A stretch of 64,000 bases of DNA from Balneolaceae bacterium (lineage in GTDB: Bacteria > Bacteroidota > Rhodothermia > Balneolales > Balneolaceae), in assembly GCA_007693745.1 (NCBI GenBank), contig REDA01000044.1, positions 1-64,000 of the forward strand, given 5' to 3'. How positions within the stretch are numbered: position 1 is the first letter of the stretch; the number at the start of each line of letters is the position of its first letter. Below, piece by piece: positions 1-64,000 of the stretch. A model generated the notes under the pieces. The model did not search any database and was not told the origin of the DNA. It was given only the letters and a program-made list of their open reading frames with translations. The position numbers and the translations under genes were made by a program.

Positions 1-66
1 GGTATTGGGTTTGAGGCAGGTGAAACTCCTCTCCCTTTTTAATGATAACAAAACAGAACATAAACC

Positions 67-1785
67 ATGCCGTACCGATGGGTCTATCCGGAACCCCTGA
101 AGGAGGAGGCTCTGTCCGCCCTTCAGGCTCAGCTCAATATTCCCCGGGAAATCGCCCGGCTTCTTGCACAGCGTAATATCACAGGATTCGACCAGGCGAA
201 ATCTTTTTTTCGCCCCGATTTCAACGATCTCTACGACCCCTTCCTGATGAAGGATATGGAGAAAGCCGCCACCAGGCTCTCTTCGGCTATCCGCAATCGA
301 GAAAAGGTGGTCATCTACGGGGATTATGATGTGGACGGAACCACGGCCGTAAGCATCCTCCATCTCTTTCTGCAAAGTTTTGGCCTGGACGTTGAGTATT
401 ACATCCCCCACCGCTTCAAGGAGGGGTATGGTATCAATCACGACGGAATCCACTTTGCAATGGACCGTAAGGCCGATCTTATTGTGTCGGTCGATTGTGG
501 AATCACCGCCGTGGATGAGGCCGCCTATGTGAAGGAACAGGGGATCGATCTCATCATCTGCGATCACCACACGGTGGGTGACCAGCTTCCCGATGCGGTG
601 GCCGTGCTGGATCCGAAGCGCCCCGACTGCAACTACCCCTTTGAGGGCCTCTCCGGCGCAGGGGTTGGATTTAAACTGGTACAGGCCACAACACAGAAAC
701 TGGGGTTGCCCAACACCATTACGGATTCCTATCTGGATCTTGTGGCGATCTCCATCGCCTCGGATATCGTGCCGATTGTGGATGAGAACCGGATTCTGAT
801 GCGTCGCGGACTGGAACAGATTAACAGTCAGCCACGCACCGGGATCAAAGCACTTCTCAAACTTATCAACAGCCGGGCAGGCTCTGTATCCACAACCCAG
901 ATTGTCTTTTCTATTGGCCCGCGGATCAATGCTGCCGGGCGTATGGGGGATGCTACCACTGCCGTGGAACTTCTGATTTCCGACGATGAAACCAAAGCCG
1001 CCCGCTATGCGAAACAGCTCGAGGAGATCAATCTCAGACGCAGGGATACCGACTCCGAAACCATGACACAGGCCGTGGAAATGCTGGAACAGGAACACAA
1101 CCTGAAAGAGATCTCCGCAATGGTTCTGCACCATCCCGAATGGCACCTGGGTGTGATCGGTATTGTCGCCTCCCGACTGGTGGATGCGCACTACAGACCG
1201 GCAATCATGCTGAGCACGGTGGAGGGAAAAATCAAGGGGTCTGCGCGCTCCATCAAGGGCTTCAATATCTACGATGCGCTAAAGGAGTGTGAAGACCTGC
1301 TCGAACAGTATGGCGGACACGAATTCGCCGCAGGGCTGACCATGGTAAAGGAGAATCTGGAAGAGTTCCGAACACGGATGAACTCGATCGCCTGCAGAAT
1401 GCTGGCTGAAAATGATTTTCAGCCGGAACTGGAGATCGCGGCTGACCTGGAGCTGAATCTGATTGACATGAAGTTCTGGAAATTACTCACCCAGTTTGAG
1501 CCTTTTGGTCCCGGCAACCCGAGACCCGTCTTTGTCAGCCGCAACGTCTGTATCGAGGGAGTCCCGGCCATTGTAGGAAACGGTCACCTGAAAATGCGGA
1601 TCCGGCAGAACGGATCGGCCGTATTTGATGCGATCGGCTTTAATATGCACGGCTACGAACCCAACCTGAGAAACTGCAAACATGAAAAGGTGGACGTAGC
1701 CTACGTTCTCGAAGAAAACTTCTGGAACGGAAAACGAACCATCCAGATGCGACTCAAAGATATCAAAGTGGAAAGCCAGGGTTAA
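67..1785 (+). CDS. recJ: Single-stranded-DNA-specific exonuclease RecJ
   Basis: This is a 5'-3' ssDNA exonuclease of the DHH superfamily, acting in recombination and mismatch/base-excision repair in the cytoplasm. The 572-residue length fits the compact RecJ core. The DHH-family metal motifs are visible: DYDVDG at residues 86-91, a further Asp in SVDCGIT near 141-147, and DHH at 166-168. The DHHA1-like motif GPRINAAGRM follows in the middle, then a C-terminal OB-fold-like region with FEPFGPGNPRP. The ATG at 67 has no clear Shine-Dalgarno sequence, as is usual in this group. It is transcribed alone, with a repeat-rich spacer downstream. Function follows from established family knowledge and the motifs are seen directly. 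Confidence 0.96.
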   Translation: MPYRWVYPEPLKEEALSALQAQLNIPREIARLLAQRNITGFDQAKSFFRPDFNDLYDPFLMKDMEKAATRLSSAIRNREKVVIYGDYDVDGTTAVSILHLFLQSFGLDVEYYIPHRFKEGYGINHDGIHFAMDRKADLIVSVDCGITAVDEAAYVKEQGIDLIICDHHTVGDQLPDAVAVLDPKRPDCNYPFEGLSGAGVGFKLVQATTQKLGLPNTITDSYLDLVAISIASDIVPIVDENRILMRRGLEQINSQPRTGIKALLKLINSRAGSVSTTQIVFSIGPRINAAGRMGDATTAVELLISDDETKAARYAKQLEEINLRRRDTDSETMTQAVEMLEQEHNLKEISAMVLHHPEWHLGVIGIVASRLVDAHYRPAIMLSTVEGKIKGSARSIKGFNIYDALKECEDLLEQYGGHEFAAGLTMVKENLEEFRTRMNSIACRMLAENDFQPELEIAADLELNLIDMKFWKLLTQFEPFGPGNPRPVFVSRNVCIEGVPAIVGNGHLKMRIRQNGSAVFDAIGFNMHGYEPNLRNCKHEKVDVAYVLEENFWNGKRTIQMRLKDIKVESQG

Positions 1786-1974
1786 GGTTTCACGTTTTTT
1801 GTTTCTGGTTTGTTGATGCCTGCCTTTTATGATTTACTTGCAACGTTTGATTTTCGGAGAGGATCGTTTATTCGTTGATAGGTTTATCCGTTTATGGGGT
1901 TGAACGTTGGCACGTTGCAGTTTGGCGTTTACCCCATCGCGGCTCTGCGCTGAGCTTCAGCTTTTCATCCCGAC

Positions 1975-2009
1975 AGGTTTGTCGGGACTGTCGTTGCGCT
2001 CCAGCTTTT
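1975..2009 (+). repeat. 35-bp dispersed intergenic repeat, copy 1
   Basis: Positions 1975-2009 match the reverse complement of 37653-37687 at 32 of 35 positions by my reading, including the shared ends AGGTTTGTCGGGACTGTCG and GCTCCAGCTTTT. A shorter piece (TGCGCTCCAGCTTTT) recurs at about 14823-14837. All copies lie between genes. Confidence 0.7.
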
Positions 2010-2117
2010 GCCTTTTGCCTTTTGCCTTTCACGTTTTCCCTTTCACGTTTTGCCTTCAAGGGTAAGAAGCTCTGACAGGAGAAGGATACTTTTGCCTTTT
2101 GCGTTTTGCCTTTTGCC
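2006..2117 (+). repeat. TTTTGCC heptamer cluster
   Basis: The heptamer TTTTGCC occurs in three direct tandem copies at 2006-2026, again at about 2048-2054, at 2090-2096, and twice at 2104-2117. Near-copies (TTTTGCG, TTTCACG) fill the gaps. There are no regular spacers, so this is not CRISPR. Confidence 0.7.
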
Positions 2118-2169
2118 TCCCCTTTAAAAACCTGTTTCTATTTTCACCGTTCCGCAGTATACTCTCAAA

Positions 2170-5085
2170 ATGAACGCTCGTTTTGTGATATCTCTGCTTA
2201 TTTTTCTCTGTCTGGCAACGCAGGCGCAGGCACAGATCTATTCCACGCAGTTCCGTGCTCCGGGACAGGAGTGGATGGAGCTTCGTACCGACCGCTTCCG
2301 GGTGATCTACCCGCTGCGATATCAGCAGGAGGCCTACCGTACACTCTCCATTCTCGAAAGTGATTATCCTTCCATTCAGGAGCTGGTTGGAGGTTCCCTC
2401 CGCAGCTTCCCCGTTATTCTCAATCCGGACAACGACCTCTCCAACGGCTTTGTTTCGCCCCTTAATTTCCGCTCGGAGATTGAGATCGCCCCGATTATCG
2501 GCAAGAGCATGAACCCCCGTTCGGGCGACTGGCTGGAACTGGTGGTGCCGCACGAGCTGGTGCATGCCCTTCATTTCAGTGTCAACCCGCGTTCGTTTAC
2601 CCGGGCCATCGGCCTGCTCTCACCCGACCTGCGCCGTTCGGTGCATGCCGCGGCACCGCTGGGTGTTTTTGAGGGTATCGCCGTGCATCATGAGAGTCAT
2701 GGTTCCGTGCCGGGCGCCGGCCGGGGCAACCACCCCTATTTCCGAAACCAGTTTAATGCCCTGCTCGAATCGCGTCAGGAGTGGTCAATGGGTCAGCTTC
2801 TCCACGTAACCGACTACACACCTCCCTTCGACCGTCACTACATCGGCGGATATGAATTTACACACTGGCTTCTGCACGCCTACGGCGAGGATGCCGTTAA
2901 GGATGCGATACGGTTTCATTACAGATACCCTTTTCTGGGATTTGGAACCGCCCTGCGGCACACCACCGGAAACTGGCCACGCACTCTCTACAGGGAGTTC
3001 AGCGCCTCCGCAAATGCCCGTGAAGCCCTGAGGCGATCTGCCATTGCACCTGTTCACGCTGATGCTGTAACTGAGCTCCCGTTCGATGCCAGCTGCAGCC
3101 GGCTCAACCGGCCGGTCTGGACGGCTCCCGACCGCCTCCTCTTTCATGCCCGCTCCTGCAACCGTGCTCCGGGTTTCTATCAGATGGATCTGAGCAGTAA
3201 CCGTCTCTCCCTGGTGTATGAAGTAATGTCGGCTCCTGATCATCTCTATAATCTTTCCGGCGACCGCTCAGAGCTCTATTTTTCCCGTTACCACCCCCAT
3301 CCCCGATATGACAATCTGCTCCGCGGGGATCTTCACCGGCTCGACCTGAGTTCAGGCACCTCTGAACGACTCTCCCTCAACGCGCGCCTCTATTCGCCCG
3401 ACCCGCTTCATCAACGACTTCTTGCCCGGCAGGTTCAGGCCAATGAACTGGCCCTCGTGGAACTGGATGAAACCACCGGCGAACGGATCCGGGAGTTTGG
3501 CAAACCGGAGGAATCGAGTGTGGTTCAGGCTCTATCACACCCTCATAATCCAACTCTCGCCGCGATTATCGGCAGAGTGAAAAGCGTTCAGGCGGTCTGG
3601 TTAACCGATCTGGAGGCTGAGCCCACTCTCTTTGAACGGCCGCCCGATATCGTTTTTGCAGAAGGCTCTGTCTTCGATCTGGCCTGGCACCCTGCCGGGG
3701 AAACACTGCTGTTTGTAACCGACCACACGGGCAGCATGAATCTCTATGAATACAGCCTGCGGGATCATCAGGTCGTACGTATCACGAACAGCCTCTTTAA
3801 TGCGTATGAACCTTCCTACTCCCCCGACGGAACTCAAATCGCCTTTGTAGGGCAGGAGTTGAATGAGCAGAAAATCTATCTGCTCGACAGAAACCTTATC
3901 CGCCCGGAACGGCTTCAGGAGGAGGAGTGGCAGTACAACCCGGCCATTGCCGCCCTTCTTGAACGGCCGCTGATGAACCGCAGTCCGGAGGATCTGCCGG
4001 ATCCCTCGGAGTGGGAACCCCGCCCTTACAGAACCAGCACCGAATGGCTGAAACCACGCCTCTGGACTCCTGTTTTTGAGCAGGAGGCCGGGCGTGAGCG
4101 AATCGGTGTTTCACTCGAAAGCGTGGATCCGATGAGCCGGCGCAGTTATCTGCTGGATCTGAATCACTATGCAGACCGGACATGGTACAACTTTGAGTTC
4201 ACCAGCAAGCGGTTCTATCCGGGATTCACGTACGAGCTTTTCAACACTCCCAACTTTACAGCCTTTCGGGTGCAGCTGGAAGATCAGACCGAAACCCTTC
4301 CCGTACTTCAGCAGTCGCGCGGCGGGGCTCTAAAGGTGCCGGTTCGTATCCGCTTCGACAGCAACGCCCGTTTCAGCTCCCTGCTGATTGAGCCCCAGTA
4401 TTACCTGAGTCAGATTCGTTTTCTTGATGCGGCGGACACAGGCAGGGAATTGTCCGGTTTCGGTACACGCCATACGATCGGGCTTCGATCGGTTCTGAAC
4501 CTCAATGTCCGGCAGTTCCGCCGCGACCTTCAACCCAATAGCGGCTGGGTGTTTTTTGCTGAAACCCGATACGGACTCAATAGTGATGAGCTGGAAATAG
4601 ACGGAGGCAGATACACCCTGACGGCCAACCTCACTCAGAGAAAAGGAGTGAGGGCAGGGGTGATCAGCTATCTCGCCCCTCTGCAACGATGGAATCAGAC
4701 ACTCAGACTATCTGGGCAGGTGATCAGTCAGACCGACGTGCCCGTATTTAACCTGAACTCACTCTACTCAGACCTCTTTTCTGAACGCCCGCTCGGCGCA
4801 GTGAACAGTGCCGCAATTTTGAATACACGTTATACGATTCCTCTCACCTATCCGGATCAGGGCGGACTCCTGCTTCCTGTCTATCTCTCCAATATCTATC
4901 TGGTACTCTTTACCCAAACCGTGAGCGACCTGGATGCGCCGGATCTGATGGCCGCCTCCAGAACGCTTTACGGTGCCGGCATCCGCTCTCGGTTCCGCCT
5001 GAGCAACCTCGCCTTCGATGTCGGCATCTCTGTCGGCTGGGAACCCACCCGAAATGAAGTCACCGGATTTTTTGGGACGTTTTAA
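2170..5085 (+). CDS. Secreted gluzincin-like metallopeptidase with TolB-type propeller and probable outer-membrane barrel
   Basis: This 971-residue protein has a signal peptide (hydrophobic residues 7-17, AQA-type cleavage near 20-22). A zinc-peptidase domain contains HELVH at 128-132 and a downstream Glu in FEGIAVHHE (about 177-185) that would serve as third ligand, the gluzincin arrangement. The middle holds PD40/TolB-like propeller repeats, for example near 550-620 (SPDGTQIAFVG). The last 350 or so residues are rich in alternating aromatic/polar strands and end with a terminal Phe, which suggests an outer-membrane beta-barrel. The combination resembles Bacteroidota proteins annotated as peptidase MA family with a surface-antigen-like C-terminus. 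The substrate is unknown. The zinc motif is seen directly; the barrel is inferred. Confidence 0.75.
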   Translation: MNARFVISLLIFLCLATQAQAQIYSTQFRAPGQEWMELRTDRFRVIYPLRYQQEAYRTLSILESDYPSIQELVGGSLRSFPVILNPDNDLSNGFVSPLNFRSEIEIAPIIGKSMNPRSGDWLELVVPHELVHALHFSVNPRSFTRAIGLLSPDLRRSVHAAAPLGVFEGIAVHHESHGSVPGAGRGNHPYFRNQFNALLESRQEWSMGQLLHVTDYTPPFDRHYIGGYEFTHWLLHAYGEDAVKDAIRFHYRYPFLGFGTALRHTTGNWPRTLYREFSASANAREALRRSAIAPVHADAVTELPFDASCSRLNRPVWTAPDRLLFHARSCNRAPGFYQMDLSSNRLSLVYEVMSAPDHLYNLSGDRSELYFSRYHPHPRYDNLLRGDLHRLDLSSGTSERLSLNARLYSPDPLHQRLLARQVQANELALVELDETTGERIREFGKPEESSVVQALSHPHNPTLAAIIGRVKSVQAVWLTDLEAEPTLFERPPDIVFAEGSVFDLAWHPAGETLLFVTDHTGSMNLYEYSLRDHQVVRITNSLFNAYEPSYSPDGTQIAFVGQELNEQKIYLLDRNLIRPERLQEEEWQYNPAIAALLERPLMNRSPEDLPDPSEWEPRPYRTSTEWLKPRLWTPVFEQEAGRERIGVSLESVDPMSRRSYLLDLNHYADRTWYNFEFTSKRFYPGFTYELFNTPNFTAFRVQLEDQTETLPVLQQSRGGALKVPVRIRFDSNARFSSLLIEPQYYLSQIRFLDAADTGRELSGFGTRHTIGLRSVLNLNVRQFRRDLQPNSGWVFFAETRYGLNSDELEIDGGRYTLTANLTQRKGVRAGVISYLAPLQRWNQTLRLSGQVISQTDVPVFNLNSLYSDLFSERPLGAVNSAAILNTRYTIPLTYPDQGGLLLPVYLSNIYLVLFTQTVSDLDAPDLMAASRTLYGAGIRSRFRLSNLAFDVGISVGWEPTRNEVTGFFGTF

Positions 5086-5180
5086 AGCAGAACTTCTCCG
5101 ATCTCAGGGAACAATTTCAGGCTAAAATTCCTTATTATTGAGTAGGGAACGTATTCACAATTAAATAAAACTATATCAGG

Positions 5181-6308
5181 ATGGTAAGTGATCAAACAAT
5201 TAAAGATCTGATTGAAAAAGAAGGTGAACTTTTTGTAACCATCACCCTGCCAACACACCCCAGGGGCGAAGAGTCGAAACAGGATCCCATACGGTTAAAG
5301 AATCTGCTGGGCAAGGCTGCTAAAAAAATCGAAACCTTCTCCGGAAAAAGCGGCATGGCCGACCGCCTTCTTGCCAAGGCTAAATCCCTTTTGGAAAAAC
5401 CTCTCTTTTGGTCACACGTAGACCGTGGACTGGCTATCTACATTGGAGAAGATCTGTTTGAACTTTACAAGCTTCCTTATGAAGTTCAGGAAAATGTCTA
5501 TGTACATGATCACTTTCTGATCACACCGCTGCTGCCCATGACCAGCCTCGAGGGCCGGTTCATGCTTCTGGCTGTAAGCCGGCAAAATATCCGGCTGCTC
5601 TCCTGCACACGCGATGAGGTGACGGATGTGACTCCGGACGGACTCAACCGGTCGGTGGATGATTATCTGGAGGTGGATCCTGAAAAACAACTGCAGTTTC
5701 ATTCCGGAAGCCGCGGTCAAAAAGCGGTCTATTTTGGTCATAATGCCAATGAAGAGGATAAACAGATTGTGGTGGAGATGTTCTTCAGAGAGGTAGAAAA
5801 AGGAATCACAATGGAATTAAAAAAGGAGGGTTATCCACTCGTTACAGCGGGTCTGCCCGAAAATCTGCGCCTTTACCGTCAGATTAACAGCTATCAGAGA
5901 CTTGTGGATGGGGTTGTCACCGGAAACCCTGATGAATTGAGCGACAAAAATCTGCGGGATGAGGGCTTTTCTGTGATTCGTGACTTCTTCCTGAGTGATA
6001 TGTACAACTCTCTGAAGCAGTTTAGCGGCTCTTCGGCGGACAAGTATTCCAATCATCTTGGGCAGATTATCGAATCTACGGTAATGGGTAAGTCTCAAAC
6101 GATTTTCATCGCAAAAGGGGAGACGAAATGGGGGTATTACAGTCCTGAAAACCATTCCGTTGAATATGCTTCCTCGCCCGGCGAAAACGATGTTGAGCTG
6201 CTGAACTGGCTCTCCATTACCGGCTTCAAAACGGGAAGCAAAGTGTACATTCTTCCGAAAGATGAGATGCCGATCCGCTCGACAGTTGCCGCGGAATATC
6301 GTTTCTGA
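5181..6308 (+). CDS. baeRF-family (bacterial eRF1-like) protein
   Basis: The 375-residue soluble protein has no signal peptide. Its pattern matches bacterial archaeo-eukaryotic release-factor-like (baeRF) proteins: an N-terminal segment with TLPTHPRGEESKQDPIRLKNL (about 24-44), a central YKLPYEV...DHFLITPLLP region, a domain with LLAVSRQNIRLLSC, and a C-terminal stretch with an IFIAKGETKWGYY-like strand. eRF1-type RNase or ribosome-rescue roles have been proposed for the family, but no activity is established for this branch. It is followed by a strong terminator and then ackA. In some genomes such genes neighbour acetate-metabolism or stress genes, so the link to ackA may be only positional. 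Confidence 0.65.
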   Translation: MVSDQTIKDLIEKEGELFVTITLPTHPRGEESKQDPIRLKNLLGKAAKKIETFSGKSGMADRLLAKAKSLLEKPLFWSHVDRGLAIYIGEDLFELYKLPYEVQENVYVHDHFLITPLLPMTSLEGRFMLLAVSRQNIRLLSCTRDEVTDVTPDGLNRSVDDYLEVDPEKQLQFHSGSRGQKAVYFGHNANEEDKQIVVEMFFREVEKGITMELKKEGYPLVTAGLPENLRLYRQINSYQRLVDGVVTGNPDELSDKNLRDEGFSVIRDFFLSDMYNSLKQFSGSSADKYSNHLGQIIESTVMGKSQTIFIAKGETKWGYYSPENHSVEYASSPGENDVELLNWLSITGFKTGSKVYILPKDEMPIRSTVAAEYRF

Positions 6309-6341
6309 TACGCTTTTTTTAAACCAGTTTGGTACAATGCT

Positions 6342-6383
6342 GCGCGCCTTCCGGCAACTCAGCGGGGAGGTGCGCTTTTTTTT
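6342..6383 (+). terminator. Rho-independent terminator after the baeRF gene
   Basis: Left arm GCGCGCCTTCC (6342-6352) pairs with GGGAGGTGCGC (6365-6375), giving an 11-bp stem with two G-U pairs, followed by eight T residues. It lies 34 bases after the baeRF stop and 25 bases before the ackA start, so ackA has its own promoter or depends on read-through. Confidence 0.85.
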
Positions 6384-6407
6384 AACATTTTGTTTCTTTA
6401 GATACTT

Positions 6408-7631
6408 ATGCTTGTTTTAGTTATTAATTGCGGCAGTTCATCGGTTAAATACAATCTCATCGAAACAGATCAGGAGAGGGATGTCTGCAAGGGTATTGTA
6501 GAACGAATTGGCGCTGTTACTTCGATTATAAAACACGACCAGCCCGGCAAACCACTCATCAAGGATGCCAAAGTCATCACCACTCACAGTGAAGCCCTCC
6601 AGGCGATTCTCGATTTTCTTCTCAACGAGAAAAATCAGATTATCAGCTCACCCTCCGACATTCGCGCCGTGGGACACCGTGTGGTGCACGGAGGGGAGAT
6701 GTTCAAAGACTCGGTACTTATTGATGACGTCGTTAAGGATGCCATTGAACAGGCGTTTGATCTGGCTCCGCTCCATAACCCCCCAAACCTGAAAGGAATT
6801 GAAGCCGCACAGGAGCGGCTGCCCGGGATACCCCATGTGGCGGTCTTCGATACAGCGTTTCACCACTCTCTTCCGGATCGTGCCTATCTCTACGGGATAC
6901 CGAACCGGCTCTACCGAAGGCATAAAATCCGTAAATATGGATTCCACGGAACTTCACACTACTATGTAAGCCGGAAATATTACTCCCTTAGCGGTATCAA
7001 CCGGGAAAAGAGCAGGGTGATTACATGCCACCTTGGCAACGGGGCTTCCATAGCAGCCATTAAAGGGGGTGAATCCATAGACACTTCCATGGGTTTTACA
7101 CCCCTTAGCGGAATGGTGATGGGAACCCGAAGCGGTGATCTCGATCCATCCATACTCTTCTATCTGGTGGAGAAGGAAGAGCTGCAGCTCAACAGCCTGC
7201 ACTCCATGCTGAACAGACACAGCGGACTGCTTGGTTTAAGCGGGTATGCTGCCGACATGCGGGATCTGATAGAAGAAGCGAAGAATGGAGACCGCCGCTG
7301 CCAGCAGGCGATTGATGTTTTTTGCTACAATGTGAAAAAGTTTGTCTCCACTTATATTGGCGTGCTGAATGGTTGCGATGCCATCCTCTTTACAGCCGGG
7401 ATTGGAGAAAACTCACCCATGATTCGTGAAAAGTCGCTCGAAGGAATGGATGGAATTGGAGTGGAGATTGATCCGGAACGAAACCGGGGTGCCAAACCGG
7501 GTGAAATCACCAAAATCAGTACGGATGCATCAAAAACCGAAATCTACGTCATTCCCACAAATGAAGAGCTGGTGATTGCCATCGACGCTGCAAAGATCGC
7601 CTCAGCTAGCGGACAGTCACCCTGGATTTAA
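6408..7631 (+). CDS. ackA: Acetate kinase
   Basis: The enzyme interconverts acetate plus ATP with acetyl phosphate in the cytoplasm, for overflow metabolism and acetate activation. Its 407 residues match the family length. Acetokinase signature 1 is at the N-terminus (NCGSSSVKYN, residues 7-16), FDTAFHHS lies near 147-154, signature 2 (GFHGTSHYYV) is at about 178-187, GNGASIAAI follows, and the C-terminal nucleotide site includes TAGIGENS. No phosphotransacetylase gene is adjacent. The ATG at 6408 gives the conserved MLVLVINCGSSS start. Confidence 0.97.
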   Translation: MLVLVINCGSSSVKYNLIETDQERDVCKGIVERIGAVTSIIKHDQPGKPLIKDAKVITTHSEALQAILDFLLNEKNQIISSPSDIRAVGHRVVHGGEMFKDSVLIDDVVKDAIEQAFDLAPLHNPPNLKGIEAAQERLPGIPHVAVFDTAFHHSLPDRAYLYGIPNRLYRRHKIRKYGFHGTSHYYVSRKYYSLSGINREKSRVITCHLGNGASIAAIKGGESIDTSMGFTPLSGMVMGTRSGDLDPSILFYLVEKEELQLNSLHSMLNRHSGLLGLSGYAADMRDLIEEAKNGDRRCQQAIDVFCYNVKKFVSTYIGVLNGCDAILFTAGIGENSPMIREKSLEGMDGIGVEIDPERNRGAKPGEITKISTDASKTEIYVIPTNEELVIAIDAAKIASASGQSPWI

Positions 7632-7668
7632 GATTTTGTTTCGTTTGTTCGGGATATCACTCCGTTTC

Positions 7669-7724
7669 ACTACGTGGGAATCGCTTCGCTCGGTGCACTA
7701 CGTGAAAATCGCTTCGCCCGGTGC
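7669..7724 (+). repeat. 28-bp tandem duplication between ackA and secG
   Basis: Two adjacent 28-base units, 7669-7696 and 7697-7724, both begin CACTACGTG and end in CGGTG. They differ at three positions. They lie between the converging ackA and secG genes and do not form a terminator. Confidence 0.75.
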
Positions 7725-7748
7725 ATCCCGGAAAAAACCACACCCTTT

Positions 7749-8114
7749 CTATTCCTCAATGGAGAACTCATCCTGCTGGGGAACGGCGGTTTCAGTCTGT
7801 GAGGGAACTGTAAAATCGGAACGCTCTATCGGATCGCCAAACCCGCCCTGCTGCTGAATGGTACTCTGTGAAGTACCCGTTCTGTCAATGGCAAAGTTGG
7901 CAAGTACACTGAGGCTGAGAAACAGTGCGGCCAGTATCGAGGTGGTTTTTGAGAGCAGATCGGCCGTTCTCCTGGCACCCATGGATGCTCCTCCGGCCAT
8001 GCCGGCTGCGAGTCCGCCCGATAGCCCCTCTTTCTGTCCGGGCTGTAAAAGCACGACGATAATGAGGAGAACACAAATCAGAGTAATAAAAGAGATAATA
8101 ATTCCGTAAAGCAT
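7749..8114 (-). CDS. secG: Preprotein translocase subunit SecG
   Basis: SecG is the small third subunit of the SecYEG channel and aids SecA-driven export. The 121-residue protein has the two expected membrane segments (about 3-23 and 58-75), separated by the hallmark LLQPGQKEGLSGG and a Gly-rich GMAGGASMGAR loop. A polar Ser/Thr/Gln-rich tail of about 40 residues follows, as in many Bacteroidota homologues. The gene stands alone, convergent with ackA and divergent from the MscS gene. Confidence 0.93.
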   Translation of the reverse strand: MLYGIIISFITLICVLLIIVVLLQPGQKEGLSGGLAAGMAGGASMGARRTADLLSKTTSILAALFLSLSVLANFAIDRTGTSQSTIQQQGGFGDPIERSDFTVPSQTETAVPQQDEFSIEE

Positions 8115-8344
8115 AACTGTAAGGGTCGGTTATTTTCAGAATGATAAAAATATCACTATTTACAATCTTAACAAAATAGTATCCTGATAACGAAATCGTG
8201 CTTATTTTATTCCGTAACCACTGGTACCATACGCACCGTTAACCCTATACAGCCAAACGGGCAGGTATTCTGAGATAATCTGCCTGAATACTCAATCTGA
8301 TCAGACAGTTTTTTTCAACATTTCATCTCCATCCACTGTTCATA

Positions 8345-9277
8345 ATGGCAGAAACTTTCACAACCCTTACCGATCTCCTGCTCAGCAACAGCTATCTGCA
8401 TCAGTCCAAACTGTTTGAAAGTCTGTTGATTGTTATGCTGCTCATCATTACCCACTTCGCGATCAAACGGATTGTGGCAGCACGCACGGAAGACGACACC
8501 ATTCGCTACAAATGGAGGAAAAATGTCGCTTATATCCTGAGTTTCATCGGCTTTTTGCTCATCGGCAGGATCTGGTTTCAGGGAATGGCCTCCTTTGCCA
8601 CCTTTCTGGGACTACTCTCTGCCGGACTCGTCATCGTTTTTCGGGAACCTCTTTCCGATATCGCAGGGTGGCTTTTTATTCTCTGGAGAAAGCCGTTTCA
8701 TGTGGGCGACCGGATTGAGATAGGGTCCAACAGGGGTGATGTGATCGACGTGCGTATTTTCAAATTCACCATTCTCGAAATCGGCAACTGGGTGGCCGCC
8801 GATCAGAGTACGGGGAGAGTGATTCACATTCCCAACCATTCTGTTTTTCGGGAACCGATTGCCAATTATACCAGCGATTTCAACTTTATCTGGAATGAGA
8901 TCGCGATTGTGATCACCTTTGAGAGTAACTGGCGAAAAGCAAAAACCATCATCTCTGAAATTGTAATGAATCACATGGAAGATTATGTGAATGATGCTGA
9001 ACAGCAGATCCGGGAGGCAAAAAAGTCCTATTTGATTGTTTATCAGAATCTGACGCCGATCATTTATACAGAGGTTGTGGAGAGCGGTGTGAAGCTGACC
9101 ATACGCCATCTTTCACACGCCCGAAAGAGGCGGGGGGTAACCCAGCTGATCTGGGAAGATGTACTCACCCGTTTTGAGAAAGAGCAGGATATTCAGTTCG
9201 CCTATCAAACCCTGCGGCTGTTCCAGAATCAGATCGAAGGCAAAACCGGGGTAAAGAGTGCCCCTACTTCGGAATAG
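8345..9277 (+). CDS. MscS-family mechanosensitive channel
   Basis: This is a small-conductance mechanosensitive channel homologue of the inner membrane that would release solutes on hypo-osmotic shock. The 310 residues include hydrophobic segments near 25-40, 59-75 and 80-100. A TM3-like stretch, FATFLGLLSAGLVIVFREPL, is followed by the typical GDRIEIG beta domain (about 120-130) and VIHIPNHSVF. The C-terminus is short. Its last 14 bases overlap the convergent end of the SRAP-like gene. Family assignment is strong; gating and ion preference cannot be read. Confidence 0.9.
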   Translation: MAETFTTLTDLLLSNSYLHQSKLFESLLIVMLLIITHFAIKRIVAARTEDDTIRYKWRKNVAYILSFIGFLLIGRIWFQGMASFATFLGLLSAGLVIVFREPLSDIAGWLFILWRKPFHVGDRIEIGSNRGDVIDVRIFKFTILEIGNWVAADQSTGRVIHIPNHSVFREPIANYTSDFNFIWNEIAIVITFESNWRKAKTIISEIVMNHMEDYVNDAEQQIREAKKSYLIVYQNLTPIIYTEVVESGVKLTIRHLSHARKRRGVTQLIWEDVLTRFEKEQDIQFAYQTLRLFQNQIEGKTGVKSAPTSE

Positions 9278-9899
9278 GCTGAATCAGCTCCGGTCTGTTT
9301 TGGGATGGATCATTCACTTTTTTACTGACCCTCAGAACCGAGTAGTCTGTCAGCTGATAACCAGACCCCGATTTCTCCACCAGCTCCTTCACGGATATTT
9401 TAGCTGCTCTCCATTTCACATCATATTCTTCTGTGAGGAGCAGTGGCATTCTTTCGCTGACAGGATATATCAGTGGGTTGGAGTCCACTTCGATCATTGA
9501 AACAGAGGGGTGATTCCCCCGAAACAATATTGCTGCCACCCTCAGCAGTGGCTCCTGAAGCAGCCTCACAAAAAACGGATGCTCACTCTCCCGGCCTTTT
9601 TTCCAGATATAGTAGCCGTTGATCAGTACAACAGAGGGCTGGGCTATGCTGCGCCCGATGGAGTCCTCTGCCATCTCTGCCGTGACGGATGCTGCAGCCC
9701 CGCCTTTTTCGTCAGCCGCTCCCCATGGAATCATTTTCAACTGTGGCAACCCGTCATTCCGGGAGTTCAGTAATACAGGAAGTTCAGCAGATACTGACAG
9801 GTTATAGTGGGCGCTGCGCAATCCCTCATGCTCCTGCAAGCCAGGTATCAGCGTTCGAATCTCATTCTCATCAGAGTAAAAAACAACTCTATTTGTCAT
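9264..9899 (-). CDS. SRAP (YedK/HMCES)-like protein lacking catalytic residues
   Basis: SRAP proteins cross-link to abasic sites in ssDNA through Cys2, helped by a conserved Asn, Glu and His. This 211-residue protein follows the fold along its length. MTNRVVF aligns with the canonical MCGRFV start, HYNLSVSAELPVL with RYNVAPG, and IPWGAADEKGG with the WG loop. GYYIWKK aligns with GWFEWKK, PVSERMPLLL with IHDRRPLVL, and VSKKVNDPSQNRPELIQPI with the C-terminal VS...N...AELIQPV. In those alignments Cys2 becomes Thr, the Glu becomes Ile and the His becomes Ser, and no NAR-type Asn remains. The fold assignment is by motif order; loss of activity is inferred. It may still bind DNA. Confidence 0.75.
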   Translation of the reverse strand: MTNRVVFYSDENEIRTLIPGLQEHEGLRSAHYNLSVSAELPVLLNSRNDGLPQLKMIPWGAADEKGGAAASVTAEMAEDSIGRSIAQPSVVLINGYYIWKKGRESEHPFFVRLLQEPLLRVAAILFRGNHPSVSMIEVDSNPLIYPVSERMPLLLTEEYDVKWRAAKISVKELVEKSGSGYQLTDYSVLRVSKKVNDPSQNRPELIQPIPK

Positions 9900-10266
9900 A
9901 TATCGTTCAAAATTGAAATGGTGTTAAACCTGAAATTCAAAATAACGAAAGAAAACTAAAAAACAGGATTGCAAAAAAGCGTATCACTGCTTATTTATGA
10001 GGGGTCTGAAAATTGTTTCTGATTTTGAATCCGCAGCAATCATCAGATAAATATATTATAACAGCAGAATAGCCAATCCGTATATCCGGACAGTCTACTG
10101 ATCGGTAGTATATCACCCGATGAGTCCGGGTCAGAACTGATTGATATTTTGCAATATAATCCATGTGGACAGGCTGACATTGGCGATGTGGACGGAAGAG
10201 TGATTACCGTACCCGCAACAACTGTCCGGATAACTTGAAAATTTGAAAATTTGACGAGGTAACCCA
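9900..10266. other. Spacer between divergent SRAP-like and DEAD-box-like genes
   Basis: This 367-base gap has no complete gene. It must hold the promoters of both flanking genes, but I cannot pick out a convincing TTTG/TAnnTTTG pair. A start-less open frame at 10062-10238 is listed separately. Immediately before 10267 lies a short duplication (GAAAATTTGAAAATTTGA) and a GAGG sequence. Confidence 0.5.
10062..10238 (+). pseudogene. Possible 3' remnant of a decayed coding sequence
   Basis: A frame of 58 codons without an ATG runs from just after a TAA (10059-10061) to TGA at 10236-10238. Its translation looks protein-like near the end (GDVDGRVITVPATTVRIT), reminiscent of the C-terminal strand of a secreted enzyme. 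No homologue is recognised. An open frame of this length can arise by chance, so this is tentative. Confidence 0.2.
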
Positions 10267-11673
10267 TTGTCGTTTAATCAATTTCGGCTGAGTTCTGAAA
10301 TTTTGAAGGGATTGAAAGACACAAAAATTGATCATCCCACACCATTACAGAAAAAAATATTCAAGGCCGTACAAGAGAAAAAAGATCTTGTAATCAACAG
10401 TACTGCTGAAGAGAAACCTGAAATCGGTTATCTGCTTTCACTTCTGAATGACCTCTCCCGGTCGCAACGAAAGCAGGGAACACGCGCCATCATTCTTACA
10501 TCCGATCCCGAAAGGGTAACGGCTCTGGATGAGTGGATATGGGCGATCGGATATCATTCTGATACCGGTTCAGCCAAATTCACTGAAGAGGGCTCTTTGA
10601 AGCAACAGCTGAACGAGCTCTCTGCAGGCCCTGTCATCATCGTGGCCACCCCGGGGAGGCTTGCCGAGCTTCTGGAAAACGGTAAGATGATTTTCCGTGA
10701 AGTGCAGCAGATGATTGTAGACCGGGCCGAGCTTATCGATAACTGGAAGCAGGTCGAGGTTATTTCCAACAGAATTCTCGGAACCTGTCAGAGAATCTTC
10801 ATTGCAGCTAAAGACAGCAAGGTGCTGCGTGATGCTGAAAAACTTCTGCTTAAAGAACCGGAGCTGGTCACAACCCGGAAAAAAGATGCCGTACCTGAAC
10901 CCGAAACCAAACAGGACACCTCACCGGTTTTGAAAGAGATCACACAGTACTACATCAATGTGCCTCCCCGTGCAAAAATCACTACCCTGATGAATCATCT
11001 GGAAAATCACAGCTCCGATTCGGTAGTAATCTTCACCGCGTCTCGAAAGACGGCCGACCGGCTCTATAAAGTGCTCAGAAAAGCAGATAAAAGGGCGGTA
11101 AGTGTACACAAAGGGCTTGAGGAGAAGATCTTTGATGAACGTTTTGAACGATTTACTTCCGGAGATGTACAGAACCTGATTGCAGGAGAACTCTCCGCCG
11201 GGGAGCTGCCTCTTGAATTCGCGTCTCAGGTTGTCAATTACGATATCCCGGAAGAGGTGGAAGAGTACCGCCTGCGGGCAGACCTCATTGGCAGTGGTAA
11301 AGCTGCCCGAATTGTGAGTCTCGTCTCCCGCCAGGATCAGAAAGACATGAGTACAATCTCATCCTCACTGGGTCATGCACCCGAAGAGATTCCGCTGCCT
11401 AAAGCGGTTAAGAAAAAAATCACACCGGTCGAAAGTGAGAAAAAATCTCCCAAAGAACCAAAAGCCAAATCAGCAGGAAAACAGAAGACGGGAGGAAAAC
11501 CCCGGAACAAATCCTCAAGAAAGAGTTCAAAACCTGCGAACAGCGACACAAAACTCCGGCAGCTGCCACGTCCAACCTTTGATCAGCTGGAGGGCGGCCG
11601 CAGCGGAAAAAAAGAGAAAAAGGGTATTTTTGGATTCATCAAGGGTTTTTTTGGAGGGAATAGAGAGGAGTGA
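10267..11673 (+). CDS. DEAD-box-helicase-like protein with degenerate ATPase motifs
   Basis: The 468-residue protein has the two-RecA layout of DEAD-box RNA helicases: a Q-motif (F6, PTPLQ at 24-28), ATPGRL at 127-132, VVIFTASRKTADRL at 253-266 (motif IV) and VVNYDIPEEVEEYRLR at 322-337. The catalytic motifs are changed. Walker A reads NSTAEEKP (44-51) instead of AxTGSGKT, DEAD reads DRAE (152-155), SAT reads AAK (180-182), and the HRxGRxGR arginines are gone (LRADLIGSG, 336-344). A Lys-rich tail (about 388-440) ends in a Gly/Phe patch. The start is TTG at 10267, preceded by GAGG. It probably binds RNA or ribosomes without unwinding; that role is inferred. Confidence 0.8.
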   Translation: MSFNQFRLSSEILKGLKDTKIDHPTPLQKKIFKAVQEKKDLVINSTAEEKPEIGYLLSLLNDLSRSQRKQGTRAIILTSDPERVTALDEWIWAIGYHSDTGSAKFTEEGSLKQQLNELSAGPVIIVATPGRLAELLENGKMIFREVQQMIVDRAELIDNWKQVEVISNRILGTCQRIFIAAKDSKVLRDAEKLLLKEPELVTTRKKDAVPEPETKQDTSPVLKEITQYYINVPPRAKITTLMNHLENHSSDSVVIFTASRKTADRLYKVLRKADKRAVSVHKGLEEKIFDERFERFTSGDVQNLIAGELSAGELPLEFASQVVNYDIPEEVEEYRLRADLIGSGKAARIVSLVSRQDQKDMSTISSSLGHAPEEIPLPKAVKKKITPVESEKKSPKEPKAKSAGKQKTGGKPRNKSSRKSSKPANSDTKLRQLPRPTFDQLEGGRSGKKEKKGIFGFIKGFFGGNREE

Positions 11674-11933
11674 GGAACCGGCAAACTTGAAACCTCAACC
11701 TTAGTCCTCAACCTTTTTGCTTCAATTTCTCTATCTTTCACCCTTGCAGTAGCTATGAGGATTTATTAGTATATTTAACTGCATGCAGAATTTGTATTCA
11801 GCTGAAACAAAACGATCAGCAAGGATTTGAATACCAAGTGAATGAACAATACATGAGGAAATGATAACCGGAAACGGGTATAGCAATCTCTGTTTTCCGA
11901 ATCATCTCAGACCCAAACCAATGCGCACCGTTT

Positions 11934-13052
11934 ATGAAATTTAATGTATCCAGCAACGATCTGAATCAGGGACTTTCTGCAGTGATTGGGGCCGTCCCTT
12001 CAAAGGCAACCCTTCCGATTCTTGAAACCATCCTCTTTGAAAGCGAGGACTCCCGAATCAAAATCACGGCAACGGATCTCGAAATATACATTACTGAGTA
12101 TATCGAAGCCGATATCGAAGAAGAGGGCTCTGTAGCCATACCGGCCCGCCGGCTGCTCGAGACACTGCGGCAGCTGCCGAACATTCAGGTCTTTTTTGAG
12201 GTCGATTCCAGTCATAATGTGGAGTTTAAAACAGACAAAGGAAAATACAAACTGGTCGGTGAAGAAGCAGATGACTTTCCAAAAGTGCCTGATATGCAGA
12301 GCGGTACAATCCTCAATACCGAAACCGAACTAATCCAGAAAGCCGTAAACAAAACGATGTTTGCCGTTTCATCCGATGATCTGCGTCCTGCAATGATGGG
12401 GGTTTATTTTGATATCGGTGCCGGCGATTCCACTTTTGTAGCTACAGACGGCCACCGCCTGGTCAGGTATAAAAACAGCGATTTCAAATCTGACAAACCG
12501 CTCTCTTTCATTGTTCCGGACAAAGCTCTTAACCTCGTTTCCAAATCTTTGGACGGGGACGACTGTGAACTCACCGTTTCGGCCGAACACGCACGGTTCA
12601 GCAGTGGAAACACCACCGTCATCACCCGGCTGATCAACGAGCAATATCCGAATTATGAGTCTGTAATACCGCGCGACAATGAGAAGGTTCTGCTGGTGGA
12701 TAAGGCGCAGATCCTCTCTACCGTACGCAGGGTCTCTGTATTTTCAAGCTCCACTACAAGACAGATCCGCCTTCTGCTGCAGAAGGATAAACTGACGATC
12801 CGGGCCGAAGATCTGGATATGAGCAGCGAAGCCAAGGAGACGATCTCCTGCGATTACAACTCTGACGAGATGGAGATTGGATTCAATGCCCGTTATCTGG
12901 CCGATGTTCTGAGTAATGTGGATGGAGATGAAGCGCGTTTTGAATTTTCATCCCCCAACCGCGCCGGGATTGTCAAGCCAGCCGGTGAGAAAGAACATGA
13001 AACGATGCTGATGCTTGTGATGCCCGTGATGCTGAACAGTTACGGTGCGTAG
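11934..13052 (+). CDS. dnaN: DNA polymerase III sliding clamp (beta subunit)
   Basis: The beta clamp tethers DNA polymerase III to template and is a hub for repair proteins. The length (372 residues) and sequence fit: MKFNVSSNDL start, AVPSKATLPILETILFE (21-37), and the C-terminal ETMLMLVMPVML typical of the clamp tail. No dnaA lies upstream; the preceding gene is the DEAD-box-like protein, with a 260-base gap. It is followed after nine bases by the DUF62 gene, so the two are likely cotranscribed. Confidence 0.97.
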   Translation: MKFNVSSNDLNQGLSAVIGAVPSKATLPILETILFESEDSRIKITATDLEIYITEYIEADIEEEGSVAIPARRLLETLRQLPNIQVFFEVDSSHNVEFKTDKGKYKLVGEEADDFPKVPDMQSGTILNTETELIQKAVNKTMFAVSSDDLRPAMMGVYFDIGAGDSTFVATDGHRLVRYKNSDFKSDKPLSFIVPDKALNLVSKSLDGDDCELTVSAEHARFSSGNTTVITRLINEQYPNYESVIPRDNEKVLLVDKAQILSTVRRVSVFSSSTTRQIRLLLQKDKLTIRAEDLDMSSEAKETISCDYNSDEMEIGFNARYLADVLSNVDGDEARFEFSSPNRAGIVKPAGEKEHETMLMLVMPVMLNSYGA

Positions 13053-13061
13053 AGCGGAGGC

Positions 13062-13859
13062 ATGACCACCCGTCCCATTATTACACTGACCACCGATTTT
13101 GGCACCAGTGATCACTATGTAAGCTCGATGAAAGCGGTCATCCTTGGAATTAATCCGGATGTGCGAATCATCGATATCTCACACGACATCCCTCCACAGG
13201 ATGTGATGGCTGGCGCCTGGGTGGTCCGGAACGCCTCCATGCTCTTTCCACCCGAAACCATCCATGTGGTCGTGGTTGATCCCGGAGTTGGCACCAACCG
13301 AACTCCGGTTGCCATTCGTATCAAGGACCAGCTCTTTGTGGGTCCGGATAACGGCATCTTCTCTCTTATCGGTGAAGACTTTGAATATCAGGCTATCCAT
13401 CTCAACCGGGAAGCATTCTGGCGAGATGAACGATCCAACACCTTTCATGGGCGGGATATTTTTGCGCCGGTAGCCGCTCATCTTTCGGGTGGAACACCCT
13501 TGCATGAACTCGGTTCACCGATTCTTAAGCTGGTTACTTTTCGCTGGGCTGTTCCAATTGCCGACAGAGACGGAATTCAGGGGTGGATTGTGCATATCGA
13601 CCGTTTTGGAAATTTGATTTCCAACATCTCGGAGAAGATGATCAGGGATCATGTGGATCAGGGGCGGACATTCCGCATCTATGTTGGAAACACAATACTT
13701 GATACCATACATACTACCTTTGCTTCGGTTCCCGACGGTGAACCGGTTGGATACATCGGCAGTACCGGCAAACTGGAAGTTGCCATCAACAGGGGTAACG
13801 CAAGGGAAATGCTCGGTGTCGAAAAGGGGGCTCAGATCTCCATCATCCTGCAAAGATAG
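13062..13859 (+). CDS. SAM hydroxide adenosyltransferase (SAM hydrolase, DUF62)
   Basis: Family members hydrolyse S-adenosylmethionine to adenosine and methionine and share the fold of fluorinase/chlorinase. The 265-residue protein retains the Asp-Arg-His triad of DUF62 hydrolases: Asp73 and Arg80 in DPGVGTNR (73-80) and His129 in FHGRDIFAP. ITLTTDFG at residues 7-14 is the N-terminal signature. No halogenase-specific insertion is evident. Its start lies 9 bases after dnaN, implying one transcript. Confidence 0.92.
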   Translation: MTTRPIITLTTDFGTSDHYVSSMKAVILGINPDVRIIDISHDIPPQDVMAGAWVVRNASMLFPPETIHVVVVDPGVGTNRTPVAIRIKDQLFVGPDNGIFSLIGEDFEYQAIHLNREAFWRDERSNTFHGRDIFAPVAAHLSGGTPLHELGSPILKLVTFRWAVPIADRDGIQGWIVHIDRFGNLISNISEKMIRDHVDQGRTFRIYVGNTILDTIHTTFASVPDGEPVGYIGSTGKLEVAINRGNAREMLGVEKGAQISIILQR

Positions 13860-13988
13860 CGTAACATCCTCAGCCATACCTCCGTATGTATAGATGAACG
13901 ATTGCCACCGGTGCCGTTGTTGTTTCGATTCGCTCTTGATTCCGTCAAGTCACTTTGGGCTTGAAATCAAACCGTAAAACTAAACCAT

Positions 13989-14792
13989 ATGAACCTGCGC
14001 ATCCGATCACCACTTCACGAAGATCAGTCGCTGACCCTGCCGGCCGAAATGGCAGAACTCTCTGTCTCTTTTAATGGCAGCGTCTGTTCGGAAATGGGGG
14101 ATGAGTATGCGATAAAAAACAATATTGCGGATCTTCTTACGCGGGACAACCGCTATACCATTGCACAGAGTACCAACCACTGGAAGATCACAGCTGCCGT
14201 CTATGAAGACATCTGGCGGGTTCGCTCTCTTTCCCTGCTCTCCGGAGAACTCTTCCCGATCGAAAAAGAGAAACAACTGCTCAGGAAATGGATGGAACCC
14301 GTGCCCGGAAACCTCTATCTCGATGTGGGTTGTTCTACCGCACTCTATGGCCGTACCATCAAAAAAAATGAACCCGGCTGTCATGTCGTTGCTCTCGATT
14401 TCTCCCTTGCCATGCTGCAGGAGGCAAGGCTCAAGGCAGAGGCGTCAGAAGTCAGTCTTTTTCTGGTACGCGCCGATGCACGCGAGATGCCTTTCTACGC
14501 AAATACCTTCGACGGACTTATGATGGGAGGCACCCTCAATGAGCTGAGTGATGAAATGAAAGTGCTGTACGAATGCCGAAGGGTCCTGAAAAAAGATGGC
14601 GTCTTTTTTATGATGCACCTCATCGAGTCGGAAACCTGGTACGGACGCGTTCTGCAGAACTCTGCACAGTGGAGCGGTATTCAATTCTGGACTCTTAGCG
14701 AAAGCAATGCGCTATTCGAGCGGGCCGGGTTCCGGATTGCCGATCAGTTCACAAAAGGCATCGTCTGCTTCACAAAGCTGGTCGTGAGTTAA
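13989..14792 (+). CDS. Class I SAM-dependent methyltransferase
   Basis: A Rossmann methyltransferase of 267 residues. Motif I is LYLDVGCSTALYG (about 113-125), motif II/III is VVALDFSLAMLQEA, and the motif-IV region has ADAREMPFYANTFDGLMMGG. The first 60 residues include NNIADLLT, resembling the short Trm112-like segment seen before many UbiE/arsM-like methyltransferases, but lack zinc cysteines. The substrate is not identifiable. It may be cotranscribed with dnaN-DUF62, although a 129-base gap separates them. Confidence 0.8.
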   Translation: MNLRIRSPLHEDQSLTLPAEMAELSVSFNGSVCSEMGDEYAIKNNIADLLTRDNRYTIAQSTNHWKITAAVYEDIWRVRSLSLLSGELFPIEKEKQLLRKWMEPVPGNLYLDVGCSTALYGRTIKKNEPGCHVVALDFSLAMLQEARLKAEASEVSLFLVRADAREMPFYANTFDGLMMGGTLNELSDEMKVLYECRRVLKKDGVFFMMHLIESETWYGRVLQNSAQWSGIQFWTLSESNALFERAGFRIADQFTKGIVCFTKLVVS

Positions 14793-14883
14793 GGTTACGG
14801 GTTTCTTGTTTGTTGTTTCTGGCTGCGCTCCAGCTTTTCGCTTCGCGGTTCTACGCTGCGCTCCGAATCACTTTTTCCCAAAC

Positions 14884-16068
14884 CTATCCCGGTCCACCCA
14901 TCAGGGGTTCATTGACAGCACGGATACTGGCGTTGGGGAGTCCCTCCGGATTCTGCTTCTTGCTCATCTCCAGGGCATCGATCACAATCCGAAGATGCAT
15001 TTCCTTCGATTTTTCATAGAAACTTTGGGCTGCACCACTTAATTTCGGTTTGCCGTGCAGCGGCTTATCGCTAACGCAAAGGAGTGTGGCAAAAGGTACA
15101 CGGTATCGGTAGCCGTTTGTCGCCACCGTTGCCGATTCCATATCAATGGCCACACTGCGGCTTACGTGGATATCCTGAACGGTACGCTTCATCATAAACT
15201 CCCAGTTCCGGTTCGCCGTGGTATAGACCGTGCCCAGCCTGTACTTCAGGCTGTTTTTGTCCAGAATCTCCTTCAAAAAGACATTCAGCATGTGATTCGG
15301 GGTAATCGGTATGTTGAGCGGCAGCAGCTCATCCAGAATCCCGTCGGCCCGCATAAACCCTGTAGCCAGGACAAAATCCCCGATTTCCTGATGATTACGC
15401 AAACCGCCGCAATGCCCCACCATCACCATGGCATCGGGACGCAGCACAGCCACATGGTCTGAGATCGTTTTCGCATTGGAGGGACCCACTCCAATATTCA
15501 CAAGGGTAAACCCTTTATTGTCAGGCAGCTTATGGTGATAGGCCGGCATCTGCACCGCCCTCGCCGGCTTTACACAGTCCGGGTAAAGATTATGAAAAAC
15601 TTCCACGTGCATATCGTAGTTGGTAAAAAGAATATAACGCTGGAAATCCTCCGGCCGGGTTCCCGTATAGTGTTCCAGACGGTTGAGTGAGATGTCAATC
15701 CGCTCCGGAGTAAACAGAAACAGTTTTTTCTGCGTGATATCCCATTCATCCTCATCAGCACTTTCAAAGAGCAGCGGATCGTTCAGCTGCACCCTGGGCC
15801 TCGAAGGAAAGATTCGCAGCTCAGCTTTTTTGGTCAGCAGCCGGCGCAGTTCTCTTTTGAGATACCACCGATAGGCTGAAGGAACTGCGATTTCACCGGT
15901 AATAATGGGGTTATGCTCCGACCAGGATCGCTTTACCATCAGCTTTGGATAGTCGCCCTCGCTGTAGATGCTTTCCATCAGATCACACGCCTCCTCCACA
16001 ATTGCATCTAATTCCGTATCATTTGAAAAAGAATCGGGCGTAATGTCCATTCGTTGATTTATACTCAT
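14884..16068 (-). CDS. amn: AMP nucleosidase
   Basis: Amn hydrolyses AMP to adenine and ribose 5-phosphate and so adjusts adenylate pools. The 394 residues show the N-terminal AMP-nucleosidase domain (KRSWSEHNPIITGEI near 45-60) and the C-terminal phosphorylase-type domain with VNIGVGPSNAKTI, MVGHCGGLRN, and VAIDMESATVATNG (about 310-323), the nucleosidase signature. The start used gives MSINQRMD; Met7 is an alternative. Its 5' end lies only 12 bases from the Nudix gene on the other strand. The downstream spacer carries filler repeats. Confidence 0.93.
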   Translation of the reverse strand: MSINQRMDITPDSFSNDTELDAIVEEACDLMESIYSEGDYPKLMVKRSWSEHNPIITGEIAVPSAYRWYLKRELRRLLTKKAELRIFPSRPRVQLNDPLLFESADEDEWDITQKKLFLFTPERIDISLNRLEHYTGTRPEDFQRYILFTNYDMHVEVFHNLYPDCVKPARAVQMPAYHHKLPDNKGFTLVNIGVGPSNAKTISDHVAVLRPDAMVMVGHCGGLRNHQEIGDFVLATGFMRADGILDELLPLNIPITPNHMLNVFLKEILDKNSLKYRLGTVYTTANRNWEFMMKRTVQDIHVSRSVAIDMESATVATNGYRYRVPFATLLCVSDKPLHGKPKLSGAAQSFYEKSKEMHLRIVIDALEMSKKQNPEGLPNASIRAVNEPLMGGPG

Positions 16069-16080
16069 TGTCTGTTATCT

Positions 16081-16653
16081 ATGTCAAACTCATTTCAATT
16101 TACCAAATCCCGCTGGGACGTCCTGCAAGATAAGAAAGTCTTTGAAACTCCCGTCTTTTCCCTGCATCAAATCGATCTGATCCCCGAAAACAGGGATAAA
16201 ACCGTACCGTTTTATGTACTGAAAGCTCCTGAATGGATCAATGTGATTGCACTTACTGCAGATGAGCAGATCGTGCTGGTAGAACAGTACCGGGCCGGGA
16301 TCGACGCTCCTTCGGTTGAAATACCCGGCGGCATGACCGATCCCGGTGAAGATCCTCTGACGGCTGCGAAGCGGGAGCTCCTTGAAGAGACTGGTTATAG
16401 CTCCGGCCACTGGACAAAAATCGGAATTACCAGTTCTAATCCTGCAATTCTCTCCAACTATACCCATCTCTATCTGGCTGAATCGTGTGAGCAGACAGCA
16501 GAACAGATGACTGACGGGAATGAAGATATCGCTGTTCATCTCCTTCCTTTTTCTCACTTTCTGGATTTGATCCGTGATGGAACCGTTCATCATGCGATCG
16601 TGCTGGCGGCAGTCAGCCACTATCTTCTCTACAGAGAAAGAGAGAGCTTCTGA
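16081..16653 (+). CDS. Nudix hydrolase, ADP-ribose pyrophosphatase type
   Basis: The Nudix box is intact: GGMTDPGEDPLTAAKREL followed by LEETGY, matching Gx5Ex7REUxEExGU. N-terminal strands with VIALTADEQIVLVEQYRAGID and EIPGG are typical of ADP-ribose/NDP-sugar hydrolases. I chose the ATG at 16081 (MSNSFQF, 190 residues) rather than 16054, because the longer frame would overlap the divergent amn gene. ADP-ribose is the probable substrate but is not proven. Pairing with Amn hints at nucleotide-salvage housekeeping. Confidence 0.88.
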   Translation: MSNSFQFTKSRWDVLQDKKVFETPVFSLHQIDLIPENRDKTVPFYVLKAPEWINVIALTADEQIVLVEQYRAGIDAPSVEIPGGMTDPGEDPLTAAKRELLEETGYSSGHWTKIGITSSNPAILSNYTHLYLAESCEQTAEQMTDGNEDIAVHLLPFSHFLDLIRDGTVHHAIVLAAVSHYLLYRERESF

Positions 16654-16800
16654 TTGAGCTGTGAGGAGTTACAGCAGAGATTGGAGTTGTTCTGTTTCTC
16701 CTTTATTGCGTATAATGGCAAACTGTATTGCATTTTATTAGAACGAAACAGACTGTTCATTCGGTTATAGTACCCCAACCGAAACTAAATTCACGATACG

Positions 16801-17274
16801 ATGATAGAGACCGGAACCAAAATCGATACCTCCTTTACGTTGAACGTAGTACATAACGGTGAGGAAAAAGAAGTCCCTTTTTCTGAACTGCTGAACCGTC
16901 CGGCGATCGTTTCCGTCTACATGCGCAACAATACCGGCGGATGCGACAAGCAGAACAGCAGCCTGGCCGAACATGCCTCCTGGTTTGATGAGAAAGGATA
17001 TAATCTTATTGCCATCAGCAAGGACAGCTGCGGATCCCACAAAAAATATGCGGAGAAAATGAACATTCCCTACACGCTGGCATCGGATCCTGATTTTGCA
17101 TTTTCCAAAGCCACGGACTCCATTGTTGAGAAAAAAATGTACGGCAAAACATTTGATGCCCCCTCCCGTTCCGCATTTGTGATTGCAACCGACGGCACCA
17201 TTCTGGGCATTATCGAAAAAATTGATACCAAGGCTCATGCTGAAGAACTGAAAGAGCTTATTGAAACCCTTTAA
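16801..17274 (+). CDS. Bcp/PrxQ-type peroxiredoxin
   Basis: A thiol peroxidase of the AhpC/TSA superfamily, 157 residues. Strands VSVYMRNNTGGC hold the peroxidatic Cys48, preceded by Thr45 as in the TxxC site. The usual Pro of PxxxTxxC is replaced by Asn. ISKDSCGSHKKYAEKMNIPY follows the Bcp pattern but has Cys77 where many members have Val; this might be the resolving cysteine. The segment SRSAFVIATDGTI is typical. No signal peptide. It lies nine bases before topA, likely one operon. Confidence 0.85.
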   Translation: MIETGTKIDTSFTLNVVHNGEEKEVPFSELLNRPAIVSVYMRNNTGGCDKQNSSLAEHASWFDEKGYNLIAISKDSCGSHKKYAEKMNIPYTLASDPDFAFSKATDSIVEKKMYGKTFDAPSRSAFVIATDGTILGIIEKIDTKAHAEELKELIETL

Positions 17275-17283
17275 AAGCAGTGT

Positions 17284-19836
17284 ATGAAATCTCTGGTTAT
17301 TGTAGAATCACCAACCAAAACCAAAACCATCAGTAAATATCTGCCCAAGGGGTATGTGGTGGACTCCTCCATGGGTCACATTCGTGATTTGCCCTCCTCC
17401 GCGAAAGAGATACCGGCCAAACTGAAGAAGGAACCGTGGGCCACACTGGGTATCAATGCGGATAATCGTTATGAAGCGATCTACGTGGTTCCGGCAGGCA
17501 AAAAGAAAATTGTAACCAGACTGAAACAGCTGCTGAAAGATGCCGATGAGCTGATTCTGGCGACGGACGAAGACCGTGAAGGAGAGGCGATCTCCTGGCA
17601 TCTTGTAGAGCTTCTGAAGCCCAAGGTACCTGTAAAGCGCATGGTGTTTCGGGAAATCACAGAGGAAGCGATCAGGGAGGCGCTGAACAATGTGCGCGAA
17701 ATCGACATGAACCTGGTCTTTGCACAGGAGACCCGGCGGATTATCGACCGGCTGGCGGGATATACTATCTCCCCTCTGCTCTGGAAAAAGATCTCTCCGG
17801 GCCTTTCAGCCGGCCGCGTACAGTCGGTAGCCGTGGAGTTTCTGGTGACCAGGGAGAAGGAACGGATGAAATTCCGGAGCGGTACCTATTACGACCTGAA
17901 AGCGAAACTCTCCAAAGAGAAAGAGAAGCAGACATTTGAGGCTCAGCTTTCGCATCTGAACGGAACGAGGCTTGCCAGCGGCAAGGATTTTGACGAAAAC
18001 ACCGGCAAGCTGAAAAAGCCCGATAGTGTTGTACTGCTTGATGCACCGAAAGCATCCGCTTTGAGGGATCAGCTCGAAAAAGCCGACTGGTCAGTGACGG
18101 ATGTGGATGTTAAGATACAGAAACGGAGTCCGGCACCCGCCTTTATCACCTCCACGCTTCAGCAGGAAGCGAACAGGAAATTTGGTTTTTCTGCAAGAGA
18201 CACCATGAGCATTGCGCAGAAACTGTATGAAAACGGGCTGATTACCTACATGCGAACCGACTCGGCCACGCTCTCGGGCCAGGCCATTCAGGCGGCCCGA
18301 AACGAGGTTGAAAAACAGTACGGCAAGGAGTATCTCTTCGATCGGGTGCGCAATTACGGTAAATCCAAAGGCGCCCAGGAGGCACACGAGGCGATACGTC
18401 CCGCAGGATCTGAATTCATCCATCCGGAAGCGTCCAGGCTAAGCGGGCGGGAACTGAAACTCTACGATCTGATCTGGAAGCGCACCATCGCCACACAGAT
18501 GGCAGAAGCAGAGCTGGAGTTCACCAATGTGACCCTTACCGCAACCGAGGGAGAGACCCGTGCAGATTTCAAAACCAGCGGCAAAAAGATCCTCTTCCCG
18601 GGTTTTTTCCGTGCCTATGTGGAGGGAAGTGACGATCCCGAAGCCGCACTTGAGAATCAGGAGCAGTTTCTTCCCCCCATGACGAAGGGTGATACAGCCA
18701 GCCTCCATGAGCTGGAATCCATCTCGCATGAAACGAAACCCCCTGCACGATACACGGAGGCCACACTCGTCCGTGAACTTGAAAAACGGGGTGTGGGACG
18801 TCCCAGTACCTACGCTTCCATCATCAGCACCATTCAGGACCGCGGGTATGCGCTCAGTGATGGCAAAACACTCATCCCTACGTTCACTGCCTTCGCCGTT
18901 ACCGATCTGCTCGGTGAGCACTTTCCGCATCTGATCGACAGTGAATTTACATCGAGCCTCGAAGACCGGCTGGATCAGATTGCACAGGGCACCTTCGATC
19001 CGGTGAAATATCTGGATGATTACTACAAAGGGGAAGAGGGGCTCAGGGCCCGTGTTGAGGAGCGGGAGGATAAGATCGATCCGCAGAAGGCGAAGGTGCT
19101 GCAGCTGCCGATTGAGGGACTTAACGGTACACAGGTTCATGTGGGACGTTACGGACCCTACCTGAAGAGTGAGGAGAACGGGGAAGAGATACGCACCTCG
19201 CTCCCCGAGGGACTCCATCCGGGCGAGTTAACGCTTGAGAAGATCAGGAAACTGCTGAAGGCGGAACAGGAGGGCCCCTCATCACTGGGCAACCATCCCG
19301 AAACAGGTGAGCCCATACTGTTGCTGAACGGGCGCTACGGACCCTATGTACAACTGGGTGAAGCCACTGAAGAGAATAAGAAACCGAAACGGGCCTCGCT
19401 TCTGAAGGGAATGAATCCGGAGGATGTGGATCTCGACACGGCTGTATCGCTGCTCACACTGCCACGCACACTTGGAATGCATCCTGATACCGGAAAGGAG
19501 GTAAAGGCAGGTGTTGGACGCTTCGGTCCCTTTGTGGTTCATGACGGATCGTTTACATCCCTTCGAAAGGAAGACAATGTGCTGGAAGTAGGCCTTGAGC
19601 GGGCGCTGGAACTGATGAGTCTGAAAAAAAGCGGCGGGGGTTCCAGGGGCAGTTCTGCCATTCAAGACCTGGGCAGCCATCCGGAGACCGATCAGCCGGT
19701 GAAAGTGATGAGCGGGCGGTACGGACCCTATCTTAAATATGGCAAGAAGAATATCTCTCTGCCAAAGGGGGCGGATCCGGAATCCTACACCATGCGCGAA
19801 GCGGTGATTCTGATCGAATCAAAAGAGAAGAAGTAA
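17284..19836 (+). CDS. topA: DNA topoisomerase I
   Basis: Type IA topoisomerase that relaxes negative supercoils. The 850 residues begin with the Toprim domain (LVIVESPTKTKTI at 3-15, ATDEDREGEAISWH near 97-110). The active-site tyrosine is Tyr322 in LITYMRTDS, and KTRPPARYTEATL-like residues (as ETKPPARYTEATL) follow. Instead of zinc fingers the C-terminus carries repeated topoisomerase C-terminal motifs, each with GRYGPY or GRFGPF, at about 620, 680, 740 and 805, typical of non-enterobacterial TopA. It follows the peroxiredoxin gene by nine bases and converges with the next gene at a ten-base gap. Confidence 0.97.
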   Translation: MKSLVIVESPTKTKTISKYLPKGYVVDSSMGHIRDLPSSAKEIPAKLKKEPWATLGINADNRYEAIYVVPAGKKKIVTRLKQLLKDADELILATDEDREGEAISWHLVELLKPKVPVKRMVFREITEEAIREALNNVREIDMNLVFAQETRRIIDRLAGYTISPLLWKKISPGLSAGRVQSVAVEFLVTREKERMKFRSGTYYDLKAKLSKEKEKQTFEAQLSHLNGTRLASGKDFDENTGKLKKPDSVVLLDAPKASALRDQLEKADWSVTDVDVKIQKRSPAPAFITSTLQQEANRKFGFSARDTMSIAQKLYENGLITYMRTDSATLSGQAIQAARNEVEKQYGKEYLFDRVRNYGKSKGAQEAHEAIRPAGSEFIHPEASRLSGRELKLYDLIWKRTIATQMAEAELEFTNVTLTATEGETRADFKTSGKKILFPGFFRAYVEGSDDPEAALENQEQFLPPMTKGDTASLHELESISHETKPPARYTEATLVRELEKRGVGRPSTYASIISTIQDRGYALSDGKTLIPTFTAFAVTDLLGEHFPHLIDSEFTSSLEDRLDQIAQGTFDPVKYLDDYYKGEEGLRARVEEREDKIDPQKAKVLQLPIEGLNGTQVHVGRYGPYLKSEENGEEIRTSLPEGLHPGELTLEKIRKLLKAEQEGPSSLGNHPETGEPILLLNGRYGPYVQLGEATEENKKPKRASLLKGMNPEDVDLDTAVSLLTLPRTLGMHPDTGKEVKAGVGRFGPFVVHDGSFTSLRKEDNVLEVGLERALELMSLKKSGGGSRGSSAIQDLGSHPETDQPVKVMSGRYGPYLKYGKKNISLPKGADPESYTMREAVILIESKEKK

Positions 19837-19846
19837 AGGCCGGGAT

Positions 19847-20557
19847 TTATTTTCTCAAAGGATTTACCGTAACGGACTTTTGCTGCTTCATTTTTGCCGT
19901 GAGCGAACCGTGAAGCTGATCCAGGGTGGATTCCATCTTCACTGCGCGTTCCGTGAGCGGTTTCTGAAACAGTTCCTTCAGCTGATCCTTCCCTTCGGCA
20001 TTGAGTCCGGGCAGGCGATGAAACCAGCGCCATGCCGTTGTGCCCCGGGCCAGCGGCTTATCCACCATCACAAACAGAGCCTCCATCAGCAGTTCGGTAT
20101 ATACAGCACAGAGATAGGCCTGCAGGGGTTGGTCGGCCTTTCGGATTGCGGACCGCAGTTTCATACGTGCCTCGCCGACCCGGTAGTGAATATCCTTCAC
20201 CGTGGAGGCAGTGTGCCGGAATGAGTTGAACCGCTCCCGGGCATCCGTTATCAGTTCAGCTACCTTTCCCTCCGGATCCCGAACCGGGGTTGCATCCATC
20301 AGCTGATACACATAGGGTCCGCCGGCCGCAATGTCGAGGGAAATTTCATCCAGAGTGCGCCAGCGGACTTCCACCCGCCTGACTCCGTGAATCCGTTCCA
20401 GAAAACCGTGATACTCTGAGGTCAGTATGTAGAAATCAACATCCGACTCCGGGGTCATGCCTCCATAGGAGGCGCTGCCCGACACATAGCAGCCCAGCAC
20501 ATCCGGGTCGGCGGCGTAGAGATCCATCAGTTCATTGTAGAGGGCTTGCAGTTTCAT
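19847..20557 (-). CDS. Nucleotidyltransferase-fold protein
   Basis: A 236-residue protein with a nucleotidyltransferase (pol beta-like) active-site motif near residues 25-42: GSASYGGMTPESDVDFYIL, the GS...SDVD pattern with two acidic ligands. The C-terminal two-thirds is helical, with many charged residues, as in kanamycin-type or aadA-like transferases and related standalone proteins. No resistance function can be claimed. A catalytic domain with helical partner is clear, but the substrate is unknown. The gene is isolated, converging with topA. Confidence 0.7.
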   Translation of the reverse strand: MKLQALYNELMDLYAADPDVLGCYVSGSASYGGMTPESDVDFYILTSEYHGFLERIHGVRRVEVRWRTLDEISLDIAAGGPYVYQLMDATPVRDPEGKVAELITDARERFNSFRHTASTVKDIHYRVGEARMKLRSAIRKADQPLQAYLCAVYTELLMEALFVMVDKPLARGTTAWRWFHRLPGLNAEGKDQLKELFQKPLTERAVKMESTLDQLHGSLTAKMKQQKSVTVNPLRK

Positions 20558-20865
20558 AGCATAAAGATAGGGAAACAGGAATAATTGTTATGTATTATGC
20601 TATCTGTCAGTTACGTTAAAAAAATTCCGTCCTGGAATCTGAATTATCAGGGCAAACAGGTTTTTATTTGATACGTGATTTCACATTTTCAGCTCTCAGA
20701 AACTCCTCTGCACTTGTCCATTGGATTGCGGAATATCTCTCATTGTCATATTCCTGAAAAATAACTCTCTTCTGAAATCTAAATTTCGGTTTTGGCCATC
20801 AATCAGGTTCGTGAAGTCGATGGCTAACCTCTTCTTCTTTCGCTCTTTTTCCTTACATTCATGCT
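20558..20865. other. Divergent spacer, 308 bases
   Basis: This AT-rich gap separates two divergent genes and must contain promoters for both. I see no convincing motif, RNA gene or repeat. Confidence 0.5.
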
Positions 20866-21342
20866 ATGGTACTCCCGATTAAACAGAATGAACTCTATGC
20901 CGGTCTGGCGGAACTGAACGGCCTGGTCCGCATGGAAAAGGACTCCCTTGTTCTCGAATACAACCTCAAGGATGATGTGCTTGGGATGTTCAACTCGGAA
21001 CTGAAAGTCCTGAAAATCCCTTTTCACGCCATTGAGGATGTCATTGTAAAAAAGAAGTGGTTTTCTGCTCGGTTTGATCTCTACCTGAACCGGCTTCCCA
21101 ATACCGACAAAACCATCGATGTGAAGGGAAACTGCCTCTCATTTATCATCAAAAAGGCGGAGCTGGAGAAAGCCCGTTCCCTCCGCTCTACACTTATGCT
21201 TCGCGTATCCGAAGAACGCCTTCGGCGCATCGATGAAGAGGAAGAAAAGAACGAAACGGCTCCGGATCCCTCCGGTTTCCAGTTCTACACACGTAAAGAG
21301 ACCCCCGGAAGCGGCCTCAAAAATATGCTCCGTGAAGAATAG
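20866..21342 (+). CDS. Conserved-looking protein of unknown function
   Basis: The 158-residue soluble protein is not recognised. Residues 5-90 look like a small beta-rich domain (LVLEYNLKDD, LKVLKIPFHAIEDVIVKKKWFSARFDLYLN) that resembles a PH-like fold in pattern: alternating strands, then a helix. A charged helix follows (KAELEKARSLRSTLMLRVSEERLRR), then an acidic patch EEEEKNE and a polar tail. No signal peptide or membrane segment. The U32-family gene converges on it. Any function is speculation. Confidence 0.6.
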   Translation: MVLPIKQNELYAGLAELNGLVRMEKDSLVLEYNLKDDVLGMFNSELKVLKIPFHAIEDVIVKKKWFSARFDLYLNRLPNTDKTIDVKGNCLSFIIKKAELEKARSLRSTLMLRVSEERLRRIDEEEEKNETAPDPSGFQFYTRKETPGSGLKNMLREE

Positions 21343-21387
21343 GGACAGTGCAGAGAAGAAAACAGGCATGAGAGCCTAAGCCCTGAT

Positions 21388-22623
21388 TCATACATCAACC
21401 AGCTTGTAAAGCTTATCCGACGCCCTGACTTTTTTCTCTATTTTCATCGAAAAGAGATCCCCTTTTTGAACCGAGTCCACGGGGTGATCCTCCAGGCGCA
21501 TTTCGCCTGCAACGGTTTTGATTACTCCGGTTGTCGGGCCGCTGATCATGATCTTGTCTCCGCTTTTCAGCTCGCCAGACTGCAGCTGAAATACACCTGC
21601 CTTTGGTTTTGCATACCAGGTTTTGGCCGGACCCAGGTAGACTTTCTTTACAGTTGCTTTGGAGCCGTGCACATCATTCCACTCGCCCATTTTTTGCCCC
21701 AGGTAGTAGCCGTCCCAAAATCCCCGATTGTACACCTCCGACAAATCCTCTTCCCATTTAAGGATCTTATCGAGGGTAAATTCGCCCTTATCCACCGCGG
21801 TCACGGCCTCCCGGTAACAGCGTACCGTCGCCTCCACATAGTCGGCCGATCGGCCACGGCCCTCTATCTTCAGCAGTGACGCGCCGGCGGCCAGAATCTG
21901 ATCCAGAAAACGTATGGTACAGAGGTCTTTTGCACTCATGATGTACTCATTCTCCACTTCCAGCTCCGTGCCGGACTGCTTATCCGTTACAACATAGGGA
22001 CGGCGGCAGTTTTGCAGGCAGGCACCACGGTTTGCAGAGGCGTTTTGTGAGTGCAGGCTTAAATAACATTTTCCCGATACCGCCATACAGAGAGCACCGT
22101 GAACGAACACTTCCAGCCTCACCGGCTTTCCGGCCGGACCACAGATCTTCTGCTCCTCAATCTGCCGGGATATTTCGGCTACCTGTTTCAGGGACAGTTC
22201 CCTGGCCAGTACCATCACATCTGCCCACTGCGAATAGAAACGCACCGACTCGATGTTGGTGATATTACACTGGGTGGAGATGTGTACCGCCAGGCCAGCC
22301 AAACGGGCGGTCTGCATCACAAACGGGTCGGAAGCGATCACAGCATCCACTCCGGATCTTGCAGCGCTCGCCACCAGGGAGTTCATCCGGCTCATATCCT
22401 CATCAAACAGGATGGTGTTGAGAGTCAGATATACCTTTACCCCCCTCTCACGGCACCGGGCGGTGATAACGGGCAGATCCTCCGGTGTAAAATTGTTGCG
22501 GGTACCCGATCGCATGTTCAGTTTACCCACACCCAGATAGATGGCATCCGCACCCGCCTGCAAAGCGGCTGTCAGTGATTCCTCTGAACCCACCGGCGCC
22601 AGGATTTCGGCTCTGCTGTTCAC
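21388..22623 (-). CDS. U32-family peptidase-like protein
   Basis: The protein (411 residues) belongs to the U32 family, whose members include TrhP/RlhA RNA hydroxylation factors and collagenase-like proteins. The N-terminus EILAPVGSEESLTAALQAGADAIYLG is characteristic, and the cysteine-rich signature is present in HGALCMAVSGKCYLS followed by NRGACLQNCRRPY, which provides four Cys that could bind a Fe-S cluster. The C-terminus is a beta-barrel-like domain. Based on known relatives a role in tRNA or rRNA hydroxylation is likely, though not certain. It starts two bases after the upstream amphi-Trp gene, so the two are cotranscribed. Confidence 0.85.
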   Translation of the reverse strand: MNSRAEILAPVGSEESLTAALQAGADAIYLGVGKLNMRSGTRNNFTPEDLPVITARCRERGVKVYLTLNTILFDEDMSRMNSLVASAARSGVDAVIASDPFVMQTARLAGLAVHISTQCNITNIESVRFYSQWADVMVLARELSLKQVAEISRQIEEQKICGPAGKPVRLEVFVHGALCMAVSGKCYLSLHSQNASANRGACLQNCRRPYVVTDKQSGTELEVENEYIMSAKDLCTIRFLDQILAAGASLLKIEGRGRSADYVEATVRCYREAVTAVDKGEFTLDKILKWEEDLSEVYNRGFWDGYYLGQKMGEWNDVHGSKATVKKVYLGPAKTWYAKPKAGVFQLQSGELKSGDKIMISGPTTGVIKTVAGEMRLEDHPVDSVQKGDLFSMKIEKKVRASDKLYKLVDV

Positions 22624-22625
22624 TT

Positions 22626-22907
22626 CTATCCGAGCTCCAGTTTTCCGCCGTTGGTGAGTTCCTCTCCCTCAACCCACTTGAGTTCTATTTCAAGCTCCCG
22701 TTCCGGGCTTTTACCTGGCTTCTCTTTTCGGGTGGCCTGGAGTTCAAATTTCAGCGTCTCCGGAAGTTCTACCATCACCTCTTCCCGGCCCTGCCGAAGC
22801 AGCACATCTCCTTCGGCAATACGGTCTGCCAGCTGCCGCAGCAGATCAGCGACCTCAACACGGCTCATCTTCTCCTTACTTTCAAATAGTTTGGCAGAGT
22901 TACTCAT
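22626..22907 (-). CDS. Amphi-Trp domain protein
   Basis: A 93-residue protein with the amphi-Trp pattern: N-terminal FESKEKMSRVEVADLLRQLADRIAEG, a strand/turn GREEVMVELPETLKFELQA, and the amphipathic C-terminal strand ELEIELKWVEGEEL holding the Trp. The function of the domain is unknown. The two-base gap to the U32 gene suggests translational coupling and perhaps a shared role. No signal peptide. Confidence 0.8.
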   Translation of the reverse strand: MSNSAKLFESKEKMSRVEVADLLRQLADRIAEGDVLLRQGREEVMVELPETLKFELQATRKEKPGKSPERELEIELKWVEGEELTNGGKLELG

Positions 22908-23034
22908 CGTTACCCTCCATATTAGATTGATGTTTACAGGGTCTCTGCAGAATTAACGCAGATAAGGCTCAGCACTTGCACAAAAATTACATTTTTTAGA
23001 GATAGTTTGCAGTTTGGAAATGGTAAAACCCCTC

Positions 23035-26000
23035 TCAGGCGGGTTCTTTTTTAAACTCCAGCCAGAAGGTTGCCCCTTCACCCGGTTCGCTTTCCACCCA
23101 CACGTTTACATTCATCGCTTCTGCCACCCGTTTGACGATGGAAAGACCGAGTCCGACCGAAGACTCGCCGGCAGTCGGTTTCGCAGAGAGCCTCTGATAT
23201 TTCAAAAACAGCTTTTTCTTATCGGATTCAGTAATACCGGGTCCCTGATCCTTCACTCCCCACTTCACGTGGTCTTTATGGTTTTCGATCAAAATATTCA
23301 CAATCGTCTTTTTGCCGGAATATTTTATGGCGTTTGATAACAGGTTATCCATCACCTGATTTTTAAGATAACCGCGATCGGCCGTAATCAAAATCTCTTC
23401 TGCATTTTCATCAAATCGAAGTTCTATCTCTTTCCTGCCTGCCACACTCCTGTACTGATCTACTATCTCACTCGTCAAACGGTTCAGATTCACCTCTTCC
23501 ATTTGCAGATTGATCTTACCCGACTCCACCGATTCGATATCCAGGATTTTCGAAACCATCTTCAGCTGATCCTGAATCATCTCTTCAAGAGTGTCAAAAA
23601 GTTCTTTCTGCTGTTCAGCCGGCATATCGGGCCGCAGGCGGATCAGATCTATCACTCCGAGAACGGAGGAGAGGGGACTTCGGAGATCGTGTGAAACAAC
23701 TCCAATCAGACTGTTTTTCTCATTATTCAGCTCAATAAGCTCACTGTTTGATTCCTCAAGTTCCCTGCTCTTCTCAAGAATGGTTTCTTTCTGTTTCTCA
23801 ATCTCATTTTTCTGCACAGTAAGCAGCCGGGTCTGTACCTCAAGCCTCTCATTCCTTGTAATCAGCTCTTTACGGCTCTCATTCAATGCGCTGGTCCTCT
23901 CCAGTACCTGCTGTTCCAGTTCCAGATTCTGTTCCCTGATTTTATAGTTTCGATACCTCACATAACCAACAAACAGGAAAAGAAAAAACAGTGATACTAC
24001 AACCTGAAACCAAAACGTCTGCCAGTAGGGCAATCGGATCACAACAGGCAGTTCTGCAATCTGCTCATTCCAAACACCAATACTATTGGTTGCCATTACG
24101 CGGAAGGTGTACTCACCGCCCGCAAGATTGGAGTAGTTGGTAAAATTGCGATTGCCTGAAAATACCCAGTCACGATCCACCCCTTCCAGCATATAGGCGT
24201 ACTCGATCCGGTTTGCATTTGCAAAATCGAGGGACGCGAACTCGAAAGTGATCTGATCATCTCTGTGTGTAAGTACGATCTGACCGTTCGTATCTGGAAA
24301 AGCGTCCCGATTATGAACTCTCACGTTGCTGATTACGATAGGCGCTTGAAAATTAACTTCCCGGATTTCAAGCGGATTAAAAATGGTAAACCCGAAAATA
24401 CTTCCAAACATCAGCCTGCCATCCGGAGATGCATAGGCCGATCCCCACCAGTATTCGTCACCCGGGATTCCGTCTTCCCGGTTAAAGGTGATAAAATATT
24501 CCGTTTCCGGATTAAAGCGACTCAGTCCGTTGTTCGTGCTGAGCCAGAGGTTTCCTTCAGTGTCGGGAAGTATCCCAAAAACCACATTATTCGCAAGCCC
24601 GTCGATCTGTGTATAGGTAGTGATCGTATCGGTGGCTTTATCCAGCCGGCTTAACCCGCCGCTAAAGGTGCCAATCCAGAGGGTTCCCTCTCCATCGTCG
24701 TATAGTGAGATCACCCGGTTTGATCTGAGGGTACCCGGATCGTTGAAATCCATCAGATAGTGCCGGATCGTATGGGTCTCCGGGTCATACCGGTTCAGGC
24801 CACCCCAGGTGCCGATCCAGAAGATCCCCTCTTCATCTTCCACAAAAGCGAGTGACTGCAGGCTGTTCTGACTGAGTGCAGGAGGGTTGTCGGGGTCATT
24901 CAATATCCTGGTAAATCGTTGCTCCCCGCGGTCAAAAATGGAGAGGCCATTTTCAGTCCCTACCCAGAAACGGTCCGCCGAGTCGATGTACAGAACCTGA
25001 ACCCGGTTGTCGGGGATGGAATTTTCATCTCTTGCATCATGTACAAAGTGGGTAAACCTTCCGGTATCCGGATCGTAGTAATTGAGCCCGCCGCCCCACG
25101 TTCCGATCCAGATCCCCCCATCAGGATCCCTCAGAAAGCGGGTAATTCCGTCATTTGAAATCCTGTAAGGTACGCCCGTCTCTTGCCGGATCGACCCGGT
25201 TCGTTCAAGTGTATTTGCATCCAGTATGGTGATCCCGGCCTGATCCACAGCCACCCACAACTGCTCTTCATCCGGCATAAAAAAAGTCCGGACTACCGAT
25301 CCGGTCAGCCGGCCGGGCTGTTCAGGGGTATTTCCAACATGAGTAAATTGAAGTTTCCTTTGAAAACTGTGTACTCCGCCATATTCATTTCCAACCCATA
25401 TCAGTCCGCTGTTATCTTCATAGACCACGCGAATGCGGTTATTTACCAGGCCTGTCTGATTTAAAGGCTCGTAGGTGTAGTGATAATGAATCGCCATTTC
25501 CGCTGTATCGAAAAGAAGCAGGCCATCTTCCGTTCCTGCCCATAAAATCCCGTCATCATCCAGGTGAAAATCATACACATTGGTATTCTCCAGTTCCCGG
25601 TGACGGATCAGTGCCTCCGGTTTTTCAAGGCTGCCACTCCTCATATCGTAGCGGTAGAGTCCACCCGAATAACTTCCGACCCAGAGTATTCCCTCGCCCT
25701 GATAGAGAAGAGCGGTGACGGAATAGGACTGATCAAGGCCCGGATCATAATGTGGGATGGGTATCTCTCTGTAATTCAGCTCTACACCCTCATCAGAAAG
25801 ATGAATGAGGCCTGAAAAATTGGTGCCCGCCATCACCGATCCGTCGGGTAGTTCAAGAACCGTCAGGATCATGTTATCGCGCCTGTTATTCCTGTAATTG
25901 ATTTTCAGGCGGCTGAATTCTTCTGTTTCCACATCAAAACGATAGAGCTCCTCTCCACCGCTCGCCGCCAGCCAGAGCCCGCGGGTTCCACTGCCCGAGA

Positions 26001-26400
26001 TTGTGGAAAAATCGAACGGTTCAAACGGGATTTCATCCGGAAGAAAGGTCTCAAACGAGCGGTTTTCCGGGTGGTATCGGCTTAACCCCCGGTTCCTGAC
26101 AGAGAACCAGAGAGTCTCTTTCGAATCCTTGTATGCAGCGTGGATATGGGTACCGGGCACACTTTTGGAGTTGGAAGGATCGTGCTGAAACGGCAGCACT
26201 GACTGACCGTCGAATCGAAACAACCCGTTTTCCGTGCCAAACCATACAAACCCTGTTGCATCGTGCGTGATGGCGGTAATGTTTTGCCTCATAAACTGAC
26301 GCTCCTCCACCCGGCTGATCAGATAGTCATCCTGGCGGGCATACCCTGCCTGAATCTGCAGAGTAATCACTATGAGCAAAGCGATGCTGCTAAAACGCAT
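23035..26400 (-). CDS. Propeller-type sensor histidine kinase
   Basis: The protein is about 1121 residues from the chosen start at 26400, where MRFSSIALLIVITL forms a signal peptide (the longer frame at 26445 lacks one). It has many Reg_prop-type blades (for example LFRFDGQ, GLSRYHPE, GGGLNYYDP), a Y_Y_Y domain near 700-790, one membrane helix near 815, and a coiled coil rich in Glu/Lys. HisKA follows with phospho-acceptor His904 in VVSHDLRSPLSS, then an HATPase domain with the DNLLSNAIKYS N-box and a GLGLSIVKR G-box. It has no receiver or AraC domain, unlike classical Bacteroides hybrids. The partner regulator is not adjacent. Confidence 0.92.
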   Translation of the reverse strand: MRFSSIALLIVITLQIQAGYARQDDYLISRVEERQFMRQNITAITHDATGFVWFGTENGLFRFDGQSVLPFQHDPSNSKSVPGTHIHAAYKDSKETLWFSVRNRGLSRYHPENRSFETFLPDEIPFEPFDFSTISGSGTRGLWLAASGGEELYRFDVETEEFSRLKINYRNNRRDNMILTVLELPDGSVMAGTNFSGLIHLSDEGVELNYREIPIPHYDPGLDQSYSVTALLYQGEGILWVGSYSGGLYRYDMRSGSLEKPEALIRHRELENTNVYDFHLDDDGILWAGTEDGLLLFDTAEMAIHYHYTYEPLNQTGLVNNRIRVVYEDNSGLIWVGNEYGGVHSFQRKLQFTHVGNTPEQPGRLTGSVVRTFFMPDEEQLWVAVDQAGITILDANTLERTGSIRQETGVPYRISNDGITRFLRDPDGGIWIGTWGGGLNYYDPDTGRFTHFVHDARDENSIPDNRVQVLYIDSADRFWVGTENGLSIFDRGEQRFTRILNDPDNPPALSQNSLQSLAFVEDEEGIFWIGTWGGLNRYDPETHTIRHYLMDFNDPGTLRSNRVISLYDDGEGTLWIGTFSGGLSRLDKATDTITTYTQIDGLANNVVFGILPDTEGNLWLSTNNGLSRFNPETEYFITFNREDGIPGDEYWWGSAYASPDGRLMFGSIFGFTIFNPLEIREVNFQAPIVISNVRVHNRDAFPDTNGQIVLTHRDDQITFEFASLDFANANRIEYAYMLEGVDRDWVFSGNRNFTNYSNLAGGEYTFRVMATNSIGVWNEQIAELPVVIRLPYWQTFWFQVVVSLFFLFLFVGYVRYRNYKIREQNLELEQQVLERTSALNESRKELITRNERLEVQTRLLTVQKNEIEKQKETILEKSRELEESNSELIELNNEKNSLIGVVSHDLRSPLSSVLGVIDLIRLRPDMPAEQQKELFDTLEEMIQDQLKMVSKILDIESVESGKINLQMEEVNLNRLTSEIVDQYRSVAGRKEIELRFDENAEEILITADRGYLKNQVMDNLLSNAIKYSGKKTIVNILIENHKDHVKWGVKDQGPGITESDKKKLFLKYQRLSAKPTAGESSVGLGLSIVKRVAEAMNVNVWVESEPGEGATFWLEFKKEPA

Positions 26401-26800
26401 GATATTCAATTGATGAACTGCAGTAAGATACTCCCTAAATTCCATCCCAAACTATAAAAAGATATTAAATTCTCCCGATATAACCCATCAAAGCCTGATA
26501 ATTTCCCCTCTCTGTCCCTTTCGCTTTTTATACCTCTTCTATTCTCCGTTTTTAGCTCCGCAGGGCAACTGTTTTCTGACTTTGTTTTACTGCGAAATAT
26601 CTCTTTATTGCCAATGGTTTTACTTCACTTTCAACCGTTTTCGCTGTTTTTTCACTTTTCGCTGTAGTGTGGAAACAATGTTCCTGTTGTGGTACATTAC
26701 ATAGGAGAATATCGTATACCGGGAACAGGAGAAACAGCTGACCCCATCAGGCTTGCTGACCTTATGGATCACCGTCAATTGGGACAGAGGCAGACCATCC
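26401..26800. other. Divergent spacer, 400 bases
   Basis: The gap holds the 5' regions of two divergent genes. It is low in complexity in places (runs of TTTTCGCTGTTTTTTCACTTTT near 26638-26660), and I see no gene or clear terminator. Promoters cannot be assigned with confidence. Confidence 0.5.
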
Positions 26801-27367
26801 ATGCAAAAGAAATCCGATTTTATTTTTCGTTATCCGCCCAATCTGCAGGAGCTTGATCTTGCAACCATGGTTGGAATGTATCGCGACCGCGGTGAACCCC
26901 GCCGCGCTGCGCCGGGGAAATATCTTGCCTGTTCTGTTACCCATAAATTGCTCCGCAATGCCAAATGGTGGTTTGGTCTCTACTACTCTCAGGGAGCGTG
27001 GGACCAGCTCCTCACAAAATCTTCCGAAGGATACCCTCTTACAGAAGCGGAACTGAACCTGCTTGGGCTTGTTATGACCTGCGACAGAGAGCCTCTTCAC
27101 CGGGAATTTGCAGAGAAAAATATCGGCGTGATGCCCAAGCTTGGTTACCTGATCGTCAATGATACCCGTCAATTTGGATTCATCTATGAGAATGAGCACG
27201 GATTTCTGCAGATAACCGCCGCAGGCGAACGGGCTCTTCAGGGGATCTGCAGGCGATTGTACGGCAAGCGTTTCCAGCCGGAAATGCTCGAGATTTTCCA
27301 TTATGACCTCAATTTTGTGAAACAATATCTCTCTGAACAAAGCACTGACCAAACTTCTCTTTTCTGA
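26801..27367 (+). CDS. Protein of unknown function
   Basis: From ATG 26801 (MQKKSDFIF) the protein has 188 residues; the upstream Met at 26753 adds a stretch without support. No signal peptide. It looks globular with mixed strands and helices, with motifs YPPNLQELDLATMVGMYRDRG and YLACSVTHKLLRNAKWW near the N-terminus. I do not recognise a family. It is followed after 71 bases by argS and could be cotranscribed with it. Confidence 0.5.
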   Translation: MQKKSDFIFRYPPNLQELDLATMVGMYRDRGEPRRAAPGKYLACSVTHKLLRNAKWWFGLYYSQGAWDQLLTKSSEGYPLTEAELNLLGLVMTCDREPLHREFAEKNIGVMPKLGYLIVNDTRQFGFIYENEHGFLQITAAGERALQGICRRLYGKRFQPEMLEIFHYDLNFVKQYLSEQSTDQTSLF

Positions 27368-27438
27368 CGTAATTTCTCCATGACAGGCTGCATTGAAAAG
27401 CGTTATCTTATCAGCTGATTGAAACCAAATACATATTC

Positions 27439-29073
27439 ATGGAGAACTATCTGCAGAATAGTTTACGAGAGGCTTTAGCCGGGCTGGGACTGGATGAAAG
27501 CCAGATGCCCGAAATCCGAATTGAACAGCCGCGGGACCCCTCTCACGGTGATGCTGCCACCAATGTGGCGATGCTGCTGGCCAAACCTCTTAAAAGGAAT
27601 CCCCGTGCCATTGCTGAGGAACTGATCGCCTCCCTTGATCTGGATGTGACAAAAATCAGCGGGGTTGAGATTGCCGGACCCGGATTTATCAATTTCAGAT
27701 ATTCCGATCTCTATCTTTATGAGGAACTCCGCCTGATTTTGAATGCGGGTTCCGATTACGGTAAATCAAAACACAACCATGATATTCGCTGCCTTGTTGA
27801 ATTTGTAAGCGCCAATCCTACCGGTCCCCTCACCGTGGGTCACGGCCGCAATGCCGTACTGGGCGATACCGTGGCTCGCCTGCTCGAATGGACCGGGGCT
27901 GAGGTGCAGAGGGAGTATTATTTTAACAATGCCGGACGGCAGATGAGAATGCTTGGATTGAGTGTTCAGGCACGATACCTGGAGATTGCAGGCGCTGATT
28001 TCTCTTTTCCCGAAGATGGTTATGAGGGAAATTACATCCGCGATATTGCAGAAGAACTTTTCCATGAAAGGGGAAGTGAGCTTACAGAGCAACCTGATGA
28101 AAAGGTGTTTCGGGAGAAGGCTGAGGAGGTCATTTTCAGAGATATTCAGTCAACCCTGAAGAGGATGCATATCGAAATGGACTCCTACTTCAATGAACGC
28201 ACACTGTATGAGAACGGGTCAATCGATCATGTGATACGAACGTTCAGGGAAAGGGGCGTGGCTTATGACAAGGATGGCGCGGTTTGGTTTAAAACCACTG
28301 CTTTTGGCAAGGACCAGGACACCGTACTGGTAAAGAGTACAGGTGAGCCAACCTACAGGCTGCCTGATATCGCCTATCATGCCGATAAGCTCGATCGCGG
28401 ATTTAACCTCTGTCTGGATATTTTCGGCGCCGATCATATCGATACCTATCCGGACGTGCTTCGCGGATTGGACGTGCTGGGGTATAACCCAAAACTCGTG
28501 GATGTTCTTGTCTATCAGTTTGTGACTCTGGTTAAGGAGGGAAAACCGTTTAAAATGAGCACAAGAAAGGCAAATTTTGTGACACTCGATGAACTCATGG
28601 ATGAAGTGGGTGAAGATGTGACACGCTTTTTCTTTCTGATGCGATCACCCAACACGCATCTCGAATTTGATGTGGCACAGGCCAAGGAAGCCGGAGAGAA
28701 AAATCCGGTTTTTTATCTGCAATATGCACATGCGCGGATTCAGTCTATACTTAGAAAGGCCGGTGAGATTTCCACTCCTTCAGGCGAACCTGATTTATCA
28801 CTTCTAACCCACGAAGCTGAAATATCCCTGATCAAAAAGCTGCTGACCTTTTCGGATGTCATTCATTCTGCTGCTCAAAACCGGGAGCCACATCGTCTCA
28901 TTACCTGGCTGAATGAACTGGCATCTGCATTCACACTATTTTATCACGACTGCCGCATTATTGGTGTGGATGAAGAACTGATGTTTGCCAGGAAAACATT
29001 GGCTGAAGCTACTGCCAGAGTTTTGGCCAACGGGCTTGGCATTCTGGGTATTCATGCACCTGAAAGGATGTGA
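27439..29073 (+). CDS. argS: Arginyl-tRNA synthetase
   Basis: Class I synthetase, 544 residues. An N-terminal additional domain is followed by SANPTGPLTVGHGRNAVLG with the HIGH-like VGHGRN, a nucleotide-site region FNNAGRQMRML, and the KMSK-like loop KMSTRKANFVTL near 373-384. The DALR anticodon domain follows (LTFSDVIHSAAQNREPHRL, LATALNEL-type region). Gene ends directly at comEC with no intergenic base between stop codons (TGA 29071-29073 and the facing stop at 29074-29076). Confidence 0.97.
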   Translation: MENYLQNSLREALAGLGLDESQMPEIRIEQPRDPSHGDAATNVAMLLAKPLKRNPRAIAEELIASLDLDVTKISGVEIAGPGFINFRYSDLYLYEELRLILNAGSDYGKSKHNHDIRCLVEFVSANPTGPLTVGHGRNAVLGDTVARLLEWTGAEVQREYYFNNAGRQMRMLGLSVQARYLEIAGADFSFPEDGYEGNYIRDIAEELFHERGSELTEQPDEKVFREKAEEVIFRDIQSTLKRMHIEMDSYFNERTLYENGSIDHVIRTFRERGVAYDKDGAVWFKTTAFGKDQDTVLVKSTGEPTYRLPDIAYHADKLDRGFNLCLDIFGADHIDTYPDVLRGLDVLGYNPKLVDVLVYQFVTLVKEGKPFKMSTRKANFVTLDELMDEVGEDVTRFFFLMRSPNTHLEFDVAQAKEAGEKNPVFYLQYAHARIQSILRKAGEISTPSGEPDLSLLTHEAEISLIKKLLTFSDVIHSAAQNREPHRLITWLNELASAFTLFYHDCRIIGVDEELMFARKTLAEATARVLANGLGILGIHAPERM

Positions 29074-31485
29074 TCACCACATTATTTGATTCACCCGTCT
29101 TCCATTTGATGTCAAGACAACCGCACCTGAAAGGCTGGTATAGAGCTGCTCGTTACTGTGAATGGCCAGGCGGTTCACGGCATCCCGGCCCGGGTGACCA
29201 AAACTGTTCCTGAATGAAAGTGAAGCGACACTGTAGTACGGTTGGACATACCTCATGATCTCCTCCGTTGAACTGGTGTTGCTGGCGTGGTGTCCCGCTT
29301 TATAGACTTCTGATTTCAAGAAATCACCATACCGGTTTGCCATTTCACGCTCCTGATTTCTCTCTGCATCTCCGGTAAAAAAGAATGATGTTTCTCCATA
29401 CACCATTTTTATGGCAACGGATCGGTTATTTGGATTCCGGTCCCTGAACGGTCCGGTTTCCGGTCCCACTACAAAAAGCCGCAGTGCGGGATCTGATTCG
29501 ATGATATCACCGGCAACAGGGAGAAATACCGGAATCTCAAGCTCTTCTGCAAGACGCTGAATCTGGCGATAGAGCAGTGAGTTATGGGTCGCATCACTCT
29601 GGTAAATTCTTCCGATCTGCATCTCATGCATCAGTGCAGGCATACCGCCAATATGGTCAGCATGAGGATGGGTTAAAATTACTGTATCCAGCCTGGTGAT
29701 CCCGTGGTACCTGAAATAGGGGATCAATGTGCGGTCACCGGAGTTTGAGAGTGGGGACCATCTCCCTGCATCAATCAGGAGATGATAACCACCGGGGGTT
29801 TCAATATGAATGGCATCCCCCTGTCCTACATCCAGAAAGGTTACTTTTACGCTGGACGTATCAAACGCACTCATTGCTTTTTCACATTTCCAGATCAGAA
29901 TTGAGATCAGAAAAACGATCAGCATTTTTCCGCGTAGTTGCGGAATCTGAAATGCTGCGAGACACAATGTTGATGATATCCAGACCAGAAACAGTGAAAT
30001 TTCGCTGCTTTGCAGAGACAGCGCACTAAATTTCGAACTACCAATGGTCTCTGCCACACCGGCGATCCATTGCAGTGACCATTGAACCGGCAGAATCAAC
30101 AGATGAAATGACTCCGGAATGTACGGTGCTGAAAGAACCGCAAGGAGCCCTGCCGGCACCGTAAATGACAGCAGGGGAATGACCAGTGTATTTGAAATCG
30201 GTCCCGTAATTGAAAATTCATTAAAGTAGTGGATCAACACGGGAAAAAGTCCTGCCTGAACCACTATGGAGATCATTACAACAGAGAACAGGCTGCCCTT
30301 TACACCGTATGACCATTTTTGGGGTATGATCTTTTGAAGCACCGGCATTACCAGTAAAATAACTGTTACCGCCGAAAAAGAGAGCTGAAAACCCACTTCA
30401 AAAAGTTGAGATGGATTCACAAGAGTTATTATCAAAGCTGCTGTACCCATTAAATTGAGTGAATTGCGTATTCTGCAGAACAGTTTTCCATAAGTCAGCA
30501 GCCAAAGCATAAGAGAGGCTCTGTTTACCGATGGTGAAAAGCCTGTGATGGATGCGTATCCGAAAAGAAGAAGGGTCAGCAGTATCAGGCCCAGAAATTT
30601 CCCCCTTCTTGTACGCCAAAACCAGGGTATGATCAGCCAGAATGGTGCGGCAATAAACCCTACATGCAGACCGGATACGGCCATTATATGAGAGAGTCCT
30701 GCTTTTGAAAAATGATCTCTGGTATCCGCCGTTAACTCAGCTTTATAGCCCAGAAACAGCGCTTTTGCAAGTTTCGCCTCCTGCTCAGGAAATAGAATTT
30801 CAGCCTGATCCCTGATTTTTTTCCTCACCCTTTCTGCTGAAAAACGCTGCAGGGGACTTCGTTCATGAACCGCGATCAGTTCGCCGTGAGTTGCGTAACC
30901 GTTTCTATGTAACCACTTACCATAGTCAAAATCGTGAGGATTTCGCCTTTCTGGGAATGCGTAAATTCGAATGGTACACTCAATTCTATCCCCGGGAAAC
31001 AGTTCAGTGTCTGTTTCAGGGTTTTCATAGAGTCTTATCCGATAGTTTTGAGGCCAGATTGTTCCATCCAGATAGGAATCTTTTATCTCCACAGACAGTA
31101 CGTTTCTTCCTGTACTGCTTTGACCTGATTTTGCGACATAGCCGGTTACCCTCAGTTCTTCCCATGCATACAGATTAAGCGTTTCTGTGAGATCAGTATT
31201 CACCCCGTGATAATATTCCCTTATCAAAAAGAGAAACGAGGAAGAGGTAAAGAGGAAAAGGAGATAGAGAGTGGTTGCTATTCTCGCTGCCTTTATCGGT
31301 TTTATTTTACGAAGCAGAAACTCGGAACAGATCCATCCCATCAATAAAATTACATTGACAATACCCGTTAACCAGATGGGAGCAAGAGCTGATTTAGCGG
31401 TTAATGTGCCTGCAAGTACCACAAGAAACAGTCGCACTGCGGGGTATTTCGCTGCGGGAAAGCGATATGATGAAGTGTGCTGCAT
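29074..31485 (-). CDS. comEC: ComEC/Rec2-family DNA uptake channel
   Basis: Inner-membrane channel for DNA uptake, 803 residues. N-terminal hydrophobic segments (about 15-50 and 65-85) precede a DUF4131-like region with EECTIRIYAFPERRNPHDFDYGKWL-type content. A Competence domain with several membrane helices (about 265-510) begins with LSHIMAVSGLHVGF. A metallo-beta-lactamase domain ends the protein, with LTHPHADHIGGMPAL near 604-618 and FFTGDAERNQ. The C-terminus includes AGHHASNTSSTEE. Presence suggests natural transformation, but no other competence genes appear in the window. Confidence 0.93.
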   Translation of the reverse strand: MQHTSSYRFPAAKYPAVRLFLVVLAGTLTAKSALAPIWLTGIVNVILLMGWICSEFLLRKIKPIKAARIATTLYLLFLFTSSSFLFLIREYYHGVNTDLTETLNLYAWEELRVTGYVAKSGQSSTGRNVLSVEIKDSYLDGTIWPQNYRIRLYENPETDTELFPGDRIECTIRIYAFPERRNPHDFDYGKWLHRNGYATHGELIAVHERSPLQRFSAERVRKKIRDQAEILFPEQEAKLAKALFLGYKAELTADTRDHFSKAGLSHIMAVSGLHVGFIAAPFWLIIPWFWRTRRGKFLGLILLTLLLFGYASITGFSPSVNRASLMLWLLTYGKLFCRIRNSLNLMGTAALIITLVNPSQLFEVGFQLSFSAVTVILLVMPVLQKIIPQKWSYGVKGSLFSVVMISIVVQAGLFPVLIHYFNEFSITGPISNTLVIPLLSFTVPAGLLAVLSAPYIPESFHLLILPVQWSLQWIAGVAETIGSSKFSALSLQSSEISLFLVWISSTLCLAAFQIPQLRGKMLIVFLISILIWKCEKAMSAFDTSSVKVTFLDVGQGDAIHIETPGGYHLLIDAGRWSPLSNSGDRTLIPYFRYHGITRLDTVILTHPHADHIGGMPALMHEMQIGRIYQSDATHNSLLYRQIQRLAEELEIPVFLPVAGDIIESDPALRLFVVGPETGPFRDRNPNNRSVAIKMVYGETSFFFTGDAERNQEREMANRYGDFLKSEVYKAGHHASNTSSTEEIMRYVQPYYSVASLSFRNSFGHPGRDAVNRLAIHSNEQLYTSLSGAVVLTSNGRRVNQIMW

Positions 31486-31524
31486 GTTCCTATGAACAGG
31501 CAGCAGGGTATGCCTTACAGGATC

Positions 31525-31977
31525 TTAGCTTTCAGAATTTGTGCCGATTTTTTTGCAGATGGCAGCAAACTGGATCTTCTCCTCTTCCGTCAGAACACTA
31601 AATTCCGCCTTAATCTTCTCGAGATGTTTTGGGAAAAAATCATCTATAAACAGTTTCCCTTTCTTTGTCAGATGTACCAGAATCGCTCTTCGATCATCAG
31701 GATCCTTTTTTCTGACCACATATCCTGTTTTTTCAAGATTATCTATTACCATGGTGATATTTCCGCCGCTCTTCAGCAACTTCTCACCAATGGTACGCTG
31801 ATTTAGCGGCCCCAGATGCTTTAGTACTTCAAGTGTACCAAACTGGCTTGTGGTCAGGTTCACTTCAGACAAATGCTTATTCAGACGTGTATTCAGAGAT
31901 TCTGTACATCGCATCACTTTAATAAACGCATTAAGCGTATTGATCTCAGATGTACTGCCTTGGTAGTTGGTTCCCAT
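31525..31977 (-). CDS. MarR-family transcriptional regulator
   Basis: A 150-residue winged-helix protein with the MarR layout: N-terminal dimerisation helix, LTTSQFGTLEVLKHLGPLNQRTIGEKLLKSGGNITMVIDNLEKTG (about 40-85), wing with DPDDRRAILVHLTKKGK, and a C-terminal helix. The DDRR motif is a standard wing signature. The effector and targets are unknown. It lies on the same strand as tyrS upstream and comEC downstream; the 39-base gap to comEC might make the two one transcript. Confidence 0.88.
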   Translation of the reverse strand: MGTNYQGSTSEINTLNAFIKVMRCTESLNTRLNKHLSEVNLTTSQFGTLEVLKHLGPLNQRTIGEKLLKSGGNITMVIDNLEKTGYVVRKKDPDDRRAILVHLTKKGKLFIDDFFPKHLEKIKAEFSVLTEEEKIQFAAICKKIGTNSES

Positions 31978-32066
31978 GCGATTTGAATTCTATAAGTGAA
32001 TTATCTAAGTACAAAATAGATTAATTCTGCATAAATAAAACTTAAAAAGTTTTAATAAAACTAAAC

Positions 32067-33281
32067 TTATGTGCAAACAAGACGGGCAAATTTTCTTTTT
32101 CCAACTTTCAGATTGTAATGATCTCCTTCACTGAATCTGATTTCAAAAAGAAAATCCTCTATTTTTTCATCATTCAGCGAGACTCCTCCCTGTTTCATCA
32201 GGCGTTTTGTTTCACCGTTACTTTGCGACAAACTGGCTTCGGAAATAATATCCATCAGTTTATGAACGGAACCCTTTTCAAAATTCAATTCGGGAGCATC
32301 CTCGGGGATATCTTTGCGAATCACCGTTTTTTCAAAGTAGCGCCGTGCTTCCATAGCGGCAGAGTCATCATAATAGAGACGCGTGAGAGTATAAGCCAGG
32401 TCATGTTTGGCGTTTCTCGGATCTGATTTAATCTTTTCCCTCTGTTCAGTCAGTTCCGCTTCGTCAAGATCCGTAAGCAGCTCAAAATAAGTATAGATCA
32501 ATCCGTCCGGAATAGAGAGTGTTTTCCCGTAAATTTCGTTTGCCGGTTCATCAATTCCGATATAATTGTCATACGACTTACTCATTTTCATCGTGCCGTC
32601 GGTTCCCTCCAGCAGGGGCATCATCAGGCAGACCTGCGGTTCCTGGCCATCGGCCTTCTGCAGGTCACGGCCAACAAGAAGGTTGAATTTCTGATCTGTT
32701 CCACCCAGCTCCACATCAGATTTCAGATAAACGGAGTCCTGTCCCTGTGCCAGAGGATAGAGAAATTCATGGAGTGAAATCGGCTCGTTACTGGTAAACC
32801 GTTTTGTAAAATCATCCCTTTCTATCATACGTGCAACTGTGAGTCTGGAGGAGAGATGTACCACATCCATGAATGACATCGTACCGAGCCAGTCGTTGTT
32901 GTTTACCACAACGGTTTTCGTTTCATCCAGTATTTTTTTTGCCTGATCGATATAGGTATCGGCATTCTCCATTACCTCCTGAAGTGAAAGGGGCGGGCGT
33001 GTTTTATTCTGACCGGTCGGATCACCGATCATTGCCGTGAAACCTCCGATAATGAGGATTGCTTCGTGACCCAGATCCTGAAACTGGCGTAACTTTCGTA
33101 AAATTACTGAATGACCCAGATGGAGGTCCGGCCGTGTGGGATCCACTCCAAGTTTGATTTTTAACGGTTTTGCCGTCTGAATCGACTTTTTCAGTTTTCT
33201 GATCAGTTCTTCCTCGGGTACAATTTCTACAGTCCCTCTTTTTATCAGGCTTAGTTGTTCCTCAATTGGTGGAAATATCAT
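32067..33281 (-). CDS. tyrS: Tyrosyl-tRNA synthetase
   Basis: Class I synthetase of 404 residues. [20 protein letters not shown] holds the HIGH-type motif (HLGH), [16 protein letters not shown] and KMSKS (in [14 protein letters not shown]) are present, and the C-terminal S4 RNA-binding domain covers roughly 345-404. The length and KMSKS placement match the TyrZ-type branch. Its ATG overlaps the cvpA stop by four bases (33278-33281), so translation is coupled to the upstream gene. Confidence 0.97.
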
Positions 33282-33841
33282 GGCTCAGTTTTTTCAAACA
33301 GTGGAAGATTACGGAGTGTATTGTTATCCATGATCGCTTGTTCGATCGTCTCAATAAACGAGCGGGCTTCCGGCCAGAGGGAAGCAAACGCATCATACAT
33401 GGCCGGCGCGACAGGTAAAATAATGGGATAGATTACTGACTGCTCTCTCATCTCTTCATTCGGGATATCAAAGCCTGAAAGAAGCAGCATGGCTACGCTC
33501 AGGATTACAGATGCGTAGAACGCTCCAAACAGAAACCCTGCGGTTCGGTTGATAAAATTCAGCTGAATAAATGATACCAGGGAGTCGATCCAGGAGGCCA
33601 GCAGGTTCACGATGATCATCGTAGCAACAAACAAGAAGATCGCAGCCAACAGCACGGCTGTATCTCTGCTCTCAATCCATGTCGTAAACAGGTTTGAAAC
33701 AGGTGACATGTAGTTGAAGGTTATATAAATGGCAAGAAAAAGCCCGGCAATCCCAAGTATCTGTTTCACCAAGCCGGTCATAAATCCTCTGACAGCAATC
33801 AGCAGCAGTGGAACGAGTAAGATGATATCAAGCAGGTACAT
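33278..33841 (-). CDS. CvpA-family membrane protein
   Basis: A 187-residue inner-membrane protein with four predicted helices (about 3-22, 28-48, 62-87, 98-125). The N-terminal [27 protein letters not shown] is the CvpA signature. Colicin V production proteins are linked to biofilm and purine control in E. coli, but the general function is unknown. It is the middle gene of the yqeY-cvpA-tyrS cluster, with a six-base gap upstream and a four-base overlap downstream. Confidence 0.88.
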
Positions 33842-33847
33842 TACGAA

Positions 33848-34303
33848 TCAGCTGAGTTCTTCTTTTACGATCCTGCTGATCAGTGAGCCATCTGCCTTTC
33901 CCTTCAGCTCACCCATTAGTGCTCCCATAATCTTACCCATATCTGCGACAGATGATGCTCCCATCTGTTGAATCCGGGATTGAACCTGAGCGCGAACCTC
34001 ATCCTCACTCATCATTAGCGGCAGATAACTTTCAATAACAGAGAGTTCCATTTCTTCTTTTGCCGCAAGATCTGCCCTATTGCCCTGATTAAACTGCACA
34101 ATTGATTCCTTTCTCTGTTTGGCGGCTTTCATCAGCACTTCTGTAATCTGTTCGTCACTCAGCAGAGACTCTCCATCCTTGCGTTCACTGATCTCTTTTT
34201 CAAGAATTTTGGCTTTCAGTGAACGCAGTACCAAAAGCCGTTCTGCCTGCCTGTTTTTCATGGCCTTTTTCAGATCTTCCAGTATTCTTTCCTTGATTGA
34301 CAT
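33848..34303 (-). CDS. GatB/YqeY domain protein
   Basis: A 151-residue standalone YqeY domain, as in the C-terminus of GatB, likely helical and tRNA-related. It starts MSIKERILEDLKKAMKNRQAERLLVLRSL, a typical pattern, and continues with EISERKDGESLLSDEQITEVLMKAAKQRKES and a final GxLMGELKGKADGSLISRIVKEELS segment, which is the usual tail. The first gene of the yqeY-cvpA-tyrS cluster. The exact function is not established. Confidence 0.92.
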   Translation of the reverse strand: MSIKERILEDLKKAMKNRQAERLLVLRSLKAKILEKEISERKDGESLLSDEQITEVLMKAAKQRKESIVQFNQGNRADLAAKEEMELSVIESYLPLMMSEDEVRAQVQSRIQQMGASSVADMGKIMGALMGELKGKADGSLISRIVKEELS

Positions 34304-34740
34304 CTGTATTTTCTTTAGTTAACGGAGGAGTGTCGTACAGACACAATGGATATGGGAGTATATGAAAATTCTCTTTCAGTCCCCCTCTTTAAAGGAAAAT
34401 GTACCTGGAACCATACGCTTTGCAAAAACACTCTTCACGCCAGGAGATAACCTGATTGTACTCAAGCGGGGACTTTAAGGAACTGTTCTTTTGGCCCATA
34501 TCTTTGTAGCTGCAAATGAAACATGCACACGTCTCGTAAAAACGCATTTCTTTCAATTTTTTTTTTACCACGCTTTTTACAAAATTCCTGGATTTTCAAT
34601 ACCCTCCAATCAATTGTACGTGTTTTAAAACATATCTAAAAGAGACTCTGATTAGTAAATCCTCATAAAGGCTTGTCTTTTTTTCAAAAAAAAAGGTTTC
34701 ATCCGTAAAGATGAAACCTTTCAAACTGTGCGACCGGATC
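34304..34740. other. Spacer with one terminator, 437 bases
   Basis: This gap lies upstream of yqeY and downstream of the ribosomal-protein cluster, all on the minus strand. Apart from the terminator at 34692-34721 I see no gene or RNA. A 60-codon frame within it (34389-34571) is too lysine- and cysteine-rich and lacks a family, and I do not accept it. The promoter of the yqeY cluster must lie here. Confidence 0.5.
34692..34721 (-). terminator. Rho-independent terminator of the rpmB cluster
   Basis: A perfect 12-bp inverted repeat, AAAGGTTTCATC at 34692-34703 and GATGAAACCTTT at 34710-34721, surrounds a six-base loop. In the minus-strand transcript it is followed by a run of T (the plus strand has a run of A at 34686-34694). 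It lies 20 bases beyond the stop of the DUF4295 gene. Confidence 0.9.
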
Positions 34741-34911
34741 TCAGACTTTATTATTTTTAATAAAATCCGTGACACTTTCCTGGTCGATCATCGTCTCTTT
34801 GTACGAGAATTTACCCGTTTCATTTTTTTTCGAGATGATCACTTTAGCCATTCTTCTGTGGGCAAACTTAAGCGATTTCGCCTCTTCTCCAAATACCTGT
34901 TTCTTTGCCAT
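34741..34911 (-). CDS. DUF4295-family small protein
   Basis: A 56-residue protein read directly from the sequence: starts MAKKQVFGEEAKSLKF, continues FAHRRMAKVIISKKNETGKF, then KETMIDQESVTDFIKNNKV. It is too short for a standard ORF threshold. The same arrangement, downstream of L28 and L33, is common in Bacteroidota and related groups, where DUF4295 is found. The function is unknown, but ribosome association is plausible because of basic composition and gene order. It is last in the cluster, nine bases after rpmG. Confidence 0.88.
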   Translation of the reverse strand: MAKKQVFGEEAKSLKFAHRRMAKVIISKKNETGKFSYKETMIDQESVTDFIKNNKV

Positions 34912-34920
34912 AGCGGAGTA

Positions 34921-35085
34921 TTATTTAATTTCTTTGTGAACGGTATGTTTTCTTAATACCGCATTATACTTTTTCAATTCCAGGCGCTCCGTAGTTGTAC
35001 GTCTGTTCTTGGTGGTAACATATCGTGAGCTGCCCGGTTTTTCCGTACACTCGAGAATCACCTGTATTCGATTACCTTTTGCCAT
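34921..35085 (-). CDS. rpmG: Ribosomal protein L33
   Basis: A 54-residue protein starting [18 protein letters not shown] and continuing [21 protein letters not shown], ending [12 protein letters not shown]. The [16 protein letters not shown] core is the L33 pattern. It contains a single Cys rather than the CxxC pairs of zinc-binding L33. The gene is three bases after rpmB and nine before the DUF4295 gene. Confidence 0.97.
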
Positions 35086-35088
35086 CGA

Positions 35089-35334
35089 TTATACCTCTTT
35101 TAAAAGTGTTCCTTTTTCCCTGGCTTCTTTCAGAACAGCATAAATTCCTTTCTTATTGATCGTTCTGATCGTTTTTGTAGAAACCTTCAATGTCACCCAC
35201 CTGTCTTCTTCAGGGATATAAAATCTTCTTTTCTGAAGATTCACCTGAAAACGGTGCTTCGTTTTATTGTTTGCTTTAGACGAACGGTAACCATTCAACG
35301 CTCCCCTGCCGGTAATATCATCTCTGCGTGCCAT
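35089..35334 (-). CDS. rpmB: Ribosomal protein L28
   Basis: An 81-residue basic protein with the L28 pattern: N-terminal GRGALNGYRSSKANNKTKHRF, then NLQKRRFYIPEEDRWVTLKVSTKTIRTINKKGI. No zinc cysteines. It is the first gene of rpmB-rpmG-DUF4295. The promoter should lie in the 35335-35708 spacer shared with gyrB. Confidence 0.97.
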   Translation of the reverse strand: MARRDDITGRGALNGYRSSKANNKTKHRFQVNLQKRRFYIPEEDRWVTLKVSTKTIRTINKKGIYAVLKEAREKGTLLKEV

Positions 35335-37646
<2,312 letters not shown>

Positions 37647-37652
37647 TAATTG

Positions 37653-37687
37653 AAAAGCTGGAGCAGAGCGACAGTCCCGACAAACCT
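37653..37687 (-). repeat. 35-bp dispersed intergenic repeat, copy 2 (inverted)
   Basis: Reading 37687 back to 37653 on the minus strand gives 32 of 35 identical bases to 1975-2009. It lies seven bases after the gyrB stop. Here the CCCGACA/TGTCGGG hairpin seen at copy 1 is not conserved. Confidence 0.7.
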
Positions 37688-37914
37688 GGCTGGGTGATAA
37701 GAGATAGGTGGTTCAACATAGCGTTGAGCCGAAAAGCGCACAGAACGAAGCGCTCCACTTTTATCCCACGCAGCGTATCGGAGTCAAAAGTGAATAGAGT
37801 TGTAATGGAATTGTGAGTTTAAGCAATGAATGACAGGGGCATTTGGACATACTTATAGCGTTCATTTGTAATAAATTTATCAACTACATATATCATAAGA
37901 ATTATATCTAAATA

Positions 37915-40386
37915 ATGGCCAGCGAAAAAATTATTCCCATTACCATAGAAGACGAAATGCAATCATCCTACATCGATTATTCGATGTCTGTGATTGTATC
38001 GCGGGCACTCCCGGATGTTCGCGACGGACTGAAACCTGTTCACCGCCGTGTTTTATATGGAATGAGTGATCTGGGAATGCTCCATAACAGAAATTACAAA
38101 AAGAGTGCCCGTATCGTTGGTGAGGTTTTGGGTAAGTATCACCCGCATGGTGACTCGGCAGTTTACGACTCCATTGTCCGGATGGTTCAGGATTTCTCCC
38201 TTCGATATCCGCTGGTTGACGGTCAGGGTAACTTTGGTTCTGTGGACGGCGATTCTGCAGCTGCCATGCGTTATACGGAAGTGCGGATGCAGCGTATTGC
38301 CGAGGAGTTACTTACAGATATCAATAAAGACACCGTTGATTATCAGTCCAATTTTGATGACACGCTGAACGAACCCACTGTTCTTCCGTCGATGCTTCCG
38401 AACCTGCTGCTTAATGGTGCTTCCGGTATCGCTGTGGGTATGGCAACCAATATGCCACCTCACAACCTTCGGGAGGTAGTTGACGGAACTATTGCTGTTA
38501 TTCAAAATCAAAGTATTGAAACCGCAGAGCTGATGAAACACATTACAGCTCCCGATTTTCCAACAGGCGGTATTATCTATGGTTATGAAGGTGTCAAGGA
38601 AGCCTACGAAACGGGTCGCGGAAAAGTAACCATGCGTGCCCGGGCCAATACAGAGGAGCTACGAAACGGCAGGGAACAGATTGTGGTAACCGAGATTCCC
38701 TATCAGGTGAATAAGGCTACACTGATTGAAAAAATTGCAGACCTCGTTCACAACGATAAAATTACGGAGATTTCTGAAATACGGGATGAATCGGATCGTG
38801 ACGGTATGAGGATTGTGATCATTCTGAAACGGGGCGCAAATGCAGGTGTTGTACTCAATCAGCTGTACAAGTACACGCAGATGCAACAGACATTTGGTGT
38901 CATTAATCTGGCTCTGGTAAAGGGTCGCCCGAAAGTGATGCCGCTCAAGGAACTGATACAGCATTTTATAGAGCATCGTGTTGAAGTCATCATACGTCGT
39001 ACTATTTATGATCTGGATCAGGCCGAGGCAAGAGCCCACATTCTTGAAGGTCTCAAAATCGCGCTTGATAACCTCGATGAGGTAATCAAGACGATCAGAG
39101 CATCCAAAAATCCTGCAGAAGCGAACATTCAGCTAAGGAAGAAATTTGCATTTACCGACATCCAGGCAAAAGCGATTCTGGATATGCGATTGCAAAAATT
39201 GACCGGTCTCGAACGGGAGAAAGTTGATCAGGAATACCGTGATATCATCGACCGTATTACAGAATACCGAAATATTCTCTCCAACAGAGAAGAGCAGAAC
39301 AGGATCATTGTCCAGGAATTGACTGAACTCAAGGAGCGATACGGAGATGAACGCCGGACACAGATTGTTTACTCGGCTGATGATTTCAGTATCGAAGATA
39401 TGATTGCGGATGAGGATGTTGTCGTCACCATCTCCAATAAAGGGTTTATCAAGAGAATGCCTGTAAGTGGCTATCGCAGACAACGGCGTGGCGGCAAGGG
39501 CATGAAGGGAACTACCACAAAAGATGATGAATATGTAGAGCATCTTTTCGTGGCTACGAACCATAACTATATTCTTTTCTTTTCTGAGAAAGGGCTCTGC
39601 TACTGGCTCAAGGTGTATGAAATACCGGAGGGTTCACGGCTATCCAGGGGACGCGCTATTGTAAACCTGATCGATATTCCAAAAGATGACTGCATCAAAA
39701 CATTTGTCCCGGTCAAGACACTTGATGATCATGATTACATTAACAATCACTACATCATCATGTCAACCGTTCAGGGTCAGGTGAAGAAAACTTCGCTGGA
39801 AGCCTACAGTCGTCCAAGGCGGGATGGTATCATTGCCATCAATATCCGCGAAGATGACATGCTGTTGGGCGCTTCTCTTACAGATGGTGACAGTACGATT
39901 ATTCTCGCCAGTAAAAAAGGCCGGGCAATCCGCTTTGATGAGAGTGATGTGAGAGAAATGGGCAGAAATACGTCCGGAGTCAGGGGTATCACTCTTGGCA
40001 AGGATAACGAACTGGTGGATATGGTTGTCATCAAGAATACGCATGAATCGACCGTTCTTGCCATTTCTGAGAACGGCTATGGAAAACGATCGCTTGTAGA
40101 TGACTACCGTGAGCAATCAAGAGGCGGAAAGGGAGTCATTACGTTGAAAGTCACTCCCAAAACCGGAAATCTGATCGCCTTGAAAGAGGTTTCTGATCAG
40201 GACGATCTCATGGTAATTACCGAACAAGGTAAGGTGATTCGTATGCAGTGCAAAGGAATCCGTACCATGGGCAGAAATACTCAGGGTGTACGAATTATGC
40301 GACTTGATGATGACGGAAAAATTGCAGCGATTACCAGGGTGGTAAATGAAGAAGAAGATGAAAATGAAGCGCCGATCGTGGAGTAA
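37915..40386 (+). CDS. gyrA: DNA gyrase subunit A
   Basis: The DNA-cleaving subunit, 823 residues. Active-site Tyr120 lies in [11 protein letters not shown]. The QRRGGKG GyrA-box is present in the C-terminal domain (about 523-529), which assigns it to gyrase rather than topoisomerase IV. The breakage domain has [17 protein letters not shown] near 36-52. The C-terminal pinwheel repeats are seen in [10 protein letters not shown] and [14 protein letters not shown]. An acidic tail [12 protein letters not shown] ends the protein. A terminator follows 100 bases downstream. Confidence 0.98.
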
Positions 40387-40485
40387 GTCGCGCACTTTTT
40401 TCTTAGCCACAGTGGATCACTTCTAATTTCATGGCGAGCATCTCATTATTGCGAAGCACGATGAGGTTTGAATTTTTCAATCATA

Positions 40486-40517
40486 AAAAGGCGGCGGAAT
40501 TTCCCGTCGCCTTTTTT
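40486..40517 (+). terminator. Rho-independent terminator after gyrA
   Basis: A 12-bp stem, AAAAGGCGGCGG at 40486-40497 pairing with CCGTCGCCTTTT at 40504-40515, with one G-U pair, six-base loop and a T-run to 40517. It lies 100 bases beyond the gyrA stop. Confidence 0.9.
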
Positions 40518-40682
40518 ATGTTTCCCAGAAAAATTTAGCTGAACAGATCTGTTTTATCTTTTCGCTTTGTACTGAGATTCAATCTTACCCACTTATCCTT
40601 TATTGCTCACCTGCGGCCGGTGCTTCCTCTCATTCAATGTTCTTAAATCGGATCATCTGTTTTCTGAGTCATTTGTAAACAG

Positions 40683-41636
40683 CTACAATTCACTGATCAT
40701 TTTATTGAGCAGTTCTTTTCGCATACCGATCAGAGAATCGGGAGAGAGGATTTTCACTTTATCCCCAAATTGCAATAGCCAGCTGTTCATGTATGACGGA
40801 TTATTGAAAAAGAAGCTAACCTTAATTTTTTTAGTAGAAACCCGCTCTTCCTTAAATATTTTTGTTGGGAGATTTGCCCTGAACGCACGATCTGCAGATG
40901 AGTCGACTAACACCTCGATTAAATGACCGGCCTCGCCAGAATTAAAAATAAGCGCCTCTATGTTCAGATTTTTATCGGGGCTGAAATTTTCCTCCATTAT
41001 TTGAATATTTTTCATTCGGTCGAGCATAAAATTCCGGATTGCATCTCGTTCGTGTGAATAGCCGATCACATTCCAATGGTCCTGGTAAAAAACCAGCAGA
41101 TAGGGATCAATTTTTCTGATCTCCTCTTTCTCATCACTCTCTCCCCTGTAGGAAAATTCAATCCTTTTCGTTTGTGAAATGCCGCTGCTGATCTGATACC
41201 AGTTCCCACCTTCTCTTTTTTCACCGCCAAAATGAAGGAAGGGATCGACGATGGTTCGGTTCTCGAGAGAGGTCATGAACACTTTCAGTTTCTCAGGCAG
41301 TACATTTTTAATTTTCAGCTCCACTCCCCTGGCATCCTCAACGAGTTGCTTATCCACCTGCGACTTCACAAAATTTAGGCCAACCATAATCGTTGCCAGT
41401 TCCCGGGTAGTAAACATCAGGGGCGGAACTTTATAACCGGGCATAATACCATACCCGCTGTAGTGATCGTGCGTAACCGGCACCTGAAGTTCCGATAAGG
41501 CATTGAAATCTCTGAATATAGTACGCCTGCTGACCCCAAACATCTCTGCAAAATCGTCCACATTCATTTTCCTTTTAGGATCCTGAAGCATCAGGATCAT
41601 TTTCATTCTTCGCTCTGAACTTTTGAGTGTGGACAT
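40683..41636 (-). CDS. HTH/WYL-domain transcriptional regulator
   Basis: A 317-residue regulator with an N-terminal HTH (residues about 6-60: ERRMKMILMLQDPKRKMNVDDFAEMFGVSRRTIFRDFNAL) and a WYL domain (about 140-230: RIEFSYRGESDEKEEIRKIDPYLLVFYQDHWNVIGYSHERDAIRNFMLDRM). WYL proteins sense nucleic-acid or small-molecule ligands and often control stress or defence genes. Adjacent genes give no clue to a target, and it is transcribed alone. Confidence 0.88.
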   Translation of the reverse strand: MSTLKSSERRMKMILMLQDPKRKMNVDDFAEMFGVSRRTIFRDFNALSELQVPVTHDHYSGYGIMPGYKVPPLMFTTRELATIMVGLNFVKSQVDKQLVEDARGVELKIKNVLPEKLKVFMTSLENRTIVDPFLHFGGEKREGGNWYQISSGISQTKRIEFSYRGESDEKEEIRKIDPYLLVFYQDHWNVIGYSHERDAIRNFMLDRMKNIQIMEENFSPDKNLNIEALIFNSGEAGHLIEVLVDSSADRAFRANLPTKIFKEERVSTKKIKVSFFFNNPSYMNSWLLQFGDKVKILSPDSLIGMRKELLNKMISEL

Positions 41637-41914
41637 ACGGTATCGTGGATAAGATTTAGATTGGGTTTAGCCGGCTTCTTCATCAGCTATTAATATGCAT
41701 AAAATAGATGGGAGCTTATTATTAAGATCCTTTTCCCAATATATTTATTGTCGCGATTTTAAAAGATCCTCACAATGCGCAAATTCGTTTCGGTTTTAAC
41801 ATTTGCTTTCGCCTCCATCTTGTACAAATTTTCGGGTTTCAAAGCCCCCGATACATGAAAAATATTCAGGGTGGATCATGATACAACCGGAGACCGGCAA
41901 TCACGTCGCGAAAT

Positions 41915-42577
41915 CTACCCCTTCCTTCTCAACATCAGGATTCCCTTTCCCTCATAAAAAGACTCCGCTGAACCAAATTCAAGCCTGTAGAGATCCGCTT
42001 TAATTTCGCCGCGTATTTTACCAACTTCCTCTCTGGCATCCTTCACACCTTTCCATAATATTATGGTCTTCCAGGGCTTTCCTTCAAGTTTACGAATCAG
42101 ATCATCCGTTTTGAATGCGTGTTTTGAAACGATTCCTGTTCCCGGCTCAAGCTTTACCAGGGATACACTCCCCGTTTCCGTTCTCACATTTTTCAATTTC
42201 AGCTCTTCAATGATCGAGTCGATCACCATCATTTTCTTTCTGATATTATCATTCAATACCCAATTCATATTAGAATTGATAATGGAAAGCGGTATGCCCG
42301 GGAGGCCCCCGCCTGAACCCGTATCGAGCCATGTCGAATGACCGGACAGCAAGCCTAAACCCTGTACAAGCAGAGAGTGCGTGATATGTTCCCGTACTGT
42401 TTCACGTGAAACAGTACGGCTGACCAGATTGATTTTTTGATTCCATGAAAGCAATTCATCCAAATATCGCTCCAGTAGCGGATTGAAATTTTTCTGTAAC
42501 TCTCTTGTGATTTTTAAAATCCCGATTCCAACCGGATGCTCTTCAATGATTATTTTTGGATGTTTCACGTGAAACAC
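41915..42577 (-). CDS. rsmG: 16S rRNA (guanine-N7) methyltransferase RsmG
   Basis: RsmG (GidB) methylates G527 of 16S rRNA. The 220-residue protein has TWLDTGSGGGLPGIPLSI (about 80-98), the SAM motif I of RsmG, and VRETVREH upstream. The start codon is GTG at 42575-42577, overlapping the mnmG stop by one base; residues 1-6 are encoded as MFHVKH by the parS site there. mnmG-rsmG is a conserved origin-proximal order. A second parS lies in codons near residues 54-62. Confidence 0.95.
   Translation of the reverse strand: MFHVKHPKIIIEEHPVGIGILKITRELQKNFNPLLERYLDELLSWNQKINLVSRTVSRETVREHITHSLLVQGLGLLSGHSTWLDTGSGGGLPGIPLSIINSNMNWVLNDNIRKKMMVIDSIIEELKLKNVRTETGSVSLVKLEPGTGIVSKHAFKTDDLIRKLEGKPWKTIILWKGVKDAREEVGKIRGEIKADLYRLEFGSAESFYEGKGILMLRRKG
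42393..42420. promoter_or_regulatory. parS chromosome-segregation site inside a 28-bp perfect palindrome
   Basis: The 16-bp parS consensus TGTTTCACGTGAAACA is present exactly at 42399-42414. The palindrome extends perfectly for six bases on each side (CCGTAC/GTACGG), from 42393 to 42420. It lies within the rsmG coding region, where the residues are RTVSRETVR. ParB is expected to bind here; parAB is not in this window. Confidence 0.92.
42561..42576. promoter_or_regulatory. parS site overlapping the rsmG start codon
   Basis: The exact 16-bp consensus TGTTTCACGTGAAACA occupies 42561-42576. The first base of the rsmG GTG start is at 42577, so the site covers codons 1-6 (FHVKH after the start). 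It is 147 bases from the other parS. The coding overlap is common near gidA-gidB in bacteria. Confidence 0.92.
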
Positions 42578-44463
42578 TAACGTTTGAGATAGACCATCAG
42601 AACAGCAACATCGCTTGCAGAGACACCACTTATGCGGGATGCCTGCCCAATGGTTTCAGGTTTGATCTTTTGTAATTTATCCAGTCCTTCTGCAGAAAGA
42701 CTCTTTATGCGACTGTAATCCATGTGATCCGGAATCACGGCATTCTCCTGCCGGGCTATTTCCTTTACCATTTCAAACTCTCTTTCAATATAGCCCTCAT
42801 ACTTAATCTGTATTTCAACTTGCTCATGTACGTATCTGTCCCCGGTGATCGCAAAAGCCTTTTCTCTCAAATCAGAATCTGCATCCAAAAGATGTGAGAG
42901 ATGCACGTGAGGCCTGGGAATAATTGTTCTGGCTTTCACCGGCTGACTAAGTGGTGATGTTCCAAGTGCAGAGAGCATAGGATCCATTGATTCAGGTCGG
43001 ACTGTATATTCTGACAGAAGATTGAAGAGATCATTTACCTCCTTTCGTTTCACTTCAAAACGATCATAACGTTCGCTTGTTACCAATCCAATTCGATGTC
43101 CAGGTTCCGTTAATCTAAGGTCAGCATTATCCTGTCTAAGTAAAATGCGATGTTCCGCTCTTGAAGTAAACATCCTGTAGGGTTCCTCCGTACCCTTATT
43201 GATTAAATCATCAATCAGTACACCGATGTAGGCTTCCGATCTTTTAAGAATAAATGGATCTTTTTTTGCCACAAACAAAGCTGCATTAATCCCCGCCATT
43301 AATCCCTGACAAGCCGCTTCTTCATATCCGGTTGTTCCGTTTATCTGCCCGGCAAAAAAGAGTCCGCCTACCCTCTTCGTTTCCAGGTTTCTCTTTATCT
43401 GATATGGTGGGAAATAATCGTATTCAATGGCATATCCCGGACGAAGCATCACTGCATGCTCAAATCCCGGTATGGTACGTAATGCATGATACTGTACATC
43501 TTCAGGAAGCGAAGTTGAAAACCCATTCAGATACATCTCGTAGGTATTCCATCCTTCCGGTTCGAGAAAAAGCTGATGCCTGTCCCTATCTGAAAAACGA
43601 TGAATCTTATCTTCAATACTGGGACAGTAACGCGGGCCTATGGATTTAATTCGTCCATTAAACATCGGGCTTCGGTCAAAGCCGGTACGCAGAGTATCAT
43701 GCACATCCGGGTTGGTGTAACCGATCCAGCAAGTAAGCTGTTCGTCCACCGCAGGCAAAGAGTCTGTCATGAACGAAAAGGGAGATGGGTACTCATCCCC
43801 ATACTGAATCTCAAGTTTGGAGTAGTCAACCGAACGGCCATCTATTCTCGGGGGCGTCCCGGTTTTTAAACGACCCGTTTCAAAACCCAGATCCTCCAAA
43901 GATGCCGTAATACCAACGGAGGCTTTCTCACCGGACCTCCCTCCCCCATACTGACTATCACCAATGTGAATCAGACCGTTCAAAAAAGTTCCGCTTGTAA
44001 GGATCACCGATCCGGTATAAAAAGTCTGACCGGTTTGCGTCATAACACCTGTAATTCTCTCCCTCTTATCATCCGTAAGAATACCAACAACATTGTCCTG
44101 TCTGAAAAAAAGATCGGGAATCTTTTCGAGTTCCTCCCTCATGATTTTAGCATAGAGCATGCGGTCACTTTGACAACGCGGACTCCACATTGCGGGACCT
44201 TTGCTTCTGTTGAGCATACGAAATTGCACACCACTTCTGTCACTAACGATGCCACTCAACCCTCCGAGAGCATCAATCTCCCGAACTAACTGTCCCTTTG
44301 CAACACCTCCCATGGCCGGATTACACGACATCTTGGCAATGGCATCCATATTCATCGTAATCATCAGCGTTTTTGCACCCATACGCGCTGCAGCACCGGC
44401 GGCCTCACTACCCGCATGTCCTCCGCCAACGACAATAACATCATAGGATGGATAGATATTCAT
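42577..44463 (-). CDS. mnmG: tRNA uridine-5-carboxymethylaminomethyl modification enzyme MnmG
   Basis: FAD-dependent enzyme (GidA) that modifies the wobble uridine of certain tRNAs with MnmE. The 628 residues begin [23 protein letters not shown] (FAD-binding GxGxxG), include [22 protein letters not shown], and later [21 protein letters not shown]. The C-terminal helical domain is conserved. It ends at 42577, with a one-base overlap with rsmG. The upstream spacer is long and AT-rich. Confidence 0.98.
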
Positions 44464-45139
44464 TTCTATTTGTTTTTATTATATTTAAGTACTTAACTAT
44501 GAAACAAATCAAAGACAAACCAAAGACAAATTAAATAGCCTATATCTTATTGTTTTTATTGTATTACTATATTCACTGAAGAATCCGAAAGAAGCAACTC
44601 TGTAAACATCAAATCCAAAGCTGGCAAACATCAGGGACCTTTTAAAAACTACTCTTTAGCCAATAATTACGTTGCCGCCATGATGTTGAACAAAATCACT
44701 GTTTATTCAAAGCTCCAATCAATAAAGATTAGCGAAATAAAAGAATAGAGCAGAAATACAGACTAATATAGCCTTCCATCTATTCAGGCAAAAGATACAC
44801 ACTCGGGATACACTTTAAAAAAAGCCTTTACAACTGGTGCCGCCGATAGATTGATATCAGATAAACACGCAGTTTGCAATCGTCAACAAAAAGTAATATT
44901 GAGAGATCAAATAGAAGGAGTTCTCCCGTTCGAGTGCAGCATGTGAAAATGAAGAACGCACAAAAGTTACGAACCGTTATGAATTAAATGAACCGGCCAG
45001 GGGCTCAATGAGTCAATGGACAGTGATCTCACGTTCTCAGTTAAAAAAGTGATTACTTTGTTCCTGATTGAAAGAACGGTTTTGTAAACATCGCGCAACA
45101 GAATACATTGAGAGAAGATTCGAAACAGGAAACTAGTTC
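44464..45139. other. Long AT-rich divergent spacer, 676 bases
   Basis: The gap separates mnmG (minus) from the oxidase gene (plus). I see no RNA gene, terminator or coding frame. A duplicated CAAAGACAAA lies at about 44510-44530, just upstream of mnmG on its strand, and may be part of the promoter. The base composition (low G+C) differs from the flanking genes. Confidence 0.5.
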
Positions 45140-46540
45140 ATGGAAATGGAGTTAAATAAAACAGACTATTTTACGGAGGAGTGGATTGCTAAATGGCGCA
45201 GTTCAATCCGCAAAAGTGACGATTACAAAAAAAGAGCCCGGGAGTGGAATGCCCCCATACTCTTGAAATTTGATCCGGTCCCAGAGCAACTGAAAGAAAA
45301 AGGTAAAAATGGCATCTTTCTCGATTTACAATACGGGGAATGTCATGCCTTGCATTTAGGTGATCAGAATGACGAAGTGAAAAGTGACATCATACTCACA
45401 GCAGATGAAGAGACCTGGATCCGTCTGATCAAGGAGAAAAAAGATCCGACGATGATGATTATGAAAGGAAAGCTAAAACTTGAGAAAGGGAGTCTTGTCT
45501 TGCTATCAACGCATCGGGCTGCAGCAAAATCGCTGTTGGAAACAGCGCCGCTTGCAGAAACTGTTGGCTTATTAAAACCCAGGGATGTAGAAGTGAACGA
45601 ACAGACTTCATTCTGGAAAATGGTGAAAAACAGAGTGTCACAGAACGCCAAAAAAGAGACTCCAGTTTCAATATCGAAGAATACCACTCCTGTGACCCGG
45701 CAGCATCGCGGATTTGTCTCCACAGGAAAAGGATTAGATTTTGACAGTTTTCCGATGCAGCTATTTCAGAAGGCCAAAATATATGGTATCTGGAATCCTG
45801 CAACGATAGATTTTACCGAAGACAAAAAACAGTGGGAGGGTCTTTCTGATGAAGAGAAAGAAATTCTGATTCATCTGTCGGCACTGTTTATGGCAGGTGA
45901 GGAAGCCGTAACACTCGATCTGCTTCCCCTGATAATGACCCTGGCCAAAGAGGGGCGGATTGAGGAAGAAATTTTTCTAACATCATTTCTCTGGGAAGAA
46001 GCAAAACACACTGAATTCTTCTCACGATTTATCAATGGTGTGCTATCAGAAAAACCAGACTTTGAGCGATTTCATAAACATTTCTACAGAATACTATTCT
46101 ATGAAAAACTGCCCCGTGATCTTTCACGCTTAGAACAGGACTCCTCACCCCTGGCACAACTGAAAGCTTCCGGCACTTACAATATGATTGTGGAAGGAAC
46201 CTTGGCAGAAACAGGGTATGCGGCATATTACAAAATGCTTGAAGAGAATGACCTTCTGCCCGGACTCAGAGAGGGGATTACGAAACTCAAACAGGATGAG
46301 TCGCGCCATATCGCCTTCGGACTCTATCTGATCAATCGTCTGCTGGTTGAAAATCCCGAATATAAAACCGATTTCGAGAACCACCTGGAGGAGTTGCTGA
46401 ATGACGCAACAAATGTAATTCATGAAATCTTTGAACCCTACGACATCGTACCCTTTGGTCTGGATAAGGAGTGGTTTCTGGACTATGCAATCAAACAATT
46501 TCAGCACCGAATGAATAAACTAAACCTGAACCAGTCCTGA
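45140..46540 (+). CDS. SCP2-like domain fused to an R2-like ligand-binding oxidase (R2lox)
   Basis: The 466-residue protein has two parts. Residues about 35-135 resemble the SCP2 sterol-carrier fold (GIFLDLQYGECHALHLG, SDIILTADEETWIRLI, then GKLKLEKGSL), in the expected strand-helix order. Residues about 200-460 match R2lox proteins (ribonucleotide-reductase R2 fold with a mixed Mn/Fe site). The metal ligands map onto Mtb R2lox: Glu255, Glu287, His290, Glu352, Glu387, His390. Val257 and Tyr347, which form the ether cross-link in R2lox, are also present. Some R2lox proteins bind a fatty-acid-like ligand, so a lipid-binding domain in cis is suggestive. The activity is not proven. A standalone gene. 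Confidence 0.82.
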   Translation: MEMELNKTDYFTEEWIAKWRSSIRKSDDYKKRAREWNAPILLKFDPVPEQLKEKGKNGIFLDLQYGECHALHLGDQNDEVKSDIILTADEETWIRLIKEKKDPTMMIMKGKLKLEKGSLVLLSTHRAAAKSLLETAPLAETVGLLKPRDVEVNEQTSFWKMVKNRVSQNAKKETPVSISKNTTPVTRQHRGFVSTGKGLDFDSFPMQLFQKAKIYGIWNPATIDFTEDKKQWEGLSDEEKEILIHLSALFMAGEEAVTLDLLPLIMTLAKEGRIEEEIFLTSFLWEEAKHTEFFSRFINGVLSEKPDFERFHKHFYRILFYEKLPRDLSRLEQDSSPLAQLKASGTYNMIVEGTLAETGYAAYYKMLEENDLLPGLREGITKLKQDESRHIAFGLYLINRLLVENPEYKTDFENHLEELLNDATNVIHEIFEPYDIVPFGLDKEWFLDYAIKQFQHRMNKLNLNQS

Positions 46541-46717
46541 CACATAAACGACATTTAAGAAAAAGCTATGCAACAAAATTGGTTTTTTTATTCAGCTCAC
46601 TGATAACTTAACCAGCTGCACAAAAAATCATATCAGGCCATCCAATCTAATAGCAAAAGATCTTTTACACATTTAGAAACAGGATACCAATCCATAAGCA
46701 AAGAATACTCAATGGAT

Positions 46718-46744
46718 TGTATTACACTATTATTATGTAATACA
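46718..46744. repeat. Small inverted repeat between converging genes
   Basis: TGTATTAC at 46718-46725 pairs with GTAATACA at 46737-46744 across 11 bases of AT. It lies about 65 bases beyond the phnW stop, between two convergent genes. It could be a weak terminator, though it lacks a GC stem and a T-run. Confidence 0.4.
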
Positions 46745-46809
46745 TAGAGGGAGTTTCCCTACAGATTTTGATAAAGAGTCTCACACTCACAACGTAAAAA
46801 AACTAAGTG

Positions 46810-47916
46810 CTAAACCCAGTACATAGACGCGGAAGCGGCTTCTACCAACTTGTCGATATCCGTGCTGTAAACCTCACCGATATTCCCGACCCTGAAACAG
46901 TTATATTCCGTTACTTTTCCCGGATAGATTACAAAACCCCTTGCCTTTAGATGATTATAGAATTTTTTAAAATCATACTCCGGATGATCAGGAGACAGGA
47001 AAGTGGTGATGATGGGTGAGTGAAGTCTGTCATCGAGCAGTGTTTGAAAACCAATCTTTCTGAAACCAGCAACCAACTGCTTTTGATTTTGAGTGTACCT
47101 CTGATGTCTATTCTCAATACCACCTTCTTCATCAAGTTCCAGCAAGGCCTGACGAAAAGCTCTGACAACATGAGTCGGTGAGGTGAACCGCCATTTTCCA
47201 TTGGCTGTCTCCATGGTTTTCCACTGGTCGTGCAGATCAAGCGAGTGTGATCTTGCAAAACCCTTAATGTTCTCCATGGACTCCCTCTTTGCAACAACAA
47301 AACCAAATCCAGGTACACCCTGAATACATTTGTTGGCACTGCTAATCAAAAAATCAATACCCCATTGCTCCATATCAATCGGTATGCCACCGAAACTGCT
47401 CATTGCATCCACGATAAAACACAAAGCATATTTTTGGGCGATTTCACCAATTTGCTCAATCGGGTTCAGCATGCCGGTTGTGGTTTCACAATGTACCATC
47501 ACAAGATGAGTAAACGAATCACTCTCGAGAATCCTCTCAACATCCTCCGGAATCACTTCTCCGGTATCCCCCCAATCAAGAACAAGATGATTAAGATGCA
47601 GCATTGAGGAGATTGTAGCGAGCCTTTTCCCGTAAGCACCATTTGCCAGAACCAGAAGCTTGCCGCTGTCTTTGGGCATCACAGAACCGATCACGGACTC
47701 AACAGAAAACGTACCGCTTCCCTGCATCAGAACAGAGGTGTATTCTGCACTACTGCCAGCAGCAAGATTAACAATGGCGGATCGTATTTGCTGAACGATC
47801 TGATTATAATCATCATCCCATGTACACCAGTCCCGAAGCATTACATCTTTGACCGTGCGGCTTGTAGACAGCGGACCGGGAGTCAGGAGCAGATAAGGGT
47901 TCTCGGATTCAGGCAT
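46810..47916 (-). CDS. phnW: 2-Aminoethylphosphonate-pyruvate transaminase
   Basis: PLP enzyme that converts 2-aminoethylphosphonate (ciliatine) plus pyruvate to phosphonoacetaldehyde plus alanine. The 368 residues fit. Motifs: [25 protein letters not shown] (9-33), [16 protein letters not shown] (64-79), [11 protein letters not shown] (142-152), [11 protein letters not shown] (169-179), and the PLP lysine Lys196 in [27 protein letters not shown] follows. It lies 26 bases after the PhnX-like gene on the same strand and is presumably cotranscribed. Confidence 0.95.
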
Positions 47917-47942
47917 GGATCAGAAATTTAATCGAACCGATC

Positions 47943-48641
47943 TTATTCATTCACAGGCATTTCTGCCTCATTCATCACCTGAAGTAGTTCATCCGGAGAA
48001 GAGATCAACACATCATGATCAAATTTTTCAAGCTCCTGCTCACTATGTGTACCGTAAAGCACCCCTACCACAAGACCGCACCCGGCAGCTCTGCCCTCCA
48101 GTAAATCCGAAGGAGTATCCCCGACTTTCACAATAACGGAATTGTCACTTATATCAAATCTTCTGGCAAGTTCCTTAATCATATCTGAATGAGGACGTCC
48201 ATTCTCAACTTCATCGCTGGCAATAAGATCGTCAATCAAAGAATCCCGAAGCCAACCCATTCTTGAGATAATAATATCTGTAGTGGATCTGCTGAATCCT
48301 GTATTCAGTGCAATGTGAATTCCAAGTTTTTTCAGATCTCTGAAGAGATTTGAAACACCCTCAATTTCAGATATATCAGCATTCTTGTAGTGTTCATTTA
48401 AAATATCCAGAAAACGGTCATGAATCTTATCAATCGTTTCAGAAGTGTATTCGATACCCTGTTCATCAAGAAGCATTCGAATGGCTTCAGATTTCTTATA
48501 TCCCATTACTCTTTTAACAGAAACAGGCTCCACTGTCATCCCATGAAGTTCAATCGCTTCACAAAAGGCGTTTGAAACATCATTTTCATTATCCTGCAGT
48601 GTGGTCCCTGCAATATCAAAAACTACCAGTTTGAATCTCAT
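47943..48641 (-). CDS. PhnX-like phosphonatase (HAD superfamily)
   Basis: A 232-residue HAD hydrolase of the phosphonatase-like group. The nucleophile Asp9 lies in FDIAGTT, where Ala11 replaces the usual second Asp, as in phosphonoacetaldehyde hydrolase. Lys50 in MGYKKSEAI aligns with the Schiff-base lysine of PhnX. The late motif GDTPSDLLEGRAAGCGLVVGV is standard HAD motif IV. With PhnW just downstream the likely reaction is phosphonoacetaldehyde to acetaldehyde and phosphate. The alternative is another phosphonate or phosphate ester. Confidence 0.85.
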   Translation of the reverse strand: MRFKLVVFDIAGTTLQDNENDVSNAFCEAIELHGMTVEPVSVKRVMGYKKSEAIRMLLDEQGIEYTSETIDKIHDRFLDILNEHYKNADISEIEGVSNLFRDLKKLGIHIALNTGFSRSTTDIIISRMGWLRDSLIDDLIASDEVENGRPHSDMIKELARRFDISDNSVIVKVGDTPSDLLEGRAAGCGLVVGVLYGTHSEQELEKFDHDVLISSPDELLQVMNEAEMPVNE

Positions 48642-48955
48642 ATAATTTCGGTATTCGTTAATTGAGTATTTGTATAATAAAGGAAAGTTACCATAAATGA
48701 AACACGCTAATCATAGCCAATAAAGAGTTTTTGTCTGTCTCATTGTAAAATTTTCAGTGAGACCATTTCAGAAAGGATGTTGTCCAATACGGGCTTCAGT
48801 CAGTGAACAAGCGTTGAAGAATCAGAGTAACATGATCTCAATACAGAGATAGGCAAGAAACATGCACAGGGGTATTATCAAGAATACAAGAACAGTTAAG
48901 ATTCAGCCGCTGCGCACTAATAACAGTGGGTTCAGGCTGCAAAAAAGGTCACTTA
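48642..48955. other. Spacer between the XRE-cupin gene and the PhnX-like gene, 314 bases
   Basis: The gap lies within the presumed three-gene minus-strand unit. I see no gene or strong terminator; a 67-codon plus-strand frame running from this gap into the 3' end of the XRE gene (48862-49065) is not protein-like. A promoter for the PhnX-like gene is likely here, perhaps the target of the XRE-cupin regulator. Confidence 0.5.
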
Positions 48956-49522
48956 TCAGGAGTATAGATAAAAAGCGATCATCAAACACTCTAAACCATA
49001 AGGGTTCTTCGGAACATGTGCCAGACGTCCGTCAAAGAAAATGGAATCGCCCTCATTTAATGTAACCGATTCCCCGTCAATGATATAATCACATCTTCCC
49101 CGAATGATATATTTAAACTCAAATGCATCCGTTTCGACGGTTTCTCTCTTACAGTCAGGAGCCAGCGTAAGGAGTACAGTTTCAAATCCAATAAAATCCT
49201 TTTCATTGGAAAAAAGAGAGTGATACGTAAATCCCACTGCTTCATCTTCTCTTTCAACAGTCTCAAGTTCAGAATTTCTGATCACATAAAATTTTTGATC
49301 CTTTCCTTTTCCGATATTTTCAAAAAAATCAGAGGGTTCAATTTCAAGTGCATTGATAATCGATAACAGGACGGGCACAGAGGGGATTGTTCTGCCATTC
49401 TCAATTCGGGATATTAATCCGTTACTGACATTTGCCCTTTTGGCTATTTCACTCGCATACAGATTTTTTTCCTTGCGAATAGTGCGGATTTTCTTACCGA
49501 TCCCAATAAGATATGAGTCCAT
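48956..49522 (-). CDS. XRE-family regulator with cupin domain
   Basis: A 188-residue protein with an N-terminal HTH_3 (IGKKIRTIRKEKNLYASEIAKRANVSNGLISRIENGRTIPS, about 7-48) and a C-terminal cupin (about 110-185) with LTLAPDCKRETVETDAFEFKYIIRGRCDYIID and AHVPKNP. Such proteins often sense small ligands. Its place upstream of the phnX-phnW pair, and on the opposite strand from the susC operon, makes it the likely local regulator. The ligand is unknown. Confidence 0.88.
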   Translation of the reverse strand: MDSYLIGIGKKIRTIRKEKNLYASEIAKRANVSNGLISRIENGRTIPSVPVLLSIINALEIEPSDFFENIGKGKDQKFYVIRNSELETVEREDEAVGFTYHSLFSNEKDFIGFETVLLTLAPDCKRETVETDAFEFKYIIRGRCDYIIDGESVTLNEGDSIFFDGRLAHVPKNPYGLECLMIAFYLYS

Positions 49523-50194
49523 TATACATTTATAATTTATTAATAGGGGGCTTTGAGAAACCAGGTATTCTGCACAGGATCAAAGCGAAAGCAATTTTTT
49601 AAAACCGCTGCGTATTTGCGATATATGAGGATATTTAAGTTACGACAATGAAGATAGTGGGCAAAAGAACAGTTTTCAAAACCCACAAATAACCTTTCAA
49701 TTTAAAGAGTTACGAATAGAAATACCTAATGATATTCTCAGATCAGGCAGCCAATTTAACACAGTCAAAATTGAATGAATGAAGGCTTTCATAAAACAGC
49801 ATTTCCGGATGTGATCTGTGTGAAATCAAATTTAAAACCTCATCGGATTGACTATATATAAATTTTTGAAATATGAGACTATGAAAATATTTGGAAAAAA
49901 CATTTATACAAATCCCACATAAATATAATGTATTTAGACTCTTAGTCTGATTTACGCCATTCCACTCACCAAAAAAACCTGCCAGACCCTTTCATTTGTT
50001 AATAATATTTTAACATTTGTTAATTATTTACTATATATATTGATAATTCATTTGAGCAGAATCCATCAGGAAAGATTTTTTATTCCTTTTTCCTATTATT
50101 TTTTATGTATTTATGTATCTTTAATGATCTCAATCCATTTATAATGACCTTTCTTATTTTTTACTAATAGTCAATTAACCATAACCACCATACT
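49523..50194. other. Long spacer between the XRE-cupin gene and susC, 672 bases
   Basis: A very AT-rich gap, containing copy 2 of the 34-bp repeat. The last 200 bases hold repeated TTTGTTAA/TTAACA words around 49990-50030 and TATCTTTA at 50116-50123, which resembles the TAnnTTTG -7 element of Bacteroidota promoters. The susC promoter must lie here, but its position is uncertain. Confidence 0.5.
49643..49676 (+). repeat. 34-bp dispersed repeat core, copy 2
   Basis: The core CGACAATGAAGATA through GGGCAAAAGAACAGTTTT matches copy 1 at 35471-35504 at 31 of 34 positions. It lies between the divergent XRE-cupin and susC genes. Upstream similarity to copy 1 extends to about 49603. Confidence 0.75.
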
Positions 50195-53100
50195 ATGAAA
50201 GACAAACGCAACTATTTGTCAGTCATCCTTTTATCAGGATTACTATTTTCACTTTCCTCGATAACGGCGATTGCACAGACAATAACAGGCAGTGTAACGG
50301 ACGCAGGTACGGGTGAACCCCTTCCTTCTGTATCCGTTATGATTGAGGGGACTCTCACAGGTACAATTACCAATCTGAACGGCGAGTATGAAATTACAGT
50401 CCGCTCAGGAGAGGATGTTCTTGTATTCAGCTCAATCGGTTTTGAAACAACCCGAATTCGTGTTGGGGATCAGACCCGTATTGATGTCAGCCTGAATGAA
50501 GATACGGTAATCCTGGACGAGCTTATTGTTACAGGTTACACAATTCAAAGACGGGCCGATGTTACCACAGCAATATCATCAGTACCAAATGTACAGCAAC
50601 AACTCAACCGGCCGATCACCAATGTTGCGGATATTCTTCAGGGTGCCGTACCGGGGGTCACTGTCATACGTGAGGGTGGTGATCCTACACGTGAATCAAA
50701 TGTCATTATCCGGGGTCAGGGTACTCTCGGCTTTACAGCTCCGCTGTGGGTTGTTGATGGTGTACCGTATGATGGACCCCGCCCAAATCCCCGTGATATT
50801 GAGAGTATAGAGATCCTGAAAGATGCTGCGGCAGCGGCTATATACGGAGCCAGGGCTTCAAGTGGTGTGATATTGGTAACAACCCGAAGAGGCGAATCAG
50901 CTACACCCCGTGTTGAAATCGACTATATGAGAGGGTATGCCCAGGCCGTGAACCTGCCCTCAGCACTCACCGCTCCGGAGTATCAGGCAGCCCAGACCAA
51001 TGCCCACCTCCATGCAGGAGACCCTCCACCTGCCGGACACAATCCGCTTCTGAATCCCTGGGGTGCGGTTCAGCGGACCGACTGGATGAACGAGATTTTC
51101 AGAACAGCTCCTTACGACAATCTGAATGCACGTGTGAGCGGACAATACAGTAACCTGAATTATATGACCTCTTTCGGATATCAGGGAGAAGAGGGTATTC
51201 TGAGGAATACTTATAACCAGAGGCTTAGCTGGAGATTAAAAACCGATTTTGATGTAAACCAGTGGCTGCGATTCGGGCAGAATTTCTATCTGAACTACGG
51301 GAATTTCAGAGGCACCAATACAACCAGCGATTTTAGTGGTGTGGTTACCGCTGCAATTTTTATGAATCCGGCTGCACCGGTCTACGATCCGGTCACAACC
51401 TTCCATGGAAGTGTCCCTTTTGAATTATCTCAATTTGCCGGAGCCTACGGGGATGTGTACAATCCGGTGGCTCTTCTGGAGCGCGATGAAGGGCAAAGGG
51501 AAAATTTCACACTCACCGGAAATGTATATGGTCAGGCCAATATTATGGATAACCTCCGGTTCAAAACCACATTCAGCCTTCTCAGACGCACCAACTCTGA
51601 AAAACGTTTCGATCCGATCCGTTTGGAAATCGGCCGAAGCACACCTGAGAATGTTCTAACCCACTACGAAGGAAAACAATTTAACTGGCTATGGGATCAG
51701 CAGCTTGACTATCTGCAAAATTTCGGACGCCATAACGTATCGCTTACAGCTGTCTATTCAGCCGATTACCGCTCATTTGAAGATTTCTCGGTGAACTTCC
51801 GTGGATTCGATAATGAAGCAGACTTCTTCCGCTATATCAACAACGCCGGGGATACGAGCCGGCCGGGTAGTGCAGGCGCATGGGAGGACATCATGCTCTC
51901 CATGGTTGCAATCGGTAACTACAGTTTTGATGACCGCTATTTTGTGGGCGCCTCCATTCGCCGGGACGTCTCATCCAGGCTTCCGGAAGGAAATCGAAGC
52001 GATATTTTTCCATCGCTTTCCGGGGCATGGAAAATATCCTCCGAACGCTTTTTTGATGTTGAGTCCATCAACATGCTGAAACTGAGGGCCTCCTGGGGTG
52101 AAATCGGAAACATCAACTCTGTAAGCCGTACCGCATTTGCGAATCCGCTGTCAAGCTCATTATCCCATCTTGGAGACCCCCCGGTCAGGCCACTATCTTT
52201 TTTCGCCAATACAGTGGCGAATCCGAATTTAAAATGGGAGAGGACCGAAACCTATAATGCAGGGATTGACCTGCATATGTATCGCGACCGACTCATTTTT
52301 ACTGCTGAGTATTATGAGAAATTTACGCGGGGTGTAATTTTGAGAAATGCACCAAACACACATCAGGGTATGGGATCCGGTCCGCTGATTAATGCAGGAG
52401 ATGTTTCCAACAAGGGAATTGAATTTTCGGCCACATACCGCGGACAAATCAGGCAGTTTGCCTACAGTATTGGCGGTAACTTCTCCAAGAACAACAATGA
52501 GCTGCTCACCTTCGGTGATTATGACGCGGATGTGATTCGTCATGGGGATGCCGTGAGAGGTGTGCTGTTTCCTTTCCAGAGTGAACCCGGCCAGCCACTC
52601 AGGTCGTTCTTCCTGATTCCCTCGAACGGAATATTCCAGTCGCAGGCTGAAATAGATAATTACACTGGTTCGAATGGCACTCCGATTCAACCCAATGCCC
52701 GGCCCGGAGACCTCCGGTTCGTAGATGTGAATGGAGATGGCAGAATTACAAGTGCAGATAAAATCTATATGGGTAACGCCATCCCTGATATAACCTACGG
52801 ATTTAATATCAATCTGAATTACAGGGATTTTGATTTCAGTACGTTCCTTCAGGGTGTAGCCGGTAACAAGAACTTCTTCGGTTACAAGTACAACGCCTAT
52901 CAGGCCGCTATACAGCCCTACAATATGGATCGCAGAGCGATGGATGCGTGGACACCTCAAAACACCAACACAAATATTCCGGTGATGTCCACTCAGGATC
53001 CAAACAACAATTACGGCACCGAATCTGACTGGTATCTCTACGATGCAAGCTATCTCAGAATCAGAAATGTAACCTTTGGATACACAGTACCACACAGCAT

Positions 53101-53269
53101 CTTGTCACGCGTGGGTTCAGGTGTAACGGCAAGGTTCTATGCAAGTGTTGACAACCTGCACACCTTTACAAGCTATCCCGGAATGGATCCGGAGATTGGA
53201 GACAGAATCGACAGTGCGTTCTATCCACAGGGCCGTACGTTTGTATTTGGCGTAAACCTCGGATTTTAA
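50195..53269 (+). CDS. SusC/RagA-family TonB-dependent outer-membrane transporter
   Basis: A 1024-residue TonB-dependent receptor. The signal peptide covers residues about 1-27 (SLSSITAIAQ). A CarboxypepD_reg-like domain follows (ITGSVTDAGTGEPLPSVSV, about 29-100), then the plug domain (LDELIVTGYTIQRRADVTTAIS, about 108-225) and the barrel, ending GRTFVFGVNLGF with a terminal Phe. It would take an oligomeric or bulky ligand across the outer membrane with the SusD partner starting 27 bases downstream. The substrate is unknown; the island context suggests phosphorylated or phosphono compounds. Confidence 0.95.
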   Translation: MKDKRNYLSVILLSGLLFSLSSITAIAQTITGSVTDAGTGEPLPSVSVMIEGTLTGTITNLNGEYEITVRSGEDVLVFSSIGFETTRIRVGDQTRIDVSLNEDTVILDELIVTGYTIQRRADVTTAISSVPNVQQQLNRPITNVADILQGAVPGVTVIREGGDPTRESNVIIRGQGTLGFTAPLWVVDGVPYDGPRPNPRDIESIEILKDAAAAAIYGARASSGVILVTTRRGESATPRVEIDYMRGYAQAVNLPSALTAPEYQAAQTNAHLHAGDPPPAGHNPLLNPWGAVQRTDWMNEIFRTAPYDNLNARVSGQYSNLNYMTSFGYQGEEGILRNTYNQRLSWRLKTDFDVNQWLRFGQNFYLNYGNFRGTNTTSDFSGVVTAAIFMNPAAPVYDPVTTFHGSVPFELSQFAGAYGDVYNPVALLERDEGQRENFTLTGNVYGQANIMDNLRFKTTFSLLRRTNSEKRFDPIRLEIGRSTPENVLTHYEGKQFNWLWDQQLDYLQNFGRHNVSLTAVYSADYRSFEDFSVNFRGFDNEADFFRYINNAGDTSRPGSAGAWEDIMLSMVAIGNYSFDDRYFVGASIRRDVSSRLPEGNRSDIFPSLSGAWKISSERFFDVESINMLKLRASWGEIGNINSVSRTAFANPLSSSLSHLGDPPVRPLSFFANTVANPNLKWERTETYNAGIDLHMYRDRLIFTAEYYEKFTRGVILRNAPNTHQGMGSGPLINAGDVSNKGIEFSATYRGQIRQFAYSIGGNFSKNNNELLTFGDYDADVIRHGDAVRGVLFPFQSEPGQPLRSFFLIPSNGIFQSQAEIDNYTGSNGTPIQPNARPGDLRFVDVNGDGRITSADKIYMGNAIPDITYGFNINLNYRDFDFSTFLQGVAGNKNFFGYKYNAYQAAIQPYNMDRRAMDAWTPQNTNTNIPVMSTQDPNNNYGTESDWYLYDASYLRIRNVTFGYTVPHSILSRVGSGVTARFYASVDNLHTFTSYPGMDPEIGDRIDSAFYPQGRTFVFGVNLGF

Positions 53270-53296
53270 ATAGAACACAAGTAATTCTAACTGAAA

Positions 53297-54886
53297 ATGA
53301 ACAGAACAATGAACAGAATTCAACGCTTTTTATTCACAGCACTTCTGAGCGGCGTCATGCTGTCATCCCTCACGGGTTGCGGGGATGATTTTGTAGTGAC
53401 CACACCGCAGGGATCTCTTACCGATGCCGCCTTCTGGCAGACGGAAGCGGATGCTATATCCGCCTCAAATGCACTCTACTGGAGGAAGTTTGATAATAAC
53501 AACATGTATGGGCGGGGGATTATGTGGTATATTAACGCCTCTGATGATATGGTGACCGGCCGTGCCGATGCCGCTTCCGCCCGCCTTCGCGATTTTATTG
53601 CGGACGGCTCTGAAAGCAGGGTTCGGGACTATTATGGCTTTGCCTATCAGAAGATTCAGTACGCGAATAATATTCTCCGGAATGTACCGGATATGGACAT
53701 CAGGGAAAGCCTGAAAAACAGGATACTCGGTGAGGCTTATTTCAGCCGCGGATACTTTCAGTTAAAACTGGCAGGTTTGTATGGTGACCACAGGGCTGGG
53801 ATTCCGATTGTAACCGAGGAGAATATGGAAGAGGATTTCTTTCCGAGAGCGACTCATGTCCGTGAAAACTACGCAGCGGCCGCCGCAGACCTGCAGAGAG
53901 CAAGCGAGCTTCTTCCCTACTTTACCTCCTACAGTTCTGAAGACCTGGGCAGAGCCCACAAAGATGCAGCCAATGCGTTTCTTGCAAAAACCTACCTCTA
54001 CTGGGGACAGTATGACGACAGCCAGTGGAGTAACGCTGTGCAGGCGGCAGACCGGGTGATCAGTTCACCCACCAACCGCGGCCTGATCAACACCGGCACT
54101 CCGGAAACCGATTTCCACAGTGTCTTCTGGATCCGAAATAACTGGTCATCCGAATATATCTACTCTATTGTGAGTGGCGTACAGACAGGCTCAATCCTTC
54201 CGGGAGTCATGCTCGAGCAGGTTGCATGGGGTATCTACAACGGATGGGGATACTTCCATCCCACACTTGATCTCTATGAGCATTTTGAAGAGGGAGACCA
54301 CCGCAAAAAAGCAACCATTCTTGAGTTCGGCGATGAGTTCATGTTCAATGGGCAGCCCAGACGATATTTTTCCAGCAATTCATGGACCGGTTTTCAGTTC
54401 AATAAATATATGGAAGGATACTGGGAAGATCATAGTATCAACGTAAACCCGAATGGAAACAAGCCGACAACCAATCTGAATATCCCTCTCATGCGTTTTG
54501 CAGAAGTAGTATTGATTAAAGCGGAAGCTCTTCTGATGCAGGGTCAGAATGCAGATACGGAAATCAACATGATCCGTGAGCGGGCCGGACTGGCTCCCAT
54601 CAGCAATGCCACTATGGACGACCTGAAAAGAGAACGTCGTTCGGAACTTGCCGGTGAATTTTCTGACCGTCACCTCGACCTTGTTCGATGGGGAGATGCT
54701 GCGGAAGCGTATGCCAGGCCGGCACTCGGACGAGCTCATTTTGATACCAACGACCCCGATTCGGGTTATGAAATCATTGAAGCCTGGAGAGCGAGGCCTA
54801 ATTTCAATCCCTCTGTTCACCATGTATGGCCAATCCCGACCCGGTATGTAGAAGCTTCCGGAATCGAACAGAATGAGGGCTGGTAA
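53297..54886 (+). CDS. SusD/RagB-family surface lipoprotein
   Basis: A 529-residue lipoprotein, the lid partner of SusC. The lipobox is LTGC near residues 25-28, after MNRTMNRIQRFLFTALLSG. Met5 is an alternative start. The SusD TPR-like regions include YFSRGYFQLKLAGLYGD (about 149-165), and the C-terminal RERRSELAGEFSDRHLDLVRWG (residues about 442-463) is the RagB/SusD end signature. It captures the substrate on the outer face. Encoded between SusC and the LamG protein, with gaps of 27 and 33 bases, in one operon. Confidence 0.95.
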   Translation: MNRTMNRIQRFLFTALLSGVMLSSLTGCGDDFVVTTPQGSLTDAAFWQTEADAISASNALYWRKFDNNNMYGRGIMWYINASDDMVTGRADAASARLRDFIADGSESRVRDYYGFAYQKIQYANNILRNVPDMDIRESLKNRILGEAYFSRGYFQLKLAGLYGDHRAGIPIVTEENMEEDFFPRATHVRENYAAAAADLQRASELLPYFTSYSSEDLGRAHKDAANAFLAKTYLYWGQYDDSQWSNAVQAADRVISSPTNRGLINTGTPETDFHSVFWIRNNWSSEYIYSIVSGVQTGSILPGVMLEQVAWGIYNGWGYFHPTLDLYEHFEEGDHRKKATILEFGDEFMFNGQPRRYFSSNSWTGFQFNKYMEGYWEDHSINVNPNGNKPTTNLNIPLMRFAEVVLIKAEALLMQGQNADTEINMIRERAGLAPISNATMDDLKRERRSELAGEFSDRHLDLVRWGDAAEAYARPALGRAHFDTNDPDSGYEIIEAWRARPNFNPSVHHVWPIPTRYVEASGIEQNEGW

Positions 54887-54919
54887 TCATTTCCCACTTA
54901 AAAAATTAAATAGACTGCT

Positions 54920-56023
54920 ATGAAAAAAATAGGATCAATAATTGCACTCTTTGTTGCTCTGGCCTGGTTCACAGGCTGCAGCGATGAATTTCAGGAGATG
55001 GATACCCGTTTAATTGACCGTGAGATTACCTTTTCCTTCCTGAATCCGCAAACCGGTGAGCTGGTAAGTGGAGTAATGGAGGGTGCTTTCCGACCGGAAA
55101 ATAACCTGCAGGTTCAAATCTCTTCAGATTATACCATTGATAAGGTGGATATTGTCAACATCAATACAAGAACCGTACTCGGCAATGTAGCGGTAGGAGG
55201 TAATCAATTCAGTTACTCTACACCGGTAGCCGAAATGGGAATTCCATTCGGACAGGCAGTCAACATCGCCTTTCATGTCTATTTTGCGGATGCCGGTGTA
55301 GATGGCTTTAACCATGCTTCCATGCGTTCGTTCACCTTCCGTGTGCAGGATGATATCCCCTCCAATGTTCATTTTGTACGCTCGGATGGTACAATGCTTG
55401 AACTATCAACCGAAATCATCAATGCGGCTCAGGTCTATGATGACCCGGTTTACGGGATAGTCACCTCCTTTAAGGGCGGGGAAAACTCCTTTATGATTGT
55501 AGAAGACAATCCTCTTCTCCGGTTTGGAGCTAACAGAGACTTTACCGTCAGCTGGTGGATGAAAAGTGATCATAACATCAGCGATCCCGCCGTGATGGGA
55601 ACACAAAACTGGGCAAGCGGCGCCAATACCGGCTGGGTGGTGGCTTGGTCACGTGGGAGATTACGTTTTGTTGCCTCCTCACGTGAGGATGGAGTACGGA
55701 ATCAAACTCCATATACCAGCGAACAGAAGTTCGACCTGAGACAAGACAACCCGCTCTGGGCAGACAATGAATTCCATCATGTAGTGCTTACTGCTGTAAG
55801 GGGCGAAGGGATGTACATCTATATCAATGGAGAAGAAGAAGGATTTGGAAGCATGGAAGCAGTGAGCCTTGACAACGAAAACCAGATACATATCAATCAG
55901 GATGGAACCGGTAACTACGGAGGTACCAATCCCGATAGAAAACTAAGGGCAGAGTATGCTCAGATCCGGTTTTACGACCGTGCCCTAACTGCAGCGGAAG
56001 TCCGCGAACTTTACAACGAATAA
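54920..56023 (+). CDS. LamG-domain surface lipoprotein
   Basis: A 367-residue lipoprotein, with signal peptide and lipobox FTGC (about 17-20). Residues about 30-130 look like an immunoglobulin-like domain (ITFSFLNPQTGELVSG). Residues about 190-365 form a LamG/concanavalin-like jelly roll, with SWWMKSDHN, HHVVLTAVRGEGMYIYINGEE and QIRFYDRALTAAEVRELYNE, the LamG_3 pattern. It sits where SusE/F-like binding proteins are found, so it probably binds the substrate at the cell surface. The operon ends in a strong terminator 13 bases after its stop. Confidence 0.85.
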   Translation: MKKIGSIIALFVALAWFTGCSDEFQEMDTRLIDREITFSFLNPQTGELVSGVMEGAFRPENNLQVQISSDYTIDKVDIVNINTRTVLGNVAVGGNQFSYSTPVAEMGIPFGQAVNIAFHVYFADAGVDGFNHASMRSFTFRVQDDIPSNVHFVRSDGTMLELSTEIINAAQVYDDPVYGIVTSFKGGENSFMIVEDNPLLRFGANRDFTVSWWMKSDHNISDPAVMGTQNWASGANTGWVVAWSRGRLRFVASSREDGVRNQTPYTSEQKFDLRQDNPLWADNEFHHVVLTAVRGEGMYIYINGEEEGFGSMEAVSLDNENQIHINQDGTGNYGGTNPDRKLRAEYAQIRFYDRALTAAEVRELYNE

Positions 56024-56036
56024 ACATATATCTGTT

Positions 56037-56069
56037 GCAGCCCTGCTTGAAAACAGGGCTGCTCTTTTG
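56037..56069 (+). terminator. Rho-independent terminator ending the SusC-SusD-LamG operon
   Basis: A perfect 9-bp stem, GCAGCCCTG at 56037-56045 and CAGGGCTGC at 56054-56062, with a loop of eight bases and a T-rich tail (TCTTTTGT). It begins 14 bases after the LamG stop and marks a boundary before the next set of genes. Confidence 0.92.
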
Positions 56070-56213
56070 TCCCGGAACTAAACCTCATCCCGCAAAAGGT
56101 TCTGCATTGGATAACCTGCGTCACACAATTCCCTGACCTGAAACGATTTCAAACATCAAAAAACTCTATTCTGTCCCTCAAACCCAAACCACCGCTCAGG
56201 CGAGGCTGAATCA

Positions 56214-57695
56214 ATGATCACAAAACCACTCCTATTGACACTTTTTTTCTGCCTTCTGATAACAGCGATGCTGATGGAAACCGCACTGGCGGATGACAGA
56301 GGAGAGATACATGTTCTTGAACTGACCGGAACGATTACTCCTTCTGAAGAAGGAACGTATATTAAAATCCCATTTACTGTCCCCTCTTCCACCGGTGCCC
56401 TCGAAATTGAGTTCGAATATGAAGGCAGAAGAATCCACTCAGAAATTGAAATTGGTCTCTTCGATCCAAACGGCTTTCGGGGAACCAGCCGTTTTTCAAA
56501 AAGCCGCTTCTATCTCAGCCGTCACCGAACCACACCCTCCTACTTCCCGGGTCCTGTTGAACCCGGCGAGTGGCATGTTTCCCTGGGATTCCCAACGATC
56601 AGACAGGAATCGGCATACAGAGTCAAAATTACAATGATTCCAAAAAGTCACCCGGTTTATACCGGACCCGACAGTGAGTCGCTGCAGGATTCTCTAAAGT
56701 GGTACAAAGGAGATTTTCATACACATACCGGCCACAGTGATGCGTTTGGATGTCACGACACACGCGGATTACGATCACCATGCCAGGTCTATCAGGTGGC
56801 TGAAGCCTCCCATCGAAACGGACTGGACTTTGTCTCAATCAATGACCACAACACTGTGAGCCACCATCAGGATATATTTACCATTCAGCCAACCTTTCCG
56901 GATCTTTTACTCATACGCGGACAGGAAGTAACCACATTTTTTGGCCATATGAATGTGATCGGCACCAGTGAACCGGTTGACTTCAGAATCGGTTATGAGA
57001 ACTACACTGTATCTGACATTCAGGCACTCTCCAGAGACCTGGGATCTCTTTTTGTGATCGCCCATCCAGGACGGGAAACCGGCCCTTCATGCACCGGTTG
57101 TGGCTGGAGTGCTGAAAATACAAACTTCGATCTTGTGGATGCTATCGAGATTGTGAATGGTACAAATGTTGAAACAGCCATAGCAGGGATCCCTTTTTGG
57201 CATGAACGCCTCAATGAAGGATACAGGATTACAGGTATTGGAGGAAGTGATGATCATGGAGCCGGCTTTGGAAGAGCGCAGCCGGGAACACCCACAACCA
57301 TGGTTTACGCGGCTTCTCTTTCTGAAAAAGATCTGATCGACAGCGTTCGCAAGGGGCGGGTATATCTCAAAACCAGAGCCCCGGAAGGGCCTGAAATTCG
57401 CTTTTACGCCACAATGGGGGATAAGAGATGGGAGATGGGAGATGAAATCAGAAGTAAAGAATTAACAGAAAAAGAAATAAAATTTTTCATAGAATACAGT
57501 CATTTTGAAGAAAATGAAGTTGAGCTAATCATAAATGGTGAACTCGTGAACCATTCTCTGATTGATCGAAACCCATCCGGGCATTTTGCAACAAAAGAGT
57601 TTTCTCACCCGGCAAATGAAACGGGCTGGATTCGGTTTAATCTGAGAGACCCTGAGGGGATCACCGTAATATCAAATCCAATCTATATCCGTTAA
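56214..57695 (+). CDS. Exported PHP-domain metallohydrolase (CehA/McbA type)
   Basis: A 493-residue secreted protein with a signal peptide (hydrophobic 5-22, cleavage near ALA-DD at 26). The N-terminal beta-domain (about 30-150) precedes the PHP catalytic domain: DFHTHTGHSD with His169 and His171, INDHNTVSHH, RGQEVTTFFGHMN, IAHPGRE and GSDDHGAG near 345. These are the metal ligands of PHP phosphoesterases. A beta-rich tail follows. CehA/McbA homologues include carbaryl and other hydrolases, but many are phosphoesterases. The 12-base gap to the next gene implies one transcript. Substrate unknown. Confidence 0.88.
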   Translation: MITKPLLLTLFFCLLITAMLMETALADDRGEIHVLELTGTITPSEEGTYIKIPFTVPSSTGALEIEFEYEGRRIHSEIEIGLFDPNGFRGTSRFSKSRFYLSRHRTTPSYFPGPVEPGEWHVSLGFPTIRQESAYRVKITMIPKSHPVYTGPDSESLQDSLKWYKGDFHTHTGHSDAFGCHDTRGLRSPCQVYQVAEASHRNGLDFVSINDHNTVSHHQDIFTIQPTFPDLLLIRGQEVTTFFGHMNVIGTSEPVDFRIGYENYTVSDIQALSRDLGSLFVIAHPGRETGPSCTGCGWSAENTNFDLVDAIEIVNGTNVETAIAGIPFWHERLNEGYRITGIGGSDDHGAGFGRAQPGTPTTMVYAASLSEKDLIDSVRKGRVYLKTRAPEGPEIRFYATMGDKRWEMGDEIRSKELTEKEIKFFIEYSHFEENEVELIINGELVNHSLIDRNPSGHFATKEFSHPANETGWIRFNLRDPEGITVISNPIYIR

Positions 57696-57706
57696 TCAAA
57701 ACCGAT

Positions 57707-59320
57707 ATGAACAATTATTCCCGGACTGTTGTTCTCATTTCTTCCATCCTTCTTCTCATTCTCAGTGGTTGCCGGATACAGGACAGCCTAAACGGGCGGA
57801 TTGCATCCCATGTCATTATTATTGGATTGGATGGTGTAGGCTCCGATGCGATGCAACTCTCACATACCCCGCATCTCAACCGGATCATATCCGAGGGCTT
57901 TATCGCACCTGAGTGCCGGGTGGTGATGCCCTCCGTAAGTTCATCCAATTTCAAGACCATGCTAACGGGTGTGGGACCATCCGAGCACGGCGTAACGTCC
58001 AACAGCTGGCAGAGAGACAACCGGCTCATTGATCCGGTCGTTACAGGGTATGAAGATCTATTTCCAAGCATCCTCAGCTGGACACGCGAACAGCTGCCGG
58101 ATGCAAACATTCATTTCTTTTATGAGTGGGGTTCGCTTGCCCGTATGTTTGAACTCTCCGCTGCAGACAGAGCCGAACATGAAAACGACGGAGAAACCAA
58201 TTTCCGAAATGCAATGAATGCCTTTTTCGAAGAACTACCCGATCTTCTTTTTCTGAATGTGGATGAGACAGATGCCTATGGTCACCGCTACAGCTGGGAA
58301 AGCGATGAGTTTATGGAACGCGTCAGCTTTTACGACGCTCTGATCGGTGAATTTGTAACCCGGCTGGAGGAGAACGGGCTGAAAGAGAGAACCCTTCTTC
58401 TGATTACTGCCGACCACGGTGGGATCAATCATGGCCACGGAGGGGAAAGTGATGAGGAGATGTACGTGCCGATTATCCTTTTCGGAGCGGGTGTACATCC
58501 CGGTAAGGTATATGACGAAACCTGCTATCTATATGATGTGGCTCCCACAGCAGCCTATGCCCTGGGAGTCACCCCGCCCACTGCAGTATTTGGCCGGCCG
58601 CTAAAAGCAGCCTTTTCAGCAGAAAGCAGCAACAGAACCTATGTGCCACTCCCGAAAATACGTCCTGCCGCGGGGTTCTATACCGATCCTGAAGTTGAGG
58701 TGACACTTCGAGCTGATCATGAAGAAGCTGTGATTCATTATACTATCGACGGAAGCCAGCCTGGAACGAACTCAGCTGTTTATCAAGAACCCTTTTCAGT
58801 TTCCGGACTTACACTCATTCGGGCGCTTACCCAGCTCGGGGGTGAAGTTAGCCGTGAGCAATCGGTTTTTATCCGGACAACCGATGAAACCTCCGGGAGG
58901 TTTGTGGAGTGGACATACATTGAGGGTGAATGGCGGCAGGTTCCCGACTTCAGCCGCTATCCCGTCGTGAAACGGGGTACAAGTTTTGAAATCTCACTGG
59001 ATGAAATACCGCACAGGGAAGATTACTTTGCGGTTGCATATACCACTCATATCGAAATCGAAACAGGGGGAACCTATACGTTTTTTACCAATTCTGACGA
59101 TGGCAGCCTTCTTTTTATCGATGGAGAACTCATTGTGGATAATGATGGCACTCACTCAACCAGAGAACGTTCAGGAACCATTGAACTGGAATCCGGAATC
59201 TATCCTCTGGAAGTTCGTTACTTCGAAAATTATATGGGCGAACATCTGGATGTATCCATTCAGGGACCCGGAATCCCGAAACAGATTCTTACAAACCGTT
59301 TCTTCCGACCCCAACCTTAA
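57707..59320 (+). CDS. Alkaline-phosphatase-superfamily phosphodiesterase with CHB_HEX and PA14 domains
   Basis: A 537-residue lipoprotein (lipobox LSGC at 19-22). The catalytic domain (about 35-305) belongs to the type I phosphodiesterase/nucleotide pyrophosphatase group: metal Asp42 in IIGLDGVGSD, nucleophile Ser78 by alignment with the NPP Thr, VDETDAYGHR, and TADHGGINHGHGGE. A chitobiase C-terminal-type domain (about 323-390, VIHYTIDGSQPG) and a PA14 domain (about 435-525, TFFTNSDDGSLLFIDGELI) follow, domains that usually bind glycans. Likely acts on phosphodiester-linked sugars or lipid head groups outside the cell. Inference only. Confidence 0.88.
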   Translation: MNNYSRTVVLISSILLLILSGCRIQDSLNGRIASHVIIIGLDGVGSDAMQLSHTPHLNRIISEGFIAPECRVVMPSVSSSNFKTMLTGVGPSEHGVTSNSWQRDNRLIDPVVTGYEDLFPSILSWTREQLPDANIHFFYEWGSLARMFELSAADRAEHENDGETNFRNAMNAFFEELPDLLFLNVDETDAYGHRYSWESDEFMERVSFYDALIGEFVTRLEENGLKERTLLLITADHGGINHGHGGESDEEMYVPIILFGAGVHPGKVYDETCYLYDVAPTAAYALGVTPPTAVFGRPLKAAFSAESSNRTYVPLPKIRPAAGFYTDPEVEVTLRADHEEAVIHYTIDGSQPGTNSAVYQEPFSVSGLTLIRALTQLGGEVSREQSVFIRTTDETSGRFVEWTYIEGEWRQVPDFSRYPVVKRGTSFEISLDEIPHREDYFAVAYTTHIEIETGGTYTFFTNSDDGSLLFIDGELIVDNDGTHSTRERSGTIELESGIYPLEVRYFENYMGEHLDVSIQGPGIPKQILTNRFFRPQP

Positions 59321-59598
59321 TTTTACGTTTTCACAATCTGCTGCCTGAACAGAGAACCATAAACAGTTTTCGAGGCATAAGGTTAACCAGTAAAAAAATT
59401 CATAATCAGCCACTATAGTGCTGATTTCAAGAATTCAAAGCGGTTACATCAACACACAATTGAGGTTACAGCGCCGGTCTGTAAGGGGCAGCATTCATAA
59501 CACAGGATACAAGCATTACATTTTTTTTTGTAGCTTACAATTCACATTGCGGCCTCTGCTGATAACAGGGTCGTGATCTCATTCCAAAACAACATATC

Positions 59599-60534
59599 AT
59601 GAACCGAAAAGAGTGGATAAAAAAAGCAGGTTTATCCGGTGCTGCACTGGCTGCCACACCTTTTACCATCATTGCATCTGACAAAAAGAAGAGAACCCTC
59701 AACCGTGCATTGCGAATCGCCCATATCACCGATCCGCACCTGCATGAGGGTGGGGATTCCGAAGCGTGGACCCGAACCTGCCTGAGAACCATACACTCTA
59801 TGGAAGACCGCCCCGATGTGATCTTCAACGGCGGGGATACGATCAATGATGCCCTGCGTCAGCCAGAAGAGTCGGTCACCGAACAGTGGTCCATCTGGAA
59901 CCGTATCAGGGAGGAAGAGATATCCATTCCGATGGTCAGCTGCATCGGCAATCATGACGTTTGGGGTCTTCCGGAAGTTAGCGGGGATCCCAGATACGCC
60001 AAAAACTGGGCCGTCCGGCAGCTGGGGCTCTCCAACCGTTACTACGATTTTGAACAGAATGGGTGGCATTTTATCGTACTCGACAGCACACACAGACAAG
60101 ATGATGGCAGCTGGTATATCGCCCGCCTGGATGAGGAGCAGTTTAGCTGGCTGGAAGCAAAACTCAATGAAATACCGTCCAACAGACCCGTATTCATCTT
60201 TTCACATATTCCAATCATGTGCGCGGCTTCCTTTTTCGACGGCGATAATGAAGAGACGGGCAACTGGGTAATCCCCGGCCAGTGGGTGCACATCGACGCC
60301 CGCCGCATCGTAGAGCTCTTCTACCGGCATAAAAATGTGAAGGTATGTATCAGCGGTCACATCCATCTGCTCGACAAGGTGGTTTATAATGATGTTACCT
60401 ATTATTGCAACGGTGCGGTTTCCGGTAACTGGTGGAAAGGAAATTACCATCAAACCCAACCCGGCTTTGCAGTCATCAATCTCTACGAGAATGGCACATT
60501 TGACCGGGAGTATCTGGCCTATGGATGGCAATAG
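59599..60534 (+). CDS. Exported calcineurin-like metallophosphoesterase
   Basis: A 311-residue protein with the metallophosphatase motifs: DPH at 45-47 (in HITDPHLHE), GGD near 76-78 (FNGGDTIND), GNHD at 117-120, and GHIH at 253-256. The N-terminal MNRKEWIKKAGLSGAALAATP resembles a Tat or Sec leader without a twin arginine. It likely cleaves phosphomonoesters or phosphodiesters in the periplasm. A 278-base gap separates it from the phosphodiesterase upstream; the GDPD follows after 79 bases. Its partner roles are inferred from position. Confidence 0.9.
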   Translation: MNRKEWIKKAGLSGAALAATPFTIIASDKKKRTLNRALRIAHITDPHLHEGGDSEAWTRTCLRTIHSMEDRPDVIFNGGDTINDALRQPEESVTEQWSIWNRIREEEISIPMVSCIGNHDVWGLPEVSGDPRYAKNWAVRQLGLSNRYYDFEQNGWHFIVLDSTHRQDDGSWYIARLDEEQFSWLEAKLNEIPSNRPVFIFSHIPIMCAASFFDGDNEETGNWVIPGQWVHIDARRIVELFYRHKNVKVCISGHIHLLDKVVYNDVTYYCNGAVSGNWWKGNYHQTQPGFAVINLYENGTFDREYLAYGWQ

Positions 60535-60613
60535 CACTCATATTATCCTTTAGTGACTCTCCATTGAATTCCCGAAGTCAATCAATCCCTTCAACGACGA
60601 ACCATCCCCGGTC

Positions 60614-61423
60614 ATGAGAACCGCTATACTCCTCGCCTTGCTTCTGATAACCGCCCTGCTGCCAAACAGTGTAACGGGGCAGCAGCCCGGGGTTCCCGAT
60701 GTTTATCTGATCGCTCACCGTGGGGGCGTTGTAGATGAAGAGCACGCCGAAAATTCACGCGCTGCCATCTTAACAGCCTTAGAGAGGGGATACTGGATGC
60801 TTGAAGTGGATATTCGTGAAACCAGGGATGGTAGAGCCATTCTTCATCATGATGTGGATTTCCAAAGATATTATCATGACCCCCGCCGTGTTGAGGAGAT
60901 GGACTGGAAACAAATTAAACAACTGCGGTCAGATATTGATGGAGCCAGGCCACTACTTTTTTCCGAAGCTGCCGAACTGGTTGCCGGCAGGGCAAGACTC
61001 ATGCTTGATGTGAAGGGAAATGATCTTTCAGAAGGATTTTACCGCGAAATTGAAGAGGCTCTTATCCGGAACGGCCTTTTGGAAACCACCTTTATCCTGA
61101 GCGGCAGGCAGGCTACAGAATATTTTCACGATCGCACTTCACATTCCATCAGCTACACCAGGCTTTTGGATGCAGCGGAGGCAGGTGAAGATGTCAGCCG
61201 CAGATACCATCTTTTTATGCTTGCCAGTCAGCTGACCGAAGAGATGATTCAAAAAGCGGATGAGCTGAATGTTCTGGTTGTGGCGGCTGTAAACGAATTT
61301 CGATATGATCAGGCCAATGTTGATCCATGGGAAGGCGCTCAAAAGGATATAGAACGGCTGCTGAGACTGGGAGTGAAACACTATCAGATCGATTCGATGT
61401 ATGAACCACTGTTTCCTCTGTAA
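60614..61423 (+). CDS. Glycerophosphodiester phosphodiesterase (GDPD)
   Basis: GDPD hydrolyses glycerophosphodiesters to glycerol 3-phosphate and an alcohol. The 269-residue protein has a signal peptide (1-22, NSVTG). The GDPD core is intact: HRGG (35-38), Glu46 in HAENS, Glu64 and Asp66 in LEVDIRE, and His78 in LHHD. The Lys of DVKG (near 138) and the VAAVNEF-like segment continue the TIM barrel. In this island, it would release glycerophosphate from deacylated lipid head groups. Confidence 0.92.
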   Translation: MRTAILLALLLITALLPNSVTGQQPGVPDVYLIAHRGGVVDEEHAENSRAAILTALERGYWMLEVDIRETRDGRAILHHDVDFQRYYHDPRRVEEMDWKQIKQLRSDIDGARPLLFSEAAELVAGRARLMLDVKGNDLSEGFYREIEEALIRNGLLETTFILSGRQATEYFHDRTSHSISYTRLLDAAEAGEDVSRRYHLFMLASQLTEEMIQKADELNVLVVAAVNEFRYDQANVDPWEGAQKDIERLLRLGVKHYQIDSMYEPLFPL

Positions 61424-61794
61424 ATCCTGATCATTTTCTCCTTTAAATTTTATACTCAGAGAGAGGACACTGTTTTTTTAAACAGGCGTAATTTCACCCG
61501 CAAATGAGAGATTGTTTCGAAATACGAAAAAGCCATTGATCGATAAACTGGCTGTACTTGATGGGCTGATTTTACCCTTTCCCGTTGCCTTACATAATTT
61601 TACACCCATCTAAAAACCATTGACAATCTATCTGACCTGATCGTTGTTTACAATTAATTAACAATTATTTAACCATTAGTAAACATTCAGAGTGCAGAAT
61701 TATTGCGACTTTGTGGTAACGTTTTCAGCCGATGTTTAAATCTGAGAAGAAGGCACCGGCTGATCCATAACTTCAAACAACCACCAGACCAGCA
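61424..61794. other. Spacer upstream of the second susC gene, 371 bases
   Basis: AT-rich, with TTAACAATTATTTAACC at about 61667-61683, an arrangement reminiscent of the TTTGTTAA words upstream of the first susC. No gene or clear terminator. It should carry the promoter of the second SusC. Confidence 0.5.
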
Positions 61795-64000
61795 ATGACA
61801 CGACCACTTAACTCATACTCTAAGGTTTTTCTTCTGAGCCTCATGATTTCTGTTCTCTTCGGAGGATGGTTACAGGCACAAACGGTACGCGGTACAGTCA
61901 CCGATGCAGATACGGGTGAACCCCTGCCGGGGGTGAACATCCTTCTTGAGGGAACTACCTCAGGCACCTCGACAACTGTGGATGGTATTTTCGAAATTTC
62001 CGTTCCTTCACTCGACGGAACGCTCATCGTGTCATTTATTGGATATGAAACACAAAGAGTTGATATCCTTGGCAGAACAGAAATTGATGTATCCCTCAGG
62101 ATCAGCCGGATACTTGCCGATGAGGTTGTCGTGATTGGTTACGGGACACAAAGACGTGCCGAAGTAACCACCTCGATCAGCACTATCAGTACGGAGCAGT
62201 TTAACCGGGGACATACGGAGTCGCCTGAACAATTAATGCAGGGCAGAATTGCAGGCGTGAATATAACCTCCGTCAGTGGCCAGCCCGGTTCTCCGCAAAC
62301 GATTACCATTCGTGGCCCCGGAACACCGCGTGCAGGAAGCGGACCTCTCTATGTGATCGACGGCGTGGCGATTGATAACAATGCAGATACGTCACCGGGT
62401 GGTCGGAATTTTGGCCCCGGAAGCCCAAATAACACAAATCCACTCTCCTTTCTGAATCCTAACGACATTGAATCAATCACCGTATTGAAAGATGCTTCTG
62501 CTACTGCTATTTACGGCTCAAGGGCTGCCAATGGCGTAATTCTCATCACAACCAAAACAGGGGAGAGAGGAGTTGCCCGCCTCAGCTACAACGGATCTCT
62601 GACCATCTCCGGCATTTCCAACAAACTGGACATGCTGAGTCCGGATGAATTCGCTGATTTTCATCGTTCCATTGGTCAGCCCGAAGTAGATATGGGAAAC
62701 CGAACCAATTATTTTGATGAGATCCTCCGAACAGCATACTCCAACAGGCACTCCCTCTCCTACAGCGGAGGATCCGAAACGATGGATTATACTGCATCAC
62801 TCAACTTCTCCAATCAGGAAGGAATCATTATTGCCAATAATCTTCAAAATTTTGGCGGGCGAGTCAGGCTTAATCAGCGGTTTCTGGAAAATCGCCTCAA
62901 TGTTGGTTTCAATCTTTTAGCCGACCGCCAACGCACCGATTATGTACCGGTAGCCAACACAGCCAGTACGAATCTGGGTGATATGCTCACCAACTCACTG
63001 ACACAAAATCCAACACAACCCATTTACAATCCTGATGGTTCTTTCTACGAAATCCGCAGTGACGGGATGAATCCCGTTCAGGTGCCGGAGATCTTTACTG
63101 ATTTTGGAGAGGTAACCAGAATACTCGGAAAGCTGAGTGTTGACTTTGAAATCGTAGAAGGATTGATGTACAGATTCAACACGGCCATTGATAATTCACA
63201 GGGAAGCAGAAGTTCTCAGGTAAGTCCCCATAACAATCAGCGTATTGATGCCCCGAATGGTGCCTATAGTTTTAACAATCGTGAAAACAGTATGTTCCAG
63301 ACAGAAAGTACGCTGAACTATCTTTTCTCGGTCGAAAACCACAGTTTTGACCTTCTCGGAGGTTTCTCATATCAGTCCTTTTTGAGAGAGGGACGCGGTT
63401 TTTCCATTCGGGACTTTACCACAACGGAAATCAATGCATTTCATAACCCCGGTATCGGATCCAATGTGACCCTGGCCGACTATCCAAACGGTTTTTCTGC
63501 CAAAAACGAGCTGCAATCCTATTTCACCCGTCTGAACTACAACTTTGCCCAGCGCTATTTCGTGACAGCAACCCTGCGGGCAGATGGTTCATCACGATTT
63601 GGAAATGAAAACCGGTACGGCTATTTCCCCTCATTTTCAGCCGCATGGCAGATCTCTGATGAGAATTTCTATAAACTGAGTACTCTGAACTCCTTAAAAC
63701 TTCGAGCCGGATGGGGTCAGACCGGTAACCAGGACATTCCGGACGGGATTACTCAGCAGAGAATTAATGTTCAAACAAGAAGCGGATATGAGCTGAATCC
63801 GGGCACGATCACTCCCGGAATTACCTTCATCCGAACACAGAATGAAAATATACGGTGGGAAGTATCTACCCAGGCCAATATTGGAATCGATTTCGCCCTG
63901 TTTAATGACGCGCTGAACGGGAGTATCGATCTCTATCGCAAGGTAACCAGTGATATTCTCCTCGAAACAACCTCCGGTGTAGATCCGGTAGTAGCTTCCA
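61795..64000 (+). CDS. SusC/RagA-family TonB-dependent transporter, 3' end outside the window
   Basis: The open frame begins at ATG 61795 and runs to the end of the window (735 full codons, no stop). Signal peptide residues about 1-29 (FLLSLMISVLFGGWLQAQ), a CarboxypepD_reg-like domain (VRGTVTDADTGEPLPGVN), a plug domain (ADEVVVIGYGTQRRAEVTTSIS), and barrel strands (VLKDASATAIYGSRAANGVILITT). It resembles the first SusC but is clearly different in sequence. A SusD is expected just beyond the window. It probably serves the same island, since it follows GDPD on the same strand. Confidence 0.93.
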   Translation, partial: MTRPLNSYSKVFLLSLMISVLFGGWLQAQTVRGTVTDADTGEPLPGVNILLEGTTSGTSTTVDGIFEISVPSLDGTLIVSFIGYETQRVDILGRTEIDVSLRISRILADEVVVIGYGTQRRAEVTTSISTISTEQFNRGHTESPEQLMQGRIAGVNITSVSGQPGSPQTITIRGPGTPRAGSGPLYVIDGVAIDNNADTSPGGRNFGPGSPNNTNPLSFLNPNDIESITVLKDASATAIYGSRAANGVILITTKTGERGVARLSYNGSLTISGISNKLDMLSPDEFADFHRSIGQPEVDMGNRTNYFDEILRTAYSNRHSLSYSGGSETMDYTASLNFSNQEGIIIANNLQNFGGRVRLNQRFLENRLNVGFNLLADRQRTDYVPVANTASTNLGDMLTNSLTQNPTQPIYNPDGSFYEIRSDGMNPVQVPEIFTDFGEVTRILGKLSVDFEIVEGLMYRFNTAIDNSQGSRSSQVSPHNNQRIDAPNGAYSFNNRENSMFQTESTLNYLFSVENHSFDLLGGFSYQSFLREGRGFSIRDFTTTEINAFHNPGIGSNVTLADYPNGFSAKNELQSYFTRLNYNFAQRYFVTATLRADGSSRFGNENRYGYFPSFSAAWQISDENFYKLSTLNSLKLRAGWGQTGNQDIPDGITQQRINVQTRSGYELNPGTITPGITFIRTQNENIRWEVSTQANIGIDFALFNDALNGSIDLYRKVTSDILLETTSGVDPVVAS

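Follow-up and report, generated by a model that had tools for sequence, protein, structure and literature searches.

Introduction

Lidbury et al. (2020, PMC8115612) described SusCD-like transporters for phosphorus acquisition in Flavobacterium; their PusCD clusters are induced by low phosphate and lie together with PMEs, PDEs and enzymes that degrade phosphonates. In a second known arrangement, PhnW, a phosphonatase and PbfA are clustered, and PhnW and PbfA both feed phosphonoacetaldehyde to the phosphonatase (Zangelmi et al. 2021, PMC8154272); the terms SusCD, TonB and DUF do not occur in the main text of that paper. In a third, AepXVW, AepP and AepSTU provide dedicated uptake of 2-aminoethylphosphonate (AEP) beside catabolic genes (Murphy et al. 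2021, PMC8316502). An earlier note on the DNA analysed here had proposed an island for phosphonate and phosphodiester acquisition and knew of no described SusCD system for AEP lipids. This is only partly right: within the literature searched, AEP and SusD are joined in no paper beyond a citation, but the Flavobacterium PusCD clusters with phosphonate-degrading enzymes are a reported precedent.

Gene content of the island and comparison with described systems

The window is a stretch of 64,000 bases, namely bases 1-64,000 of contig C16 (92,855 bases) in a 2.87 Mb draft genome (G000); all positions are those of the contig. Open reading frames and domain scans recovered every gene that the earlier note had named, at the same positions and with the same domains. 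While the gene content of its 17-kb island thus stands, the extent does not, because the island passes the end of the window and continues as far as ~76.8 kb, adding SusD2, a PI-PLC, two metallophosphoesterases (calcineurin-type), a second AP-PA14, DUF5690 and PbfA. The features are as follows, with signal peptides and lipoboxes assigned by eye only.

46,810-47,916, minus strand: PhnW, 2-aminoethylphosphonate--pyruvate transaminase (TIGR02326)
47,943-48,641, minus strand: PhnX-like phosphonatase (HAD family), predicted phosphonoacetaldehyde hydrolase (PDB matches, catalytic residues)
48,956-49,522, minus strand: XRE-cupin regulator (HTH_3 and Cupin_2)
50,195-53,269, plus strand: SusC1, TonB-dependent outer-membrane transporter (TIGR04056, 782 bits)
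53,297-54,886, plus strand: SusD1, surface-binding lipoprotein (PF07980, PF14322; lipobox LTGC)
54,920-56,023, plus strand: LamG-domain lipoprotein, candidate surface-binding protein (PF13385; lipobox FTGC)
56,214-57,695, plus strand: CehA/McbA-type PHP metallohydrolase, exported (NF038032, 244.7 bits against a cut-off of 80)
57,707-59,320, plus strand: AP-superfamily type I phosphodiesterase with PA14, lipoprotein (PF01663, PF07691; lipobox LSGC)
59,599-60,534, plus strand: calcineurin-like phosphoesterase (PF00149)
60,614-61,423, plus strand: GDPD, glycerophosphodiester phosphodiesterase, exported (PF03009, 4.8e-14)
61,795-64,000 in the window, ending at contig position 64,815, plus strand: SusC2
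64,844-66,502, plus strand: SusD2
66,621-67,880, plus strand: PI-PLC-C1 lipoprotein (PI-PLC-C1 domain, 381 bits)
68,033-69,961, minus strand: metallophosphoesterase
70,324-72,408, minus strand: metallophosphoesterase
72,422-74,113, minus strand: AP-PA14 paralogue
74,094-75,413, minus strand: DUF5690 membrane protein (544 bits)
75,410-76,759, minus strand: PbfA, R-HAEP ammonia-lyase (NF049939)

The arm containing phnW and the phnX-like gene and the SusCD arm are divergently transcribed. In AP-PA14, the Ser nucleophile and the metal ligands are unchanged across 13 homologues. The PI-PLC, GDPD and calcineurin enzymes are compatible with ordinary phosphodiesters.

The island resembles the PUS/PusCD systems in that SusCD-like pairs lie beside exported phosphodiesterases instead of glycoside hydrolases, none of which was found among the scanned proteins between 46.8 and 76.8 kb of the contig. 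The likeness is closest to PUSI, which has a PI-PLC (pf16670) and a calcineurin-type PDE, and here SusC2, SusD2, PI-PLC-C1 and a metallophosphoesterase are consecutive. However, the present island is in Balneolota, combines two SusCD pairs with the full phnW-phnX-like-pbfA-DUF5690 set, and also encodes AP-PA14, CehA-type enzymes and the XRE-cupin regulator; the likeness is one of gene content. With the clusters of Zangelmi et al. it shares the grouping of PhnW, phosphonatase and PbfA, but its membrane-transporter position is occupied by DUF5690, and the set is linked to SusCD pairs and exported esterases. Similarly, it shares with the Aep systems a predicted AEP uptake protein beside catabolic genes, but AepXVW, AepP and AepSTU did not come up in the domain scans of the island, and the membrane protein in that position is DUF5690.

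Phosphonate breakdown enzymes and DUF5690

PhnW and PbfA both pass the curated equivalog cut-offs of their families (562 bits against 400.8 and 629.6 bits against 525, respectively). The PhnX-like protein falls under the curated cut-offs (TIGR03351, 187.2 against 218.9; TIGR01422, 104.8 against 220); its best PDB matches are all phosphonoacetaldehyde hydrolases, and in alignments to 2iof and 2ioh it retains the phosphonatase Asp nucleophile, the Ala at +2 and the Schiff-base Lys, with the catalytic Lys aligning with the Arg of 2ioh, which is a K-to-R chain. These three residues are kept in 27 of 27 PhnX-like proteins, i.e. the island's own and 26 relatives. Because PhnW and PbfA pass their cut-offs and the catalytic residues of the PhnX-like protein are kept, the prediction that the island encodes the breakdown of AEP and R-1-hydroxy-AEP (HAEP) to phosphate is well supported, and family assignment and catalytic residues strongly support the earlier proposal that PhnW and the PhnX-like enzyme degrade AEP.

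For DUF5690, a PDB profile search gave no match, hhalign against one MFS protein gave 0.3%, and an AlphaFold model has ~12 long helices at a pLDDT of 45, which is a weak model from five close sequences. No paper in the literature searched mentions the family. Its conserved neighbourhood suggests that it is the inner-membrane partner of phosphonate catabolism and may carry AEP/HAEP.

Distribution within the genus and in other Balneolota

Among 27 same-genus genomes searched, an orthologue of SusD1 (87% identity) was found only in G010, G017 and G020, and PhnW, at 66-69%, likewise only in these three. Counting the window genome, PhnW and SusD1 therefore occur together in an identical set of 4/28 genomes. 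In a gyrA tree, the three relatives form one fully supported clade deep within the genus, the window genome is basal, and genomes without PhnW and SusD1 lie in between. Thus, the two genes are common to two separate lineages. The shared genes show ordinary divergence, or more than gyrA does, and recent transfer is therefore not indicated. In all three relatives, the phosphonate and SusCD halves sit on different contigs and physical linkage is unseen: one contig carries XRE-cupin, PbfA, DUF5690, PhnW, GDPD-like and calcineurin genes and the other SusC1, SusD1, LamG, CehA, GDPD-like and calcineurin genes. Each relative has one close calcineurin orthologue, which adjoins PhnW in G017 and G020 and CehA/SusD1 in G010.

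Among named relatives, DUF5690 occurs at 72-82% in Balneolaceae MAGs (isolates CSSed10, CSSed11, CSSed16 and DLM2) and in HLUCCA01. From the isolate names, we take the habitats to be soda-lake sediments and a saline-lake mat, and reading the names of these relatives in this way would make the host a salt- or soda-lake type of bacterium. In HLUCCA01, which belongs to another family of the order, one stretch encodes PhnW, XRE-cupin, a TIGR03364-like oxidoreductase, a PhnX-like protein, PbfA and DUF5690 together with AP-PA14, a metallophosphoesterase, a calcineurin enzyme, CehA and two further metallophosphoesterases; SusCD is absent from this stretch and SusD1 was not found. The CSSed11_50 locus, which by its coordinates appears to be that of G024, comprises XRE-cupin, PhnX-like, PbfA, DUF5690 and AP-PA14, and the prediction that SusD1 would be present there failed, as a search for an orthologue found none. 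Thus, SusCD is linked to the phosphonate genes but is not obligate. In both HLUCCA01 and CSSed11_50, AP-PA14 adjoins PbfA/DUF5690.

Phylum-wide survey around DUF5690

DUF5690 was present in 42 of 394 phylum genomes, and we read 42 loci, each spanning at most 20 kb, along with 39 control regions on the same contigs, mostly ~100 kb distant. Label-free clustering of the loci identified as recurrent neighbours, in a first pass, PhnX-like proteins (25 loci), a TIGR03364 FAD oxidoreductase (23), XRE-cupin (19), SusC (18), SusD (16), a PhnZ-type HD oxygenase (13), two groups of AP-type diesterases (13 and 11) and PhnW (6). Compared with the controls, PhnX-like proteins were found at 24/42 loci versus 0/39, XRE-cupin relatives at 18/42 versus 0/39, AP-type diesterases at 19/42 versus 0/39 and SusCD at 19/42 versus 3/39, with most survey HMMs other than that for SusC trained on the test loci themselves. 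The SusC count, for which we used an independent model built from the window contig alone, placed SusC within ~10 kb at 15 of the 29 DUF5690 loci with phosphonate enzymes, at 1 of the 13 loci that lack such enzymes (bare loci) and at 2 of the 39 control regions. In Fisher tests, the comparison with the controls gave 1.3e-5 and that with the bare loci 0.0065, the loci not being phylogenetically independent. The 15 SusC-positive loci cover six families. Hence, the partnership of phosphonate genes and SusCD recurs across the phylum.

At most surveyed loci, SusD is of a different subfamily, SusD-like_2 (one representative scanned), and the transporter is, therefore, not one orthologous unit. This suggests that transporters were separately recruited to one task at different loci.

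Discussion

Based on gene content and neighbourhood, we suggest that the locus is an organophosphorus utilisation island in which surface esterases, SusCD import, DUF5690 and AEP/HAEP degradation act together under XRE-cupin control, a reading to which we assign a probability of about 60%. In this model, surface and periplasmic diesterases (AP-PA14, PI-PLC, the CehA-type PHP enzyme, calcineurin-type enzymes and GDPD) would cleave ester bonds of phosphonate or phosphate within lipids or glycans, and the two SusCD pairs would bring bound or released pieces through the outer membrane. DUF5690 would then move AEP/HAEP across the inner membrane, where PhnW and PbfA are predicted to convert AEP and R-HAEP, respectively, to phosphonoacetaldehyde, and the PhnX-like enzyme to split its C-P bond, giving acetaldehyde and phosphate. 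The probable role of the XRE-cupin protein is to sense a metabolite of the pathway and to control both divergent arms. In nature, AEP is generally believed to occur mostly in bound form, in lipids and glycans, and not as the free compound. As to the source of phosphonate in this island, GDPD and PI-PLC suggest lipids, and PA14 and LamG suggest glycans; the AEP lipids to which the earlier note links SusCD are a guess. The PA14 and LamG domains are equally compatible with glycan-bound phosphonate.

It could also be that the SusCD pairs import ordinary phosphodiesters, such as lipid head groups, nucleic acids or glycerophospho compounds, as in a general PUS, and that the AEP genes merely share a phosphate-starvation island while having their own uptake route. 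The run of SusC2, SusD2, PI-PLC and metallophosphoesterase, which is that of the Flavobacterium PUSI with PusCD1, PI-PLC and CpdA (PMC8115612), speaks for this explanation, as do the GDPD, PI-PLC and calcineurin enzymes, which are typical for phosphate diesters. However, we consider it less likely, because SusC is enriched at the phosphonate-bearing DUF5690 loci and not at the bare ones (15/29 and 1/13), and because AP-PA14 lies next to PbfA/DUF5690 in HLUCCA01 and CSSed11_50, where it keeps company with the phosphonate genes.

That the two arms are unrelated and adjacent by chance is improbable and disfavoured. Their divergent orientation, their separation on different contigs in the draft relatives and the presence of one arm without the other in G038 and CSSed11_50 would fit chance, but not their co-distribution in two separate lineages of the genus, the enrichment over controls across the phylum, or the finding that CehA and calcineurin genes, which in the island belong to the SusCD arm, lie within the HLUCCA01 phosphonate block. 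Thus, relatives do carry the phnWX and SusCD sets together, and the view of the earlier note that the two belong together is borne out by their position on one contig, by co-occurrence in the genus and by SusC enrichment in the phylum. We reject the explanation that the host makes or remodels phosphonolipids of its own, in which case PhnW would work in the direction of AEP. While PhnW is in principle reversible, PbfA and the phosphonatase are degradative, and no PEP mutase (PepM) was found in the window genome or in four relatives searched; therefore, the direction is breakdown and biosynthesis is highly unlikely.

The island read as an organophosphorus utilisation system, thus, represents a believable but not unprecedented way to feed on bound phosphorus. 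At the level of the phylum, we consider it possible, though less likely than not, that such loci form a so far unnamed class in which SusCD would import oligomers bearing phosphonate, as AEP bound to glycans or lipids, the AP-superfamily enzymes of the surface would be phosphonate monoester hydrolases and the DUF5690 proteins would be a new family of AEP/HAEP transporters of the inner membrane. The survey yields a testable gene set, i.e. SusCD, an AP-type diesterase, DUF5690, a PhnX-like protein, TIGR03364, and PhnZ or PbfA. It also adds residue-level support for PhnX-like (TIGR03351) proteins as phosphonatases, and it provides DUF5690 with a hypothesis for its function, which is the freshest lead.

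DUF5690 neighbourhoods across the phylum

The 42 loci from the phylum survey that encode the membrane-protein family DUF5690 (L112-L153) split into two kinds of neighbourhood, with phosphonate enzymes present at 29 and none at the remaining 13, where DUF5690 may have a different substrate. TIGR03364 FAD oxidoreductases, which are of the PhnW-associated kind, frequently adjoin DUF5690 in the phylum (22/42 loci), and one example with relatives at other loci lies at L119:8297-9421.

Genomic position of the island

A span of about 33 kb of the window, with genes at 11934-13052, 35709-37646, 37915-40386 and 41915-44463, holds dnaN, gyrB and gyrA together with rsmG-like and mnmG-like genes, the last two labelled by eye.

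Because this grouping is typical of an origin-proximal region, the organophosphorus island may be positioned close to the replication origin. In one same-genus genome (G005:C4:452126-458918), two gyrA-like genes lie side by side, each 89% identical to the gyrA of the window.

Two further genes of the window:

5181-6308, +, baeRF family 7/3 protein (a bacterial archaeo-eukaryotic release factor), adjoining the acetate kinase gene
45140-46540, +, 466-aa fusion protein

In the latter, an SCP2 sterol/lipid-transfer domain is joined to a ribonucleotide-reductase small-subunit-like domain, assigned by eye to the R2lox type. This fusion to a lipid carrier could be a clue to the substrate of R2lox-like oxidases.
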